Assembly: GCA_903822975.1 (NCBI GenBank)
Contig: CAIJRD010000013.1
Span: forward strand, 1-64,000
Reading direction: 5' to 3'
Length of the DNA: 64,000 nucleotides
Origin: an uncultured Sinobacteraceae bacterium
Lineage (GTDB): Bacteria > Pseudomonadota > Gammaproteobacteria > Nevskiales > Nevskiaceae
Position 1 is the stretch's first letter. Each line of letters starts with the position of its first letter. A program made the translations under genes and the position numbers. Of the stretch, positions 1 through 64,000 are shown one piece after another. The notes under the pieces are model-generated. The model saw nothing but the letters and a program-made list of their open reading frames with translations, was not told the DNA's origin and did not search any database.

Positions 1-232
1 ACGTCACACGCCGTTCTTCAAGGGCTACCGTCCGCAGTTCTACTTCCGCACGACCGACGTCACGGGTGCGGTGGAGCTGCCGGAAGGCACCGAGATGGTG
101 ATGCCTGGCGACAACATCAAGGTCAACGTCGAGCTGATCGCACCGATCGCGATGGAGGAGCAGGTCCGCTTCGCCATCCGTGAGGGCGGCCGTACCGTCG
201 GCGCAGGCGTGGTGACCAAGATCCTGGCGTAA
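1..232 (+). CDS. tuf: Elongation factor Tu, C-terminal part
   Basis: Only the last 76 residues are present; the gene starts before the window. The frame begins at base 2 and ends with TAA at 230-232. The protein ends with the domain 3 signature of EF-Tu, including [34 protein letters not shown] and a short LA tail. EF-Tu is the GTPase that brings aminoacyl-tRNA to the ribosome in the cytoplasm. Its position just before rpsJ is the usual end of the str operon (rpsL-rpsG-fusA-tuf). Identification is near certain. Confidence 0.97.
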
Positions 233-242
233 ACCCGACTCG

Positions 243-282
243 TTTCGCGCTGCAGACGAAAGTCTGCAAATAAAGCGCGAAA
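243..282 (+). other. Stem-loop downstream of tuf
   Basis: TGCAGAC (251-257) pairs with GTCTGCA (262-268) around a GAAA tetraloop. An outer stem pairs TTTCGCGC (243-250) with GCGCGAAA (275-282). No T-run follows, so it is not a classical intrinsic terminator. It may stabilise the 3' end of the tuf mRNA or attenuate read-through just before the S10 promoter. The structure is seen; the role is inferred. Confidence 0.5.
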
Positions 283-286
283 TCTG

Positions 287-315
287 TTGCGGACTTCTGG
301 GGGCGTCGATATAAT
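287..315 (+). promoter_or_regulatory. Sigma70-type promoter of the S10 operon
   Basis: TTGCGG (287-292) and a perfect TATAAT (310-315) are separated by 17 bp, ideal sigma70 spacing. Transcription would start near 322, giving a leader of about 83 nt before rpsJ. The leader contains a possible hairpin (a C-run at about 335-340 with TTGGGG at about 373-378). In E. coli the S10 leader is controlled by L4; this shorter leader could do likewise, but that is only inferred. Confidence 0.75.
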
Positions 316-404
316 TCGCGCCCCTTAGTTTCAACCCCCCAATAGTTTTTGTTCCCAGTGATGGGCGCGCAGTTGGGGCCGTTCTTTAAGACTTGAGTGC
401 AAGC

Positions 405-722
405 ATGGCAGCGACCAGCCAATCGATTCGTATTCGGCTCAAAGCCTTCGATCATCGTTTGATCGATAAATCGGCACGTGAGATCGTCGAAACCGCGAAA
501 CGCACCGGCGCAGTAGTGCGCGGTCCGATTCCGTTGCCGACCCGCAAGGAGCGCTACACCGTCCTGGTGTCGCCCCACGCCGACAAGGACGCGCGCGATC
601 AGTACGAGATCCGCACCCACAAACGTCTGATGCAGATCATCGATCCGACCGAGAAGACCGTGGACGCCCTGTCCAAGCTCGATCTCCCGGCCGGCGTCGA
701 AGTTCAGATCCGCGTCAACTAA
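405..722 (+). CDS. rpsJ: 30S ribosomal protein S10
   Basis: 105 residues, close to the 103 of E. coli S10. It carries the typical [13 protein letters not shown] start and a [21 protein letters not shown] middle with [10 protein letters not shown]10 sits in the 30S head and also serves as NusE in transcription antitermination. I chose ATG 405; an in-frame TTG at 393 lies upstream, but the family starts near the ATG. It is the first gene of the S10 operon, 20 bp before rplC. Confidence 0.97.
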
Positions 723-742
723 TCGCCGAAAGGAGATATCAC

Positions 743-1378
743 ATGACTATCGGCATTATTGGTCGCAAGGCGGGCATGACCCGCATTTTCACGGAGAACG
801 GCGAGTCGATCCCGGTCACCGTGATCGAATGCACGCCCAACCGCGTCACTCAAGTCAAGACTGTTGAGACCGACGGCTATCGCGCCGTGCAGGTCACGCT
901 CGGCGAAAAGAAGCCGAGCCGCGTCAATGCAGCCCTCACTGGCCACTTCAAGAAGGCCGGCGTTGCTGCAGGTCGTGGCCTCTGGGAATTCCGCTTGCAC
1001 GGTGACGAGGGCAAAGACCTCGCCAATGGCGCGGAACTCAAAGTCGACACGTTCGATGGCGTCAAGGCCGTCGACGTGACCGGCACCAGCCTCGGCAAAG
1101 GTTTCGCCGGCGTGCAGAAGCGCTGGAATTTCGGCGGCGGTCGTGCCAGCCACGGTAACTCGCTGTCGCATCGCGTGCCGGGCTCCATCGGTCAGCGCCA
1201 GAGTCCGGGCCGCGTGTTCAAGGGCAAGAAGATGGCTGGCCATATGGGCAGCGATACGGTCACTGCGCTGAACCTCGATCTGGTGAAGATCGATGTCGAG
1301 CGCAACCTGCTGCTGGTCAAGGGCGCCGTGCCCGGCCACAAGGGCGCCGATGTCGTCGTGCGTCCGACGGTGAAGTAA
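743..1378 (+). CDS. rplC: 50S ribosomal protein L3
   Basis: 211 residues (E. coli 209). It starts [16 protein letters not shown] and contains [11 protein letters not shown], where Gln151 matches the glutamine that PrmB N5-methylates in E. coli L3. L3 binds 23S rRNA early and reaches towards the peptidyl transferase centre. A strong AGGAGAT ribosome-binding site at 730-736 supports ATG 743. rplD follows 10 bp downstream in the operon. Confidence 0.98.
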
Positions 1379-1388
1379 AGGTCGAGTC

Positions 1389-1994
1389 ATGGATATCCAA
1401 CTGCATAACAGCAAAGAGACTCTGAACGTGGCCGATGGCCTGTTCGGCGTCGAATACAACGAGCCGCTGATTCATCAGGTGGTTACTGCTTATCTCGCGG
1501 GCGGCCGTGCCGGCACCGCGAAGCAGAAGACCAAGGGTGAGGTCCGTGGCGGTGGCAAGAAGCCGTGGAAGCAGAAAGGCACCGGCCAGGCGCGCGCGGG
1601 TTCGATCCGCAGCCCGCTGTGGCGTGGTGGCGGCAAGACGCACGCCGCCGTGCCGCGCGATCACAGCCAGAAGGTCAACCGCAAGATGTACCGCGGCGCG
1701 CTGCGCTCGATTTTCGCCGAGCTGCACCGCCAGGGTCATCTGGTGATCGCTGATGCCTTCACGGTCGAAGCGATCAAGACCAAGAGCCTGATCGAAAAGC
1801 TGAAGGATGTCGGCGGCAATGACATCCTGATCATCACGGAAAATATCGACAAGAACCTGGCGCTGTCCGCCCGCAATCTGCATCGCGTGGATGTGATGGA
1901 CGTCGCCAGCATCAACCCGGTGGCGCTGCTGTCGTTCGCCAAGGTGTTGGTCACCGCTCCGGCGGTGAAGAAACTGGAGGCCTGGCTGTCATGA
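1389..1994 (+). CDS. rplD: 50S ribosomal protein L4
   Basis: 201 residues, the same length as E. coli L4. The long extended loop is visible as the basic Gly/Lys/Arg stretch [20 protein letters not shown] around residues 49-68, which lines the nascent peptide tunnel. In E. coli L4 also represses its own S10 operon. The TGA stop overlaps the ATG of rplW (ATGA), which implies translational coupling. Confidence 0.97.
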
Positions 1995-2311
1995 GCAAAA
2001 TCAAGAGCGCCAGCGATCGCCTGCATCAGGTTCTCGTGGCTCCGGTCATTTCGGAGAAGAGCACCCGCGCGGCGGAAAAGAACAACCAGGCTGTGTTCAA
2101 GGTGCTGCGCGATGCGCGCAAGCCCGAGATCAAGAACGCAGTCGAAAAGCTGTTCAACGTGAAGGTTGAAGGCGTGCGCACCCTCAACGTCAAGGGCAAG
2201 ACCAAGCGGGTCGGTCAGTCCATGGGCGTGCGTTCGGACTGGAAGAAGGCATACGTGACGCTGGCCGAAGGTCAAGAGATTGACTTCATGACCGGCAGCA
2301 CCGCGGCCTAA
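1991..2311 (+). CDS. rplW: 50S ribosomal protein L23
   Basis: 106 residues (E. coli 100). It contains the family pattern [13 protein letters not shown] followed by [21 protein letters not shown]23 lies at the tunnel exit and docks trigger factor and the signal recognition particle. It starts inside the rplD stop codon (ATGA) and ends 12 bp before rplB. Confidence 0.96.
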
Positions 2312-2323
2312 GGAACTCTGACA

Positions 2324-3154
2324 ATGCCACTACAAAAAACCAGACCGACTTCGCCGGGCCGTCGCCACGTCGTCAAGGTCACCACGCCGGATCTCTACAA
2401 GGGCGCGCCGCACGGCCCGCTGCTGGAGTCCAAGCATTCGACCGGTGGTCGTAACAACCACGGCCACATGACCACGCGCCATAAAGGCGGCGGTCACAAG
2501 CAGACGTATCGCATCATCGACTTCAAGCGCGACAAGGACTCCGTCCCCGCCGAAGTCGAGCGCGTCGAATACGATCCGAACCGTAGCGCGCACATCGCGC
2601 TGCTGAAGTATCGCGATGGCGAGCGCCGTTACATCATCGCGCCGCGCGGCATCAAGCCGGGCGATGCGATCCAGTCGGGTTTCGACGCACCGATCAAGCC
2701 GGGCAATGCGCTGCCGCTGCGCAACATCCCGATCGGTTCGACGATTCACTGCATCGAAATGCGTCCGGGCAAGGGTGCGCAGATTGCGCGTTCCGCCGGT
2801 GCCGCCGTGCAGCTCGTCGCGCGTGAAGGCGAGTACGCCACGCTGCGTCTGCGTTCGGGTGAAATGCGCCGCATCCTCGGTGAATGCCGCGCCGTCATCG
2901 GCGAAGTCGGCAACAACGAGAACAACCTGCGGCATTACGGCAAGGCCGGTGCGAAGCGCTGGCGCGGTATCCGACCGACCGTCCGCGGTGTCGTCATGAA
3001 CCCGGTCGACCATCCGCATGGTGGTGGTGAAGGCAAGTCCGGTCAGGGCAACCCGCACCCGGTGTCGCCGTGGGGTCAGAAGGCCAAGGGTCTCAAAACC
3101 CGCAAGAACAAGCGCACGCAGCAGTTCATCGTGCGTAGCCGTCACAAGAAGTAA
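2324..3154 (+). CDS. rplB: 50S ribosomal protein L2
   Basis: 276 residues (E. coli 273). It has the characteristic [17 protein letters not shown] motif near the N-terminus and the C-terminal [20 protein letters not shown] signature, which includes the histidine implicated in peptidyl transferase centre function. L2 is a primary 23S rRNA binder needed for subunit joining. Position between rplW and rpsS is canonical. Confidence 0.98.
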
Positions 3155-3178
3155 GCAACGAGTTAACGAGAGTCCCTC

Positions 3179-3481
3179 ATGCCGCGTTCCGTCAAGAAAG
3201 GCCCGTTTGTCGATCACCATCTCTCGAAGAAGGTGACCGATGTGCAGGCGAGCCGCGTCAAGAAGCCGATCAAGACCTGGTCGCGCCGCTCGATGATCAC
3301 GCCCGACATGGTCGGTCTGACCATCCAGGTGCATAACGGTCGTCAGCACGTGCCGGTGTTCATCACTGAAAACATGGTCAGCCACAAGTTGGGCGAGTTT
3401 GCGCCGACGCGCACGTTCAAGGGCCACTCCGGCACCGGCGACAAGAAGACCGCGGCCCCGGCGGCCGCCCCGGCGCGGTAA
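3179..3481 (+). CDS. rpsS: 30S ribosomal protein S19
   Basis: 100 residues against 92 in E. coli. The body is typical ([39 protein letters not shown]-like end), followed by an Ala/Pro-rich tail of about 12 residues. S19 forms a complex with S13 in the 30S head. The alanine-rich tail is an extension seen in some high-GC proteobacteria; its function is unknown to me. Confidence 0.97.
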
Positions 3482-3492
3482 GGAGAGCGATC

Positions 3493-3828
3493 ATGCAGAC
3501 GCAAGCCGTACTCAAATTCGTCCGTCTCTCGCCGCAGAAAGGCCGGCTGCTCGCCGACCTCGTGCGCGGCAAGAAAGTCGACGAGGCGCTGAACATTCTC
3601 AAGTACTCGCCGCAGCGTGCCGCCGGCATCGTGCGCAAGGTGCTTGAGTCCGCCATCGCCAACGCCGAGAACAATGACGGCGCCGATGTCGATGAGCTGA
3701 AGGTGTCCGCGATCATGATTGACGAAGGTCCGGTCATGAAGCGTATTCGTCCGCGTGCCAAAGGCCGTGCGGACCGTATTTCCAAGCGCACCAGTCACAT
3801 CACCGTGCGCGTTGGCGACGGCAAGTAA
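3493..3828 (+). CDS. rplV: 50S ribosomal protein L22
   Basis: 111 residues (E. coli 110). It shows the family core [18 protein letters not shown] and the beta-hairpin end [18 protein letters not shown] that reaches into the exit tunnel. Mutations in that hairpin give macrolide resistance in other bacteria. The GGAGAG ribosome-binding site directly follows the rpsS stop. Confidence 0.97.
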
Positions 3829-3842
3829 GAGGCGATTAAGTC

Positions 3843-4538
3843 ATGGGTCATAAAGTTAATCCGAACGGCTTCCGCCTGGGCATCACCACTTCGTGGACTT
3901 CGAACTGGTATGCCGAAGGCCGTGCCTACGGTGCACAGCTGCTGAAGGACATTGCGGTTCGCAAGTTCCTGAAAGCCAAGCTCGCTGCCGCCTCGGTCTC
4001 GCGTATCCAGATCGACCGTCCGGCGAAGTCGGCGCGCGTCACGATTCACACCGCGCGTCCGGGCATCGTCATCGGCAAGAAGGGCGAGGACATCGAGAAG
4101 CTGCGTCAGGAAGTTTCGAAGAAGATGGGCCTGAAGCCGGACATGGTCCACATCTCGGTCGAAGAAATCCGCAAGCCGGAAATCGACGCCCAGCTGATCG
4201 CCGAAAGCGTTGCCCAGCAGCTCGAGCGCCGCATCATGTTCCGTCGCGCCATGAAGCGCGCGGTGCAGAACGCGATGCGTCAGGGTGCGGGCGGCATCAA
4301 GATTCAAGTGGGTGGCCGACTGAACGGCGCCGAGATCGCGCGCGTCGAGTGGTATCGCGAAGGTCGCGTGCCGTTGCACACGCTGCGCGCCTATATCGAT
4401 TACTCGACCGCGGAAGCGAAGACCAACTACGGCGTTATCGGCGTCAAGGTTTGGGTGTTCAACGGCGAGATTTTTGAAGCCGCCAAGCCCGACCGTCCGG
4501 ACCGCAAGGACGATGTGGCTGCGGAAGCAGCCGCTTAA
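3843..4538 (+). CDS. rpsC: 30S ribosomal protein S3
   Basis: 231 residues (E. coli 233). The KH domain is visible with [18 protein letters not shown], and the C-terminal domain with [21 protein letters not shown]3 lies at the mRNA entry channel and contributes to helicase activity. The C-terminus ends in an acidic Ala-rich tail. It sits between rplV and rplP as expected. Confidence 0.98.
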
Positions 4539-4577
4539 TTCCCGGGCGCACAGACCAGATTTAGGAGATTTGCTGCC

Positions 4578-4991
4578 ATGATGCAGCCCAAACGAACCAA
4601 GTACCGCAAGCAGCAGAAAGGCCATAACCGTGGCCTCGCCCAGAATGGCAACAAGGTCAGCTTCGGCGAATTCGGCCTGAAGTCGGTCGAGCGCGGCGCC
4701 ATTACTGCTCGCCAGATTGAAGCCGCACGTCGTGTCATCACGCGCTATGTGAAGCGTGGCGGCAAGATGTGGATCCGCATTTTCCCCGACGTTCCGGTCA
4801 CCCGTAAGCCGCTCGAAGTTCGAATGGGCTCGGGCAAAGGTAACGTCGAGTGGTGGGTTGCGAAGATCCAGCCGGGCAAGATGCTTTATGAACTGGAAGG
4901 TGTCACCGAAGCCGAAGCACGCGAGGCATTCCGCCTGGCCGCTGCCAAGCTGTGCGTGAAGACCACCTTCGTGCAGCGGACGATCCTGTAA
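4578..4991 (+). CDS. rplP: 50S ribosomal protein L16
   Basis: 137 residues (E. coli 136). It begins [15 protein letters not shown]; either of two adjacent ATGs (4578 or 4581) could start it, both downstream of AGGAG at 4563-4567. [19 protein letters not shown] is the family core. L16 contacts the A-site tRNA and helps assemble the peptidyl transferase centre. Its stop overlaps the rpmC start (TAATG). Confidence 0.97.
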
Positions 4992-5206
4992 TGAGCACCG
5001 AATACCTGAAAGACATCCGTTCCAAGTCGGAAGCGGATCTGAAGAACGAGTTGGCCGCGCTGCGCAAGGAGCAGTTCAACCTGCGCATGTCGAAGGCGAT
5101 GGGTCAGATGAACCAGACGCATCTGGTGCACGACGTGCGCAAGAAGATCGCGAAGGTCAAGACCGTCATGCAGCAGCAAGCGATTAGCAAGGCGAAGGCG
5201 TCATGA
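4991..5206 (+). CDS. rpmC: 50S ribosomal protein L29
   Basis: 71 residues (E. coli 63). It has the L29 pattern of two helices with [17 protein letters not shown] and [17 protein letters not shown]. It lies near the tunnel exit next to L23. I set the start at ATG 4991, which overlaps the TAA of rplP, rather than a longer in-frame reading, because the family begins MxxxxLR there. The stop overlaps rpsQ (ATGA). Confidence 0.95.
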
Positions 5207-5532
5207 GCGAAGAAACCAAAGTTGAGGGCGCCGAGAAGGCGCAGCGCCGCATCGTCGGCCGCGTGCTGAGCAGCAAGGCCGACAAGACCATCACGGTCGC
5301 GGTCGAGCGCAGCGTCAAGCATCCGGTCTATGGCAAGTACGTGCGCCGCACCACCAAGCTGCATGCGCACGACGAGAACAATGAAAGCCACGAGGGTGAC
5401 CTCGTTGCCGTGGTTGAAACCCGCCCGCTCTCGCGCACCAAACACCACAAGCTGGTGCAGGTGATCGAGCGCGCCAGCGCCCTGCAGCAGAAGGAAGCGG
5501 CCGCTGCGGCGGCGCTCGCACCGGGAGGCTAA
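5203..5532 (+). CDS. rpsQ: 30S ribosomal protein S17
   Basis: 109 residues, clearly longer than the 84 of E. coli S17. The core is typical: [31 protein letters not shown] and [18 protein letters not shown]. The extra length is an N-terminal segment of about 13 residues and an Ala-rich C-terminal tail. S17 binds 16S rRNA early. The start overlaps the rpmC stop. Confidence 0.96.
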
Positions 5533-5535
5533 GCC

Positions 5536-5901
5536 ATGGTTCAACAGGAATCGATGTTGATCGCCGCTGACAACAGCGGCGCCAAGCTGGTGCAGGTGAT
5601 CCGCGTTTGCGGCAGCACGCACCGTCGTTTCGCCGGTATCGGCGACGTCATCAAAGTCACCGTCAAGGATGCGATCCCGCGCGGCAAGGTCAAGAAGGGC
5701 GAAGTGCATGACGCCGTCGTCGTTCGCACCCGCAAGGGTGTGCGTCGTCCGGACGGCTCGCTGATCCGTTTCGACACCAATGCCGCCGTGTTGCTGACCA
5801 CCAAGATGGAGCCGATCGGCACCCGTATCTTCGGGCCCGTGACGCGCGAGCTGCGTGAGCGCTTCATGCGCATCATCTCGCTCGCTCCCGAAGTGCTGTA
5901 A
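5536..5901 (+). CDS. rplN: 50S ribosomal protein L14
   Basis: 121 residues (E. coli 123). It begins [17 protein letters not shown] and contains [20 protein letters not shown] and the [14 protein letters not shown] end, all diagnostic. L14 forms an intersubunit bridge and is the docking site of the silencing factor RsfS. It starts 3 bp after the rpsQ stop and normally opens the spc operon; no separate promoter is seen here. Confidence 0.97.
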
Positions 5902-5913
5902 AGGACGCAAGCC

Positions 5914-6252
5914 ATGCAGAAGATCAAGAAGGGCGACGAAGTCGTCGTCATCACCGGTAAGGACAAGGGCCGCCGCGGAACTGTCAGCCAAGTGCTGAAG
6001 ACCGGCAAGGTTGTCGTCGAAGGCATCAACATCGCGAAGAAGCACACCAAGGGCGACCCGAACTCGGGTACCGCCGGTGGCATCGTCGAGAAGGAAATGC
6101 CGATCGATACGTCGAACGTCGCGCTGTGGAATTCGCGTGCGAACGACGGCAAGGGTGGTGCGGACCGTGTCGGCATCAAGTTCATCGGCGAAGGCGACAA
6201 TCGCAAGAAAGTCCGCTTCTTCAAGTCGAACCAAGAAGTGTTGGACGCTTAA
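5914..6252 (+). CDS. rplX: 50S ribosomal protein L24
   Basis: 112 residues (E. coli 104). The KOW motif is clear: [19 protein letters not shown], followed by [13 protein letters not shown]24 is an assembly initiator that binds the 5' domain of 23S rRNA. AGGA upstream serves as ribosome-binding site. Confidence 0.96.
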
Positions 6253-6274
6253 AGCGTAAGTATCGAGATTGGCA

Positions 6275-6814
6275 ATGACCGCTAACCTGCAAACCTATTA
6301 CCAGAAGACCGTCGCGCCGAGCTTGCAGAAGAAGTTCGACTGCAGCGTCATGGCCGTGCCGAAGATCACCAAGATCACGCTCAACATGGGCGTGGGCGAG
6401 GCGACTTCAGACCGCAAGGTCATCGAGCACGCCGTGTCCGACATGACCGCCATCGCCGGCCAGAAGCCAGTGGTGACCAAGTCGCGTCTGTCGATCGCCG
6501 GCTTCAAGGTCCGCGAAAACTATCCGGTTGGCGTGAAGGTCACGCTGCGCCGCGAGCGCATGTACGAATTCCTCGAGCGCCTGGTGTCGATCGCGCTGCC
6601 GCGTATCCGCGACTTCCGCGGCCTCAAGGCCAGCGGCTTCGACGGCCAGGGCAACTACAACTTCGGCATCACCGAACAGATCATCTTCCCGGAAATCGAC
6701 TACGACAAAGTCGATCAGATCCGCGGTATGAACATCACCATTACCACCACCGCGAAGACGGACGAGGAAGGTCGGGCGCTGCTCGAAGCCTTCAGCTTCC
6801 CGTTCCGCAAGTAA
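6275..6814 (+). CDS. rplE: 50S ribosomal protein L5
   Basis: 179 residues, identical in length to E. coli L5. Signatures are [31 protein letters not shown] and the [15 protein letters not shown] end. L5 binds 5S rRNA and contacts the P-site tRNA. I chose ATG 6275; a TTG two codons upstream (6269) is in frame but has no better ribosome-binding site. Confidence 0.97.
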
Positions 6815-6826
6815 GGTTGAGCGAGC

Positions 6827-7132
6827 ATGGCTAAACGCAACATGATCAACCGCGAGGTCAAGCGACTCAAGCTGGCCAAGCAGCATTCCAAGAAGCGCCT
6901 GGCGCTGAAGGAAATCCTCAATTCGGTCGACGCCGGCTACGAAGAGAAGCAGGCCGCATCCGTGGCGCTGCAGAAGCTGCCGCGCGATTCGTCGAAGTCG
7001 CGCCAGCGCAACCGCTGCTCGATCACGGGCCGCTCGCGCGGCGTGTATCGCAAGTTCGGTCTGTCGCGCATGAAGCTGCGCGAGTCCGCAATGCGCGGTG
7101 AAATCCCGGGCCTGAAGCTGGCGAGCTGGTGA
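6827..7132 (+). CDS. rpsN: 30S ribosomal protein S14
   Basis: 101 residues, the long zinc-free form as in E. coli: the CxxC pairs of the zinc form are missing. It ends with [21 protein letters not shown] and [11 protein letters not shown], which are typical. S14 is in the 30S head. It lies between rplE and rpsH. Confidence 0.97.
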
Positions 7133-7140
7133 GATAGAAC

Positions 7141-7536
7141 ATGAGCATCAATGATCCGATTGGCGACTTCCTGACCCGCATCCGTAACGGTCAGCAGGCG
7201 CGCAAGAAAACCATTTCGTCGCCGTCGTCCAAGCAGCGCGAGGCCGTTGCCGCCGTGCTGAAGGACGAGGGTTACATCGCCGATTTCGCCGTGAAGGCGG
7301 ATGGCAACAAGAAAGTCATGACCGTGACGCTGAAGTATTTCGAAGGCAAGCCGGTGATCGAGCGTATCGATCGCATCAGCACGCCTTCGCTGCGCGTGTA
7401 CAAGGACAGCGACTCGCTGCCCAAGGTGCTCGGCGGGCTCGGCGTGGCGATCATTTCGACTTCGTCGGGTGTGGTGACGGATCGCGCTGCGCGCGCGGCC
7501 GGCCACGGCGGCGAAATCATCTGCTACGTGGCTTAA
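7141..7536 (+). CDS. rpsH: 30S ribosomal protein S8
   Basis: 131 residues (E. coli 130). It begins [18 protein letters not shown] and ends with [19 protein letters not shown], both family signatures. S8 binds the central domain of 16S rRNA and in E. coli also represses the spc operon at the rplE start region. Confidence 0.97.
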
Positions 7537-7557
7537 CGCGCGATCAGGAGATAAGCC

Positions 7558-8088
7558 ATGTCAAGAGTCGCAAAAATGCCGGTGAAGATTCCGGCCGGTG
7601 TACAGATCACCCCGGAAGCGGGTTCGGTCACCGTCAAAGGCGCAAAGGCTTCGTTGCATCTCGTGCTGCCGAAGTCTGTGCAGATCGAGATCAAGGACGG
7701 CCAGGCGATCGTGGTGGCTGATTCAGTGAGCAAGGACCCGGCAATGTCGGGCACCGTGCGCGCGCTGATCAACAACATGGTCGACGGCGTCACCAAGGGT
7801 TACGAGAAGCGCCTGGCGCTGGTCGGCGTCGGTTACCGCGCTGCGGTTGCCGGCAAGAAGCTGAACCTGAGCCTGGGCTTTTCGCACCCGGTCGAGTTCG
7901 CGATTCCGGAAGGCATTTCGGTGGAAACGCCGACGCAGACCGAAATCATCATCAAGGGCGCCGACAAGCAGATGGTCGGCCTGGTCGCGGCCAAGATTCG
8001 CGGATACCGTCCGCCGGAGCCTTACAAGGGCAAGGGTGTGCGTTACCTCGGCGAGAAGGTCGTGATGAAGGAAGCGAAGAAGAAATAA
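7558..8088 (+). CDS. rplF: 50S ribosomal protein L6
   Basis: 176 residues (E. coli 177). It begins [15 protein letters not shown] and carries the C-terminal signature [21 protein letters not shown]6 lies near the sarcin-ricin loop. A good GGAGA ribosome-binding site precedes the ATG. Confidence 0.97.
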
Positions 8089-8102
8089 GTTGAGTTGATG
8101 CC

Positions 8103-8459
8103 ATGAGCCCGAAGAAAACATCCCGTCTGCGCCGCGCCCTGCGCGCCCGCTCCAAGATCCGCGAGCTGGGTGCAGTGCGCCTGTCGGTGTATCGCACGCC
8201 GCAGCACATTTACGCTCAGCTGATCGCTGCCGATGCCGGCACCACGATTGCCTCTGCGTCGACTGTCGAGAAGTCGCTGGTGGAAGGCCTCAAGGCCACC
8301 GGCAACGTCGAAGCCGCGAAGAAAGTCGGTGCGATGATCGCCGAGCGCGCGAAGGCTGCCGGCATCACCAAGGTGGCGTTCGACCGTTCCGGTTTCCAAT
8401 ACCATGGCCGCGTGAAAGCGCTGGCCGATGCGGCGCGCGAAGGCGGCCTGGAGTTCTAA
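8103..8459 (+). CDS. rplR: 50S ribosomal protein L18
   Basis: 118 residues (E. coli 117). A strongly basic N-terminus ([19 protein letters not shown]) is followed by [15 protein letters not shown] and a [20 protein letters not shown] end. L18 binds 5S rRNA with L5 and mediates its attachment to 23S rRNA. Confidence 0.97.
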
Positions 8460-8462
8460 GAT

Positions 8463-8975
8463 ATGGCATCCAATCATCAGTACGACGACGGCCAGTCCGG
8501 CGATTTCAAAGAGAAGTTGGTCTCGGTCAACCGCGTTTCGAAGACGGTCAAGGGCGGTAAGCAGTTCGCCTTTGCCGCATTGACGGTCGTCGGTGACGGC
8601 GCCGGTCGCGTCGGTTTCGGTTACGGCAAGGCGCGTGAAGTGCCGGTCGCGATCCAGAAAGCGATGGAGCGTGCGCGCAAGAACATGATCGCGGTGCCGC
8701 TGAAGGGTCTGACCCTGCAGCACGAGATCTGGGGTACGCACGGTGCGACCCGCGTGTTCATGAAGCCCGCTTCCGACGGTACCGGTGTCATCGCCGGTGG
8801 CGCGATGCGCGCAGTGTTCGAAGTGGCCGGCGTGCAGAACGTGCTGGCGAAGTCGTTCGGTTCGCGCAACGCCATCAACGTCGTGCGTGCGACGGTCGAT
8901 GCGCTGCAGCGCATGAACCTGCCGTCCGACATCGCCGCCAAGCGCGGCAAGAGTCTCGAAGAAATTCTCGGCTAA
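8463..8975 (+). CDS. rpsE: 30S ribosomal protein S5
   Basis: 170 residues (E. coli 167). It has the double-stranded RNA-binding core [19 protein letters not shown] and [18 protein letters not shown], and the [19 protein letters not shown] region. S5 affects decoding fidelity; spectinomycin resistance maps to the N-terminal loop of homologues. It starts 3 bp after rplR. Confidence 0.97.
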
Positions 8976-8990
8976 GCGAGCGATAGAACC

Positions 8991-9191
8991 ATGACCGCCA
9001 AGAACGAAGCCGTTAAAGAAGTCCGCCTGACGCTGGTGCGCAGCCTGTTCGGTCGTCTCGAGAATCATCGCGCCTGCGTGCGCGGTCTCGGTCTGACCCG
9101 CATGCACCAGACCGTGCAGGTCAAGGCCACACCCGAGAACATGGGTATGGTCAACAAGGTCGCCTTCATGCTGAAGGTTGAAGAAGCCTGA
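8991..9191 (+). CDS. rpmD: 50S ribosomal protein L30
   Basis: 66 residues (E. coli 59). It has [25 protein letters not shown] and ends with the [13 protein letters not shown] pattern. A short extension at the N-terminus explains the extra length. It lies between rpsE and rplO, separated from rplO by 44 bp. Confidence 0.95.
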
Positions 9192-9235
9192 ATCGTCACC
9201 AAGACGATCAGGTCGCGAGAATTGAGAGCGCAACG

Positions 9236-9670
9236 ATGAAACTGAATACGATCAAGCCGGCTGAAGGCGCAAAGACCGAACGCGTTCGCGTCGGCCGTGG
9301 TATCGGCTCCGGCATGGGCAAGACCGCAGGCCGCGGTCACAAGGGTCAGCGCGCCCGCAAGGGTGGTCGCGGCAAGATCGGTTTCGAAGGCGGCCAGATG
9401 CCGATTCAGCGCCGTCTGCCGAAGCGTGGCTTCACCTCGGCGATCGCGCGCACTTCGGCTGAAGTGCGTCTGTCGGACCTGGAAAAGATCAAGGATGTCG
9501 AGATCGATCTGGCCGTGCTGAAGGCGGCTGGCATCGTGCCGTTGCAGACGCTGCAGGCCAAGCTGATCAAGTCCGGCAAGCTGACCCGCAAGGTGTCGCT
9601 GAAGGGAATCGGCGTGACCAAGGGCGCACGCGAAGCGGTTGACGCTGCCGGCGGCAGCATCGCGGAATAA
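9236..9670 (+). CDS. rplO: 50S ribosomal protein L15
   Basis: 144 residues, as in E. coli. It begins [13 protein letters not shown] and has the glycine/basic stretch [19 protein letters not shown] typical of L15. It is a late assembly protein. secY follows 28 bp downstream, the usual order. Confidence 0.97.
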
Positions 9671-9698
9671 CCTAGCTCTCGAGCGGACGAAACGCGCA

Positions 9699-11039
9699 AT
9701 GGCGAACGGAACCAGCGGTGCAGGCGGGATGATGCCGGACCTCTCCAAGATCGGAGAAGTGCGCAGTCGTCTGCTGTTCCTGCTCGGTGCCTTGATCGTC
9801 TACCGCATCGGCTCGTTCATCCCGGTGCCGGGAATCGATCCGGCCAAGCTGGCGGCGCTGTTCGACCAGCAGAAGGGCACCATCCTCGACATGTTCAACA
9901 TGTTCTCGGGTGGCGCGCTGCATCGTTTGTCGATCTTCGCACTCGGCGTCATGCCGTATATCTCGGCGTCGATCATCGTGCAGTTGATGGCCTCGGTGCT
10001 GCCTCAGCTGAAGGAACTGCGCAAGGAAGGCGAGTCGGGTAAGCGCAAGCTGACCATGTACACCCGCTACGGTACGCTGGGTCTGGCGACATTCCAGTCG
10101 ATCGGCGCGGCCCTTGCCCTCCAGAAGTCCGGTGTCGCGCTCGCGCCCGGCTTTGGCTTCGTGTTCACCGCGGCGATCGCGCTGATCACCGGCACCATGT
10201 TTCTGATGTGGCTGGGCGAGCAGATCACCGAGCGCGGTATCGGCAACGGTATGTCGATGATCATTTTTTCAGGCATCGTTGCCGGCATGCCGCGCGCCAT
10301 CGGCGCCACGGCGCAGCTGGTCAGCGAGGGCTCGCTGAATCCGATCGTCGTGATCCTGATCTTCGCGCTGGTGCTCGGCGTGACGACGTTCGTGGTCTTC
10401 GTCGAGCGTGCCCAGCGCCGCATCCCGATTCACCACGCGCGTCGTCAGCAGGGCCGCCGCCTGTTCGCCGCACAGACGCAGCATCTGCCGCTCAAGCTCA
10501 ACATGTCGGGCGTGATTCCGCCGATCTTCGCGTCGTCGATCATCCTGTTCCCGGCGACGGTCATCCGCTTCTTCGGTGACTCGGCGCAGGGCGGTTTCCT
10601 GCAGCGTGTTGCCAATGCGCTGTCGCCCGGCGAAGCGCTGTACACAGTGCTGTATGCGGCGCTGATCATCTTCTTCTGCTTCTTCTACACCGCGCTGGTG
10701 TTCGATTCGCGCGAAACCTCGGAAAACCTGAAGAAGTCGGGCGCATTCATTCCTGGCGTTCGCCCGGGCTTGATGACGGGCCGTTACATCGACCAGGTGC
10801 TGACGCGTTTGACCGTCGCCGGTTCGTTGTACATCACCGCCGTGTGCCTGGTGCCGGAAATCTTCGTCAACTATTTCCACGTGCCGTTTTCGTTCGGCGG
10901 CACTTCGCTGTTGATTACCGTTGTCGTGGTGATGGATTTCATGGCGCAGCTGCAAGCGCATCTGATGTCGCACCAGTACGAAGGCTTGCTGAAAAAGGCA
11001 AACCTGAAGTCGCTCAGCCGCGCCGGCTCCGCCCGATAA
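9699..11039 (+). CDS. secY: Protein translocase subunit SecY
   Basis: 446 residues (E. coli 443) with ten predicted membrane spans. SecY forms the channel for Sec export and membrane insertion, with SecE, SecG and SecA. Visible signatures are [14 protein letters not shown] near the N-terminus, the [20 protein letters not shown] segment, [18 protein letters not shown], and the last cytoplasmic region with [12 protein letters not shown] set the start at ATG 9699 because the protein then begins like the family; an upstream in-frame start would run into rplO. Confidence 0.97.
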
Positions 11040-11071
11040 GCGCGCCTTTAGTTTTTCGTTAGAGGTCTGTC

Positions 11072-11185
11072 ATGAAAGTCCGTGCTTCCGTCAAAAAGAT
11101 TTGCCGTAACTGCAAGGTCGTGCGCCGCAATGGTGTTGTGCGCGTGATCTGCAGCGATCTGCGCCACAAACAGCGTCAGGGCTAA
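11072..11185 (+). CDS. rpmJ: 50S ribosomal protein L36
   Basis: 37 residues, encoded by ATG 11072 to TAA 11185. The sequence begins [15 protein letters not shown] and carries the zinc-binding set Cys11, Cys14, Cys27 and His32, so this is the zinc-containing form. It closes the spc operon after secY, as in E. coli. Confidence 0.96.
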
Positions 11186-11227
11186 GTAACAGTCGCGCGA
11201 GCGCTCGCTCGCCGACGCGTTATGACA

Positions 11228-11249
11228 TTGCCCGAGCGGCTTCGGGCAA
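11228..11249 (+). terminator. Hairpin after rpmJ
   Basis: TTGCCCGA (11228-11235) pairs with TCGGGCAA (11242-11249) around a six-base loop. Only a few pyrimidines follow (GACTTCCCC), so termination would be weak. It falls in the 249-bp gap between the spc and alpha operons, upstream of the rpsM promoter. Confidence 0.4.
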
Positions 11250-11356
11250 GACTTCCCCAGAAATCGGGAGTCACGCCAGGAATGCTTAATAGAGTTTAGA
11301 TTTCAAGAGTTTCGGAGCGATTAGCTCCCAGTACGCAGCAAACCAGAGGTTCCCGA

Positions 11357-11386
11357 TTGTAGGAGTGCCCGGATTTCCGCTACACT
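11357..11386 (+). promoter_or_regulatory. Promoter of the alpha operon (rpsM-rplQ)
   Basis: TTGTAG (11357-11362) and TACACT (11381-11386) are 18 bp apart and match sigma70 elements. Transcription would begin near 11393, leaving a leader of about 42 nt. In E. coli the alpha operon leader is bound by S4; whether this short leader does the same is not visible. Confidence 0.6.
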
Positions 11387-11434
11387 ATCCGGCTTCCTGC
11401 GTCACTTTCGTTTCAATCAAGAGAGATTCATCGC

Positions 11435-11794
11435 ATGGCACGTATCGCGGGCGTCAATGTCCCGGCCAATAAGCACACCGTGATCGCGATTCAGTCGATC
11501 TACGGCATCGGCGCAACTCGCGCCAAGAAGATCTGCACGGCCGCCAAGGTCAATCCCACGGTCGCGATCAAGACGCTGACCGAAGGCGAGCTCGATCTGC
11601 TGCGTGCCGAAATTGCCAAATACACGGTCGAAGGCGATCTGCGCCGCGAAGTGTCGATGAGCATCAAGCGCCTGATGGACATGGGCTGCTACCGCGGCCA
11701 GCGTCATCGCCGCGGTCTGCCGGTGCGGGGTCAGCGGACTCGTACCAATGCGCGCACCCGCAAGGGTCCGCGTAAAGCGATCCGTAAGACCTGA
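11435..11794 (+). CDS. rpsM: 30S ribosomal protein S13
   Basis: 119 residues (E. coli 118). It begins [18 protein letters not shown] and ends with [20 protein letters not shown], the tail that contacts P-site tRNA. First gene of the alpha operon here. GAGAGA upstream is the ribosome-binding site. Confidence 0.98.
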
Positions 11795-11820
11795 TCACCG
11801 ATTAATTCAAGAAAGAATTC

Positions 11821-12213
11821 ATGGCCACTCCTGATACCGGCAAAACCCGCAAGCGCGTCAAGAAGAATGTTTCTGACGCCGTTGCGCATATCCACGCTTC
11901 CTTCAACAATACGATCGTCTCGATCACCGACCGTCAGGGCAATGCCTTGTCGTGGTGCACCGCCGGTTCGTGTGGCTTCAAGGGTTCGCGCAAATCGACG
12001 CCATTCGCAGCACAGGTTGCTGCCGAGCGCGCCGCCACTGCCGCGGCCGAGCATGGCGTGAAGAATCTGGAAGTTCGCATCACGGGCCCCGGCCCGGGCC
12101 GTGAATCGGCCGTGCGTTCTCTCAATGCGGCCGGTTTCAAGGTCACCAACATCACCGACGTGACGCCGATTCCGCATAACGGCTGCCGTCCGGCCAAGCG
12201 CCGCCGCGTCTAA
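11821..12213 (+). CDS. rpsK: 30S ribosomal protein S11
   Basis: 130 residues (E. coli 129). It shows [21 protein letters not shown], the [20 protein letters not shown] segment and the [13 protein letters not shown] end, all diagnostic. S11 sits on the platform near the mRNA exit. Confidence 0.98.
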
Positions 12214-12228
12214 GAGGAATTTTTAAAG

Positions 12229-12849
12229 ATGGCTCGTTACGTCGGTCCCAAGTGCAAACTCTCCCGTCGCGTCGGCATGGATCTCATGCTGAAGAGCCGC
12301 GGCCGCTCGCTCGAAACCAAGTGCAAGCTCGATACGCCGCCCGGCCAGCACGGCGCGCGCAAGCCGCGTCTGTCTGACTACGCGCTGCAGCTGCGCGAGA
12401 AGCAGAAGCTCAAGCAGATGTATGGCGTGCTCGAGCGTCAGTTCCGTAACTACTACCACAAGGCGACCAAGACGAAGGGTGCTACCGGCATCATTCTGCT
12501 GCGCCTGCTCGAGCAGCGTCTGGACAACGTCGTTTACCGCATGGGCTTCTCGGCAACGCGTGCAGAAGCGCGCCAGCTGGTCGGCCATAAGGGCATCCTG
12601 GTCAACGGCAAGCCGGTCAACATTCCGTCGTACAGCGTGCAGGTCGGTGACGTCGTCGAAGTCCGCGAGAAGTCGCGTACGCAGACCCGCATCGCCTCGG
12701 CGCTGTCGATCGCCGCACAGATCGGATTCCCGGAATGGGTCGAAGTGGACGAGAAGGGCTTCAAGGGCACCTTCAAGTCGCTGCCGGACCGCGAGCAGAT
12801 CGTGCCGGACATCAACGAGAACCTGGTCGTCGAGTTGTACTCCAAGTAA
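12229..12849 (+). CDS. rpsD: 30S ribosomal protein S4
   Basis: 206 residues, as in E. coli. The S4 RNA-binding domain is visible with [20 protein letters not shown] and [18 protein letters not shown]4 nucleates 30S assembly, affects fidelity, and in E. coli represses the alpha operon. N-terminal cysteines are few, so this is the zinc-free type. 74 bp separate it from rpoA. Confidence 0.98.
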
Positions 12850-12923
12850 TCGTCCGCTTCTCGGATCTTCCGGGAAGCTGCAAGTTCGCCGTGCACACTT
12901 GCGCGGCACCAATGAGGTAGATC

Positions 12924-13904
12924 ATGCAGTCTTCGATTTCCGATTTTCTCAAGCCGCGCGTCGTCGAAGTAGAACCGGTTTCCGCCAACCGGGCCCGCAT
13001 CACTCTGGAGCCGCTCGAGCGCGGTTTCGGTCATACGCTGGGCAACGCCCTGCGTCGCATTCTGTTGTCGTCGATTCCCGGTGCCGCGCTGACTGAAGCG
13101 CAGATCGAAGGTGTTGTGCATGAGTACAGCGCGATCGAGGGCGTGCAGGAAGACGTCATCGATATCCTGCTGAACGTCAAGAACGTTGCACTGCGCATGA
13201 GCGCGCGCGAAAGCGCCACGCTGAAGATTGAGAAGTCGGGCAAGGGTCCGGTCACGGCCGCCGATATCCAGCTCGATCATGACGTCGAAATCGTCAATCC
13301 TGATCTGGTGATTGCCAACCTCACCGGCGGCAAGCTCAGCATCACGCTGAAAGCAACCCGCGGCCGTGGCTATCAGCCGGCGGTGGTGCGTCAGGCGGGC
13401 GACGAAGAAGGTCGCACGATCGGCTCGTTGCAGCTCGATGCGTCGTACAGCCCGGTTCGTCGCGTCAGCTACAGCGTCGAGCGCGCGCGCGTTGAACAGC
13501 GCACCGATCTCGACAAGCTGATCCTCGACGTCGACACCAACGGCGGCATCGATCCTGCGGAAGCCGTGCGCATGGCCGCACGCATCCTGCGCGATCAGTT
13601 GTCGGTGTTTGTCGACCTCGAAGGCGAAGAAGAAACCGTCAGCGTCGCCGGCAAGCAGGATCTCAACCCGATCCTGTTCCGCCCGATCGACGATCTCGAA
13701 CTCGGTGTGCGTTCGACCAACTGCCTCAAGGCGGAGAACGTCTATTACATCGGCGACCTCGTGCAGCGCAGCGAGACCGAGCTGATGAAGACACCGAACC
13801 TCGGCAAGAAGTCGCTGAACGAGATCAAGGAAGCGCTGAAGACTCACGAACTCGAACTCGGCATGAAGCTGGACAACTGGTCCACGCCGAAAGTCGCTGC
13901 CTAA
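12924..13904 (+). CDS. rpoA: RNA polymerase subunit alpha
   Basis: 326 residues (E. coli 329). The N-terminal assembly domain contains [21 protein letters not shown] linker leads to the C-terminal DNA- and activator-binding domain with [20 protein letters not shown], which retains the Arg and Asn that contact UP-element DNA, and [19 protein letters not shown] 12924 follows AGGTAG. The gene sits between rpsD and rplQ as in other gammaproteobacteria. Confidence 0.98.
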
Positions 13905-13937
13905 GAATTACGTTGTTGAATTGGCGGGAGCCAAACC

Positions 13938-14324
13938 ATGCGTCATAAAGTTGCCGGCCGTCGTCTCGGTCGTACCACCAGCCACCGCAAGGCGGATTTT
14001 CAGAACATGACGGCGTCGCTGATCCAGCACGAGCTGATCCGCACGACCGTGCCGAAGGCCAAGGAGCTGCGCCGTTTCGCCGAGCCGCTCATCACGCGTG
14101 CGAAGAACGACAGCGTCGCCAACCGTCGCCTGACGTTCGATCGCCTGCGCAACCGCGATGCGGTGCAGAAGCTGTTCAATGTGCTCGGCCCGCGTTACCA
14201 GGGTCGTCCCGGCGGCTATCTGCGCATTCTGCGCTGTGGCTTCCGTCCGGGCGACAGTGCACCGATGGCTTATGTGGAACTGGTGGATCGGCCTGAAGCT
14301 GCGACCGCCGCAGCCGCGGAATAG
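13938..14324 (+). CDS. rplQ: 50S ribosomal protein L17
   Basis: 128 residues (E. coli 127). It begins [19 protein letters not shown] and ends with the MAYVELVDR signature plus a short Ala-rich tail. It is the last gene of the ribosomal block; a strong terminator follows 16 bp after the stop. Confidence 0.97.
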
Positions 14325-14339
14325 TCTGGTAGGGTTCTT

Positions 14340-14369
14340 AAAAAAGCCGGCTTAAAGCCGGCTTTTTTA
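14340..14369 (+). terminator. Bidirectional intrinsic terminator
   Basis: An A-run and GCCGGC (14346-14351) pair with GCCGGC (14357-14362) and a six-T run. The matching A-run on the left makes it work on both strands, so it can end both the alpha operon and the minus-strand gene that stops at 14391. Confidence 0.85.
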
Positions 14370-14390
14370 TGTCGATTCGTCGTTGCAGCG

Positions 14391-15704
14391 TCACATCTTG
14401 TTGATGCCGCAATCCTGATTGAAATCGCCAATTGCTGCAATCAAGCTACCTATGGCCTGCTGCTCAACTTTGTCGAGGTAGGGATTCCACACATCCGCAA
14501 TCAGAACCGAACGCACGTGTTCGCTCCGATTCCACGCAGCGTGTTCGAAGGTATCGTCGAAGATGACGACTTGGCCTTCCTTCCAGACGTGCATTTCTCC
14601 GCCTACGCTCAGGGCACAGTCTTCTGGAATGACCAATGGCAGATGCACGACAAGACGTGCGTTGGTAACGCCACGGTGCGGTTTGATTTCAGTTCCGGGC
14701 CGCAGCACTGAAAACAGGCTCTCCGGTGCGTGATCCCGGATTCGGGTCAAAGGGAGCGCATCCAGAGCGGCCAACGTTAATGGGCTCTGCGTTCCATGCG
14801 ATTCAAGCAGGATGCCGTGGCGATAGAAGAAATACGTATCCCAGGCTCGTGTTGGCGAGGTGCCTCCAAGGTAGTCGGGAATCCGGTCGGTTGCGATATC
14901 GTGGAATGGATCGAGTTTTTCACCCGATGCCAAGACCGCCGAAAGTTCTGCACGAATGTCCGCCGTTTTAAGTTCAAGCTCCGCGACCCAATCGAATTTC
15001 TGTGGATCGAAATACGGGTGTGTTGGTAGCTCTGGAATATAGAGAAACGACGGGCGCTGCCGATCATCCTGGTAGCTTGGTGCCACGTCCAACAGATACA
15101 TCGAAAGTGCGGCCTCGACCCTAGTAAGCGTGTCTCTCCCGTAAGTGGCTCGAAGTGGCTCGAGGCAGCGGGAGAATAGCTCGCGCCTTCCGGCGACGAC
15201 ATAAGCAGTCGCATGAGCAACCAGTTGGCGTTGCCATGGTGGCGTGGTCTGCAAGTCGCGCCACTGTCCTTTCAATTGCGCAGCGACCAAGGCGCCGAAA
15301 TAGTTGACCAAGGCGCCGTGGCTATTTCCCATCCTCGCCAGCGTGTCGCCCAGCAACAGACGAGCGATGTAGTGATCGGGCGCCAGCTTCAAGGCGTCGC
15401 GAAACTCGATCAAAGCCTCATCCAGCTGGTTGGCCTGCAAATGCACGAGGCCTCGGCTACGTCGCAAAACGCTATCTCCAGGCTTCAGCTGAATTGCCTG
15501 CTCCAACAGCTTCAGTGCATCGGACTTTTGTCCGCGCGCTAGCAACTGCATGGACAGAAAATTCGTTGCCTCCGTCTCGCCTGGAATTCGGTCGAGCACA
15601 GCGCGATAGATCCGTTCGGCTTGCGCGAAATCTCCTTTGTCGAGCAGCGCGCGCGCGCCTTCGAGTTGAGCGAGCGCCGCTTCGCCACCAATGCCCGGAC
15701 TCAC
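14391..15704 (-). CDS. TPR protein with aspartyl/asparaginyl beta-hydroxylase domain
   Basis: 437 residues. The first 150 or so form tetratricopeptide repeats (for example AERIYRAVLDRIPGETEA, LKLLEQAIQLKPGDSVL, ALIEFRDALKLAPDHY). The last 180 form a beta-hydroxylase domain of the AspH type: His343 in IKPHRG, His388 in FEHAAWN and Arg398 are the expected iron and 2-oxoglutarate contacts. Such enzymes hydroxylate Asp or Asn side chains in proteins, peptides or siderophores. The start is GTG at 15704 without a clear ribosome-binding site; no upstream start exists. It faces the TonB receptor divergently. Substrate unknown. No signal peptide, so it is cytoplasmic. Confidence 0.88.
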   Translation of the reverse strand: MSPGIGGEAALAQLEGARALLDKGDFAQAERIYRAVLDRIPGETEATNFLSMQLLARGQKSDALKLLEQAIQLKPGDSVLRRSRGLVHLQANQLDEALIEFRDALKLAPDHYIARLLLGDTLARMGNSHGALVNYFGALVAAQLKGQWRDLQTTPPWQRQLVAHATAYVVAGRRELFSRCLEPLRATYGRDTLTRVEAALSMYLLDVAPSYQDDRQRPSFLYIPELPTHPYFDPQKFDWVAELELKTADIRAELSAVLASGEKLDPFHDIATDRIPDYLGGTSPTRAWDTYFFYRHGILLESHGTQSPLTLAALDALPLTRIRDHAPESLFSVLRPGTEIKPHRGVTNARLVVHLPLVIPEDCALSVGGEMHVWKEGQVVIFDDTFEHAAWNRSEHVRSVLIADVWNPYLDKVEQQAIGSLIAAIGDFNQDCGINKM

Positions 15705-16306
15705 GAGATCGGACTCGTCAGTCGGGGAGAATTAAGAGTGCAGGCTTGGGCTCGTAGGAAATTGGTCATGAGTGATTTTATCGCTAACCCAAGTGTGCGG
15801 AGTTCGACGTCGAGTCAGAAATCACGACGCCTGAACCGGTGCTTGCAGGTCAGCCGAAATCGAATAGCGACTCGAACCTGAAACGTTTGCCACGAGGCAT
15901 CCGTTGCCGACGAAGACTTACCAATACTTCGGAGTCAAATGCCCCGCGACTTTGAAAAGGCTTCAGGCTTCATCGACGGTCTGCAATCGATTTATGACCA
16001 GCTCGGAAGGTTGGCTCGGAAGTTGCCGATCACATCGACATTGAGGCTCTGCGCTGAAAGCACTGATAGACACCAAAGAAACGGCACAACGGCAATCGCC
16101 GGAGATCGCTTAACGTCTATAAACGAAGCAAGATTGCTCGATTTGTGAAGGACATAGACGCCATATTTAAAAAAGATTGAACTTTTCCGACTGGTGCTTG
16201 ACGCTGCTTTCAACTAGGGCTTATTCTCGAAAGCGTCACGTCCAAGATGCAGCAAGTAATAGTGCACTTGGTCGTCTACCAACTTTAGTTTTAGGGAGAT
16301 TTTCGA
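15705..16306. other. Divergent intergenic region before the TonB receptor gene
   Basis: 602 bp without a convincing gene. Base composition is more AT-rich than the neighbours. It contains an inverted repeat, CGTCTAT at 16114-16120 and ATAGACG at 16154-16160, and AT-rich promoter-like stretches near 16143-16170. It must hold the promoters of both divergent genes; none is strong enough to assign. Confidence 0.5.
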
Positions 16307-19252
16307 ATGAAATTGAGTGTCGAAGGACAACTTCGGCGGGCCGTGTGGGGGCTGTGCGCTGTTGGTTCAGTAGGCGCCGCGATCAGCTCACCAGCCGCTC
16401 TTGCGCAGCAAAGTGGTGATGCGACTCAGCTGAAGGGTGTTGAAGTTACCGGAAGCCGCATCCGTCGTGTGGATACGGAAACGTCCAATCTGGTGCAGAC
16501 ACTCGATCGCAAGCAGATCGAAGCAACCGGTGCGACGACGCTCGGAGAACTGATCCAAGCCATTCCTTCGGTTACTGGTGCGCCGCTGTCCGCAACGGCC
16601 AACAATAACGGCGGTTCGATCACCGGTGGTGGTGGCAGTTACGGTGGCGGTGGTTCGGTCGACATTCGTGGTTTGGGTCCCAAGCGCACGCTCTTGCTGC
16701 TCGACGGCCAGCGCTTGAACAACAACGATCCTGATGCCATTCCGGCCAACATGATCGAGCGCATCGAAGTGTTGAAAGAGGGTGCCGGTTCAACTTACGG
16801 CACCGACGCCATCGGCGGCGTCGTCAACTTCATTTCGCGCAAAAACTTCAGTGGTCTCGAGGCCGTGGGACAGTTCGGAAAGACCCAGCGCAACGACGGT
16901 CAGACGACCGGTGCGAGCATCACCTGGGGCTCGAGCGGCGCGAAGTACAAGGCCGTATTCGGCCTTAACTACAACGACCAGCGCGAGATTCGTGCAACGT
17001 CGCGCTACGCAACCGCGAATCCTGCGGGCCTCGCCTATGGCGCAATTACCAATGGCGCCTTCTCGTCGAGTCGGGCACCTGGCGGGCGATTTACCCTCCC
17101 CGGCACGTCGCCTACCGCAATTGCTTTGGATTGCAATGGAAAGCACGATGGCTCGGCCGCAAGCGTCACGCTGAAAGCCGGAGCAACCGGAACTTCTCCG
17201 TCTGACTACCGCTGCTTCGTCAACAACTTTGGAGCAGGCGGTGATCGCTTCAATTACCAGCCTTATAACCTCGATCTCGATCCGTCGCGCCGCGAGTCTC
17301 TGTTCGGCACCGGCTCGTACAAGTTCAACGACTCGGTCAGCTGGTACGGACAAGGTTTCTTCGCCCACACGCAATCGACCCGCAAGTTGGCGCCGGAACC
17401 CTTCGATATTTCGACAATTGCCGGTATCTTCCCGACACTTGGCGCGCCCGTCATTTCCAAGGACAACATTTACAACCCGTTCGGCGTAGACATCACGTCT
17501 TACGCAAAGCGGTCTGTGGATGCCGGCGCGCGAGAGCTCGATTACAACGTCGATCAGTGGCAGGCAACGACGGGTCTCAAAGGCGTGCTGTTCGATCGCT
17601 TCCAGTGGGATCTGGCTTACAACTATGGCCGTCTCGACCTGTCGAATCCGAACCGGGGCTACCTCGACTTTTCAAAAGTCTTCCAGCAGCTCGGCCCTTC
17701 GTTTATCGACGCCCAAGGCGTTGCGACCTGCGGCACCGTTGCCAACCCGATTCTGAATTGCACGCCGGTCAACATATTCGGGACGACCGGCAACACGCTC
17801 GCCGGACTCTCGACGGTCGTCAATGACGTCACGGTGCAGGATGAACAGGATTTCACGTTCAATGTGAGTGGTGACCTGTTCAATCTTCCGGCAGGAGCAG
17901 TTGGTGTAGCGGCAGGTGCTGAATACCGTTCGCTACATTTGGATTCGATTGCCGATGGATTGCAGCAGGAGTATCAGCTATCGGAGGCCAACTTCAAGGA
18001 GACCAGCGGCGGCTATAACGTTCGCGAGGCCTACGCTGAAGCCGAAATTCCGCTGGTCAAGGATCTGCCGGGCGTTAAGAGCTTCATGCTGAATGTCGGC
18101 GTGCGTTACTCGGACTTTTCGAGCTTCGGTAGCAATGTCGCGGGCAAGTATGCATTCGAGTACCGCCCGATCGATGATCTGATGTTGCGCGCGACCTATT
18201 CGGACACCTTCCGTGCGCCGACGACTGGCGAGCTTTTCGGTGGTGCTACGCAGTCGGCTCCCGCGTACACAGACCCCTGCCTCGATTCGAGCGGCGTGGC
18301 GACAGCAGGTACGATTGCCGGGCACAACAAGGCCTGTAACGGTGTGGCGATCGGTTCCACCCAGCCAAACACCCAGGGCAATGGAAACGCCATCGGCAAC
18401 CCCAATCTGAAACCGGAAAAGGGTTATTCCACAGACTTTGGCTTGGTCTTAAATCCTTCAATCTACAAACCGCTCACCATTACGCTGGACTACTATCATT
18501 ACACGTTGAAACAGGCGATCAGCAGCATCTCGCTTAATGAAGTATTGAATGCGTGCTACGCAAGCGATAGCTCTGCCTATTGCGGAACTGCGCCGGACGG
18601 TACGCCGTACTTTACTCGCGTCAACGACAGCAGCAACCCAGCTGCGCCGACGACTTCGATCGCCAACGCTACGCTGCCGTCGCTCAACAGCTTCTCCCTG
18701 TATCAGAATGGCTGGGATGGTGAGGTCAAGCTCGACTATCGCAATGTTCGAGTTGCAGGGAACGATATCGGCAACTTCGACTTCGGGGTCAACCTGACGT
18801 ACATCAATAAGTTCGAAGTCAAGGTATTCGATCCTGCGTCAGGAGAACTGGTTGACGACGCGTCGGTTGCGGGAACCTATGATTTCGCAGATACGGGAGT
18901 CGTTGCACCGCGCTTCAAGGGCTTGGGTTTCTTGTTCTGGTCGCTGGGTCCGGTCTCGGTGTCGGTTGAGGACCGGTACATCGGTAACCTCAAGATGAAT
19001 CACGACGACCTCTCAGCGCCTCCTTCGCCGACTGCTGGCGCACCGTACAACTCCGGTTATGCCAACTACGTCGATCTGGCCGGTACGTACACTGTGAAGC
19101 CGATTAATACCTCGTTCACCGTAGGTATCAACGATCTGTTTGACGATGGCATCCAAAGAACCTTCGACTCGACCAGCGCCGGCGCACCGAATCCGGTGTA
19201 CGACGTTCGCGGCCGGAATTTCTACGGCAAGGTGACTGTCCGCTTCAAGTAA
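16307..19252 (+). CDS. TonB-dependent outer-membrane receptor
   Basis: 981 residues. A signal peptide ends near SSPAALAQQ (residue 35). The plug domain follows with VEVTGSRIRR, TTLGELIQAIPS, VDIRGLGPKRTLLLLDGQR, MIERIEVLKEGAGSTYGTDA and IGGVVNF, all standard for this class. A 22-strand barrel fills the rest, with RATYSDTFRAPTTGELF and PNLKPEKGYSTDFGL. TonB energy drives uptake of a large ligand through such receptors. The final residues are VTVRFK, so the usual terminal aromatic residue is followed by a lysine. AGGGAG at 16293-16298 marks the start. A strong terminator follows. The ligand cannot be read from sequence; nearby hydroxylases and sulfotransferases hint at a modified peptide or metabolite. 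Confidence 0.95.
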   Translation: MKLSVEGQLRRAVWGLCAVGSVGAAISSPAALAQQSGDATQLKGVEVTGSRIRRVDTETSNLVQTLDRKQIEATGATTLGELIQAIPSVTGAPLSATANNNGGSITGGGGSYGGGGSVDIRGLGPKRTLLLLDGQRLNNNDPDAIPANMIERIEVLKEGAGSTYGTDAIGGVVNFISRKNFSGLEAVGQFGKTQRNDGQTTGASITWGSSGAKYKAVFGLNYNDQREIRATSRYATANPAGLAYGAITNGAFSSSRAPGGRFTLPGTSPTAIALDCNGKHDGSAASVTLKAGATGTSPSDYRCFVNNFGAGGDRFNYQPYNLDLDPSRRESLFGTGSYKFNDSVSWYGQGFFAHTQSTRKLAPEPFDISTIAGIFPTLGAPVISKDNIYNPFGVDITSYAKRSVDAGARELDYNVDQWQATTGLKGVLFDRFQWDLAYNYGRLDLSNPNRGYLDFSKVFQQLGPSFIDAQGVATCGTVANPILNCTPVNIFGTTGNTLAGLSTVVNDVTVQDEQDFTFNVSGDLFNLPAGAVGVAAGAEYRSLHLDSIADGLQQEYQLSEANFKETSGGYNVREAYAEAEIPLVKDLPGVKSFMLNVGVRYSDFSSFGSNVAGKYAFEYRPIDDLMLRATYSDTFRAPTTGELFGGATQSAPAYTDPCLDSSGVATAGTIAGHNKACNGVAIGSTQPNTQGNGNAIGNPNLKPEKGYSTDFGLVLNPSIYKPLTITLDYYHYTLKQAISSISLNEVLNACYASDSSAYCGTAPDGTPYFTRVNDSSNPAAPTTSIANATLPSLNSFSLYQNGWDGEVKLDYRNVRVAGNDIGNFDFGVNLTYINKFEVKVFDPASGELVDDASVAGTYDFADTGVVAPRFKGLGFLFWSLGPVSVSVEDRYIGNLKMNHDDLSAPPSPTAGAPYNSGYANYVDLAGTYTVKPINTSFTVGINDLFDDGIQRTFDSTSAGAPNPVYDVRGRNFYGKVTVRFK

Positions 19253-19288
19253 GGCTGCAAGCCGGGCCCGTTAAACGGGTGCGGAATC

Positions 19289-19327
19289 GGGGCCTTCGTG
19301 CAAACTGCACGAAGGCCCCTTTTTTTT
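19289..19327 (+). terminator. Strong intrinsic terminator after the TonB receptor gene
   Basis: GGGGCCTTCGTGC (19289-19301) pairs perfectly with GCACGAAGGCCCC (19307-19319) around a five-base loop, followed by eight T. It separates the receptor from the next gene, whose start lies just 20 bp further on, so the next gene depends on leaky read-through or a promoter inside the receptor gene. Confidence 0.9.
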
Positions 19328-19346
19328 GATCAATGCGAGCAGATGT

Positions 19347-21200
19347 ATGGATGCGATTCCCGATGAGGGCCGTGCCCGCCAGCTTCTGTTGGCCGGTGAA
19401 TTTGACCTGCTCGCGCCTTTCGCAGCGCAGTTGATCAACAACGCTGATGGCGTTGACGAGGGCGTAGTCGAGTGCATCGCACTGGCCTGCGCATCAATGG
19501 GGGACCTCGAGAAAGCGGTTCCGTTGTTCGCTGAACTGATGCGACGCAGCCCCATGAGTGCTTCACATCAGATCAATCTCGCGGTACTGCGTTTGCGCAT
19601 GAGCGACTATCGCGCGGCGCGCGACCTGCTGGTGAGCGTGCGGCCACACACGCCGCACAATGCTGCTCTCGAATTCAATCTTGCCTTGGCGCATTTCGCG
19701 CTCGGCGAATTCTCCGAGGCGACTTCGATACTCTCGGACTATGTCCAAAATGTGCCGGACGATGCGGTCGCAGTGGTCTACCTGGCGCGCTGTTTGATCG
19801 AGCTCGGCGACATCGAATCTGCCGAGCTACTGATGCGTGATTGTTCATTTGACGCGGTGGTCGAAGCGCGCGACCGCTTTGAACTGAGCCAGGTGTATAT
19901 CGCAATCGGGGAGGCGGAACGGGCGCAGCCGATCCTCGAAGAGATTTTGTGCGATGACCACGGCGACGTTGCCGCGCGATTAAGTCTGGCTTCGTTGTTC
20001 GAGCGTTCAAATAAGATCGAGGACGCGCGCGCTCAGATCAATCAAATACCGATAGCCGAACGCGATCGACCGCAGTGGTATGTACTCGACGGCAAACTTG
20101 CGATGGCTGAGAGTCGACCCGCTGTGGCTCTGGCAAGCTTTGAACAAGCTTTGCGTCGAGCGGAGCGCGACGTAGGTTTTGCCGCCGAACGCGCACGCGC
20201 GGAAATCGAATTCGAGCGCGCGCATTGCCTCGACAAGTTGGCTCGGTTTGACGACGCGTTCGAGGGATTTGTCCGTGCCAATCACCTGCTGCGCGAATAC
20301 TTCCGTGTGCAACGTCGGGGAGCGCCGCAACGCGCAATTGCGGGAATCGAGGACTCGACAGAACTCGATGCTGCGGTAGAACGCGCGAGATATTCGAATC
20401 GCTTGGGTGAGTCCCCGATCTTCATTGTCGGATTCCCTCGTTCCGGCACCACCTTGCTTGATCAGCTGCTCGACGCGCATCCCGGATTGCAGGTCATGGA
20501 AGAAAGGCCGGCACTCGACGCGGTAGCCGCCGCCGTCGCCCTGGCAAGCCGACAGCATCTCGATGCGTTGATGACTGCAAACACTGAACAAATCGACAGC
20601 TGGCGCGCGCTTTATTGGCGAGAAGTCGAGCGCTACGTGCGCCGCGTGCCCGGTACGCGCCTGGTCGACAAGTACCCGCTGAATTTGGCGCGGGTCCAAC
20701 TGGCGATGTGCCTATTTCCAGATGCGCAATGGGTCTTCGCGCTACGCCATCCTTGCGACGTTGTACTGAGCTGCTTCATGCAGAGCTTCAGGCCGACCGA
20801 AGCGACTGATGGTTTTTGGTCGCTCGAGCAGACGGCCGGCGTTTACCGCGAAATGATTGCACGCTGGCTGACGCAACGTGAACGTCTGCGTCCGGACTGC
20901 ATTGATGTTCGTTATGAGGATCTGGTTGCGGACCTGCATGGAACTGCGCAGCGGCTGCTCACGTTTCTGCGACTCGAATGGAGTGATTCGGTGCTGCGAT
21001 TCAGCGAGCACGCCAAATCGCGGCGGATCAATACGCCGAGCTACAACCAAGTTGTTCAGCCGATCTACCGACGCGCCGTTGCACGCTGGCATAACTACCG
21101 CGCGTACTTCGGAACTGTCGAAAACATTCTGAAGCCGCTCATCGCGAGCCTGGGCTATGCAACTTCGTCGGAAAACAACGAAACCAGTTCTGGAAAATGA
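19347..21200 (+). CDS. TPR-containing sulfotransferase
   Basis: 617 residues from ATG 19347 (a TTG at 19326 lies inside the terminator and is rejected). Residues 1 to about 330 are helical tetratricopeptide repeats. The sulfotransferase domain follows: the 5'-phosphosulfate-binding loop FIVGFPRSGTTLLDQLL near residue 360-375, VDKYPLNLARVQLAMCLFPD near 440, and the 3'-phosphate-binding FALRHPCDVVLSCF near 460. The domain transfers sulfate from PAPS to a hydroxyl or amine. The TPR half probably binds a protein or peptide. No signal peptide. The 3' end overlaps the convergent gene by 46 bp. Substrate unknown. Confidence 0.9.
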   Translation: MDAIPDEGRARQLLLAGEFDLLAPFAAQLINNADGVDEGVVECIALACASMGDLEKAVPLFAELMRRSPMSASHQINLAVLRLRMSDYRAARDLLVSVRPHTPHNAALEFNLALAHFALGEFSEATSILSDYVQNVPDDAVAVVYLARCLIELGDIESAELLMRDCSFDAVVEARDRFELSQVYIAIGEAERAQPILEEILCDDHGDVAARLSLASLFERSNKIEDARAQINQIPIAERDRPQWYVLDGKLAMAESRPAVALASFEQALRRAERDVGFAAERARAEIEFERAHCLDKLARFDDAFEGFVRANHLLREYFRVQRRGAPQRAIAGIEDSTELDAAVERARYSNRLGESPIFIVGFPRSGTTLLDQLLDAHPGLQVMEERPALDAVAAAVALASRQHLDALMTANTEQIDSWRALYWREVERYVRRVPGTRLVDKYPLNLARVQLAMCLFPDAQWVFALRHPCDVVLSCFMQSFRPTEATDGFWSLEQTAGVYREMIARWLTQRERLRPDCIDVRYEDLVADLHGTAQRLLTFLRLEWSDSVLRFSEHAKSRRINTPSYNQVVQPIYRRAVARWHNYRAYFGTVENILKPLIASLGYATSSENNETSSGK

Positions 21201-22807
21201 TCGGCGTATCTGCGCCAGCGCCCGACCGATCTCGAATAGATCGCCTGTCGCGCCTGCCACGCGCTTGAAGTCGAAATGAAAGATGCGGGCGCCGTGACCG
21301 GCATCGATCGGGCGACCGTGGGCAAACCGAGGAATTCGTTCAGCTTGCCGAGGGTCTGCTCGGGGTTTGCAATCATCTCCTCGTAGCGGAGTTCGAAAAT
21401 CGGCAGATTCAAGCGTCGGCGCCAGTGGGCCATCAATTGGCTACAACCCTCGCTGAACGCCTGAATATCTGCGAACGCGTACGCATAGCCATTGTCGTTT
21501 CCACGCGCAAAATACTGTTGCCAGATCGACAGCGCCGTATCGCGAGCGTTGCGTCGACAGTAGATCACCCGTGCATTGGGGAACAGCTGCGCGATCAGGT
21601 CGAGGTGAAGAAAATTAAGCGGATTCTTATCGAGGTAGAAACTTGCAGGTGCATCGTCCTGACGCAGATGCGCAGCAGCGAACAATGACATGCGCGGAAT
21701 AAGTTGCGCACGCGCCGAAGCCGGTACCTCGGCAAGGCGCTTGCTGATGAATGGAATCAGATTCAGTTCGTCACGATTGCGCAGCTGCGGATGACGACTC
21801 AATCGATCGGCGATCAGCGTTGTACCGCTACGAGGAAGTCCAACGATGAATACCGGAACAAATGCGGCCGTTCCCTCGGATTCCGATTGGCGCGGCTGGA
21901 TCGGTTCTTGGAGTCGTTGCGAGACGTAGCTGCGCCAAGACTCCCGGCGCCATTCGATGCTCGCGCGAACCAGCGAATTGCCTTCGCGGAATGCGGCCGC
22001 GGCCACGTCGAAATCACCGATATCGTCATTCGCCTTGGCGAGCGCGAACAGTCCCGACGCGCGGGCGGACGGAGCCAGATTGGGCCGCGCTAGGAATTCG
22101 CGGAAACGCAAGAGGTCGGGGTGCGCGGCATTGGCATATCGCTGTGCAGCCGACAGAGCGTGAAGCAGGGAGGGCACCGCGTCGTCGTCGGCGCTCGACA
22201 AGGCCTGCAGGTAGTGATTTCTCGCGGCTGCAAAGTCACCGACGCTTGCTGCGAGGCGCCCCGCCAGTCCGTGTAGCGCCGAGTCTCGCTGGTGTTGCGT
22301 CAATGCAGCTTCGCAGAGCAAATAGCCCAATTGCGGTTGCTGGCATTGCTCGACAAAAGTGATTCGCGCCAATAGCAGCTGGGCGTCACCGGGATCGTGC
22401 TCAATCAGGGCGGCCATCATTCGCGATGCTTCGACCAGTCGCCCCTCCGCCTGCAAGAGCAGAGCAAGCGAATGCTGTGCGTTCGAATCTCCTGCTAGCG
22501 CCAGAGGCCCAAGCAGCGTCTCGGCGCGCTGCGGTTGTCCCAAACGCCGGAGCAGATCGCCGAGTGTGAATCGCAGCTCGGCAGCATCCGGCAACTCGAT
22601 CATGCGCGACTCAAGTAATGCGATCGCAGACTCGTGATCGCCGCCTTGCTCCAATGCCGCCGCGATCTGCAGGATTTGCGGTAGCGGTGCGATCGCGAGT
22701 TCACGCCTCAAGGTTCGCATTGCCCTGATGCGTCCGGAGGTCGCCAGGATCGACGCATGCTGAGCCAGCAGTCGCTGCAAATCCCGATCACGGCCGGATT
22801 CAATCAC
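21155..22807 (-). CDS. TPR-containing sulfotransferase
   Basis: 550 residues. TPR-like helices make up the first 300 (for example RLGQPQRAETLLGPLALAG, EASRMMAALIEHDPGDAQ). The sulfotransferase domain has FIVGLPRSGTTLIADRLSRH near residue 315, LDKNPLNFLHLDLIAQLFPN near 395 and VIYCRRNARDTALSIW near 415. It is more similar in layout to the 22962 protein than to the 19347 one. Start is uncertain: GTG 22807 has no ribosome-binding site, while ATG 22720 is preceded by CAGGG. It is convergent with the preceding gene and divergent from the next. Confidence 0.88.
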   Translation of the reverse strand: MIESGRDRDLQRLLAQHASILATSGRIRAMRTLRRELAIAPLPQILQIAAALEQGGDHESAIALLESRMIELPDAAELRFTLGDLLRRLGQPQRAETLLGPLALAGDSNAQHSLALLLQAEGRLVEASRMMAALIEHDPGDAQLLLARITFVEQCQQPQLGYLLCEAALTQHQRDSALHGLAGRLAASVGDFAAARNHYLQALSSADDDAVPSLLHALSAAQRYANAAHPDLLRFREFLARPNLAPSARASGLFALAKANDDIGDFDVAAAAFREGNSLVRASIEWRRESWRSYVSQRLQEPIQPRQSESEGTAAFVPVFIVGLPRSGTTLIADRLSRHPQLRNRDELNLIPFISKRLAEVPASARAQLIPRMSLFAAAHLRQDDAPASFYLDKNPLNFLHLDLIAQLFPNARVIYCRRNARDTALSIWQQYFARGNDNGYAYAFADIQAFSEGCSQLMAHWRRRLNLPIFELRYEEMIANPEQTLGKLNEFLGLPTVARSMPVTAPASFISTSSAWQARQAIYSRSVGRWRRYADHFPELVSLFSDEVA

Positions 22808-22961
22808 GGGGGCGATACGCCACGATGGAGCGGAAAGAGAAGGAAGTCATGATGACGGAAAATGCTAACACGCAGCGCGCCTGTTTCCGGGTGGCGCAGG
22901 TTTGGAGGCGTGTAGTCCAGCGGGCGCCCCACGCACGAGGCAGCTGCCACTATCATCGGCT

Positions 22962-24605
22962 ATGGACAGCGTAGATACGAAAACGGCGCAGCCCGCGCGG
23001 CTGATTGCAGACTTGATGGGTGATGCTGCGCGCATGGGTGAACCTGCCGCACTCGCCAAACTGCAACAACGATTGCAGGGTACCCCGTCGACGTTTTGGG
23101 TCGCGGTGGCCGAGGCCTTGCTGGGGCGGGAGCTCCCGGTTGCCGCAATTCACCTGATGGACGCCGCTCGGCGCGCGTTCCCAGACGACATGGAGGTGCT
23201 GTTTACGTTCGGCGCGGCCTTGCGTTTGGCCGGTGATGGAGCGACGGCGGAGCAGGTGCTCACGCACGTAATGTCGCGGATGCCGGAGCACGACCGGGCC
23301 TGCCTGACGTTGGCGCTATTGCACCGGGATCGTGGTCAGAACAGTGCGGCCGCGCAGCTGCTCCGCGACTTGCATAAACGGCGGGGCGGGGCGGATCTGA
23401 CCCTGTATGTCGTCGACCTGCTGCGCAAATGCAGACGCGAACGCGATGCGATGGCGATTTGCGAGGCGGAACTGCAGCGCGCGCCGGAACACGCGCGACT
23501 GCAGTTCGTCGCGGGCGGGCTCGCGCTGACGCTCGGTCGATTTGAAGATGCGCGGCGCTGGTTGCTGGCGGCATTGGACCGCAGTGAACCCGAATGGGGG
23601 GCGCTGATGCCGTTGGCACTGACTCGTAAGTATCTCGATCAATCCGATCCTGATCTGACTCGCTTTCGCCAAGCAGCAGCGTCGCCGGCGCTGTCACCTG
23701 AGTTGCGCAGTGCGGCCGGGTTCGCGCTGGGCAAGGCGCTCGACGATCTGGGTGATTTTGCGGGTGCTGCTTCCGCCTTGACTGAAGCCAACCGACACCA
23801 GCACTCGCTCGCGAACTGGTCGGCGTCAAATTGGGATGCGTTCATCGCGCGGCAGATCGAATCGCCGCCACCGCTATTTCTTGATGAAGCAGTGGACAAC
23901 GCCATCGTGCCGATTTTTGTCGTCGGCCTACCCCGCAGCGGCACAACCTTGGTCGCTGAATTGCTTGCGCGCCACCCGGAAGCTGTGAGCCGTGGCGAAT
24001 TGCCGTGGCTTAGCTTCGTCGTGAATAGCCTTATGTCATCGCCTGCGCCGGACGTTACGGCGATGCGTCGCGCTGCCGCGCTTTACCTGGCACAGCTGCG
24101 TCAAGACGACCCGGCTGTTCGCTGGTACGTCGACAAGAATCCGATGAATTTTCGCTTCCTGGGCTGGATCATTGCGCTATTTCCGAACGCGCGAATCCTG
24201 GTGTGCGATCGCGATCGGCGCGACACCGCCCTATCGATCTGGAGCCAGGCCTTCGACTCCGTCGAACTGGGTTTCGCGTACGACTTTGCCGATATCGAGC
24301 GATGCATTGCAGGACACGATGTGCTGTTGAAGCACTGGTTGCCGCGCTTGGGTGCCTCGGTATACCGGGTCGACTATGAACGCCTTGCGCGTTCACCGCA
24401 GAACGTCGTGGCCGAGATTCAGACCTTCATTGGGATGCCGCCCAGCAATCTGCTTGACGCAACGGGGGCAAGCAAGACGACTGTGAACACGGCGAGCGTC
24501 TGGCAGGTTCGTCAGCCGATCTACAGTAGCTCCATTGGGCGTGCGGAGGTTTACTCGGCGTTGCTTCCAGAACTTTTGCGATTTCCCTCGAGGCCACGAA
24601 CGTGA
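22962..24605 (+). CDS. TPR-containing sulfotransferase
   Basis: 547 residues from ATG 22962 (a TTG at 22902 gives a poorer N-terminus). TPR-like repeats fill the first 300 residues. The sulfotransferase part has IFVVGLPRSGTTLVAELLAR near residue 316, VDKNPMNFRFLGWIIALFPN near 390 and ILVCDRDRRDTALSIWSQ near 405. The end, ASVWQVRQPIYSSSIGRAEVY, matches a region in the 21155-22807 protein (AWQARQAIYSRSVGRWRRY), so the two are probably paralogues. It reads towards the fused gene 56 bp downstream and is likely co-transcribed with it. Confidence 0.9.
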   Translation: MDSVDTKTAQPARLIADLMGDAARMGEPAALAKLQQRLQGTPSTFWVAVAEALLGRELPVAAIHLMDAARRAFPDDMEVLFTFGAALRLAGDGATAEQVLTHVMSRMPEHDRACLTLALLHRDRGQNSAAAQLLRDLHKRRGGADLTLYVVDLLRKCRRERDAMAICEAELQRAPEHARLQFVAGGLALTLGRFEDARRWLLAALDRSEPEWGALMPLALTRKYLDQSDPDLTRFRQAAASPALSPELRSAAGFALGKALDDLGDFAGAASALTEANRHQHSLANWSASNWDAFIARQIESPPPLFLDEAVDNAIVPIFVVGLPRSGTTLVAELLARHPEAVSRGELPWLSFVVNSLMSSPAPDVTAMRRAAALYLAQLRQDDPAVRWYVDKNPMNFRFLGWIIALFPNARILVCDRDRRDTALSIWSQAFDSVELGFAYDFADIERCIAGHDVLLKHWLPRLGASVYRVDYERLARSPQNVVAEIQTFIGMPPSNLLDATGASKTTVNTASVWQVRQPIYSSSIGRAEVYSALLPELLRFPSRPRT

Positions 24606-24660
24606 TCGAGTTTTCACCGAATGGCTGGTGCAGACAGCTCGTCGCCGAGCGAGGCAGGCA

Positions 24661-26562
24661 ATGAAACTTCCTGCTCCGTTTTTTCGATTGCCATTGGTGG
24701 TTGATGTCGCGCGCTTGCAAGCGGAACTCGAGCTGTACTCAGCCGAGGATTGGCAGCGGCATCCAACCGGATTTGCAGGCAACAGCGCCGTACGGCTGAT
24801 TAGCGTCAATGGTGGACCGACGGATGATTTCGTCGGCTCGATGGCCCCGACGCCTCAGCTTCAGCGTGCGCCTTACATCCGACAAATCCTCGCATCGTTT
24901 GGAGTTGTCTGGAGTCGTTCACGATTGATGCGCCTTGCTGCTGGCGCGAGCGTACCGGAACACTGCGATCTCAACTATCACTGGTTCAATCGAGTCCGCG
25001 TTCACATTCCCGTTCGCACCGACCCTGCCGTGTCCTTTACCTGTGACGGGCAAACGGTTCACATGGCGGCCGGAGAAGTGTGGCTATTCGACAATTGGCG
25101 CTTGCACCATGTCCATAACGGTAGTGCGTTCGATCGGGTTCACCTCGTGGCCGACACGATGGGCAGCGCCGCATTCTGGAACCTGCTTGCCGATAGCGAT
25201 ACGAAGGATTTCGCTCGGCGCCGTGTCTCACCACAGGAAATCGCGTTCCAGCCCGGTACCGATGCGAAAATATGGTGCGAACGCTACAATAACAGCAGCA
25301 CCATGCATCCTGCTGAGCTCGACCTATTGACCGGTGATCTGCTCAATGATCTGCGCGATCTTCCGGATGTAAGGGGACGACAGGCGCTACACGCGTTCGC
25401 TGGCTTCGTCGTGCATATGTGTCGTGAGTGGCGCATGTTGTGGTCGTTGTTTGGAGACTCCGCAGAGGGCTGGCCACATTTTCGCAATTTGCGGGACTGG
25501 GCGATCGATCAAAACAATCAGCAATCGGCGGCGGTCGTCTGCGCCAGTAACGGAATGAGTGCCAGTGAGGTTCTGTACTCGCGCGTGCTCGCTTATTGCT
25601 GGTGTGCGCCTACGCACGCCGAGGTGCTGCAAGATGTTGACCGCACGCTCAGTTCGGGAGGCATGACCGCTGATGTCGGCAATGCCTCGCATGTCGCGAG
25701 TTCGATCGCGACGTTCGAGCGCCCCGTGTTTATCGTGGCGGCGCCGAGGTCCGGGAGCACTTTGTTGTTCGAAACACTGGCGCAAGCGCCAGATCTATGG
25801 ACGGTGGGCGGTGAGTCCCACTGGCTGGTCGAAACGCTCCCGCAGTTGCTGCCATGGGCAGATGGGGTCGGCTCCAATCGCTTGACGGCCGCGCACGTCG
25901 ATGAAGCGGTGCGTGAGCATGTGCGGGGATTGCTTGCCGAAAACCTGCGAGATCGGGATGGCCTGCCGTATCGCAGCGGTTCGGTTCGCATACTCGAGAA
26001 GACGCCGAAGCATGCGCTGCGAATTCCGTTCTTCAGCACGCTTTTTCCAGACGCACGGTTCATCTTCTTATGGCGCGAGCCGCAGCCAAATTTGGCGAGC
26101 ATGATCGAGGCCTGGCTGTCGCAGGGATGGATCACCTACCCACAGCTACCCGGGCGGGGGACGCCGTGGTCGCTCCTGCTGCCGCCGGGCTGGGAAGCGA
26201 TGCATGACAAGAGCGTCGCAGAAACGGTCGCGTTCCAGTGGCGGACGACCAACGAACTGGTTCTCGATGATCTCGCAGCGCTGCCCGATGAACGTTGGAC
26301 GATGCTGCGGTACGAGGACTTCGTCGCGGATCCTGCGGGCACGGTGCGACGACTCTGTCGCTTTGCGGATTTCGGGTTTGATCAGCAGCTGGCCGATCGC
26401 GTCAATGCGCCCTTGCCACTCTCGGTGCATACGCTGGACAAGCCGGCCCCGATGAAGTGGAAGAAGCACGAGCGCACGATTCTCGATTTGCAGTCCCAGT
26501 GGCAGTCCACGCGTGATCGTCTGCACCAGGCGAACCTGCGCAAACAGCAACAGAATCGCTGA
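24661..26562 (+). CDS. Fusion of AspH-like hydroxylase and sulfotransferase
   Basis: 633 residues from ATG 24661, after AGGCAGG. Residues 1 to about 200 resemble the aspartyl/asparaginyl beta-hydroxylase fold: VPEHCDLNYHWFNRVRVHIP near 97-117 gives an H-x-D type site and VWLFDNWRLHHVHNGSAFDR near 140-160 the second histidine, with Arg following. Residues from about 355 form a sulfotransferase: VFIVAAPRSGSTLLFETLAQ and ILEKTPKHALRIPFF then FIFLWREPQPNLASM. The middle part is unassigned. The fusion joins two activities that also occur as separate genes in this island, which strongly suggests hydroxylation and sulfation act on the same substrate. No signal peptide. Confidence 0.85.
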   Translation: MKLPAPFFRLPLVVDVARLQAELELYSAEDWQRHPTGFAGNSAVRLISVNGGPTDDFVGSMAPTPQLQRAPYIRQILASFGVVWSRSRLMRLAAGASVPEHCDLNYHWFNRVRVHIPVRTDPAVSFTCDGQTVHMAAGEVWLFDNWRLHHVHNGSAFDRVHLVADTMGSAAFWNLLADSDTKDFARRRVSPQEIAFQPGTDAKIWCERYNNSSTMHPAELDLLTGDLLNDLRDLPDVRGRQALHAFAGFVVHMCREWRMLWSLFGDSAEGWPHFRNLRDWAIDQNNQQSAAVVCASNGMSASEVLYSRVLAYCWCAPTHAEVLQDVDRTLSSGGMTADVGNASHVASSIATFERPVFIVAAPRSGSTLLFETLAQAPDLWTVGGESHWLVETLPQLLPWADGVGSNRLTAAHVDEAVREHVRGLLAENLRDRDGLPYRSGSVRILEKTPKHALRIPFFSTLFPDARFIFLWREPQPNLASMIEAWLSQGWITYPQLPGRGTPWSLLLPPGWEAMHDKSVAETVAFQWRTTNELVLDDLAALPDERWTMLRYEDFVADPAGTVRRLCRFADFGFDQQLADRVNAPLPLSVHTLDKPAPMKWKKHERTILDLQSQWQSTRDRLHQANLRKQQQNR

Positions 26563-26634
26563 TCGCGGCGAACTACCCAAACGCTATTGCGTGCTTCAAG
26601 CGGTGTTGCTACCTTCGTCGCATAAGGTTCTGAA

Positions 26635-26681
26635 TCCGAATTCGGAACGAAAAATCAATAATCGGAATTACCAATTCCGAT
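26635..26681 (+). promoter_or_regulatory. Paired palindromes upstream of the DUF1302 gene
   Basis: TCCGAATTCGGA (26635-26646) is a perfect 12-bp palindrome. ATCGGAATT (26661-26669) and AATTCCGAT (26673-26681) form a second with 3 bp between arms. Both share the word CGGAATT. Two related dyads 15 bp apart, ending only 18 bp before the start codon, look like a repressor operator pair. Confidence 0.6.
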
Positions 26682-26699
26682 GCGAGGGAGGAGCAGGGA

Positions 26700-29342
26700 A
26701 TGGGGACGTATGCGCGCGTCGAGTCTTTCTGGAGTGCGGCTGTCGTCGCACTGGTTTTGGCACTCACATGCTTGCGTGCATCTGCTCTTGACTTCGAGAT
26801 CCCTACTTTCGGATTCGGCGATCAGCCGATTGCCGGCGTTCTGAATACAACGTTGACCGCTGGTGGCGGTCTGCGCACGCAAGGTCAGAGCGTCAACCTG
26901 ATCGGCAAATCCAATCTCAACCCGGGCGTTTGTGGCGGGCCCAACGGGGCCTATCAGTCCTGTCAGGGTTTGTTCAAGAATCAAAGCTATCCGGCTGCCG
27001 TGCTGGCGGCCGCGCCGGGGGCTGCGTCGATCAATGGTGACGATGGCGATTTGAATTACGGCAAGGGCTCGCTGTTCCAGGCGGTGGCGAAGGTCACGTC
27101 GGACGTCACCTTGACCTACGGCAACTTCGGCTTTTTTGCGCGCTCGTTGTACTTCTACGATTTCGTCAACAACGACAAGATCGAGCGGCATCCGAACTTG
27201 ATCACGCAGTCCAATTACCTGCAGGTCGGGCGTCATCTGCCGACGCTGGCAGGGGGCGTGCTGGGTGGGTTGTCGCCGGGCCAGATCGTCGGATGTCTGA
27301 CCAATCCCGGCGCCAACATCCTGTGCCCCGCCAGCGGCGTGATTCAAGGTGCGTTACTGAACAATCGCCCCTACGGTCGGCCCGACGGCAACGGCAAACT
27401 GGTCGTTTACGGGCCCGGCGGTGCGGTGCGTCAGCGGCGTACGGATCCTGAGGTGCTGCGTCAGTCCGGCACCAATCTGCAGTATCTCGACACCTACGTG
27501 TACGGCAAACTTCCGATTCCGTTTGTCGATGGCAAGGAGCTGACCTTCAAGGTCGGGCGCCAATTGGTGAACTGGGGCGAAAGCACCACGATCGTATTGA
27601 ACAGTATCAATCAGGCGAACCCGGTCAACGCCAACAACTTTTATCGCGTCGGCAGCCAGGTCGAGGAAGACTTCACCCCCATCAATATGGTGGACCTGAG
27701 TTTCTCGCCATTCGAGAACGGCACGGTCGAGGGCTTCTATCAGCTCGAGTGGCAGGCGGTGGAAGCACCCGCGCCGGGGACCTATTTCTCGGATGTCGAC
27801 GTCGGCACCAACAACGCCGGCAAGCCGATCAATGTCAGCGCAAGCTTTGGCGGCGCGGCTGAAGATCCGAATGGCCTGGGCACGCCGCTGGACAATCCGC
27901 TGGCGGGCATCACGCCCACATCCACAGTGATTCCGCGCCTCAGCGACCGCGAGCCGCGCACCAGCGGTCAGTACGGAATCAAGCTCGACTACTATGCCGA
28001 CTGGCTCAATGGCGGCACCGACGTAAGCCTGTACTACATGAATTACCACTCGCGCCTGCCGCTCGCGAGTTTCTATTCGACGTATCCCAGCTGCGCGCGC
28101 CGCGAGGGTAATTCGCGCGGCGATGACGCCACGAATACGGTTGGCTTCCTGCTCGATTGCCCCAATATTCCCTTGGTCAAGGGCCTGCTAGGGCCCAATG
28201 CGCTGACCGGCCCGGGCACCAGCAGTGCCGTCGAATTCGACAGTGCACGGTTTCAGCTCGAGTATCCGGAAGACATTCACCTGATCGGCGCGAGCTTCAA
28301 CACCACCGTCGGCGAATACTCGCTGCAAGGCGAAGTCGCCTATCGGCCGAACGAACCCTTGCAGGTCGATCCGCAGGATCTCGCCTTCGCCGCATTTGGT
28401 CCTACGCTTTCGCGCTGTTCTCAGCCCACCGCGAACTGCGTCGGCTCCACCGCCGGCGTTGGCTTCAACCAGACCGGCGGCACTCAGACCTACGGCACCA
28501 GCAACTTCACACCGAAGAGCGGGCAGGTTGGTTATCCCGATACCTTCGATCTGGTGATCGGCGCACTGCCGGGTTCGGCGCGCTCCTTCCCGAACTTCGT
28601 GATTCCGTATCGCGGCGGCACCGTCGGCGAGAACACGCCGTGCTATCCGAAACCGGGCACGCCGGAAGACGTGGCTGCGGGCTTGAGCGGCTTCAGCCAT
28701 CCCTACTATCCGTACAACCCGAGCAGCCCCTGCTACATCCGCGGTTACGAGCGCATGCAGGTGTTCCAGTTCAACGTCGGAGCCACGCGCGTCCTCGGCT
28801 CAACCGACAATCCGATCGGTGCGTCGCAGGTGATCCTGCTGTTCGAAGCCGGTGCGACCTACGTGCCCTTCCTGCCGCCGCTCGACAAACTGGTTCTGGA
28901 AGGCCCGAACACCAACTACGGCCCGACCGCTGGCGCCGACGGTTCTGGTGCCAATGGTTCACGCATGGCGTGCTCAAATATTCCGGACTGCTCGATCGGT
29001 CCCGATGGTCTGCGCTTCAACCCGCACCAGCAGGATCCCACCGGATACCCCGATTCGTTCTCGTGGGGATATCGACTGATCTCGATCATCAAGTACGAAA
29101 GCGTACTGCCAGGCCTGAGCATTTCACCGTTCATCGTCTACAAGCAGGACGTGCAGGGCACCGCACCGAGTCCGGCGCCGAACTTTGTCGCGGGCCGCAA
29201 GGAAGCGGACGTGCTCACCGAATTCCGCTACAAAGGTTCGATGTCTCTGAACCTCGGATACACCTGGTACTGGGGCGGCGGAACGTTTAACACGCTGTCC
29301 GATCGCGACTACGCGCAGGCCTTCGTGAAGTATCAGTTCTAA
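26700..29342 (+). CDS. DUF1302-type outer-membrane protein
   Basis: 880 residues. The N-terminus has a hydrophobic signal ending near LRASA (residue 30), then DFEIPTFGFGDQPI and NTTLTAGGGLRTQGQ, followed by SINGDDGDLNYGKGSLFQAV, the usual start of DUF1302 proteins. The rest is beta-rich with many Gly/Asn/Tyr turns, and it ends in YAQAFVKYQF with a terminal Phe, typical of outer-membrane barrels. A good GGGAGGAGC site lies just before ATG 26700. DUF1302 genes often sit beside DUF1329 genes in hydrophobic-compound clusters; no DUF1329 partner is present here. Role unknown, probably passage of a hydrophobic substrate. Confidence 0.85.
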   Translation: MGTYARVESFWSAAVVALVLALTCLRASALDFEIPTFGFGDQPIAGVLNTTLTAGGGLRTQGQSVNLIGKSNLNPGVCGGPNGAYQSCQGLFKNQSYPAAVLAAAPGAASINGDDGDLNYGKGSLFQAVAKVTSDVTLTYGNFGFFARSLYFYDFVNNDKIERHPNLITQSNYLQVGRHLPTLAGGVLGGLSPGQIVGCLTNPGANILCPASGVIQGALLNNRPYGRPDGNGKLVVYGPGGAVRQRRTDPEVLRQSGTNLQYLDTYVYGKLPIPFVDGKELTFKVGRQLVNWGESTTIVLNSINQANPVNANNFYRVGSQVEEDFTPINMVDLSFSPFENGTVEGFYQLEWQAVEAPAPGTYFSDVDVGTNNAGKPINVSASFGGAAEDPNGLGTPLDNPLAGITPTSTVIPRLSDREPRTSGQYGIKLDYYADWLNGGTDVSLYYMNYHSRLPLASFYSTYPSCARREGNSRGDDATNTVGFLLDCPNIPLVKGLLGPNALTGPGTSSAVEFDSARFQLEYPEDIHLIGASFNTTVGEYSLQGEVAYRPNEPLQVDPQDLAFAAFGPTLSRCSQPTANCVGSTAGVGFNQTGGTQTYGTSNFTPKSGQVGYPDTFDLVIGALPGSARSFPNFVIPYRGGTVGENTPCYPKPGTPEDVAAGLSGFSHPYYPYNPSSPCYIRGYERMQVFQFNVGATRVLGSTDNPIGASQVILLFEAGATYVPFLPPLDKLVLEGPNTNYGPTAGADGSGANGSRMACSNIPDCSIGPDGLRFNPHQQDPTGYPDSFSWGYRLISIIKYESVLPGLSISPFIVYKQDVQGTAPSPAPNFVAGRKEADVLTEFRYKGSMSLNLGYTWYWGGGTFNTLSDRDYAQAFVKYQF

Positions 29343-29420
29343 GCCCCGTTGTTCGTTCGGCGCGCGGCCGTAGTAGCAGGATGGCCGCCCCTGCGGGCTC
29401 GTATTTAAATGAATCAGACG

Positions 29421-29450
29421 GTGACGTGCGCGCTTACGCGCCGTTATAAT
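29421..29450 (+). promoter_or_regulatory. Promoter of the petABC-sspAB operon
   Basis: A perfect TATAAT lies at 29445-29450. A weak -35 (GTGACG, 29421-29426) stands 18 bp upstream. Transcription would begin near 29457, about 80 bp before petA. Confidence 0.6.
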
Positions 29451-29537
29451 CGTTGAAATAAGCCTGAAGGGCGTGCTGTCTTGCTCGGTGCCTTCGCGCT
29501 TGCCGCTTCCCGGTAGTTCAATCGAGGTCTCAAATCA

Positions 29538-30146
29538 ATGAGCAATGAAGGCGTGGACGACGGCCGCCGCCGTTTCCTTACCGCCGCCACTTCGGTCGTG
29601 GGCGCCGCTGGCGCTGCCGCCGTGGTCTGGCCTTTCCTGGCGTCGCTGAAACCCAGCGCCAAAGCGCAAGCAGCCGGTGCACCGGTTCAAGCCGACATCA
29701 GCAAGATCGAAGAAGGCCAGCAGGTCACCTTCGTCTGGCGCGGCAGCAATATCTGGGTACTGCGTCGCTCGAAGGACATGATTGCTTCGCTGTCGCAGGT
29801 CACCGCCCAGCTCAGCGATCCGAAGTGCGAACAGGATCAGCAGCCGGCGTACTGCAAGAACGAGACGCGCTCGATCAAGCCGGAATTCCTGGTGATGAAC
29901 GGCAAGTGCACCCATCTGGGCTGCTCGCCGAGCTTCAAGCCGGATCATCCGGCGCCGGAAATCGACGCCAACTGGCTCGGCGGCTACTTCTGCCCCTGCC
30001 ACGGCTCCAAGTACGATCTCGCCGGCCGCGTGTTCAACGGCATGCCTGCGCCACTCAACATGGTGGTTCCGCCGCACCGTTACGTGTCCGACACCGTCGT
30101 CGTCATCGGCGAAGATCCGACCGACGCGAAGAAGGAGGCTGCGTAA
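29538..30146 (+). CDS. petA: Ubiquinol-cytochrome c reductase, Rieske iron-sulfur subunit
   Basis: 202 residues. RRRFL followed by a hydrophobic stretch is a Tat-type signal anchor. The 2Fe-2S site is complete: Cys124-His126 in CTHLGC and Cys152-His155 in CPCHGS, with Cys129 and Cys154 for the disulfide. The subunit takes an electron from ubiquinol in complex III and passes it to cytochrome c1 on the periplasmic side. The stop overlaps the start of petB (TAATG). Confidence 0.97.
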   Translation: MSNEGVDDGRRRFLTAATSVVGAAGAAAVVWPFLASLKPSAKAQAAGAPVQADISKIEEGQQVTFVWRGSNIWVLRRSKDMIASLSQVTAQLSDPKCEQDQQPAYCKNETRSIKPEFLVMNGKCTHLGCSPSFKPDHPAPEIDANWLGGYFCPCHGSKYDLAGRVFNGMPAPLNMVVPPHRYVSDTVVVIGEDPTDAKKEAA

Positions 30147-31399
30147 TGGCTATCGTTCCGAATCCGTACAAGACCACCGGTTTCCTCGGCTGGATCGATG
30201 ATCGCTTTCCGCTCACCAAGATGTGGAAAGATCATCTGTCGGAGTACTACGCGCCGAAGAACTTCAACTTCTGGTATTTCTTCGGCTCGCTGGCGCTGCT
30301 GGTGCTGGTCAACCAGCTGCTGACCGGCATTTTCCTGACGATGAACTACAAGCCGTCGGCGACGGATGCCTTCGACAGCGTGCAGTACATCATGCGCGAC
30401 GTCCCCTGGGGCAGCGTGATCCGCTACATGCATGCCACCGGCGCGTCGGCGTTCTTCATCGTGGTCTACGCGCACATGTTCCGCGGCATCCTCTACGGTT
30501 CGCATCGCAAGCCGCGTGAACTGATCTGGATCTTCGGCTCGCTGATCTTCCTGGTGCTGATGGCCGAAGCGTTTTGCGGCTACGTGCTGCCCTGGGGGCA
30601 GATGTCGTACTGGGGCGCGCAGGTCATCATCTCGCTGTTCGGCACCATTCCGTATATCGGCAAGGGCCTGGTCGAGTGGATTCAGGGCGACTACGTGCCG
30701 GCCGACGCCACGCTCAACCGCCTGTTCTCGCTGCATGTGATCGCGCTGCCGTTCGTACTGGTCGGCCTGGTGGTCGCGCATCTGTTGGCGCTGCACGAGG
30801 TCGGTTCGAACAATCCGGACGGCGTCGAGATCAAGAAGCACAAAGATCCAGTGACGCACATTCCGCTCGACGGCATCGCGTTCCATCCGTACTACACCGT
30901 CAAGGATCTGGTCGGCGTCGCCGGTTTCTTGATCATCTTCTGCGCGGTGATCTTCTTCGCGCCGGAAGGCGGCGGCATGGTGCTGGAGCAGCCGAATTTC
31001 CAGATGGCGAATCCGCAGGTCACGCCGCCGGAAATCACGCCAGCCTGGTACTTCGGCGTGTTCTACGCGATGTTGCGCGCCACGCCGTCGCTGTTCCACT
31101 CGGCACTGCCGGGCGTGATCGTGATGGGCGGTGCAGTCATCATCCTGTTCTTCATGCCGTGGCTGGATCGCTCGCCGGTGAAGTCCTGGCGCTACAAGGG
31201 TCCGGTGTTCAAGACGCTGCTGATGTTGTTCGCGGTGGACTTCGTCATCATGAACTACCTCGGCATGCAGCCGGTGTCGCCGACGCATACGCTGATCGCG
31301 CGCTTCGGCACCATCTTCTATTTCGGCTTCTTCCTGCTGATGCCGTTCTACAGCCAGTGGGAAAAGACCAAGCCCGTACCTGAGCGAGTGACCGAATGA
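30146..31399 (+). CDS. petB: Ubiquinol-cytochrome c reductase, cytochrome b subunit
   Basis: 417 residues with eight or nine membrane spans. Heme ligands lie in helices II and IV (RYMHATGASAFFIVVYAHMF, and NRLFSLHVIALPFVLVGLVV then AHLLALHEVGS). The Qo site motif appears as PEW-like ITPAWYF. It is the quinone-binding core of complex III. It starts in the petA stop and ends overlapping petC (ATGA). Confidence 0.97.
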   Translation: MAIVPNPYKTTGFLGWIDDRFPLTKMWKDHLSEYYAPKNFNFWYFFGSLALLVLVNQLLTGIFLTMNYKPSATDAFDSVQYIMRDVPWGSVIRYMHATGASAFFIVVYAHMFRGILYGSHRKPRELIWIFGSLIFLVLMAEAFCGYVLPWGQMSYWGAQVIISLFGTIPYIGKGLVEWIQGDYVPADATLNRLFSLHVIALPFVLVGLVVAHLLALHEVGSNNPDGVEIKKHKDPVTHIPLDGIAFHPYYTVKDLVGVAGFLIIFCAVIFFAPEGGGMVLEQPNFQMANPQVTPPEITPAWYFGVFYAMLRATPSLFHSALPGVIVMGGAVIILFFMPWLDRSPVKSWRYKGPVFKTLLMLFAVDFVIMNYLGMQPVSPTHTLIARFGTIFYFGFFLLMPFYSQWEKTKPVPERVTE

Positions 31400-32133
31400 A
31401 GCGCCTGACTTTTGTGGCAGCCGGCTTGAGCCTGGCGCTGGCCCTGATTCCGACCCTGAGCCGCGCCGAAGAAGGCCCGGAACCGCTTTCGTTCCGCGAA
31501 GACGTCGGCAATCTGCCGTCGGTGCAGCGCGGTGCGCGCGACTTCATGGCGTACTGCTCGGGCTGTCACGCGATGAAGTACCTGCGCTACAACCGCATGG
31601 GCACGGATCTCGGCATTCCCGACGATCTGCTGAAAGCCAACCTGATGCTCGGCACCGACAAGGTCGGCGATCCGATCCCGAGCTCGATGCCGGCAAAGCA
31701 GGCGGAGAGCTGGTTCGGTCGCGTACCGCCGGATTTGACGCTGGAAACCAAGGCGCGTGGATCGGCCTGGGTGTTCAGCTATCTGCAGAGTTTCTACCTC
31801 GACGACAAGCGCCCGCTCGGCGTCAACAATCCCTATCTGCCGGGTGTTTCGATGCCGGCGGTGCTGGGCGAATTGCAGGGCTGGCAGAAGCTGGCCGCTC
31901 CGGAGAAGGGCGAGGCAGAAGGCGCGCCGAAGTTTGAGCTGGTGCAGGCCGGCTCGATGACGCCGGAAGAGTACAAGGCATTCGTCACCGACCTGACCAA
32001 CTTCATGGCCTACGCCTCGGAGCCGGGCAAGAGCGAACGCATCGCGCTCGGCGGCAAGGTCATGCTGTACCTCTTGGTGCTGCTGGTTCTCACCTACTTC
32101 CTGAAGAAAGAGTTCTGGCGCGACATCCACTAG
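31396..32133 (+). CDS. petC: Ubiquinol-cytochrome c reductase, cytochrome c1
   Basis: 245 residues. A signal peptide ends near LSRAEE. The covalent heme site is CSGCH (Cys54, Cys57, His58). One C-terminal membrane helix (MLYLLVLLVLTYFL) anchors it. It hands electrons to soluble cytochrome c. It closes the petABC set and is 16 bp from sspA. Confidence 0.97.
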   Translation: MKRLTFVAAGLSLALALIPTLSRAEEGPEPLSFREDVGNLPSVQRGARDFMAYCSGCHAMKYLRYNRMGTDLGIPDDLLKANLMLGTDKVGDPIPSSMPAKQAESWFGRVPPDLTLETKARGSAWVFSYLQSFYLDDKRPLGVNNPYLPGVSMPAVLGELQGWQKLAAPEKGEAEGAPKFELVQAGSMTPEEYKAFVTDLTNFMAYASEPGKSERIALGGKVMLYLLVLLVLTYFLKKEFWRDIH

Positions 32134-32149
32134 AGCCATGAAATAAGCC

Positions 32150-32812
32150 ATGGCCCTGCGTAGCCGTCTCGCTCCCGACAAGGTCCCGGTCAAACCCGCG
32201 CTGAATGCCGGCTTGACCCTGTTTGTCTCGAACGAGTCCCTCGGCTGCGACTGGGCCCGGCTGGTCCTTTCGGAAAAGGAAATTGACGGCTCCAAGATCG
32301 AACAGATCGGTGCCGGCCGCGTCAACGAGGATTTCCTCGTACTGAACCCGACGCAGAGTCTGCCGACGCTGGTCGATCGCGAAGGCGTGTTGCCTTACGC
32401 GCGCGTGATTGTCGAATACCTGGAGGAGCGCTACCCGCATCCGCCACTGATGCCACAGGAGCCCGCATTGCGAGCGCGTGCGCGCGTGGCCTTGCAGCAG
32501 ATCGAGCTCGATCTGTTCGCAGCCAGCGACGTCTTGCTGAAGGGCAGTGGTCGCAGCCTGGAAGCCGCCAAACGCACCCTGCTCGACGGCGTGCGATCCG
32601 GCGGGCGCCGCGTCGCGGGCAGCGGCTACATGCTCGGTCGCGAATACACATTGGCGGACTGTGCCTGGGCGGTGTTGCTGCGTCGGTTTGTGCTGCACGG
32701 CGGGCTGCCAAGCACCGAGCTCGCGCCGTGGCGTGGCTATGCACAGCGCGTTTTTTCGCGGCGCGCGTTCCGAGCCTGCTTTGGCGATCTGACTGCGAAG
32801 CCGCAGAAATGA
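32150..32812 (+). CDS. sspA: Stringent starvation protein A
   Basis: 220 residues with a glutathione-transferase fold: thioredoxin-like N-terminus (LTLFVSNESLGCDWARLVL, LNPTQSLPTLVDREGVL) and a helical C-terminal half. SspA homologues lack transferase activity and bind RNA polymerase to alter transcription in stationary phase and acid stress. Location between petC and sspB is the standard gammaproteobacterial order. The stop overlaps sspB. Confidence 0.93.
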   Translation: MALRSRLAPDKVPVKPALNAGLTLFVSNESLGCDWARLVLSEKEIDGSKIEQIGAGRVNEDFLVLNPTQSLPTLVDREGVLPYARVIVEYLEERYPHPPLMPQEPALRARARVALQQIELDLFAASDVLLKGSGRSLEAAKRTLLDGVRSGGRRVAGSGYMLGREYTLADCAWAVLLRRFVLHGGLPSTELAPWRGYAQRVFSRRAFRACFGDLTAKPQK

Positions 32813-33252
32813 ACGCGCCCGTAGTCATCCCTTCGCGCCGCCCTTATTTGATTCGTGCGATCTACGACTGGGCGCTCGACGCCGGCTTTACGCCGTATCT
32901 GTTGATCGCCGCCGACCAGCCTGGCGTCACGGTTCCGAGCACCTTCGTGCGCGATGGCCGTATCGCACTCGACATCAGCCCGATGGCGGTCCGCGGGCTC
33001 GATCTGCAGCGCGATCCGATCTACTTCTCCGCGCGGTTCGGCGGCTCGGCGCACGATATCTGGGTGCCGAGTGGCGCCGTGCTGGCGATCTATGCGCGCG
33101 AGAATGGCGAAGGCGTCATGTTCGGCGAACCCGAAGCGGCGCCGACACAAACACCGGCGGGTGATGCCCAGGACCACGGCAGCGATGGCCGCGATCCGCC
33201 GCCGGATGCGCCGCGTCCAAGCGGCCGACCGAAGCTCCGCGTCGTCAAGTAG
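32809..33252 (+). CDS. sspB: ClpXP adaptor SspB
   Basis: 147 residues from ATG 32809, which overlaps the sspA stop. The folded part (RPYLIRAIYDWALDAGFTPY, FSARFGGSAHDIWVP) binds ssrA-tagged proteins. A flexible acidic linker leads to the conserved end GRPKLRVVK, the peptide that docks on the ClpX zinc domain. It speeds degradation of tagged, stalled-translation products. Identity is very clear. Confidence 0.95.
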   Translation: MNAPVVIPSRRPYLIRAIYDWALDAGFTPYLLIAADQPGVTVPSTFVRDGRIALDISPMAVRGLDLQRDPIYFSARFGGSAHDIWVPSGAVLAIYARENGEGVMFGEPEAAPTQTPAGDAQDHGSDGRDPPPDAPRPSGRPKLRVVK

Positions 33253-33398
33253 CACCACCCGCGCGTCGCGCTTCGCGACGATCGTGCGCGACACCAACCT
33301 GCATTGACAGCATCGCCGCTCGCCTACGTTTTTTCACATTCGTGCAAGCGTTCGAATCCCGGCTGCGTGCTGTAAGTACGCCGCCATTGCCGCACGTC

Positions 33399-34250
33399 TC
33401 AACGAAAAAAGGGAATGCCGGGGCCGAGGTCGTAGCTCAGGAATAGCGTCATCGCCACCGGGTTGATATTGATCCGCGTGGTCGAATCCGACAGCACCGT
33501 ATCGTCGCGTGCCTTGATCTTGATGTCGGCATTCGTATGCAACATCGCGTAGGTAAACGAAGCCGTCAGCGACCAATGCCCGGCGATATGCTGATTAACG
33601 CCGAGGTTGAACAAGGGTTGGAACGACGACGATGCATACGCGGTGACATGCGTCGGCGTCGGCTTGCCATTGGCGAGCGCCAAGACATTGCCGAAGTTGG
33701 CCTCGGACGCGGCTTCGAAATTCGGATTGAGGTTGACCTGCGTAAACCAGGTGTACGAAGCGCCGACGCCGATGAAGGGTCGCAACTCGTCGTTCGGTGC
33801 GCCAAAGTAGTACTGCGCCAGCAAGGCCGGCGTCCACTGCTTGACGGACGCCAGCGGATTGTTCGCAGACGAACCGAGATCGACGCTGAAGATCGAGCCG
33901 GTTGGACCGGTCGGGCGGATCGTGCCGGAGCCGAAGAGTTTGAATTTCGCGGGGACACCGCCGCCCGCCGAGACCGCGATATGGTCGGTGACGTAGTGCA
34001 CCAGCGCAAAGAACTCGGTGTCGCTATCGCCGACTGCGGAACTCGTGCCGGGCGAGTCGAACGGCGAGCGGATACCAACCAGATCGGTGAGCACTGACGT
34101 ATTCAGCGTCGTGTGCAACGGCGCGCTGTTGTCGAGCGTGAGTACATGGCCATAGCCCAGTTGCACAACTGTGTCCCCGGCTTGTTGCGCGTGCGCAGTG
34201 CTGCACCCGGCGGCAGCGAGTGCGACGGCATGCCAGAACCTGATCTTCAT
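33399..34250 (-). CDS. OmpW-family outer-membrane protein
   Basis: 283 residues. Signal peptide MKIRFWHAVALAAAGCSTAHAQ, then repeated beta strands ending with PVAMTLFLSYDLGPGIPFF. OmpW proteins are eight-strand barrels with a hydrophobic side channel. It has a near-perfect GGAGGAGCA ribosome-binding site. The signal also contains a possible lipobox (AAGC), so a lipoprotein cannot be excluded, but the barrel pattern favours OmpW. It is convergent with sspB and divergent from the cation transporter gene. Confidence 0.85.
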   Translation of the reverse strand: MKIRFWHAVALAAAGCSTAHAQQAGDTVVQLGYGHVLTLDNSAPLHTTLNTSVLTDLVGIRSPFDSPGTSSAVGDSDTEFFALVHYVTDHIAVSAGGGVPAKFKLFGSGTIRPTGPTGSIFSVDLGSSANNPLASVKQWTPALLAQYYFGAPNDELRPFIGVGASYTWFTQVNLNPNFEAASEANFGNVLALANGKPTPTHVTAYASSSFQPLFNLGVNQHIAGHWSLTASFTYAMLHTNADIKIKARDDTVLSDSTTRININPVAMTLFLSYDLGPGIPFFR

Positions 34251-34449
34251 TGCTCCTCCAAAAAACGCGCGTCGATCCTCGCGTCGTAGCGATCGCGAGA
34301 GGCTGTTCCTTCAGCCGGTGGGCCGCGCGGTGCGCGACATCTTCTGCTGCCTGTACACACAGAACTTGTCGATCCGCAAAAGTTCGAGCGGGATGTGTCG
34401 TAGGGAAAGGTTCTGCCGCGTTTACGACTCAGCGTTTAAACTTTGCCGC

Positions 34450-35427
34450 GTGGACCACTTCGACCGAACCGCCGCCGCGCAAGGCGCTCCCGTACCCAAC
34501 TCGCTGACACGCTACGCCGCGGTGTCGGTGGCGGTGGCGCTGGTCGTCTTGGTACTCAAGCTTTATGCCTGGAAGAGCAGCGGCTCAGTCGGCCTGTTGT
34601 CGGATGCGCTGGAAACATTGACCAATCTCGGTGGCGCTGCGATGGCGCTATTGATGCTGCGTCTGGCCGCGCAACCGCCGGACGACGAACACGCCTACGG
34701 TCACACCAAGGCAGAGTATTTTTCCAGCGGCTTCGAAGGCATGCTGATCTTCTTCGCAGCTGCGGCGATCGCGTTCACCGCCGTGCCGCGCCTGTTGGCG
34801 CCACAAGCGCTCGATCAGCCAGCGATCGGCCTGATTGTCGCCGGCGTTGCGACGCTGATGAACTTCGCGCTGGCGCGTTGGCTTCGGCTGGCTGGACGTC
34901 ACCATCGATCGATCACGCTGGAGGCCGATTCGCGCCACCTGATGGCGGACGTCTGGACGACCTTGGGGGTCATTCTCGGAATCGTTGCGGTAACGCTCAC
35001 CGGCTGGCTGTGGCTCGATCCCTTGATCGCGCTGGCAGTGGCACTGCACGTCCTATGGGCCGGCTTCGGTTTGATTCGCGAATCCGCAGCGGGCTTGATG
35101 GATGCCGCCTGGCCGGCCGAAGAGCAGCAGGTTCTGCACGAGATACTGCAGCAGTTCCGCGAAGAGGGCGCGCCCGGCGAGATCGAGTTCCACGCGGTGC
35201 GCACGCGCGTGTCGGCGGCGCGGCGCTTCGTCAACTTCCATGTGCTCGTTCCAGGTGAATGGTCGGTCAAGCGTGGCCACGATCTGGTCGAGCGGCTGGA
35301 GGACGAACTGGTGCGGCGCCTGCCGATGGTGACTGCATTCACGCACCTGGAGCCTTCGGACGATCCGGCCTCGTATGAAGACTACGAACTCGATCGCGCG
35401 CCGGCGCGCGGTGCCGGTGGCGAATAG
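34450..35427 (+). CDS. Cation diffusion facilitator transporter
   Basis: 325 residues from GTG 34450; an ATG at 34393 gives an atypical N-terminus. Several membrane spans come first (SLTRYAAVSVAVALVVLVLK, GMLIFFAAAAIAFTAVPRL). The metal-site pattern is GSVGLLSDALETLTN in span 2 and ITLEADSRHLMADVWTT in span 5. A cytoplasmic ferredoxin-like domain follows. Members export Zn, Cd, Co, Fe or Mn ions in exchange for protons. The first site has D and N where many have D and D, so the preferred metal is unclear. Confidence 0.88.
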   Translation: MDHFDRTAAAQGAPVPNSLTRYAAVSVAVALVVLVLKLYAWKSSGSVGLLSDALETLTNLGGAAMALLMLRLAAQPPDDEHAYGHTKAEYFSSGFEGMLIFFAAAAIAFTAVPRLLAPQALDQPAIGLIVAGVATLMNFALARWLRLAGRHHRSITLEADSRHLMADVWTTLGVILGIVAVTLTGWLWLDPLIALAVALHVLWAGFGLIRESAAGLMDAAWPAEEQQVLHEILQQFREEGAPGEIEFHAVRTRVSAARRFVNFHVLVPGEWSVKRGHDLVERLEDELVRRLPMVTAFTHLEPSDDPASYEDYELDRAPARGAGGE

Positions 35428-35534
35428 TCCGGCATCTCGCCGCCACCGCTGCCGTTTCGGCGCGGGTAAGCTCAACCGGTTAGGCTAGCGCGAAGGGCGG
35501 TGCCGCCTGGGGGCGGCTTACGAGCGAGGCGAGA

Positions 35535-37007
35535 ATGAAGCAGTTGAGCGGTCTGGATTCGGCCTTTTTGAATCTGGAAACCCCCGATGCGCCGATGCAT
35601 GTCGGTTGCGTCAGTATTCTTGACCTGAAACGCGCACCGACCCATTTCGGCTTCGCATCCGTCAGGGCACGTCTGGCAGAGCGCTTGTATCTGTTGCCGA
35701 TGCTGCGCAAGCGCGTCGTCACCATGCCGCTGAACCTGATTCCGGCCTTCTGGATCGACGACCCGGAATTCCAGCTTTCGAACCACGTCCAGCGACTCAA
35801 GTTGAAGTCGCCGGGCCGCGATCGCCAGCTCGCCGAACTGGTCGCCGATTTGATCTCCAAGCCGCTCGATCGAAATCGGCCGCTGTGGGCGTTCTATTAC
35901 GTCGAGGGGCTTTCGCGTAAGCGAGTCGCCTGCATCTCGTTGATTCATCATGCCTGTAGCGACGGCATCTCCAGCGCCCAGTTGCTCGCCAAGCTGCTCG
36001 ATCTGACGCCCGATGCGCAAACGCCGGCAGATCCGGCGCTGCCGCACGACGACGACGAGCTGCCGCATACGATCGACCGGCTGTTGTTCACCGCGCGCGA
36101 AGTCTGGCGACGGCAGCGCGCCTTCGTGCAAGTCGTACGCGACAATGCCGGCATTGCCTGGCAGCTCACGCGGCCATTTCTAGGGGCACTGGCGAACCCT
36201 CCGCCAGCAGACGGCACCGATGCGGTCGAGGCGCCGGGTCGGCTGCGACCGGCGCCGCGCACGCGGTTCAACGCGCGCATCGATGCGCGGCGCGCGTATG
36301 CCTGCCGCTCGCTCTCGCTGCTGAAGATGCGCGCGATCAAAAAGGCGCTTCACATCACGGTCAACGACGTGCTGTTGGCGATTTGCGCCGGCGCGCTGCG
36401 CGCCTATCTGCTGGAAAAAGGTGAGCTGCCGGAACGGCCATTGACCGCCGCGGTGCCGGTTTCCGTGCGCGCGCGCGTCGAACGCGGCGCAGGTGGCAAT
36501 CGGCTGACCATGCTCAGCGCCGATCTGCCGACCCACCTGTCCGATCCGCTGGCGCGTGCGGCGGCAGTGGCGCGGGGCACTGCGCATCTCAAAACCTCAC
36601 ACCGCGCAGTCCCCGCGAGGGTGTTGATGGACTGGATGGAATTGCCGGCGCCAGCACTGCTCGGCAGTGCTGCGCGCCTGTACGAAAGCTTCGTCAATCG
36701 CGACCTGCTGCATCCGCCGTTCAATCTGGTGATTTCCAACGTGCCCGGTCCGCCGGTGCCCTTGTACCTGGCGGGTGCCCCGCTGCTGGCGAATTATCCG
36801 ATCAGCATTCCGTACCACGGCTTGGCGTTCAATCTGACCGTGCTCAGCTATTGCAAGCAGCTCGACGTTGGGCTCACGGCGCACTTTGGGACAGTGCCGG
36901 ATATCGAGCATCTGATGGATCTGCTGGAAGCGGCCCTGGACGAATTGGCGGTTGCAGCCAATGTGAACGGCGTCACAGAAAATCCGAAGGTGCAAGCGTC
37001 TTTATGA
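35535..37007 (+). CDS. Wax ester synthase/diacylglycerol acyltransferase
   Basis: 490 residues. The catalytic HHxxxDG is present as HHACSDG (His138, His139, Asp143). The N-terminus MKQLSGLDSAFLNLET and the NDVLLAICAGALRAYL and PLNLVISNVPGPPVPLY segments match the family, including the DUF1298 C-terminal half. The enzyme joins fatty alcohols or diacylglycerol to acyl-CoA and makes storage lipids on the inner membrane. A GAGGCGAG ribosome-binding site precedes ATG 35535. Confidence 0.93.
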   Translation: MKQLSGLDSAFLNLETPDAPMHVGCVSILDLKRAPTHFGFASVRARLAERLYLLPMLRKRVVTMPLNLIPAFWIDDPEFQLSNHVQRLKLKSPGRDRQLAELVADLISKPLDRNRPLWAFYYVEGLSRKRVACISLIHHACSDGISSAQLLAKLLDLTPDAQTPADPALPHDDDELPHTIDRLLFTAREVWRRQRAFVQVVRDNAGIAWQLTRPFLGALANPPPADGTDAVEAPGRLRPAPRTRFNARIDARRAYACRSLSLLKMRAIKKALHITVNDVLLAICAGALRAYLLEKGELPERPLTAAVPVSVRARVERGAGGNRLTMLSADLPTHLSDPLARAAAVARGTAHLKTSHRAVPARVLMDWMELPAPALLGSAARLYESFVNRDLLHPPFNLVISNVPGPPVPLYLAGAPLLANYPISIPYHGLAFNLTVLSYCKQLDVGLTAHFGTVPDIEHLMDLLEAALDELAVAANVNGVTENPKVQASL

Positions 37008-37045
37008 GGTTAAGGCACCTTGTTTGGCGTCATAGGTACATATTT

Positions 37046-37065
37046 ACTAAGTAGGATCTACTAGT
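37046..37065 (+). promoter_or_regulatory. Dyad upstream of the luxR-type gene
   Basis: ACTAAGTAGGATCTACTAGT: ACTA-GTAG on the left and CTAC-TAGT on the right pair with one bulged A. Copies of GGTACATA flank it at about 37036 and 37079. This could be an operator for the LuxR-type protein starting at 37152, but no direct evidence exists. Confidence 0.4.
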
Positions 37066-37151
37066 CTCGCCGATATTGGTACATACGCGAGCATGTTCTG
37101 CTCGAAAACGCACTTAAAACTAACTACAACGCCGCCGATATCGAGAACAGT

Positions 37152-38051
37152 ATGGATGCTACCGAGCGCTTAATCAGCGGTATGTACCACGCATCCGCCA
37201 AAATGGAATGGCGCGAACTTCGCGCCTGGGGCCTGGCCGAGCTGTGCCGGCATTTCGGTGCAACGGCAGGCGTCTGGTGGATGCGCGGTGCCGACGCGCC
37301 TAGCGGCGAGTTGACCCAGTATCCGCAGCCTTTTCTTGATCCCGCCGCGCTGATGGCGGTGAGTTCGCCCGTCGCCGATAGCCCGACCGTGCAGATTCTC
37401 GAAGCGGCTCCTGGCCCGGGTATGCTGCTGGTTAAGCGCACCGGCAGCAGTGGACCGATCAACACCCTGTTCCTCAAGTTCGCCGGCCAGGCCGCGCTAC
37501 CGACCAGCGACGCATTCGGCCGGGTTGGCAGCCATTTGCTCGAGGCGGGTGCGCTGGCCTTGGCCTTGTTCATCAATCGGGATGACTGGTTGTTCTCGAT
37601 GGGGCGCTCCAATCGCGGTTCCGCAGCGCTGATCGATGCTGCCGGAACGGTGTATTCGAGCAGCCTTCGATTCTCCGCGCTGTTCGACGAAAGCGGACTG
37701 TCACTGAGCAGCGGTCGACTCTCGTTCGAATTGCCGGAAGAGAAACTCGGCAGCGACGGCGGCGAGTTCATGCACGGTCAGATCCACTTCCGCTTGGCGC
37801 GACACGGCATGCTTTACCTGCTGCATGCGCGCCGGCCGCTGCCGCTGGATTCGCTGTCGCCGCGCGAGCAGGAAATCGCGCGCGCGCTGAGTGATGGCAA
37901 GACCTTGAAATCGATCGCGCGCCAGTACGGAATCGCGGTTTCGACCGTCGCCAACCATACGACCCGAATCTACCGCAAGCTGTCGATCTATCGGCGCGAA
38001 GAACTGGTCGAGCTGATCCGCGCACGGCCGCAGCCGGCCATCAAGCCCTGA
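37152..38051 (+). CDS. LuxR-family transcriptional regulator
   Basis: 299 residues. The C-terminal helix-turn-helix is clear: LSPREQEIARALSDGKTLKS, then IARQYGIAVSTVANHTTRIYRKL. The N-terminal 230 residues have no recognisable autoinducer-binding signature; they look like a PAS- or GAF-like sensor fold, which is inference. The gene stands alone between the wax ester synthase gene and a hydrolase gene. Target genes are unknown. Confidence 0.85.
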   Translation: MDATERLISGMYHASAKMEWRELRAWGLAELCRHFGATAGVWWMRGADAPSGELTQYPQPFLDPAALMAVSSPVADSPTVQILEAAPGPGMLLVKRTGSSGPINTLFLKFAGQAALPTSDAFGRVGSHLLEAGALALALFINRDDWLFSMGRSNRGSAALIDAAGTVYSSSLRFSALFDESGLSLSSGRLSFELPEEKLGSDGGEFMHGQIHFRLARHGMLYLLHARRPLPLDSLSPREQEIARALSDGKTLKSIARQYGIAVSTVANHTTRIYRKLSIYRREELVELIRARPQPAIKP

Positions 38052-38058
38052 GCTGCAC

Positions 38059-38103
38059 GCGGGCCGCAAGGCCCGCACGCGCCCGCTGCCGATCGCAGCG
38101 GGC
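38059..38103 (+). terminator. Twin GC-rich hairpins after the luxR-type gene
   Basis: GCGGGCC (38059-38065) pairs with GGCCCGC (38070-38076). Then GCCCGCTGC (38081-38089) pairs with GCAGCGGGC (38095-38103). Only AAATT follows, so either factor-dependent stopping or mRNA protection is possible. Confidence 0.4.
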
Positions 38104-38190
38104 AAATTGGAAGCTCGCCGCAATCGAACCGAAAGCGGCAACCTAAGTCGGCGCTGCCAAAATCGCCCGCTTACCGGCGATAATAGGCCC

Positions 38191-39132
38191 ATGCTTCCGA
38201 ATACGATCGATTACGAATTCGACGTCACCTGCGTCGATACCGAGCAGCAACGGCGCGGGATGGCCTGTTGCTATCTTCTGCGTAGCGGCGACGCCTACGC
38301 GTTTGTCGAATGCGGAACCTCCTTGTCGGTGCCGGGCCTGCTGGCCGTGCTGGATGCGCGCGGCATCGCACGCGAGCAGGTGGCCTATGTGATGCCCACG
38401 CACGTGCATCTGGATCATGCCGGCGGTGTCGGAAAACTGCTGGGCGAGCTGCCCGCGGCGAAGTTGGTGGTGCACCCGCGCGGCGCGCGCCACATGATCG
38501 ATCCGTCCAAGCTGATCGAGGGCGCGACAGCGGTCTATGGCGCTGAGCGAATGGCCGCGATGTATGGCGAAATCCTGCCGGTGGCCGAATCGCGTGTGAT
38601 TCTTGCAACCGACAATTTGCGCCTCGATTTCAGTGGCCGCGAGCTGTTGTTTATCGACGCGCCCGGACACGCCAAGCATCACTACGCGATCTGGGATGCG
38701 CGCAGTCGCGGCTGGTTTACCGGTGATGTATTCGGGCTGTCGTATCGCGAATTCGATGGTCCTCAGGGGCCTTTCCTGTTCCCGACGACAACTCCTGTGC
38801 AGTTCGATCCCGAAGCCTGGACCCAGACGCTTGAGCGCCTGCTGGCGCCGAAGCCCGACTGGATCTATCTGACACATTACGGTCGTCTCGGCAATGTCGA
38901 GGTGCTCGCCGCCACGCTGCGTCGCGGGCTAGGCGAATACCAGAACATCGCCTTGGCGCTTGCGCAGGCGCCGACACGCCACGCAGCGCTGCAGCAGGCG
39001 CTGACCGAGTTGTCACTCAGCGAAGTCGCGGAACTGCAAGCGCCGATCACGCCGGCGTACGCGCGCGAGTTGCTGGCACTCGACATGAATCTGAATGCGC
39101 AGGGTCTCGAAGTCTGGCTCGATCGCGACTAG
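38191..39132 (+). CDS. Metallo-beta-lactamase-fold hydrolase
   Basis: 313 residues from ATG 38191, a likely leaderless or near-leaderless start with GATAAT just upstream. The metal motif THVHLDHAGG (HxHxDH) and the later IDAPGHAKHH and FTGDVFG give the standard two-metal site. The family includes glyoxalase II, lactonases and arylsulfatases, and sequence alone does not choose. It lies in line with lepB but separated by 54 bp. Confidence 0.85.
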   Translation: MLPNTIDYEFDVTCVDTEQQRRGMACCYLLRSGDAYAFVECGTSLSVPGLLAVLDARGIAREQVAYVMPTHVHLDHAGGVGKLLGELPAAKLVVHPRGARHMIDPSKLIEGATAVYGAERMAAMYGEILPVAESRVILATDNLRLDFSGRELLFIDAPGHAKHHYAIWDARSRGWFTGDVFGLSYREFDGPQGPFLFPTTTPVQFDPEAWTQTLERLLAPKPDWIYLTHYGRLGNVEVLAATLRRGLGEYQNIALALAQAPTRHAALQQALTELSLSEVAELQAPITPAYARELLALDMNLNAQGLEVWLDRD

Positions 39133-39186
39133 TCATCCTGAGCTTGCATCGCTGCGGCGCACGACCGGAGACCACGGAGAACGAAA

Positions 39187-39882
39187 ATGGGCAAGACACG
39201 ATCGCTGATCAAAAGCTTCTGGCGCGCCAATCGCGCACTTCTGATCTTCATTGCACTGATGTTCGGTTTTCGCTCCGCGATCGCCGACTGGATGGTGGTC
39301 CCCAGCGGCTCGATGAATCCAACGCTGATGGAAGGCGATCGCATCTGGGTTCACAAGATGGACTATGGCTTGCGTGTGCCCTTCACGCTGATTCGCCTCA
39401 CCGACGGGTCCGCACCGAAGCGCGGCGACATCGTCGTGTTCGAATCGCCGGCCAATGGCAAGACGCTGGTCAAGCGTCTGATCGGCCTGCCCGGCGATCG
39501 CGTTTCGATGCGCGACGAACAACTCGTCATCAACGGTGAGGCCGCGCGCTACGCGCCGATCGGCGACGACACCGCGCCCGGCATGCTGACTGAGTTCACC
39601 GATGTGCCACACCGGCTCGAACGTGAGCAACTCGGCGCACTCGATCATCCGCTGATGTGGCTGCCAACGCGCGGTGCGCTGCGCTCGTTCGCAACCGTCG
39701 AGGTTCCAGCGGGCGAGTACTTGATGCTCGGCGACAACCGCGACGACTCCGCCGACTCGCGTGTGATCGGCTTCGTGCCGCGCCGCCTGTTGCTGGGTCG
39801 CGCGACGCGCGTCGTCGTCTCGCTGAATCCGGAGCGTCATCATCTGCCGCGCAGCGAACGCACGTTGGCGCCGCTGAGCTGA
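39187..39882 (+). CDS. lepB: Signal peptidase I
   Basis: 231 residues, shorter than the 324 of E. coli LepB. One hydrophobic segment near residues 15-30, catalytic Ser42 in PSGSMNPTL and general-base Lys96 in KRLIGLPGD. GDNRDDSADSR is the third conserved box. It removes signal peptides on the outer face of the inner membrane. GGAGA precedes the ATG. A second lepB elsewhere, in the usual lepA-lepB site, would be expected. Confidence 0.93.
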   Translation: MGKTRSLIKSFWRANRALLIFIALMFGFRSAIADWMVVPSGSMNPTLMEGDRIWVHKMDYGLRVPFTLIRLTDGSAPKRGDIVVFESPANGKTLVKRLIGLPGDRVSMRDEQLVINGEAARYAPIGDDTAPGMLTEFTDVPHRLEREQLGALDHPLMWLPTRGALRSFATVEVPAGEYLMLGDNRDDSADSRVIGFVPRRLLLGRATRVVVSLNPERHHLPRSERTLAPLS

Positions 39883-39940
39883 AGCCGGTCGCTGCATTCC
39901 ACCCGGGTTGCGCTACAGTGAGCCCGAGAGGAGATATTCA

Positions 39941-42091
39941 ATGAATCAGTCACAGACCGAAGACGGCGTCCGCACGCATTACCGTGCCTGCAATCTTTGC
40001 GAAGCGATTTGCGGACTCGAAATCCGCGTGCGCGGCCGCGAAATTTTGTCGATCCGTGGCGACGAGGCCGACCCGCTTTCGCGCGGGCACATCTGTCCGA
40101 AGGCCATCGCGCTAAAGGACATCCAGGAAGACCCCAATCGGCTGCGCAAGCCGATCAAGCGAACCGCCGACGGCTGGCAGGAAATCGGCTGGGACGAAGC
40201 GCTCGACTATGCCGCGGAACGTCTGGTCGAGATCCAGCGCACGCACGGCGGCGATGCGATCGCCAGTTATCTCGGCAACCCGACGGTGCACAACTACGGC
40301 TCGATGACGCATGCGCCCCGCCTGCTGCAGACGCTGAAATCGCGCACGCGTTTTTCGGCAACCTCGGTCGATCAACTGCCGCATCAGCTGCTGGCCTTCT
40401 GGATGTACGGCCATCAGTTGTTGGTACCGATCGCCGATATCGATCGCTGCGATTACTTCCTGGTGCTCGGTGCGAATCCGATGGCGTCCAACGGCAGCCT
40501 GATGACCGTGCCGGACTTCCGCAACCGCCTGAAGGCGCTGCAGGCGCGCGGCGGCAAAATGGTGGTGCTCGACCCGCGGCGCAGCGAAACCGCCGAGGTC
40601 GCCGACGAACATCACTTCGTGCATCCGGGTACCGACGCCGCCTTCATGCTCGGTTTGTTGCACGTCATTTTCGACGAACAACTCACGCGGCTCGATCGTC
40701 TTGGCGAATTCGCCGACGGCATCGAAGCCGCGCGCGAGGCGATTGCAGCACTGGATCTCGATCTGCTCGCCGCGCACTGCGGTGTGCTTGCGCCGGTGAT
40801 CCGCCGTATCGCGCGTGAATTCGCTGCCGCCGACAGTGCTGCGGCCTATGGCCGCATGGGTGTCTCGACGCAGCAGTTCGGCACGCTGACGCAGTGGTGC
40901 ATCCAACTGCTCAATATCGTCACCGGCAATCTCGATCGCGCCGGCGGTGCCATGTTCACGCGCGCGGCAGTCGACATGGTCGACTCGCCGGTGTCGCGAC
41001 CGGGGCACTTCGGCAAATGGAACAGCCGAGTGCGCGGACTGCCGGAGTTCGCCGGCGAATTGCCAGTCGCCGCGCTCGCCGAAGAAATCCTCACGCCATC
41101 GACCGATCCGCAGCGTCCGGCGATCCGTGCGCTGATCACCAGCGCCGGCAATCCGGTGCTGTCAACGCCCAACGGGGCACAACTGGATCGCGCACTGGCG
41201 AGCCTGGATTTCATGCTGTCGGTCGACCTGTACCTGAACGAGACGACGCGCCACGCGCACCTGATTCTGCCGCCGACGCCGACCCTCGAGCACGATCATT
41301 ACGATCTGATCTTCCACGTCTTCGCAGTACGTAATACGGCGCGCTACAGCGAGCCGCTGTTCGACAAGCCGGAAGGCGCGCTGCACGACTGGGAAATCTT
41401 CGAAGGCCTCGGCACACGTCTCGCCGCCAGGCTCGGCGCAAAGCGCGATCCTTTCCCAACGCCGGCGCAGATCATCGACATGGGTTTGCGCAGCGGACCG
41501 TACGGTGCCATGCGTAAGCACCCGACCGGGCTCAGTCTGAAGATGCTGCAGCAGCAGCCGCATGGCGTGGACCTCGGGGCGATGGAGGCCTGCCTGCCGC
41601 AGCGGCTGTTCCACAAGGACAAGCGCATTCAGTGCGCACCGCCCGAGCTGTTGTTCGAATTGCAGCGCTTCGTCGCCGAACTCGCCTCGCCGCGGGCGGA
41701 GACCTCGCTCAAGCTGATCGGTCGCCGCCATCTGCGCAGCAACAATTCCTGGATGCACAACTACACGCGGCTGGTGAAAGGTCCGGCGCGCACGCAGTTG
41801 TTAATGCACCCGGCCGATCTCGCGCTGCATGGTCTCAGTGACGGTTCCCGCGTCGCCGTGCGTTCACGCGTCGGCCGTGTTGAAGTCGAGGTCAGCGCGA
41901 GCGACGAAATGATGCGCGGCGTCGTCAGCCTGCCGCATGGCTGGGGACATGCGCGCAGCGGCACGCGCCTCGACGTGGCACGGGCGCATGCCGGCGTCAG
42001 CAACAACGATCTGACCGACGAGACCTTCCTCGACGCGGTTTGCGGCAACGCGGCTTTGAACGGCGTGCCGGTCACGGTCGAAGCGCTGTAA
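39941..42091 (+). CDS. Molybdopterin-dependent oxidoreductase
   Basis: 716 residues after a strong GAGAGGAGAT site. The N-terminus has a 4Fe-4S site: Cys17, Cys20, Cys24 and Cys52 (CNLCEAIC and GHICPKA). Molybdopterin-dinucleotide-binding segments follow (LGANPMASNG, DPRRSETAEVAD, HLILPPTPTLEHDHYD). No TGA-encoded selenocysteine is apparent. It belongs to the formate dehydrogenase/nitrate reductase/DMSO reductase superfamily; the substrate cannot be fixed. No partner subunit genes or Tat signal are seen, so it is probably cytoplasmic. Confidence 0.88.
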   Translation: MNQSQTEDGVRTHYRACNLCEAICGLEIRVRGREILSIRGDEADPLSRGHICPKAIALKDIQEDPNRLRKPIKRTADGWQEIGWDEALDYAAERLVEIQRTHGGDAIASYLGNPTVHNYGSMTHAPRLLQTLKSRTRFSATSVDQLPHQLLAFWMYGHQLLVPIADIDRCDYFLVLGANPMASNGSLMTVPDFRNRLKALQARGGKMVVLDPRRSETAEVADEHHFVHPGTDAAFMLGLLHVIFDEQLTRLDRLGEFADGIEAAREAIAALDLDLLAAHCGVLAPVIRRIAREFAAADSAAAYGRMGVSTQQFGTLTQWCIQLLNIVTGNLDRAGGAMFTRAAVDMVDSPVSRPGHFGKWNSRVRGLPEFAGELPVAALAEEILTPSTDPQRPAIRALITSAGNPVLSTPNGAQLDRALASLDFMLSVDLYLNETTRHAHLILPPTPTLEHDHYDLIFHVFAVRNTARYSEPLFDKPEGALHDWEIFEGLGTRLAARLGAKRDPFPTPAQIIDMGLRSGPYGAMRKHPTGLSLKMLQQQPHGVDLGAMEACLPQRLFHKDKRIQCAPPELLFELQRFVAELASPRAETSLKLIGRRHLRSNNSWMHNYTRLVKGPARTQLLMHPADLALHGLSDGSRVAVRSRVGRVEVEVSASDEMMRGVVSLPHGWGHARSGTRLDVARAHAGVSNNDLTDETFLDAVCGNAALNGVPVTVEAL

Positions 42092-42462
42092 GGCGCTTAC
42101 GCGCGAGGGCGCGCACGCAGCGACAGCGTGTCGCGCTCGATTCGTGTGGTGCCGTCTCTTGGCGCCGTGCCCAGGTCCTTGCGATCGCCGCTGGTAGAAA
42201 CTTGCCGGCGGACTCGCGGACTCGCGGACTCGTGGACGCCGCGGCGGCGACCTCGTGAGGCCGCTTGAACGGCAGGCGACACGATGCCCGTCGCCTGCTC
42301 AAGGCACACCTCAGGCTCGCAACCATATCGGCAAGCAAGGCTGCGAGTGACGGATCGACGGCATCGGCTCAGGCGCTGTCTCCAAGTTGCCGGCTTGCAC
42401 TGCCCAGTCGGACTGCCAGAGGGCGCTGCCGAGTTGCGTTGTCGCGGCGCTAAACTATCGGC
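42092..42462 (+). other. Intergenic region with a short octamer repeat
   Basis: 371 bp with no convincing gene. It holds a tandem repeat of GGACTCGC at 42210-42217, 42218-42225 and 42226-42233 (last copy GGACTCGT), then GGAC. The rest is GC-rich without clear promoter elements. Confidence 0.5.
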
Positions 42463-43536
42463 GTGACACGGTTCGACCTCCTCAAGAAAATCCTGCCATT
42501 CGGTGCGGCCGTGTTGCTCTGCGGCTGTTCGAGCCTGTCGTACTACAGCCAGCTGGCACGCGGCGAATACCAATTGCTCGATGCGCGCCGACCGATCGCC
42601 GACGTGCTGGCCGATCCGGCTGTCGATCCGCATCTGAAGCAGCGCCTGCAGCTCGCTCAAAGCGCACGCGCGTTCGCATCCGAGCACTTGAAGCTGCCCA
42701 GCAACGGCAGCTACACCCTGTACGCGGACCTCGGCCGCGACAGTGCGCTGTGGAATGTGTTCGCGACAACCGAGTTGTCGTTGGCGCCCTTGACCCATTG
42801 CTTCCCGATCGCGGGCTGTGTCGCTTATCGCGGCTACTACTCGCAGGCCGCGGCGCAGGCCGAAGCCGCTCGGTTGCAGGTGGCCGGTTACGACGTCTAT
42901 GTCGGCAGCGTGCCGGCGTACTCAACTCTCGGCTGGTTTGACGATCCGATCCTCAACACCATGCTCGGCTGGAACGACGACCGGCTCGACAGCGGCATCT
43001 TTCACGAACTCGCGCATCAGCAGCTGTATCTGAAAGGCGATACCGCGTTCAACGAATCCTTTGCGACCTTCGTCGAACAGGAAGGGCTGCGTCAGTGGCA
43101 CGCCGCGCGCAATCTGCCGACGCAGGACAACCTCGCCGAGCAGCGCGAGCAGCAGTTCACCGCGCTGGTGCTGGCGACGCGCGAGCGTCTGGCGAAGCTG
43201 TACGCGAGTGGGCAGCCGGCCGACGCGCTGCGTCGCGGCAAGCAGCTCGAATTTGCACAGCTGCGCAGCGACTACCGCGCGCTGCGCGATGGCCCTTGGG
43301 CGGGCTATGCCGGTTACGACGGCTGGTTCAACAGCGAAATCAACAACGCAAGGCTGCTGCCCTTCGGCCTGTATCACACCTGGGTGCCTGCATTTGCAGC
43401 GCTCTACGCAAAATCGAACGGCGACTGGCCGGCGTTCTATGCGGCAGCGAAATCGCTCGCCGCCGAGCCGCCGGCCGCGCGCCAGCTGGCGTTGGAAAGC
43501 TTGAGTCGGCAGGCCGATGCGGTGGCACAGCGATGA
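42463..43536 (+). CDS. Lipoprotein metallopeptidase, putative aminopeptidase
   Basis: 357 residues with a GTG start. The N-terminus is a lipoprotein signal (VLLCGC with Cys22 as the likely lipidated residue). The zinc-peptidase motif HELAHQ has His181, Glu182 and His185, and the NESFATFVEQE segment supplies a downstream Glu ligand (near 198-205). This matches the putative aminopeptidase family (PF10023). It is probably anchored in a membrane facing the periplasm. It overlaps rsmE by ATGA. Confidence 0.82.
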   Translation: MTRFDLLKKILPFGAAVLLCGCSSLSYYSQLARGEYQLLDARRPIADVLADPAVDPHLKQRLQLAQSARAFASEHLKLPSNGSYTLYADLGRDSALWNVFATTELSLAPLTHCFPIAGCVAYRGYYSQAAAQAEAARLQVAGYDVYVGSVPAYSTLGWFDDPILNTMLGWNDDRLDSGIFHELAHQQLYLKGDTAFNESFATFVEQEGLRQWHAARNLPTQDNLAEQREQQFTALVLATRERLAKLYASGQPADALRRGKQLEFAQLRSDYRALRDGPWAGYAGYDGWFNSEINNARLLPFGLYHTWVPAFAALYAKSNGDWPAFYAAAKSLAAEPPAARQLALESLSRQADAVAQR

Positions 43537-44258
43537 CCCGCATCTTCGTCGACGACGTGCTTGCGGCCGGCAGCGAACGCGATCTGCCGGACGATGCCGC
43601 GCATCACCTGGCGCAAGTGCTCCGTGCACGGGCGGGCGATGCACTGGTGTTGTTCGATGGCCGCGGTGGCGAATACGAGGCTGAAATTCTGCTTGCCGAG
43701 CGCCGCCGCGTGCGCGTCAGGATCACCGCACATCGGGCGGTGGATCGCGAGTCCAAACTTGAATTGCGCCTTGCGCAGTGCGTGTCCAAAGGCGAGCGCA
43801 TGGACTACACGTTGCAGAAGGCGGTGGAGCTGGGGGTTGCGCAGCTCGTGCCGCTGTTATCCGCGCGTAGCGTGGTCAAGCTCGATGCCGAGCGCTGGGA
43901 CAAGAAGCTTGAACATTGGCGCGGCGTCATCGTCTCGGCTTGCGAACAATCGGGCCGTACGCGGGTGCCGAGTCTTGCGCCCGTGCAGAAGCTCGAGCAC
44001 TGGCTGGCCGCCAGCGACGACGGCGATCTGCGCCTGATCCTCGCACCCGGCGCGGGCGCGACCCTGCGCACGCTGCCGGCGGCCTCGCGCATCAGCCTGC
44101 TGGTGGGCCCCGAAGGCGGGTTCAGCGACGACGAAATCGCGCTGGCGCAGCGCCACGGCTTCGTCGCGCTCGGGCTCGGACCCCGTGTGCTGCGTACCGA
44201 AACCGCCGGGGTAGCCGCGCTGGCGGCCCTGCAGGCATTGCACGGCGATCTCGGCTAA
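43533..44258 (+). CDS. rsmE: 16S rRNA m3U1498 methyltransferase
   Basis: 241 residues. It has a SPOUT fold: LLVGPEGGFSDDEIALAQRHGF and LGLGPRVLRTETAGVAALA form the S-adenosylmethionine knot. KGERMDYTLQKAVELGV is also typical. It methylates U1498 in the 30S decoding centre. ATG 43533 overlaps the stop of the preceding gene. pyrC follows 10 bp later. Confidence 0.94.
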   Translation: MTRIFVDDVLAAGSERDLPDDAAHHLAQVLRARAGDALVLFDGRGGEYEAEILLAERRRVRVRITAHRAVDRESKLELRLAQCVSKGERMDYTLQKAVELGVAQLVPLLSARSVVKLDAERWDKKLEHWRGVIVSACEQSGRTRVPSLAPVQKLEHWLAASDDGDLRLILAPGAGATLRTLPAASRISLLVGPEGGFSDDEIALAQRHGFVALGLGPRVLRTETAGVAALAALQALHGDLG

Positions 44259-44268
44259 GCTTTCGGAC

Positions 44269-45591
44269 ATGCTGATCCGCAATGCAGTACTGATCAACGA
44301 AGGGCGCCGCAGCGAGTCCGACCTGCTGATTCGCGGCGCGCGTATCGAGCGCATCGCGCCGCACATCGCAGCGCCTGCCGGCGTCGAAGTGATCGACGCC
44401 AACGGCCGGCTGCTGCTGCCGGGCCTGATCGACGACCAGGTGCACTTCCGCGAGCCCGGCCTCACGGCCAAGGGCGATCTCGCAAGCGAATCGGCGGCGG
44501 CGGTGGCGGGCGGCATCACCAGCTTCATGGATATGCCGAACGTCAACCCGCAGACGATCACGCGCGCAGCGCTCGCTGCGAAGTACGACCTCGCCAGCGG
44601 GCGCTGCCATGCGAACTATGCGTTCTACATGGGCACCACCAACGACAACCTCGCCGAACTCGAAGCGCTGCAGAAAGGCGAGGCCTGCGCGATCAAGATT
44701 TTCATGGGTGCCTCCACCGGCAACATGCTGGTGGACAATCCGGACACGCTGGAGAAAATCTTCGCGCGCGCACCGGTGATGATCGTCACGCACTGCGAAG
44801 ACACGCCGATGATCAAGCGCGCAGAAGATGCGGCGCGTGAGAAGTATGGCGAAGACGTGCCGTTCTCGGAGCATCCGCATATTCGCTCGGCCGCTGCCTG
44901 CTACAAGTCCACCGAACTCGCAGTGGGGCTGGCGAAGAAGCACGGCACGCGACTGCATGTTCTGCATTTGACCAGCGCCAGCGAACTGCCGTTCTTCGCC
45001 GCCGGTCCAGCCGACAAGAAGCAGATTTCGGTCGAAGTCTGCGTGCATCACCTGTATTTCGACGAATCGCGCTATGCCGATCTTGGATCCTGGCTGAAGT
45101 GCAACCCGGCGGTGAAGAGTGCGGCCGATCGCAGCGCGCTGGTTGCGGCGCTGCGTCTGGGTGTGATCGACATCATCGCCACCGACCACGCGCCGCACAC
45201 GCGAGCAGAAAAAGCGCAGAGCTATTTCAAGGCGCCATCGGGACTGCCGCTGGTGCAGCACGCCTTGCTGGCACTGCTGGAATTGGCCGAGCGCGGCGAA
45301 CTCGATCTGGAAACCATCGTGCAGCGTGCCTGCCATTCCCCGGCGCTGCGATTCGGCGTGACCGAGCGCGGCTTCCTGCGAGAGGGCTATTACGCCGACC
45401 TGGTGCTGGTCGATCCCAAGGCGGGCACCAGCGTCACCACCGAATCGCTGCGTTACAAGTGCGGTTGGAGTCCGTTCGAAGGCCACCACTTCAACGCCCG
45501 TATCGACACCACCTGGGTCAATGGCACGATCGCGTATCGCGATGGCCGCCTCAACCCGCAGCCGCTCGGACAGCGTCTCGCCTTTGGCTGA
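44269..45591 (+). CDS. pyrC: Dihydroorotase
   Basis: 440 residues. It is an amidohydrolase: PGLIDDQVHFREPGLT near residue 51, KIFMGASTGNM with the carboxylated-lysine region, VTHCED, HVLHLTSA and the ATDHAPHT metal site. The usual HxH of dihydroorotases is QxH here (Gln57, His59); that variant is known to me in a subfamily labelled dihydroorotase. It forms dihydroorotate from carbamoyl aspartate in pyrimidine synthesis. Loss of the first His makes catalysis worth checking. Confidence 0.82.
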   Translation: MLIRNAVLINEGRRSESDLLIRGARIERIAPHIAAPAGVEVIDANGRLLLPGLIDDQVHFREPGLTAKGDLASESAAAVAGGITSFMDMPNVNPQTITRAALAAKYDLASGRCHANYAFYMGTTNDNLAELEALQKGEACAIKIFMGASTGNMLVDNPDTLEKIFARAPVMIVTHCEDTPMIKRAEDAAREKYGEDVPFSEHPHIRSAAACYKSTELAVGLAKKHGTRLHVLHLTSASELPFFAAGPADKKQISVEVCVHHLYFDESRYADLGSWLKCNPAVKSAADRSALVAALRLGVIDIIATDHAPHTRAEKAQSYFKAPSGLPLVQHALLALLELAERGELDLETIVQRACHSPALRFGVTERGFLREGYYADLVLVDPKAGTSVTTESLRYKCGWSPFEGHHFNARIDTTWVNGTIAYRDGRLNPQPLGQRLAFG

Positions 45592-45622
45592 TCCCGGCGG
45601 ATCGTCGGGTCCGGTCGAACAC

Positions 45623-46588
45623 ATGGCCCGTCCGGCCGAGTTGCCAACCGTGGACGACATCGCTGCCGCCGCGCTTCGCATCGCACCCTACATCCTGCGC
45701 ACGCCGGTGTTGCACACGCCGGAGCTCGATGCACGCGCCGGCTGCAGCCTGCTGTTCAAATGCGAGAACCTGCAACTCGGCGGCGCCTTCAAGCTGCGCG
45801 GCGCAACCAACGCGGTTCGCAGCCTCGACGAGGCCAGTGCGCGTGCCGGTGTTGCCACGCATTCTTCCGGCAACCATGGCGCCGCACTCGCGCGTGCGGC
45901 GCGCGCGCGCGGGATTCCCTGTCACGTGGTCGTGCCGGTCGGCGCGGTCGCCGCCAAGCTGCGCAACATCGAAGAGCAGGGTGCGGTACTGCATCGCTGT
46001 GCGCCGACGCTGGCCGCGCGCGAGGCCGCATTGCTGAAAGTCCTGGCGAGTACCGGCGCGGTGATGATCCATCCCTACGACGACGCGCGCGTGATTGCCG
46101 GGCAGGGCACCGTGGTGCGTGAATTTCTGGAAGATCAGCCGGATCTCGATGTCGTCATTGCGCCGATCGGTGGCGGTGGGCTGGTCGGCGGCAGCGCGCT
46201 GGCGGTGCGTGCCCACGCGCGGCCGGTGCGCATGATCGCAGCCGAACCGAGCGGTGCCGACGATGCGGCGCGCTCGTTCGAAGCCGGCACGCGGCTCAGC
46301 GATGGGCCGCGCGAAACCATTGCCGATGGCCTGCGCGGCAGCATCGGCGTGCGTAACTTCGCGCTGTTGCGCGCGCATGTCGATGCGGTGTGGCGCGTCG
46401 ATGAGGCCGCCATCGTCGCCGCGATGCGGCTGCTGTGGGAGCGCTTGCGCGTCATCGTCGAGCCGTCGAGCGCAGTCGCGCTGGCAGCCGTACTGGCGCA
46501 CCGCGAGCAGCTCGCCGGCCTGCGCGTCGGCGTCGTTCTGAGCGGCGGCAACGTCGATCTCGACGACCTGCCGTTCAAGCGAAATTGA
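45623..46588 (+). CDS. PLP-dependent threonine/serine dehydratase-like protein
   Basis: 321 residues from ATG 45623 (a TTG at 45584 gives an extension not typical of the family). The PLP lysine is Lys57 in GGAFKLRGA. The phosphate-binding SSGNHGAALA and GGGGLVGGSAL segments are intact. It removes water and ammonia from Thr or Ser, or acts as a serine racemase. No regulatory ACT domain is present, unlike biosynthetic IlvA. The tag gene follows 7 bp downstream. Confidence 0.88.
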   Translation: MARPAELPTVDDIAAAALRIAPYILRTPVLHTPELDARAGCSLLFKCENLQLGGAFKLRGATNAVRSLDEASARAGVATHSSGNHGAALARAARARGIPCHVVVPVGAVAAKLRNIEEQGAVLHRCAPTLAAREAALLKVLASTGAVMIHPYDDARVIAGQGTVVREFLEDQPDLDVVIAPIGGGGLVGGSALAVRAHARPVRMIAAEPSGADDAARSFEAGTRLSDGPRETIADGLRGSIGVRNFALLRAHVDAVWRVDEAAIVAAMRLLWERLRVIVEPSSAVALAAVLAHREQLAGLRVGVVLSGGNVDLDDLPFKRN

Positions 46589-46595
46589 CGCCAGC

Positions 46596-47189
46596 ATGAG
46601 TGCAAGCACACCGGTCGAGCCGAAACGTTGCGCCTGGGCGGGCAGCACGCCGCTGATGTGCGAATACCACGACCACGAATGGGGCGTGCCGCAGCACGAC
46701 GACCGCGTGCTGTTCGAATTCCTGATTCTCGAAGGCGCGCAAGCGGGCTTGAGCTGGCGCACGATCCTGCAGCGGCGTGAGGGTTATCGCCGTGCCTTTC
46801 ACGCCTTCGACGCCAAGAAAATTGCGCGCTACACCGATGCCGACCGTGTACGCCTGATGGCCGACGCCGGCATCATTCGCAACCGCTTGAAGATCGAGGC
46901 CGCGATCGGCAATGCCAAGGCCTATCTGGCGCTATGCAAGGCGCACGGCAGCCTCGACGCCTGGTTATGGCAACACGTCGATGGCACGCCGCTGGTCAAT
47001 CGGCGCAAGGACGGCACGGTGCCGGCGCGAACCGAATTGTCCGATCGGATCAGCAAGGAACTGCTCGGGCTCGGCTTCAAGTTCGTCGGCAGCACCATTA
47101 TTTACGCCTATCTGCAGGCGGTGGGCGTGGTCAACGATCATGCGCCCGACTGTTTCAGGTATCAGCCCCTGAGTCGCGGCCGCGCCTAA
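46596..47189 (+). CDS. tag: DNA-3-methyladenine glycosylase I
   Basis: 197 residues. It has the Tag pattern: CAWAGSTPLMCEYHDHEWG near the N-terminus, LILEGAQAGLSWRTILQRRE, and the zinc-binding end NDHAPDCF. It removes 3-methyladenine from alkylated DNA. It is the last gene before a convergent gap facing cysS. Confidence 0.94.
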   Translation: MSASTPVEPKRCAWAGSTPLMCEYHDHEWGVPQHDDRVLFEFLILEGAQAGLSWRTILQRREGYRRAFHAFDAKKIARYTDADRVRLMADAGIIRNRLKIEAAIGNAKAYLALCKAHGSLDAWLWQHVDGTPLVNRRKDGTVPARTELSDRISKELLGLGFKFVGSTIIYAYLQAVGVVNDHAPDCFRYQPLSRGRA

Positions 47190-47240
47190 GGCGAACCCGC
47201 CGCGCAAGGAATCGCGACCTGATTCGGCGGGTGAGTCGCC
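47190..47240. terminator. Possible two-way terminator between tag and cysS
   Basis: ACCCGCCG (47195-47202) pairs with CGGCGGGT (47225-47232), extended by GGCGA and TCGCC at the ends (47190-47194, 47236-47240). No T-run follows, so its strength is uncertain. Convergent position makes such a role plausible. Confidence 0.35.
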
Positions 47241-47299
47241 CAATGGGTTGCACGCTTTGCCGCCCAGTTCTGCGCTGGTGCGGCCGAGCTATTGCCGGC

Positions 47300-48676
47300 T
47301 TAGTTGATCGAGCGCCAGCGCGTGCCCTGTGCGGAGTCTTCGATCAGGATGCCGCGGGCTTTCAGCTCGTCACGAATACGATCGGACTCGGCAAAATTGC
47401 GCGCCTTCTTGGCTTCGGCGCGTTGTGCAACAAGTCGATCGATCTCTTCGTTCGACACACTTCCTGCGGCGGTCGAATGGCTGAACCATGCGGCCGGATC
47501 GGCTTGCAGGATGCCGAGCACCGAGCCGGCATCGAGCAGCTGCGCGCGCAGCCGCGCCTTGTCGTCGGCGGATTCAGCCTTGTTCAGCGCACGTGCGAGT
47601 TCAAACAGCTCGGCCAGTGCTGCCGGCGTGTTGAGATCGTCGTCGAGCGCTGCAAGGAAAGCGTCGGGCGCTACCGCATCGGTAGCGGGTGCCACATCCG
47701 CGGTATCGCGCAGCGCGCCGTACAGGCGGTCGAGCTTGCGGCGCGCGTCGGCCAGGGCTTCGTCGTTCCAGTCGAGCGGTTGTCGGTAGTGGCCGGTCAG
47801 TAGTGCCAGTCGCACAGCTTCGCCCGGTGCGTGCTTCAGAATCTCGCGCACCAGCAGCACGTTGCCGATCGACTTGGACATCTTCTCGCTGTCCATCGTC
47901 AGGAAGCCGTTGTGCAGCCAGTAGCGCGAGAACACTGCGCCGCCGTGCGCGCAGGTCGATTGCGCGCGTTCGTTCTCATGATGCGGGAACACCAGATCGT
48001 GGCCGCCGCCATGAATGTCGATGGTGTCGCCGAGTAGCGCTTCGGCCATCGCCGAGCATTCGATGTGCCAGCCTGGACGGCCGCGGCCCCAGGGCGAATC
48101 CCAGCCCGGCAGTTCCGGCGGCGAGGGCTTCCACAGCACGAAGTCGCCGGCGTCTTTCTTGTAGGGCGCGACTTCTACGCGTGCGCCAGCGAGCAGTTCG
48201 CGCGGATCGCGTTTCGACAGCTGGCCGTAGTCGGGATAGCTGGCGACGCTGAACAGGACGTGAGCTTCAGCGGCGTAGGCGTGCTTCGATGCAATCAAAC
48301 GCTCGATCATCGAAATGATCTGCGGCAGGTGCTCGGTCACGCGCGGTTCGAAGTCGGTGGGCGCAACGCCGAGGGCTGCGAGGTCTTCGTGATAGGCGGC
48401 GGCAAAGCGCGCGGTGATCACGCCGATCTCGACGCCTTCCTTGGCAGCGGCGGCATTGATCTTGTCGTCGATGTCGGTGATGTTGCGTGCGTAATCGACG
48501 CGCGGATAGCGGCGCCGCAGCAGTCGCGCGAGCACGTCGAACACCACCGCCGGACGTGCATTGCCGATGTGCGCGTAGGAGTAAACCGTAGGCCCGCAGA
48601 CGTACATCGTGACCCGCTCGGGGTTCTGCGGAACGAAGGGTTCCTTGCGGCCGCTGGCCGTGTTGTGCAACTGCAT
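47300..48676 (-). CDS. cysS: Cysteinyl-tRNA synthetase
   Basis: 458 residues (E. coli 461). The HIGH motif is [18 protein letters not shown] and the KMSKS motif is [10 protein letters not shown]. Zinc-site residues include [10 protein letters not shown] near the start and [10 protein letters not shown]. It charges tRNA-Cys. ATG 48676 follows AGGA. Confidence 0.97.
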
Positions 48677-48745
48677 CGCGGTTCCTGGTGAGCTATAGAA
48701 AAATGCCGCGGAAGGATAGCGCGAAGCGCTGCGGTCCCGCGTGCG

Positions 48746-48877
48746 CTACAGCAGCACGCCCAGGATGAGACCCACGGCGAGCCCGATGGCAAAGCCGACC
48801 GACGCGTAGCGATAGCGCCGCTTCAGGCGCGATCGACCGCGAATCTCGTCGTAGTAGAACAGCGTCTGTACGTTCAC
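48746..48877 (-). CDS. Possible small membrane protein
   Basis: About 43 residues if translation starts at GTG 48877; a longer reading from 48976 has a poor N-terminus. It begins VNVQTLFYYDEIRGRSRLKR and ends with one hydrophobic helix, SVGFAIGLAVGLILGVLL. The charge pattern suggests a cytoplasmic N-terminus and one membrane span. No ribosome-binding site is visible. It lies upstream of cysS on the same strand. Confidence 0.4.
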   Translation of the reverse strand: MNVQTLFYYDEIRGRSRLKRRYRYASVGFAIGLAVGLILGVLL

Positions 48878-49020
48878 GGCTTGGGATTGGCGGCGATGGA
48901 GGGCAGCGCAGGCACGACCTTGGTGCGCCGACGTTGAGCCCCATGATGCGCCAAAATGACGGTGACCGCCTGTCAACGGCGGTTGCGCGCAGACTTGGCT
49001 ATTCCTTGGAGTGATCTTGC

Positions 49021-49653
49021 ATGACCCTGCAGACCTGGCTCGCTTTTCTGGTTGCTGCCTGGTTGATCTGCCTGTCGCCGGGCCCCGGGGTGCTGTCGTC
49101 GGTGACTGCCGGCATGCGTTTCGGCTTCCGCCAGGCGCTTTGGAACATCCTGGGCCTGCAACTTGGCGCGCTGGTCGTGCTGGCGATTGTCGGTGTCGGC
49201 ATGGGCGCGCTGCTGGCGACCTCGGTGACGGCGTTCACGGCGATCAAATGGTGCGGCGCCTTGTATCTGATCTTCCTCGGCGTGCAGCAATGGCGTGCGC
49301 CGGCACAGCCGTTGACGCCCGACAGCGCCGCGCTGCCGACGCGCGCATCGAAGGGCACGCTGGTGCTGCGAGGCTTCCTGGTCAATGTCAGCAATCCGAA
49401 GGGCATTCTCTTCACCGCAGCGGTGCTACCGCAGTTCATCACGACGCAGGCGCCGCAATTGCCGCAATACCTGACCGTGGTTGCGACCATGGTGCCGGTC
49501 GACGTCGCCTGCATGACCGGCTACACCGTGCTCGGCGTGCGTGCGTTGAGGCTCTTGCGAAACCCAGACGCGATACGCTGGAGCAATCGCGCTTTCGGTA
49601 GCCTGTTCATCGGCGCCGGTGTGGCGCTTGCCGCGTTCAAGCGCGGCGTCTGA
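49021..49653 (+). CDS. LysE/RhtB-family amino acid exporter
   Basis: 210 residues with five or six membrane spans. SPGPGVLSSVTAGMRFG near residue 19 is the family signature, and FLVNVSNPKGILFTAAVLPQF lies in the middle. Members export homoserine, threonine or similar compounds. A GGAG site stands before ATG 49021. The next gene starts 11 bp later and may be co-transcribed. Confidence 0.9.
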   Translation: MTLQTWLAFLVAAWLICLSPGPGVLSSVTAGMRFGFRQALWNILGLQLGALVVLAIVGVGMGALLATSVTAFTAIKWCGALYLIFLGVQQWRAPAQPLTPDSAALPTRASKGTLVLRGFLVNVSNPKGILFTAAVLPQFITTQAPQLPQYLTVVATMVPVDVACMTGYTVLGVRALRLLRNPDAIRWSNRAFGSLFIGAGVALAAFKRGV

Positions 49654-49664
49654 AGGAGCTGTCG

Positions 49665-50636
49665 ATGCCGCGTTTTCGCAATCGCTATCCCGCTGCCGAT
49701 CATGGCGGCGGCAATGCGTTGAAATGGATGTTCGAGTTTGCGTTCGAGAAATGGCAGCCGGTCGAATTCCCGTTGGCCCAGAATCGACCCGCCTGGCTTG
49801 CGGCGAACCGCAGCGAGCCGAGCCTGACCTGGATCGGCCACGCCAGCTTCCTGCTGCAACTGGACGGTCTCAACGTGCTGACCGATCCGGTGTTCGGCGC
49901 GCGCGCGTCGCCGTTCACATTCGCCGGTCCGCGACGTCTGACGCCGGTCGGACTGGCGATCAATCAACTGCCGCCGATCGATCTGGTACTGATCTCGCAC
50001 AACCACTACGACCATCTCGACGATGCCAGCGTCCGACGCCTGGCGCAGGATCATCCGCAGGCGCAGTTCGTCGTGCCGCTCGGCCTTAAGGTCTGGTTCG
50101 CCGAGCGCGGCATTACGCGCGTGGTGGAACTCGAATGGTGGCAATCCGCGACGCTCGGTGCGGCACGCGTGACCTCCGTTCCGGTGCAGCATTTCTCGGG
50201 ACGCAGCCTGCGCGATCGCAATGCCACGCAGTGGTGCGGACTGGTGCTCGAACTCGGTGGCCGCCGCGTGCTGTTCGCCGGCGACACCGGCTACTCGAAG
50301 GACTTCGCCGACATCGGCGCGCGCTTTGCGCCGTTCGATCTCGCACTGCTGCCGATCGGTGCTTACGATCCGCGCTGGTTCATGGCGGCGGTGCATGTGA
50401 ATCCGGAAGAGGCGGTGCAGATTCACCTCGACATCGACAGCCGCTTGTCGGTCGCGATGCACTGGGGCACGTTCAGACTGACCTCGGAACCGCTCGATGA
50501 GCCGCCGCAAAGGTTGGCTGCCGCCTTGCGTGCGGCCGGCGTTTCGGAGCAGTCGTTCGTCGTTTATCAGCACGGCGAAACGCGCGTGCTCAACTTCGCA
50601 GCCGATCAGCCCGCGCAAAAAAAAGCGACCGCCTGA
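49665..50636 (+). CDS. Metallo-beta-lactamase-fold protein, UlaG/NAPE-PLD type
   Basis: 323 residues. Metal motif SHNHYDHLD near residue 108, then FAGDTGYSKDF and AMHWGTFRLT. The first half has LTWIGHASFLLQLDGLNVL and TDPVFGARASPFTFAGPRR, characteristic of the branch that includes RomA-like and NAPE-PLD proteins. The last codons overlap a terminator of the minus-strand gene. Substrate unknown, possibly a phosphodiester. Confidence 0.87.
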   Translation: MPRFRNRYPAADHGGGNALKWMFEFAFEKWQPVEFPLAQNRPAWLAANRSEPSLTWIGHASFLLQLDGLNVLTDPVFGARASPFTFAGPRRLTPVGLAINQLPPIDLVLISHNHYDHLDDASVRRLAQDHPQAQFVVPLGLKVWFAERGITRVVELEWWQSATLGAARVTSVPVQHFSGRSLRDRNATQWCGLVLELGGRRVLFAGDTGYSKDFADIGARFAPFDLALLPIGAYDPRWFMAAVHVNPEEAVQIHLDIDSRLSVAMHWGTFRLTSEPLDEPPQRLAAALRAAGVSEQSFVVYQHGETRVLNFAADQPAQKKATA

Positions 50637-50644
50637 GCGGTCGC
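50617..50644 (-). terminator. Intrinsic terminator for the minus-strand repeat-protein gene
   Basis: GCGACCGC (50625-50632) pairs with GCGGTCGC (50637-50644) with a CTGA loop. On the minus strand eight T follow (A-run at 50617-50624 on the plus strand). The stop codon of the convergent gene lies in the loop of the hairpin. Confidence 0.85.
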
Positions 50645-50687
50645 CGATATCACTTGAACGTTGCCGGCAGCCGCGCCGGCGCGCCGC

Positions 50688-50999
50688 TTACTTCGGTGTG
50701 GCGTCGCGATTTTCCTGGCGTGTGGTCTGCCGATCCGCACGATTGGTTTGACGCGTATCGGCGTTGTTCGCGCGATTTTCCTGGCGCGTGTCGGTGCGGT
50801 TGGCGCGCGCATCTTCGCGCGTCGTGGTGCGGTTTGCCCGCGCGCTTTCACGCGAATCGGTGCGGCTTGCGCGATTGTCCTGACGTTCGGCCTGACGTGC
50901 GTCCGAGCGGCTGGCGGCGGTGGAATCCTGTGCCTGGGCGGCGGCTGCGGCGAGCGTCAATGCGGCGCCGAGCGTGGCAGCGAGTAGTTTGTGGTTCAT
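50688..50999 (-). CDS. Secreted Arg/Asn/Thr-repeat protein
   Basis: 103 residues. A signal peptide ends near AAAQAQ. The mature part consists of short degenerate repeats rich in Arg, Asn, Asp, Thr and Gln, such as RANRTTTRED, RANRTDTRQEN and RANNADTRQTN, with a period near 11. It would be disordered and strongly charged. Possible roles include binding acidic surfaces or nucleic acids, but I know of no named family. AAGGAGAAG precedes ATG 50999. Confidence 0.75.
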   Translation of the reverse strand: MNHKLLAATLGAALTLAAAAAQAQDSTAASRSDARQAERQDNRASRTDSRESARANRTTTREDARANRTDTRQENRANNADTRQTNRADRQTTRQENRDATPK

Positions 51000-51104
51000 T
51001 CGTCTTCTCCTTATGTGCGGGTCTGGCCTGAATGTCAGTAGCTGGCTTTTCGTAAGCCGCGCTGACTATACGGCAGCAATCAGACAGGCAGTACCGGCGA
51101 CAGT

Positions 51105-51683
51105 TCAGGCGGCGACCGGGGCGTCACCGCTCGGTTCGGGCGGTTTGCGTCGCATCGTCAGGTCCATCGAGTGGAAGCCCTTGACGCCGAGTCGACGATC
51201 CTCGAAGTAGAACTTGAGGCCGTGATAGATCGTCGGAAACGCGATTTTGTCCCAGGGAATTTCGTCTTCCCGCATCAGTACGGTCTCGGAGCTTTCGGCG
51301 GTCGGATGGTGGTGCGCCGACAACATGCGTCCGCGATGCAGCATGAAGACCTGGCTGACGTAGGGCACGTTGAACACCGCGAACAGATCGCCAATTTCAA
51401 CCTGCGCGCCGGCTTCTTCCAGCGTTTCGCGCGCCGCGCCTTCGCCGCTGGTCTCGCCGAGTTCCATGAAGCCGGCCGGAAAGGTCCACAACCCAAGGCG
51501 TGGCTCGATCGCGCGCTTGCACATCAGTACGCGGCCGTCTTCCCACTCCGGCACGCAGCCGACGATGATTTTCGGGTTGTGATAGTGAACGGTCCCGCAC
51601 GCCGTACACACGTGACGCGGCAGGTGGTCGCCGGCCGGCGTCAGCAGTTCAACCTTTTGCCCGCAAGTGCCGCAAAAATTCAT
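51105..51683 (-). CDS. Nudix hydrolase with N-terminal zinc ribbon
   Basis: 192 residues. Cys4, Cys7, Cys26 and Cys29 form a zinc ribbon. The Nudix box is GFMELGETSGEGAARETLEE followed by AGAQV, with all conserved Gly and Glu. Such proteins hydrolyse nucleoside diphosphate derivatives, perhaps ADP-ribose or NAD(H). It is a stand-alone gene; substrate undetermined. Confidence 0.88.
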   Translation of the reverse strand: MNFCGTCGQKVELLTPAGDHLPRHVCTACGTVHYHNPKIIVGCVPEWEDGRVLMCKRAIEPRLGLWTFPAGFMELGETSGEGAARETLEEAGAQVEIGDLFAVFNVPYVSQVFMLHRGRMLSAHHHPTAESSETVLMREDEIPWDKIAFPTIYHGLKFYFEDRRLGVKGFHSMDLTMRRKPPEPSGDAPVAA

Positions 51684-51866
51684 GTCGCTGGATCCGTCGC
51701 GCCGCGCGCGACGCGGTCTTCATAATTGGCCGGGCAACAGCCTAGCAGAGCCCTCGCCATATGGCTGGATTTGCCACGAAAAATCGGTAATCATCGCCGT
51801 ACAACAACACAACATTCATTCGCGGACGAAGGCTTTCAGGCGCCCGGTCCAGGAAACGGGGGATTA

Positions 51867-52508
51867 ATGCGTAAATACATCGTCATCGCTTTGCTGTGCG
51901 CCATCGGCGGCAATGCCCATGCGCAGCTCACCGGTCGCAAGATCGGCGGCTCCGATTCCGGCTCGGCGGACGCCGACGCTGGCGCGTCCTTGGCGGTCGA
52001 GAGCCACAAGCTCTACGTCGGTGCCGACTACACCCAGGCACGCCTTTCGGTGTCGGATCCGAGCAAGGCCGGCGGTATTCCGCAGGACGATTACGACGGC
52101 CAGTTCGTCGACATCCGCGTCGGCTATCGCGTGCTCAGTGCGCTCGGAATCGAGGTGCACGGCGGCGTGCCGCTCAGCGACACGGGTAGTTCCGGCGACG
52201 TCAAGTCGAACCACTATTTCGGCGTGTTTGCAGTGCCCACGGCAACCTTGTTCGAGCGCTTCGAACTCGGCTTCCCGCTCGGCTACACCTTCTCCAAGGT
52301 CAGCCATCGCAGCGATGACGGCACGCATCAGCAGGAGACGCTCAACAGCGTCGCCTTCGGCATCAACCTGGAAGTGCCGATCCGGCAGTTCTGGGATGGC
52401 TTGCCGGACATCCGCATCGGTGGCGGCGCCATGGTCTACGACCACGAGTCGGCTTCGCGTTACTACGGCTTCCATTACGGCCTGCGTTACGACTTCGGCC
52501 TTTGGTAG
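51867..52508 (+). CDS. Small outer-membrane beta-barrel protein
   Basis: 213 residues. A signal peptide (MRKYIVIALLCAIGGNAHAQ) is followed by strands such as KLYVGADYTQARLSV, FVDIRVGYRVLSALGIEVHG and HYGLRYDFGLW with a terminal Trp. It looks like an eight-strand OmpA-like barrel of the beta-barrel 2 type. A GGGGGA ribosome-binding site precedes the start. Function unknown. Confidence 0.75.
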   Translation: MRKYIVIALLCAIGGNAHAQLTGRKIGGSDSGSADADAGASLAVESHKLYVGADYTQARLSVSDPSKAGGIPQDDYDGQFVDIRVGYRVLSALGIEVHGGVPLSDTGSSGDVKSNHYFGVFAVPTATLFERFELGFPLGYTFSKVSHRSDDGTHQQETLNSVAFGINLEVPIRQFWDGLPDIRIGGGAMVYDHESASRYYGFHYGLRYDFGLW

Positions 52509-52569
52509 GCGCGCACCTCGGCCGAGCAAGCGCTCGGCAGGTCATCGAACCGGTGGTCGAGCCTGTGAG

Positions 52570-52653
52570 TTCGAGGCGATTGCTTCGAGGTGATCGCTTT
52601 GAGGCGATTGCTTCGAGGCGAGCGCTTTGAGGCGATCGCTTTGAGGGGATTGC
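52570..52653 (+). repeat. Six tandem 14-bp repeats
   Basis: Six head-to-tail units close to TTYGAGGCGATYGC: TTCGAGGCGATTGC (52570-52583), TTCGAGGTGATCGC, TTTGAGGCGATTGC, TTCGAGGCGAGCGC, TTTGAGGCGATCGC and TTTGAGGGGATTGC (52640-52653). They stand between the outer-membrane protein gene and the tRNA-like gene, with no coding reading. The unit length is not a multiple of three. Confidence 0.9.
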
Positions 52654-52776
52654 GGTAGAGACGAATACTGCGGGGACGATCGGCCGATCTTCCCCGTTTT
52701 TGTTTGGACGATTGCCCACGGCCGCATCGGCATGACGCACCGATCTGCGCGCCGGTGATCGCAGGAAACAATCGGC

Positions 52777-52808
52777 GAATCGTTCAGCGGCCGATTCGTT
52801 CAGCGGCG
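52777..52808 (+). repeat. Two 16-bp direct repeats
   Basis: GAATCGTTCAGCGGCC (52777-52792) is followed at once by GATTCGTTCAGCGGCG (52793-52808). They end 41 bp before the tRNA-like gene. The sequence TAAACT at 52825-52830 just after them could be a -10 element for that gene. Confidence 0.7.
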
Positions 52809-52849
52809 GTCAAGGCGGGCTGCCTAAACTGGCTCCACCTCAACGCATT

Positions 52850-52929
52850 GGGGCCATAGCTCAACCCAGAAGAGCGCGACTGCATTCATTTCAGTCGAGA
52901 TTGGGGTGCAAATCCCTGTGGCTCCACCA
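52850..52929 (+). tRNA. tRNA-Ala-like gene with aberrant arms
   Basis: An 80-nt cloverleaf can be drawn. Acceptor GGGGCCA (52850-52856) pairs with TGGCTCC (52919-52925) with G3:U70, the alanine identity pair, then A73 and an encoded CCA. The 5' end GGGGCCATAGCTCA matches tRNA-Ala. D-stem GCTC/GAGC is intact, but the D-loop AACCCAGAA lacks the GG pair. The anticodon arm has six pairs (CGACTG/CAGTCG) and a nine-base loop CATTCATTT, so no normal anticodon. T-stem TGGGG/CCCTG has loop TGCAAAT, with G in place of the second T. It could be a charged non-decoding tRNA or a decayed one. Confidence 0.65.
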
Positions 52930-52972
52930 GCTTCGCGAAACAGCCCGATGCGCGCAATTTCAACGCAGGATT

Positions 52973-53626
52973 TCAGGCTTTAGCGGGGCCTGATTTGCGT
53001 CCCGGCAGATAGCCGGGCAGATGGGCTGCCGCCGCACTGTGCGCCAGCAGCAATGCAGCTTCCAGCGCCTTGTCGAACTCCTTCTTGCCATCTCCCAGCT
53101 TGATCTGGTTCCTGAGAAAGTTGGCCCAGGCGAATTCGGCAAACGGCGTCGGCGTCTTTTCATAGCCGCCGGCGGCACGCAGCTCGCCGGCGAGGCTGCG
53201 ATAAGGATCATCGATCAAACCCGCCACCGTTTTCGGAAGGCTGGTGTAGGGCTGCGCGCGGCCCTGCGCATCGTGTGGATAGACCCATTGGTGCGCTTCC
53301 ATCTTCTTCCAGAACGCCGCGAGGTCCAGCGTCGAGAAATCGGCAACGATTGCCGTCACCGCATGATGAAAGCCGGCATCCAGTAGCGCGCGAGCAAGAT
53401 GATGATGGTCGATCAGATGCAGTTCGCCGCTCGGGCCGCGCACCACCGGCACCGGATGTGCATCGAGATACGCATGCCGCTTGTCCTTCGGCTCTTTGTC
53501 CAACTCGTTCTGTTTGAGCTTTACTTCGCGCATGCCGACCGTGATCTGCGTTGGCCGCAGATCTTCGATCTCGACCTTCAGCAAGGGGCCCTGAATCTGG
53601 AAGCCCGCAAGATTCTCAGCGCTCAT
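52973..53626 (-). CDS. ParB-like nuclease-fold protein
   Basis: 217 residues. The IEDLRPTQITVGMREVKLKQ start and LHLIDHHHLARALLDAG match the ParB-like family PF08857 (ParBc_2), with LYLGGYDP-like content absent. Many such proteins are stand-alone and of unknown role; they are not chromosome-partition ParB. The gene overlaps the MgtC-like gene by 11 bp, so they form an operon. Confidence 0.72.
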   Translation of the reverse strand: MSAENLAGFQIQGPLLKVEIEDLRPTQITVGMREVKLKQNELDKEPKDKRHAYLDAHPVPVVRGPSGELHLIDHHHLARALLDAGFHHAVTAIVADFSTLDLAAFWKKMEAHQWVYPHDAQGRAQPYTSLPKTVAGLIDDPYRSLAGELRAAGGYEKTPTPFAEFAWANFLRNQIKLGDGKKEFDKALEAALLLAHSAAAAHLPGYLPGRKSGPAKA

Positions 53627-54119
53627 TCGATTTGGCGTCCTTGGCGTCCTTGGCGACTTCGCGACGAGCTTCTTGTTGCGCGGCGTGCAGATCGCCGCGG
53701 TAGCTTGGCAGCTGCATGATTTTTCCTTCGACGATGTGCAGCACGTAATTCGTCAATACGACGCCGCCGGCGAACGCCACAGCCAGTGGCACCAGGCCGA
53801 CCGCGGCCAGCACGCCAACGGCGGAGGCGCACCAGACGGTCGCGGCAGTATTGAGCCCACGGACGGTCATGCCGTGACGCAGAATCACGCCGGCACACAG
53901 GAAGCCGATGCCGGAGACGACCTGTGCGGCAATGCGGGTCGGGCTGTCGCTGCTGGTGAGGGTGCCGGCCATCACGAAGCCGGCCGAGCCCAGCGCCACC
54001 AGCGCGTTCGTATGCAGCCCCGCAGGGTTGTGGCGCAACAGGCGTTCGAGCCCGATTGCGGTACCGAGCACCAGGGCAAGCAACAGGTGCAGATAGGGCG
54101 TCCAGTCGGTGACGTTCAT
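53616..54119 (-). CDS. MgtC/SapB-family membrane protein
   Basis: 167 residues from ATG 54119. The MgtC signature is complete: LGTAIGLERLLRHNPAGLHT, LVALGSAGFVM, RIAAQVVSGIGFLCAGVILR and LNTAATVWCASAVGVLAAVG. MgtC in Salmonella affects magnesium-limited growth and ATP synthase. A charged tail follows the last span. It starts upstream of and overlaps the ParB-like gene. Confidence 0.92.
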   Translation of the reverse strand: MNVTDWTPYLHLLLALVLGTAIGLERLLRHNPAGLHTNALVALGSAGFVMAGTLTSSDSPTRIAAQVVSGIGFLCAGVILRHGMTVRGLNTAATVWCASAVGVLAAVGLVPLAVAFAGGVVLTNYVLHIVEGKIMQLPSYRGDLHAAQQEARREVAKDAKDAKSNER

Positions 54120-54227
54120 AGCGACGGTTCGATCACGATGGGTCGGCGCTGCGCTTCGCGAATGCCGCGACGCTGCCACCGGGTGCCGCAGGCCTGCTGG
54201 TGTTTGCGTGCTGCGGACTGCGCAGGC

Positions 54228-54947
54228 TCATCGATGCAGTGACGCGGTTTCGCGCTGCACGTCGTCGTCGAAGCTCACTGAGTCGAGCCGCTGCATGGTT
54301 GGATAGTGCTGCTCGAAGCCGGCTCGCAGCGCTTGCGTCGGCACATCGAAAAATTCGCCGCGCAGGCGCAGGTATTCCATGTGGCGATTGCCGTGCAGAT
54401 CGTGCGGGTGATAAATCGAATCGGCGCTGCCATCGAACTCCAGCGGCTGCAGGGCGAACCGCTGGCACAGTTCGATGTTGAATGCCGGCGTGGCCTTGCG
54501 CCATTCACCATCGAGATGAATGGAGGTGTAGCCGTGCCAATAGAACACGTCGGTCTGCATGGTCTGGCGCAGCCGCTCGGTCGACAAGTGATTGCGCACA
54601 TCCGCGAAACCGACTCGCGCCGGAATGCCGGCAGCGCGGCACACAGCGGCCAGCAGCGCGCTCTTGGTGACACACCACCCGCGACCGCTGCGCAACACGG
54701 TGCTGGCCTTGAGTCCGTCGTCGCTCAGATCGATTGCATAGGGGTCGTAGCGGAAGCCATCTCGCACGGCGTAGTACAAACGCGTCGCGCGCTGACGCGG
54801 GCTGCCATCGACGCCTGCTTTGTCTTGCGCAAATCGCACGACTTCGGGGTGGTCGGCATCGATCACCAGCGCCGGACGCAGAAAGTCGTCGACGCGTTCC
54901 AAGCTCGGATCGGCACTGTTCAATGGCTCGCTGCGACCGTCGGTCAA
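54228..54947 (-). CDS. Transglutaminase-like cysteine protease-fold protein
   Basis: 239 residues. The start is TTG 54947, well supported by GAGGAGAACGG eight bases upstream. The catalytic Cys lies in SGRGWCVTKSALL, the His in FYWHGYTSIHLDGEW, and the following part contains the Asp-equivalent region (WRKATPAFN), where the third acid is not obvious. Family members include peptidases and amide-forming enzymes. Substrate unknown. It is divergent from the HiPIP gene. Confidence 0.83.
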   Translation of the reverse strand: MTDGRSEPLNSADPSLERVDDFLRPALVIDADHPEVVRFAQDKAGVDGSPRQRATRLYYAVRDGFRYDPYAIDLSDDGLKASTVLRSGRGWCVTKSALLAAVCRAAGIPARVGFADVRNHLSTERLRQTMQTDVFYWHGYTSIHLDGEWRKATPAFNIELCQRFALQPLEFDGSADSIYHPHDLHGNRHMEYLRLRGEFFDVPTQALRAGFEQHYPTMQRLDSVSFDDDVQRETASLHR

Positions 54948-55157
54948 ACCGTTCTCCTCGTTGCGCTGGACTCGATGAGCAGTCTAGCCGTTTGTCTGGC
55001 GCGGCCTTCGCGACCGTGCGCGGCTTGCTATTGCCTGGGTAACGGGCAATTCGCTCGTTCGACCCGGCCATTGTGATGCGCTCGCAGGCAGAATAGGGTC
55101 GGGCACGGCAGAGGTGCCGCCCAAGGCTTCGCAACCCACCCCATGAGGATTCGCGTG

Positions 55158-55478
55158 ATGAACGACAAAACCAATCTGTCCCGCCGTCGCCTGCTGCAGC
55201 AGGTCGCTACCGGCGCAATGCTGCTGCCGCTGGCGGGCGTGCCATTTGCCAACGCCTACGCCGCCGACCCGCTGGTGACGCCGGATGATCCGACCGCCAA
55301 GGCGCTGAAGTACGTCGAGGATGCCAGCAAGGCCAGCGGCATGAAGCCGGGCAGCCACTGCGGCAACTGCGCGCTGTACCAGGGTGCCGCCGGCAGTGCG
55401 CAGGGCGGCTGCGCAATTTTCCCTGGCAAGCAGGTCAAGGCCGCTGGGGTTTGCGCGTCCTGGGCGCCGAAGGCCTGA
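55158..55478 (+). CDS. High-potential iron-sulfur protein
   Basis: 106 residues from ATG 55158, nine bases after GAGGA; ATG 55143 is an alternative. A Tat-type signal (SRRRLLQQVATGAMLLPLAG) is followed by the 4Fe-4S ligands Cys68, Cys71, Cys85 and Cys99 (HCGNCALYQG, GGCAIFPGK, GVCASW). It is a soluble periplasmic electron carrier, possibly linked to the bc1 complex encoded earlier in the window. Confidence 0.92.
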   Translation: MNDKTNLSRRRLLQQVATGAMLLPLAGVPFANAYAADPLVTPDDPTAKALKYVEDASKASGMKPGSHCGNCALYQGAAGSAQGGCAIFPGKQVKAAGVCASWAPKA

Positions 55479-55678
55479 GTCGGGCCCAGTGTGCGACGTC
55501 CGCGGCGGCGACCCCGCTGCGGACGTCGCAGGCTTCACGAGCGCGTGATCGGCGTAGATCCGCGCCCGATGCGGCGCTCGACTGCCGCGCATCGCTCGGC
55601 TCCGAGCGACCTGCGGTTTAAGCCGGATTTCACGATTTCGTCGTACAGTTACCGGCAGGTTCAGGCAGGGGAAAACGG

Positions 55679-56806
55679 GTGTCCGCCGAAACGTTTCGCA
55701 GGGTCGCCGGCGACTTCGCGGCATCGACCCGCGATGCCAAACGCATCTTGATCATCGAGCTCGCCGGCCTCGGCGATCTGGTGCATTCCTTGCCGGCCTT
55801 ATGGTCCATCCGCAAGGCCTATCCTGCTGCTGAATTGCACTGTCTCGTTCGCAGCGCCAATGCCAGCCTGCTGCAGCTGACACCCTGGATCGATCGCGTG
55901 CTGCCGTATCGCCGCGGTGGCGTCGGTGAACTCGGATACCACTTTGGCATTGCGCGTGAACTGCGCGCGCAGCGCTATGACCTGGTCATCGACCTGGTTG
56001 GCTCGGACTACGGAAGCGCCATCGCCTGGCTGTGCGCCGCACCTCGGCGCCTGATTCGGCGCCCTGGTCAGTCGAAGCCCCGGCACGGCTGGCGCTGGGT
56101 CGCCACGGACGTGATGGAACATCCGTTTCGCCAGGAAGCCATGTATCTGCAGCGCTGGAAATGTCTGGCACAGGCAGGCGTGCAGACGCCAAGGCCACAG
56201 TTCCAGCTCGATCTCGATCGCCTGCCGCAGCTGCCAAATACGTCGCAGGCGGGTGCTAGGCCGCGCTACGTCCATTTGAGCCCTTACACCCGCGGCCAAC
56301 ACAAGGAACTGCCCGTAGCGCTGCTGGCGCAACTGCTGACGCGCCTGCGGGCGGAATCGCCCGACATCGAACTCGCGATTTCCTGCGCATCGAATCCGCG
56401 CGAGCGTGCCGCACTCGACCAATTGCTGCGCGCGCTGCCTTTCGAACCCTGGCAGGTGCACGCTGGAACGCTGGATCTTCCGCAGTTGTGTGGCTTGATC
56501 GCGCACGCCGACTTGCACCTGAGTGGCGATAGCGGTTCGATGCATCTGGCCTGGATGCTCGGAACGCCGTCGCTGACCTGGATTCTCCACGGGGGATCGA
56601 TGCGGCAATGGTCGCCCGAGGGTGCCGCGCATCGGCACGTTACGTTTGCGGACGGCGCGCCTCCCGACAACGCCGTCGATCAACTGCTGCATCCCGCGCT
56701 GCAGCTGCTGGCGGCGGGGCAGCCCGCCTGCATGCGGACGCGTGCCGACTTTCCGATGCAGGCTGCGGAACCTGCAATCGCGCCGCAATTCTCGTTCGGT
56801 GGCTGA
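55679..56806 (+). CDS. Glycosyltransferase family 9 (heptosyltransferase-like)
   Basis: 375 residues from GTG 55679 after GGGGA. The Rossmann-like N-domain starts RILIIELAGLGDLVHSLPAL, and the C-domain has YVHLSPYTRGQHKELP and HLSGDSGSMHLAWMLGTPSL, where the family binds the nucleotide sugar. Such enzymes add heptose in lipopolysaccharide core synthesis. The gene is alone here, so the acceptor is uncertain. Confidence 0.87.
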   Translation: MSAETFRRVAGDFAASTRDAKRILIIELAGLGDLVHSLPALWSIRKAYPAAELHCLVRSANASLLQLTPWIDRVLPYRRGGVGELGYHFGIARELRAQRYDLVIDLVGSDYGSAIAWLCAAPRRLIRRPGQSKPRHGWRWVATDVMEHPFRQEAMYLQRWKCLAQAGVQTPRPQFQLDLDRLPQLPNTSQAGARPRYVHLSPYTRGQHKELPVALLAQLLTRLRAESPDIELAISCASNPRERAALDQLLRALPFEPWQVHAGTLDLPQLCGLIAHADLHLSGDSGSMHLAWMLGTPSLTWILHGGSMRQWSPEGAAHRHVTFADGAPPDNAVDQLLHPALQLLAAGQPACMRTRADFPMQAAEPAIAPQFSFGG

Positions 56807-57148
56807 TCGGCCACCGGCCGCTGATCTGCGGGGGGGCCGCGGCTGAGCCGGCGATGCCCCACCTCGCAAACGCGGTCGCCCGCTGCCGTCGCTGCACTAC
56901 AGCTTCGATAGTACGACGAGCCGGGTGTCGGCAAAAAAAACGGGAAAATTCGGGCCTACCAAACGGTCATTAAGCAGAACGTAAGCAAACGGACCAATAC
57001 TGGCCGTACAAAGCGGCTGTTGCGCCAAGCGATTGTGCCCTGCGCGGTATTGGTAATCGGACGTTCGCCATCGGCGAGGTCAACGTCGTTAGAACACCAC
57101 TCGCGTGGCAGCCTTATTTATAAGTGCAGTCGATCGGGGGAGCAGGCA
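56807..57148 (+). other. Intergenic region before the first csrA
   Basis: 342 bp without a gene. It has an A-run (about 56933-56940), a small palindrome CCACTCGCGTGG (57098-57109) and an AT-rich patch TTATTTATAAG just upstream of csrA that may act as a -10. No clear terminator or -35 is visible. Confidence 0.5.
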
Positions 57149-57334
57149 ATGTTGATTCTGGCTAGGCATGTCGGAGAGACCCTCATCATCGACGGTGACA
57201 TTGTCGTCACGATCCTCAGCGTGCAGGGCAGCAATGTCCATATCGGCATTGCAGCGCCGAAGTCGGTGGAAGTCTACCGTGAGGAAATCTATCAACGAAT
57301 TCAACTCGAACGGGAATCTGATCCGTCACTCTGA
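57149..57334 (+). CDS. csrA: Carbon storage regulator CsrA, paralogue 1
   Basis: 61 residues, the same as E. coli CsrA. It keeps MLIL at the start, Arg6, Arg44 and EEIYQRIQ; position 7 is His rather than Arg. CsrA binds GGA-containing hairpins near ribosome-binding sites and controls translation. Here the start codon is preceded by GGGGGAGCAGG, itself a possible target, suggesting self-control. Confidence 0.93.
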
Positions 57335-57489
57335 GACGTGATCCGGCGATCTACCTGACCAGCGCCACGGGGTGAATGCGCGAGCGCTCGGGTAGAAATC
57401 GACGTGACGTCCAGTTCGAATTGCCGAATGCACGCTAAAAACAAGCTAAGATAGCTGCTATCGAAATCATAGTCGTCGGGGGACGGCTG

Positions 57490-57774
57490 ATGCCAGGGAG
57501 TGGCGCACACCCGGCTCCGAATCTGGAGCAACGGAAACGAGGTTGCCGATGGGCAATCTACGGCATTGTTTTGACCGCGAATATCGGCGCAGCCCCGTGC
57601 TGGCCCTGGTCGGAACATCTGGGTTGGACGCCCTTCCTGCTGATCGCGCTCATCATCGTCAACGTCGTCATTCCGCTGGTGCGCTTCATTGTGCCCGGCG
57701 AACGCAGAGCACCGGCGCGGCGACGCACGAAAGTTCGCTTTCGAATGTTGGGTGGGCCGCGCAACAGTCTTTAG
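57490..57774 (+). CDS. Small membrane protein between two csrA genes
   Basis: 94 residues. Two hydrophobic segments are seen: AIYGIVLTANIGAA and GWTPFLLIALIIVNVVIPLV, with a basic tail (RRAPARRRTKVRFRM). A GGGGGACGG site lies seven bases before ATG 57490. No family recognised. Its place between csrA paralogues suggests shared control but proves nothing. Confidence 0.6.
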   Translation: MPGSGAHPAPNLEQRKRGCRWAIYGIVLTANIGAAPCWPWSEHLGWTPFLLIALIIVNVVIPLVRFIVPGERRAPARRRTKVRFRMLGGPRNSL

Positions 57775-57838
57775 ATGAGCACGTTGGCGGCACTTGGAGC
57801 TATTCGGGAATTATCGTAGTGATCGAAGGGAGTCGAGC

Positions 57839-58075
57839 ATGTTGATACTGACGCGGCGAATTGGAGAGACCGTGATCATCGATGGGCAAATCACGCTGAC
57901 GGTGCTGGCCATTCATGGTAACTGCGTGCGCCTCGGCATCATCGCGCCGAAGGAGATCGAGGTGCACCGTGAGGAAATCTTTCAGCGCATTCACGGTGAG
58001 AACAGCACAGCGAGTGCTGCCCGTGAATCGTACGGCTCGAGCGATTCGAGCGCCGTCCGGGAAACGTCGGTCTAG
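57839..58075 (+). CDS. csrA: Carbon storage regulator CsrA, paralogue 2
   Basis: 78 residues. The core resembles E. coli CsrA most closely ([29 protein letters not shown] with Arg44). A serine-rich tail of about 20 residues follows. An AAGGGAG ribosome-binding site is present. The tail could alter protein contacts. Confidence 0.92.
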
Positions 58076-58305
58076 ACCCTTCTCGAGCGTCTTGCGTCTG
58101 CCGACGCGGCTGCGGCGGTCGTCTTGCCGAGTGGTGCGCTGGCATCCGCATCTGCACCTACTTCTGCATTGGCAATCCTCACACCTTGGCGCGTGAAGAT
58201 GGCGATGAATCTTCGGTCGGTATTCGAGGCTTCGAGTTGCTACAAGGTTTTAATGGTCGCGAGGAAGGCGCTTCATCTCGCCGGCGCGAGCATTCACAGC
58301 ATCGG

Positions 58306-59007
58306 TTAAGGAGACGCTCCGAACATTGCGCCAACTGCGGCGGTAATTCCCATGGCGATGGCGCCCCACAGCGTGACCCGCCATGCGCCTTTCAACACGC
58401 TGGCGCCGCCGACCTTCGCTGCCACTGCGCCGAGCAGACACAGCAGTCCGATCGAGGCCGCGGCAACTGCCACGATCACACGGTCAGGTGGCGTCAGTGC
58501 TGCAACAGCAAGTGGTAGCACCGCACCTGTCGCGAAGCTCGCCGCCGACGCCATCGCGGCCTGCAGCGGCTTCGCACTCAGCGCCTCGGAAATCCCAAGT
58601 TCATCGCGTGCGTGCGCGCCGAGTGCGTCGTGCCGCATCAACTGCTCGGCAACCTGCTGGGCCAGTGCCGGTTCGAGGCCGCGCCCCACGTAGATGGCCG
58701 CCAGCTCGCGGTGCTCCGCAGCCGAATCTTGCTTGAGTTCCGCCGACTCGCGCGCCAGGTCGGCCTGTTCCGTATCCGCCTGGGTATGCACGGAAACATA
58801 TTCGCCAGCCGCCATCGACATCGCACCCGCAACCAGGCCCGCCACGCCGCTGATCAAAATGCTGTGCGGCGCGGCACCCGCCGCCGCGACCCCCACCACC
58901 AGACTCGCAGTCGAGACGATCCCGTCGTTCGCACCAAGCACTGCCGCTCGCAGCCAGCCCACGCGCTCGCTACGGTGCCGCTCGGTATGTCGTCGCGTCG
59001 ATTTCAT
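58306..59007 (-). CDS. VIT1/CCC1-family iron or manganese transporter
   Basis: 233 residues from ATG 59007. Span 1 has WLRAAVLGANDGIVSTASLV, the family signature, followed by GLVAGAMSMAAGEYVSVHTQ. Three more spans follow a cytoplasmic helical hairpin rich in Glu that binds metal in homologues. Members move Fe or Mn into storage compartments or out of the cell. Confidence 0.92.
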   Translation of the reverse strand: MKSTRRHTERHRSERVGWLRAAVLGANDGIVSTASLVVGVAAAGAAPHSILISGVAGLVAGAMSMAAGEYVSVHTQADTEQADLARESAELKQDSAAEHRELAAIYVGRGLEPALAQQVAEQLMRHDALGAHARDELGISEALSAKPLQAAMASAASFATGAVLPLAVAALTPPDRVIVAVAAASIGLLCLLGAVAAKVGGASVLKGAWRVTLWGAIAMGITAAVGAMFGASP

Positions 59008-59726
59008 CAAGCGGATTTCCGTAAAAGGATGACTTGATGCAGTTTGAGCGATGCACGACACCAAGTCTGCACATCTCGACCTGGCCGCCCCACTGGAGCG
59101 CTGCATCCGTGTTGTGCCGAAGCCGACCGCGCCGGGCCGCTGCTCGCAAAGGAACCGGGCGTTCGATGTGCGCTCGAAAGGCGCTCGAAATGCGCCAAGT
59201 CCGGCTAGAAGCTTGCAAGTGGTGCTAGGGAGAGACTCGCGTTTGTAACATAACAATTTGAATAAGCGCGATTAATTACGACTGAGTTATCCGAGTTATA
59301 CCGATAGTTATACCTTCAGCAATATGCTGGAACGTGGTTGCTGGTTGAGTTGCTAATACCGGGTCAAATTTTATCGTCGACCAACTGGTTCTGATTTCGA
59401 TGGACCACGCCTTGCCCTGAGCTTTCTATGATAAGTCAGGATTTTGACGGGCCAATGGACCGATGAATTACTGTGCTCAAATAAACCGCCCCGCGCTACC
59501 TCCGGTCAGTGCTTTCGAAACTTTGAGGTCGCGGCTGATGGCTAAGATCACGTTGCTTTGCTCGGTGAGTGCTGCCGGTCGCTGTGGCGATAACGCCGCC
59601 TGCTAAGGCTTCTTTGCAATGCTCAAGCGCGAGCGCAACAAGATAAATAAGTACTCGACGCCGGACGGCGCCGCCCACGGTGGGCTAGTGAGGCACACTC
59701 TGTTAGGAAAGCGAGCTGAACTTGGG
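59008..59726 (+). other. Long intergenic region, AT-richer, with small repeats
   Basis: 719 bp between the VIT1-like gene and csrA 3. It is less GC-rich than the flanks. A short tandem array GAGTTATCC, GAGTTATACC, GATAGTTATACC lies at about 59284-59314. A possible micro-gene sits at 59538-59606. No RNA gene is recognised. Confidence 0.5.
59538..59606 (+). CDS. Possible 22-residue Cys-containing peptide
   Basis: ATG 59538 to TAA 59606 encodes a peptide that contains Cys8, Cys16 and Cys22 (the last residue), with the segment LLCSVSAAGRCGDNAAC. GAGG stands 9-10 bases before the ATG. The length is below usual cut-offs and no modification gene lies next to it. It may be chance. Confidence 0.25.
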   Translation: MAKITLLCSVSAAGRCGDNAAC

Positions 59727-59954
59727 TCAGGTCGCCGCCGTGACCTGTTGAAGCGTGCTGCAGGCTGCAGATTCGCAGGCTTGGGACTCGGTGTGCTTCT
59801 GAATAATCCGGTGTATTTCGTCGCGATTTACGGCAACGGATTTCGGCGCTGATATGCCGATCCTGACGTTGATGCCTTTGACGCTTAAGATGGTGACGGT
59901 CACGTCGTTGCCGATCTTTAGTGACTGACCGACATTCCTAGGCAGAATCAACAT
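59727..59954 (-). CDS. Carbon storage regulator CsrA-like, paralogue 3
   Basis: 75 residues. It keeps MLIL, Arg6 and Arg44, but has Gln10 for Glu, Asn at position 7 and RDEIHRI where E. coli has REEIYQRI. A Cys/Thr/Gln tail of about 20 residues is added. A TAGGAG site precedes ATG 59954. It is the most diverged of the three and may have different RNA targets. Confidence 0.87.
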
Positions 59955-60091
59955 TGGCAGCTCCTATTGTCGCTAATCCTAAGCAGCCGCGGCCGACAGT
60001 GAGTAACGCAGCTAGCTTACTTTGCGCGACTGATATGGCAATTCGATTAATGGGCTCGCACAAACCTGGCCAACAGTGCGCTGCGACAACT

Positions 60092-60328
60092 CTATTGCAG
60101 GTCGCCCGCTTCGTCGATCCAAAACCATTTGTGGTTTAGAAAGGCCCAGCAGGTGCTGCAGCACTCACAGACCAGTAGTTCGACTTCATCATCAACCCCC
60201 ATTTTGCGGCGTAGGGCGGCGTGCAGTCCGCGTTGCAGCGACGGATGCTGAACGGGTCCAAGGCGTTGCATCGATTGATCGCAACACGCGTCGCACATCA
60301 ATGCCAGTATTCTCGGCGGTGTAGTCAT
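60092..60328 (-). CDS. Small Cys-rich protein, possibly zinc-binding
   Basis: 78 residues from ATG 60328; a TTG at 60340 is in frame. It contains MCDACCDQ and LLVCECCSTCW, which could hold one or two metal ions. It ends FWIDEAGDLQ. It directly follows the 60341-60589 gene on the same strand. No family recognised. Confidence 0.5.
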   Translation of the reverse strand: MTTPPRILALMCDACCDQSMQRLGPVQHPSLQRGLHAALRRKMGVDDEVELLVCECCSTCWAFLNHKWFWIDEAGDLQ

Positions 60329-60340
60329 GGCTCGACCCAA

Positions 60341-60589
60341 TTAAGCCGCAGGCGGTATTAGGGGCCCGATAAAAATCCCTTGGATTCGTAATGCATAGTC
60401 GCCGGGACGCGGCGTGCCGACTTGATAGACCTGATCAGAGCCTGGGAGATAGATTTCAGTTAGACCCGGCGTTGCGTGAACTTCGACCACTTGCCAGCCG
60501 GATTCAGACTCGTTCGGAGATTCCGGCGCTGCGTTAAACCAATAAAAGCCGCTCGTCGCTGGTGCGTCCATTTCGATTGCCTCGTCCAT
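60341..60589 (-). CDS. Hypothetical protein
   Basis: 82 residues with ATG 60589 and a weak ribosome-binding site. Acidic and beta-rich in appearance (WQVVEVHATPGLTEIYLP, YALRIQGIFIGPLIPP). No membrane span or signal. It ends where the Cys-rich gene begins, so the two are probably co-transcribed. Confidence 0.5.
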   Translation of the reverse strand: MDEAIEMDAPATSGFYWFNAAPESPNESESGWQVVEVHATPGLTEIYLPGSDQVYQVGTPRPGDYALRIQGIFIGPLIPPAA

Positions 60590-60729
60590 AGGGTGCGCCT
60601 GCTACACCTGAAATGAAGTTTCGCCGAGTTGCATGTCAGATCGTCGGGTCGTCTGGGCCGAGCGTGCTGTGTAGGCATGTAGGTTAGTAGATCGCCGCGA
60701 TTGCGAGCACGGTGGCGCTTAATCAGGGT

Positions 60730-61044
60730 TCAGTCGCTGGTAACGTCCGGGAGCAGTTTGAGCTGCAAAGTTTTGGGCTTGTCTACCCAGCCGGCACAGC
60801 AGGCGCCCACCGCCGCAGCATCTGCTGCGATCCAGATGGCGGCAAGTTCGCGATCACGGTCAGTGATCGACTCAGGCGCCTCGTGCGTGACTTTCTGGTA
60901 CGCCTCGGCGCAGGCTTCTGCTGATGTTTGAGCTGCATCGATGACGGCAATTGCGGATTGAAGCCCGCGCTCGATTGCGGCCGGCGCGGCTCGGGAGATC
61001 GGCAGTTCTAATGAGTCACGAAAAGGCATGACGGCACCAGGCAT
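60730..61044 (-). CDS. Hypothetical helical protein
   Basis: 104 residues from ATG 61044 (ATG 61029 is another choice). Largely alpha-helical and acidic, for example AIAVIDAAQTSAEACAEAYQ and DRDRELAAIWIAADAAAVGA. No motif recognised. It belongs to the same minus-strand group of short genes. Confidence 0.45.
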   Translation of the reverse strand: MPGAVMPFRDSLELPISRAAPAAIERGLQSAIAVIDAAQTSAEACAEAYQKVTHEAPESITDRDRELAAIWIAADAAAVGACCAGWVDKPKTLQLKLLPDVTSD

Positions 61045-61221
61045 TTATTCGAATTGAACGCCGAGGCACTGCACGTGCTTCGTGGCTCGATCCATACACG
61101 GAATTAGTTGAATCGGTAGGCGATCGATATGCAAAACTTTGAGACCGCGGCACGCGAGAATGCTTCGCACTAGTCGGTGTCTCCCGTCCGAGAACAGTGA
61201 AGACGCCGACTCGTGCAGGCC

Positions 61222-61392
61222 TTAGTTCACAGGACCCGAGCTAAGTAGTGCTCGCAACCACTGATGGTCAAGCTGCTCAACTTGAATTGAGATCGATTGC
61301 TCCTTCTCGTTGATCGTTATCGCGACGGACCGCAGTGATTCGACGTTATCGAATACGTCGGCGAGGATGTGCATCTGCTGTTCGGTGGCCAT
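61222..61392 (-). CDS. Hypothetical short protein
   Basis: 56 residues from ATG 61392; a TTG at 61440 would lengthen it. It includes MHILADVFDNVESLRSVAIT and ISIQVEQLDHQWLRALL. No recognised family and no strong ribosome-binding site. Confidence 0.35.
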   Translation of the reverse strand: MATEQQMHILADVFDNVESLRSVAITINEKEQSISIQVEQLDHQWLRALLSSGPVN

Positions 61393-61938
61393 TGGTTGAA
61401 AACCTGAATTGATTCCAGGCGCGAACTTACGCTCCTGCAAACAATCGCGCAGCTTAATCAGACAGATGGTGCAAGTCAGGCTGCTGACGGCGAGAACCCT
61501 GGCGGCGTCGGCAACTACGTAAGGGTGTACATTTCAAAATGCAGTGAGTTGCGGTCTCGCCTGTCAATCAGATTGAGGAGTGCGGCTGGTAGCTCGGCAA
61601 CTTTACGCGGAATGGCCTGCATGGGTCGAGTACGAACCTGTGCGATGTAGCCCGTGCCATGAGCTTTTGCTTCTGAGTTCGGATGCAGTCGCGGGTAGGT
61701 TTAAGATTCCGGACCAGGACGTGGTCGTGCAACCCAAGGTCCGTGGGTGCCGGTCACCTGGTTTCAGTGGGCCCCTGAAACTTCAGCGGTTGGGGTGAGG
61801 ACACAACCGATCCATCTAGCGGCGTAAAAAGCAATCTGCCGTTTTGCACCGGCCGTCCGAATGGTGCCCACCGGTCAGCACGAATTGCGATGGCCTGTTA
61901 CTAGTATCGATCACTCATCACTACGATCGGAATCTCCC
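61393..61938 (+). other. Gap without a supported gene
   Basis: 546 bp. An in-frame stretch at 61580-61798 begins with GTG and shows no protein-like pattern or ribosome-binding site. I see no RNA gene, terminator or repeat here. Confidence 0.5.
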
Positions 61939-62232
61939 ATGTTAAAGGTCCTGACTCCAATCGATGCCAAGGAGTTGGAGGACGCAACATGCGCTATCCA
62001 AGCATTCGGATTCCGTTTGAGTGATTTCGACTTTAGGGGATGGCAAGCCAAGGGTCTGAAAGATATCGGCCCATCCAACTACGTCGAAGTGTCAATGGAC
62101 GATACGTATGAGCGCCTCTATCGCGTGGATAGCCCGCGTTCATGGGTCATCCAATTCGAGGACGATTTAATTAATGGCCTGTTTGGTGTGCCGTTGGGGC
62201 GCCGGAACACTGGTAACGATCGCGACGCCTGA
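61939..62232 (+). CDS. Hypothetical protein
   Basis: 97 residues from ATG 61939. It has a plausible globular composition (ELEDATCAIQAFGFRLSDFD, YVEVSMDDTYERLYRVDSP, WVIQFEDDLINGLFGVPLG) with several aromatic residues. No family recognised and no clear ribosome-binding site. It stands alone, with 254 bp of empty sequence after it. Confidence 0.5.
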   Translation: MLKVLTPIDAKELEDATCAIQAFGFRLSDFDFRGWQAKGLKDIGPSNYVEVSMDDTYERLYRVDSPRSWVIQFEDDLINGLFGVPLGRRNTGNDRDA

Positions 62233-62486
62233 TGCTGATGAATCATGAACCGACCCCAACCACACCTAAAAAGCTTAGCCTCGACCGGAGGCCCAGAAGC
62301 GTCACGCCGACGTCGCAAGCGGGACCGCGTAGTCAACCCAAAAACATGGATCAATGCTTTTCGCTCTCAATCAGTCTCGTAATCATCGGCGAGCAATCGT
62401 CTTCTCACATGCGCGAGGTGACCGCGCACCAGAGTCGTCGACAGGTGACGAGGCGCAGGTGCGGTAACGCCACAATGTCCTAACCG

Positions 62487-62930
62487 CTATTTCCTGAACA
62501 ATGCCGTATAGCGACGCTGCATTTCTTCCGTCGACACGGACTCGATGTGGCTGCCGAGCAGCCATTCGTGGCCGAAGGGGTCACGCACAACGCCCGAGCG
62601 TTCGCCGTAGAACTGATCCTTGAGGGCGCGCACTTCGGTGGCGCCCGCTTCGATGGCTTGTTCGAATGCCTGGTTAACATCGGCTACGTGAAGATGGATA
62701 GCGAACGATGTGCCGCCCAGCGAAAGAGGGCCCCGAATTCCGTTTTCGGGATACTCATCGCTCAACATGATCGTGGACGGCCCGATTTTGATTTCGGCGT
62801 GGCCAATGCGTCCGCTTGGCTCGGTCAGTCGAAATACTTCTGTCGCACCAAATGCGTTTGCATAAAACGCGATTGCATCTGAAGCGCTGTGGACCCGCAG
62901 ATACGGAAAGACCTCGTGGACCTCAATCAT
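62487..62930 (-). CDS. VOC-fold protein (glyoxalase/PhnB-like)
   Basis: 147 residues with a GGGAGAG site before ATG 62930. It starts EVFPYLRVHSASDAIAFYAN and continues RIGHAEIKIGPSTIMLSDEY and VRDPFGHEWLLGSH, the typical paired beta-alpha-beta-beta-beta pattern of glyoxalase/bleomycin-resistance proteins. Substrate unknown. The next gene upstream on the same strand is an AraC regulator, which ends 39 bp away. Confidence 0.87.
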   Translation of the reverse strand: MIEVHEVFPYLRVHSASDAIAFYANAFGATEVFRLTEPSGRIGHAEIKIGPSTIMLSDEYPENGIRGPLSLGGTSFAIHLHVADVNQAFEQAIEAGATEVRALKDQFYGERSGVVRDPFGHEWLLGSHIESVSTEEMQRRYTALFRK

Positions 62931-62969
62931 TTCGCTCTCCCTCGCAAAAGTGCCTGAGTATTGTGCGAG

Positions 62970-63827
62970 TCATTCGCGACGGCGGTCTTGAATGTTTTTT
63001 ACCTGACGCATGGGAGGATGTGCCGATTCGTGGTGCAGGGGGGAGCCATGTCGCGGTCGGTACTGTGTTGGCGATATTCCAGAGAGCAGTCGGAATTCGC
63101 GCGACAGATGCGCCTGATCTGCGTAGCCGCAACGGGCGCCGACGTCAGCCAGACTGGAGCGTTCGGCGCTGGCAATAAGCTGCACGGCCTGATTGAAGCG
63201 CTGAATCCGCTGGAAGTGCTTGGGTGCTAGGCCAACGGCACTGCGGAACAGCGCAATGAAATGACGCGGACTGTAGCCAGAAGCTTGCAGCACATTCGAA
63301 TTCCAGTCTGACGACCACGGCGCACGATGAAACAAGGACTGCGCCACCGCCGGATGCATCAACAGCGGTTTCTCGATCTGCCTAGTCAGATTCTGTTCGA
63401 GCAAGCGGAAGAGTGTTGCAGGATCGGGCGCTGCCATGAGTTGTTCTTGCAGCGTTCTGGCCCTTTGGCCCCAGAGATCTTCCAGACTGAGATGACGATC
63501 CGTTAGTGCCGCGACCGGGATGCCAAGTACGGCACTGGCCGCGCCAGCCCTAAACGAAACTCCAACGACCGCCCCGGCGGGCTTGGGTCCTGCGACGTAA
63601 TAGGCCGACTGAGGTCCGTGCACGACAGCCCCAGACCAATGAGTCGCATTGTCCGAACTTGACGGCAGGCATAGAAGCGGGTGCTCATGCAGCGCGATGA
63701 CCAGATGCACTTTGCCCGACGGCAGCATGTGTTCCCAATGCAACTGAGCCGCGTCGCGCCTAGACCACCAGAGGCATTCCACATAGTGGCCTAGCGGTGC
63801 GGCGGGGTGATAGCGAAGCAAAGGCAT
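62970..63827 (-). CDS. AraC-family transcriptional regulator
   Basis: 285 residues from ATG 63827, after TAGGAT. The C-terminal part has the two helix-turn-helix units: VLQASGYSPRHFIALFRSAV and LADVGARCGYADQAHLSREF, ending GISPTQYR. The N-terminal 160 residues resemble the DUF6597-like cupin domain of this group (YHPAAPLGHYVECLWW). It probably controls the VOC gene downstream and the gene upstream, with which it may be co-transcribed. Confidence 0.9.
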   Translation of the reverse strand: MPLLRYHPAAPLGHYVECLWWSRRDAAQLHWEHMLPSGKVHLVIALHEHPLLCLPSSSDNATHWSGAVVHGPQSAYYVAGPKPAGAVVGVSFRAGAASAVLGIPVAALTDRHLSLEDLWGQRARTLQEQLMAAPDPATLFRLLEQNLTRQIEKPLLMHPAVAQSLFHRAPWSSDWNSNVLQASGYSPRHFIALFRSAVGLAPKHFQRIQRFNQAVQLIASAERSSLADVGARCGYADQAHLSREFRLLSGISPTQYRPRHGSPLHHESAHPPMRQVKNIQDRRRE

Positions 63828-63834
63828 GCAAATC

Positions 63835-63999
63835 CTAGTGGACGCGCACGGCGCCGCCGATGAGCTCTTCCGTAGCATACGGAGGGATACCGCTATTCGC
63901 CATGGCGTAGTTGAAAACGCGTACTTCGAAATGAACCAGAACGTGCGTGCTCTGCGGATCCGAGCAATCATCGCTGGGGCTCACGTCAGGCTTGCGTTG
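63835..63999 (-). CDS. Unknown protein, C-terminal end (runs off the window)
   Basis: The last 54 residues are open to the window edge; the stop TAG is at 63835-63837. The segment includes STHVLVHFEVRVFNYAMANS and EELIGGAVRVH. The stop is 7 bp before the AraC start, and the AraC ribosome-binding site lies just after it, so both are probably in one operon. The 5' end is not visible and no family is recognised. Confidence 0.6.
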   Translation of the reverse strand, partial: QRKPDVSPSDDCSDPQSTHVLVHFEVRVFNYAMANSGIPPYATEELIGGAVRVH

Positions 64000-64000
64000 T

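Follow-up and report, generated by a model that had tools for sequence, protein, structure and literature searches.

What might explain why, in a Nevskia-like gammaproteobacterium, the interval from rplQ to petABC encodes a TonB-dependent receptor together with a TPR-AspH hydroxylase, three TPR-sulfotransferases and a fusion of an AspH-type oxygenase to a sulfotransferase (AspH-ST)? The window analyzed here is a 64,000-nucleotide stretch of contig CAIJRD010000013.1, with genes delimited by codon-based calling. The same gene set recurs in many distant bacteria and so has the look of a system, hitherto undescribed, for modifying peptides or proteins. No published account of it was found in the literature on AspH/sulfotransferase/TonB, TPR-sulfotransferase, TIGR03032/DUF4915 and phosphonate combinations.

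A co-inherited cassette

The island is bounded upstream by rpoA and rplQ (12924..14324, + strand; Pfam and synteny) and downstream by petA-petB-petC and an sspA-like gene (29472..32812, + strand; synteny). Pfam recovered everything listed in the initial annotation, namely two AspH-type domains, four sulfotransferase domains and two outer-membrane proteins, with TPR repeats on three sulfotransferases and one hydroxylase, and refined that list in placing the second of the AspH domains in one protein with the fourth of the sulfotransferase domains. The whole 4.46 Mb genome has 4 AspH domains, 6 Sulfotransfer_3 domains and 17 TonB barrels, and these low totals, with the recurrence of the grouping in other genera and families, argue that it is not due to chance. 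Comparison with the nearest relative shows purifying selection acting on the island genes, with dN/dS of about 0.07-0.19; for two of them dS is saturated and pN is far below pS.

With AspH-ST as the anchor, 49 of 76 loci also had two or more other gene families of the cassette, mostly in fixed order with gaps near 0 bp, spanning gamma-, beta- and alphaproteobacteria. The gammaproteobacterial order is TonB-TPRST-2OG-TPRAspH-AspHST and the alphaproteobacterial order TonB-ST-AspH-TPRST-AspH(ST). When TPR-AspH was used as an independent anchor, a TonB receptor and a TPR-sulfotransferase were nearby in all four further families that had flanks. The gamma-type cassette genes share their inheritance (r 0.72-0.89), a correlation that is without species-tree control and shows co-inheritance, not co-function. 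Linkage in related genomes had been proposed as the check on the initial annotation, which was to fall if the genes proved unlinked; they are linked, and the cassette is a real, co-inherited unit. Apart from enzyme genes, its proteobacterial versions have just one near-constant member, the TonB receptor, a homologue of which adjoins the enzymes across cassettes, so that its suggested partnership with them is borne out; in Brevundimonas, AspH-ST occurs with no TonB gene nearby, which counts against a dedication of the enzymes to the receptor's ligand.

The DUF1302 outer-membrane protein (26700..29342, + strand; Pfam E 2e-158) had also been proposed as an import or export partner, a role that must be given up. 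In two relatives that lack every one of the enzymes (L125 and L143) it is found at this position, ahead of petABC, and most cassettes elsewhere are without it; since its site is occupied in relatives without the enzymes, we judge it to be a resident neighbor of petABC, outside the cassette. In Nevskiaceae the OppABCF genes adjoin the cassette; they do so at a different site too, in G036 and a Comamonadaceae MAG. OppA qualifies as a genuine oligopeptide-binding protein (E 3e-130). Opp is also found at the rplQ-pet site of both enzyme-free relatives, where it is an ancestral resident, and SBP_bac_5 proteins are wholly absent from the window's genome. Opp is therefore not essential, and as an obligatory cassette part it is ruled out for the window.

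The cassette enzymes

TPR-AspH (14391..15704, - strand) joins TPR repeats to an Asp/Asn beta-hydroxylase domain of the human AspH type (Pfam Asp_Arg_Hydrox, E 6e-42), and a search of PDB sequences matched it to human AspH at E 1.6e-26. An HxG motif and a second histidine are present in 39 of 39 homologues, which gives two iron ligands and no acidic ligand; the iron ligands of human AspH are His679 and His725 (PMC6817910). In the AF2 model (pLDDT 93.6), the catalytic domain superposes on 5apa with Z 23.5 and an rmsd of 2.1 Å over 190 residues at 31% identity. The two proteins thus share a TPR domain N-terminal to the PF05118 oxygenase, the two-His (HxG..H) iron site and the catalytic fold. Unlike human AspH, TPR-AspH is bacterial, has neither membrane anchor nor ER signal, and is encoded beside a TonB receptor; its likeness to the human enzyme, which hydroxylates Asp/Asn in EGF-like domains, is one of sequence and fold. 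For the island, lipid hydroxylation of the LpxO or OlsC kind was rejected, the NCBIfam equivalog scores being 65.3 against a cut-off of 500 and 109.9 against 450 bits, respectively.

TPR-sulfotransferase 1 (19347..21200, + strand; Pfam TPR and Sulfotransfer_3, E 1e-37) lies in an open reading frame listed from 19326 and probably starts at the ATG at 19347, downstream of a hairpin and T run resembling an intrinsic terminator, read off the sequence between the TonB gene and this gene (19289..19327, + strand). TPR-sulfotransferase 2 (21155..22807, - strand; E 3e-37) is convergent with it, and TPR-sulfotransferase 3 (22902..24605, + strand; E 1e-29) follows; both have orthologues in the related L029 locus. 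Protein-tyrosine sulfotransferases are the nearest solved relatives of TPR-sulfotransferase 1 (E 1.4e-17), and TPST1/TPST2 stand closest by fold to the C-terminal half of AspH-ST. The four TPST-like domains keep the PAPS motifs, that is, the 5'-PSB PRSG(T/S)T loop (PRSGTT in the comparison with TPST1/TPST2), the 3'-PB Arg..Ser and the Glu at the TPST base position, and K-x-P is likewise retained. Unlike TPST1/TPST2, the cassette sulfotransferases are cytosolic and joined to either TPR repeats or an oxygenase; the likeness is of sequence and, for AspH-ST, of fold.

AspH-ST (24661..26562, + strand; Pfam and alignments) is an oxygenase with an HxD..H motif fused to a TPST-like sulfotransferase. 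Pfam matches in ORF 24535-26562 are to Asp_Arg_Hydrox (E 1e-14) and Sulfotransfer_3 (E 1.5e-26), and conservation places the start near 24661 rather than at 24535. In comparisons with its AF2 model (pLDDT 87.4), residues 351-625 match human TPST1 with Z 18.4 and residues 3-330 match L-proline cis-4-hydroxylase (4p7w/4p7x) with Z 16.0, including the helical extension and the common HxD..H; unlike that enzyme, AspH-ST is fused to a sulfotransferase, and identity is only about 20%. That this closest solved relative acts on free proline counts against a polypeptide substrate. In Planctomycetota, Verrucomicrobia, Actinobacteria and Contendobacter, AspH-ST also carries a TIGR03032 domain, and all 7 loci with space for a neighboring gene place beside it a secreted surface protein of the beta-helix, Calx-beta or Ig type. 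These distant proteins do not adjoin TonB receptors, which also counts against our main reading. Judged by their active-site motifs, which are all kept, the cassette enzymes look catalytically intact. They have no export signal and are predicted to be cytosolic, and PAPS supply is plausible, APS kinase genes being present.

The receptor and its flanking DNA

The TonB-dependent receptor (16307..19252, + strand; Pfam) has the signal peptide, plug and beta-barrel of a TonB-dependent transporter and is 84.5% identical to its L029 homologue. In the divergent intergenic region (15705..16306, no strand assigned), alignment with L029 revealed a conserved promoter-like part just upstream of the TonB gene and no small ORF conserved between the two across the roughly 600 bp. 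With gaps between the cassette genes near 0 bp, no precursor peptide gene was found in the cassette, as had been noted from the initial reading of the gaps. Upstream of gamma-type TonB genes there is no excess of Pho boxes (4.79 mismatches against 4.96 in shuffled sequence), and phosphate control of the window's cassette was accordingly rejected; alpha-type TonB genes do have such an excess (4.05 against 5.01). The surroundings vary in relatives: Hydrocarboniphaga (L135) has DUF3450-ExbB-ExbD-TonB genes with the cassette, in Steroidobacteraceae the TonB gene is preceded by one for an exported retropepsin-like protease, and alphaproteobacterial cassettes adjoin phosphocholine phospholipase C and 2-aminoethylphosphonate genes.

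What the cassette may modify

The reading we prefer, which falls a little short of probable, is that the cassette serves whatever its TonB receptor handles, and that its enzymes add hydroxyl and sulfate groups to a peptide or protein within the cytosol. Hydroxylation and perhaps sulfation of a polypeptide, the part of the initial annotation that stands once DUF1302 is set aside, is reasonable in view of the gene linkage, the intact motifs and the fact that human AspH and the TPSTs, which among solved enzymes are nearest to the TPR-bearing ones, act on proteins. An imported peptide is a likelier substrate than the receptor; the Opp genes, the ExbB-ExbD-TonB genes of Hydrocarboniphaga and the exported protease of Steroidobacteraceae speak for import. 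A ligand resembling a peptide would cross the outer membrane through the receptor and, in most relatives, be carried further in by the peptide ABC transporter Opp encoded next to the cassette. TPR modules may then grip the polypeptide in the cytosol, where TPR-AspH would beta-hydroxylate Asp or Asn, the oxygenase half of AspH-ST, whose nearest solved relative hydroxylates proline, would add a second hydroxyl, and the TPST-like domains would use PAPS to sulfate Tyr or the new hydroxyls. We infer the polypeptide substrate, the import direction, the order of reactions and the purpose, which would be to convert or inactivate the imported peptide.

A small-molecule pathway, in which an amino acid, lipid or imported metabolite is hydroxylated and then sulfated while the receptor imports the metabolite or retrieves the product, seems unlikely. 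It would suit the kinship of the AspH-ST oxygenase to L-proline cis-4-hydroxylase, the lipid substrates of other AspH-family members (compare the weak LpxO/OlsC matches), and the phospholipase C and phosphonate neighbors and Pho-box-like sites of alpha cassettes, but the LpxO and OlsC scores are far under their cut-offs, and the TPR modules on 4 of the 5 window enzymes, the two-His signature of human AspH and the TPST-like domains are features of protein modifiers. The enzymes might instead act on the product of a neighboring gene, a surface protein destined for export (here the receptor), which they would modify in the cytosol ahead of Sec export. The surface proteins beside AspH-ST-TIGR03032 and the near-constancy of the receptor gene would fit; we nevertheless consider this unlikely, as the receptor, with plug and barrel kept, looks like a working transporter, some relatives add TonB-energizing genes or a peptide importer, and many bacterial TonB receptors come without such enzymes.

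Known peptide systems offer another comparison. In methanobactin clusters, MbnS is a sulfotransferase and MbnT a TonB receptor, so precursor-modifying sulfotransferases and TonB receptors do co-occur, and a secreted sulfated peptide signal or RiPP with its precursor encoded elsewhere could use the receptor as a methanobactin-like receptor or re-uptake port. Unlike methanobactin clusters, the cassette has no precursor peptide and is dominated by AspH-type hydroxylases. In Xanthomonas, RaxX is sulfated by RaxST, and the RaxX-RaxST-RaxAB cluster likewise has a bacterial tyrosine-type sulfotransferase (PMC6637879); the cassette differs in having a TonB receptor and several hydroxylases, and neither precursor gene nor exporter. 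With no conserved short ORF either, a RiPP origin is improbable. Least credible by far is a chance gathering of unrelated genes at an integration hot-spot after rplQ: Opp and DUF1302 do occur there in relatives, and for DUF1302 this account holds, but the same families are linked in other classes and at numerous further sites, which refutes it for the TonB gene and the enzymes.

Human AspH and the TPSTs hydroxylate and sulfate secreted proteins. It is possible, and we propose it tentatively, that the cassette is a cytosolic bacterial counterpart of the AspH and TPST of the animal secretory pathway: a TonB-linked set with a bifunctional hydroxylase-sulfotransferase that would beta-hydroxylate and O-sulfate polypeptides picked by TPR or TIGR03032 modules, with AspH-ST modifying surface beta-helix proteins in other phyla. 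To our knowledge, very few systems of bacterial protein sulfation have been described, and we know of no established bacterial substrate for Asp/Asn beta-hydroxylation of the human AspH type. The compactness of the cassette in culturable genera (Caulobacter, Sphingomonas, Asticcacaulis and Steroidobacter) makes both reactions testable, and the AspH-ST fusion offers a direct handle, since a single purified protein should act on one substrate in both ways. Should the substrate enter through the TonB receptor, this would be an unrecognized bacterial route for processing imported peptides; if the receptor is itself the substrate, outer-membrane proteins would bear modifications that have gone undetected.

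Results

The island lies between rplQ (13938-14324) and petABC (from about 29472) in a 4.46-Mb genome; of its named relatives, Nevskia MAGs (L044-L046) are the nearest. With gene starts as predicted, it encodes TPR-AspH (14391-15704, minus strand), a TonB-dependent receptor (16307-19252), three TPR-sulfotransferases (TPR-STs; 19347-21200, plus; 21155-22807, minus; 22902-24605, plus), a fused AspH-sulfotransferase (AspH-ST, 24661-26562) and a DUF1302 protein (26700-29342). The gene list of the initial annotation was correct; the second AspH domain and the fourth sulfotransferase domain form a single protein. A hairpin resembling an intrinsic terminator (19289-19327) separates the TonB gene from the first sulfotransferase gene, which suggests that receptor transcripts may outnumber those of the enzymes.

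Human AspH is a match for TPR-AspH (E 1.6e-26), and the two have an unusual two-histidine site in common, His679/His725 in the human enzyme (PMC6817910); both histidines are invariant, and the acidic ligand position is glycine in 39/39 homologues. The predicted model of the TPR-AspH catalytic domain overlays 5apa well (Z 23.5, rmsd 2.1 Å, 190 residues); TPR and oxygenase domains aligned jointly give a large overall rmsd, so the placement of one relative to the other may differ. In the predicted AspH-ST model (pLDDT 87.4), residues 3-330 would fold like L-proline cis-4-hydroxylase and related hydroxylases (Z about 16), and residues 351-625 like sulfotransferases, nearest human TPST1/2 (Z 18.4). 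AspH-ST retains HxD..H and the PAPS loops. Active-site motifs across the cassette enzymes are intact, and the genes are under purifying selection. By sequence, TPR-ST 1 is nearest to tyrosylprotein sulfotransferases (E 1.4e-17). Hydropathy gave no export signal on the cassette enzymes; three strong APS kinase matches in the genome offer a plausible PAPS source.

Scanning the AspH-ST alignment against 84,980 species genomes gave 80 loci, whose neighbours, compared by clustering and profile searches, show two fixed arrangements that we call type A and type B. Type A (TonB > TPR-ST < 2OG oxygenase > TPR-AspH > AspH-ST < small ST < AspH) occurs in Nevskiaceae, Steroidobacteraceae, Rubrivivax and related MAGs, and type B (TonB > Sulfotransfer_2 > AspH > TPR-ST > AspH or AspH-ST) in Sphingomonas, Caulobacter, Asticcacaulis, Phenylobacterium and a Rhizobiales; in both, neighbouring genes almost abut. 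Among loci selected by AspH-ST motifs, with some genera represented repeatedly, at least two other core families were present at 49/76, one at 2/76 and none at 25/76, the last mainly Brevundimonas, distant phyla and short contigs. In some genomes, two neighbouring genes encode the oxygenase half and the sulfotransferase half individually (G048, L038/L039; L096). Type A genes are inherited together, their distances correlating from gene to gene at r 0.72-0.89 (Mantel test, uncorrected for the species tree). Anchored independently of AspH-ST, a TPR-AspH search of 143 gammaproteobacterial genomes found 6 carriers, and all 4 new ones with enough flank had a TonB receptor and a TPR-sulfotransferase nearby. 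The window's genome has 17 TonB barrels per 4.46 Mb, and by our own arithmetic 20 kb drawn at random would include one with a chance of about 7%. The cassette genes form a unit.

In Brevundimonas and relatives (L047, L049, L052, L055-L057, L087, L111), AspH-ST is solitary among housekeeping genes (rnr-like, NUDIX, rpmG), with TonB and other cassette genes absent. In the closest relative, Nevskia sp. RYN_595, there is also a diverged second cassette (L034, G021:C2), which includes a 2OG oxygenase and a small sulfotransferase. The Sulfotransfer_2 and AspH pair of the alphaproteobacterial cassette also occurs elsewhere in the window's genome, without a TonB gene (L040 7649-8957; G000:C11 about 415648-416956).

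Type B cassettes adjoin genes for phosphocholine-specific phospholipase C and 2-aminoethylphosphonate degradation, and Pho-box-like CTGTCAC sites precede their TonB gene (L094, L097, L102-L104, L113-L119, L122 and L123).

In most Nevskiaceae examined, OppABCF occupies the rplQ-pet interval, frequently with one or two DUF1302 genes and frequently with a TonB > TPR-AspH pair. Since L125 and L143 have Opp and DUF1302 and lack all cassette enzymes, these two are resident neighbours. The window's genome has wholly lost Opp, with no SBP_bac_5 protein in its 4.46 Mb; DUF1302 matches there number 17. Away from this interval, Opp again adjoins the cassette in G036 (L036) and a Comamonadaceae MAG (L083), a hint that the two are functionally linked. 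The Hydrocarboniphaga cassette also carries DUF3450, ExbB, ExbD and TonB genes (L135; at L032 gene sizes indicate a matching order), and in Steroidobacteraceae an exported retropepsin-like protease directly precedes the TonB gene. Several Nevskiaceae encode, between TPR-AspH and OppA, an exported protein of unassigned family, 180-210 aa long and with two cysteines (L126 12466-13098, L129 12927-13499, L127 6221-6766); the L126 copy has no match in Pfam.

Discussion

What might the cassette enzymes modify? A chance gathering of the genes is highly improbable. An AspH-ST-TIGR03032 (DUF4915) fusion occurs in Planctomycetota, Verrucomicrobia, Actinobacteria and Contendobacter, and a secreted beta-helix protein adjoins it in 7/7 loci with room for a neighbour (L073 7318-9858, which has Calx-beta and bacterial Ig domains in addition; L077 2-9587; L078 425-2122; L080 11209-12996; L082 1940-4183; L085 2043-4205; L086 2744-4546). 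These candidate substrates point to a protein as what is modified, and they lend support to the alternative that an exported surface protein is modified ahead of its export. That the substrate is the TonB receptor itself or another surface protein is unlikely overall, small-molecule chemistry is rather unlikely, and a secreted peptide with a precursor encoded at a distance is improbable.

We found no published description of the cassette in the open-licence literature. The reading we favour, tentatively and at somewhat less than an even chance, is that the enzymes would modify a peptide which the TonB receptor handles. We infer that the substrate is a polypeptide, that transport is inward, that hydroxylation precedes sulfation and that the cassette would serve to convert or inactivate a peptide so imported.
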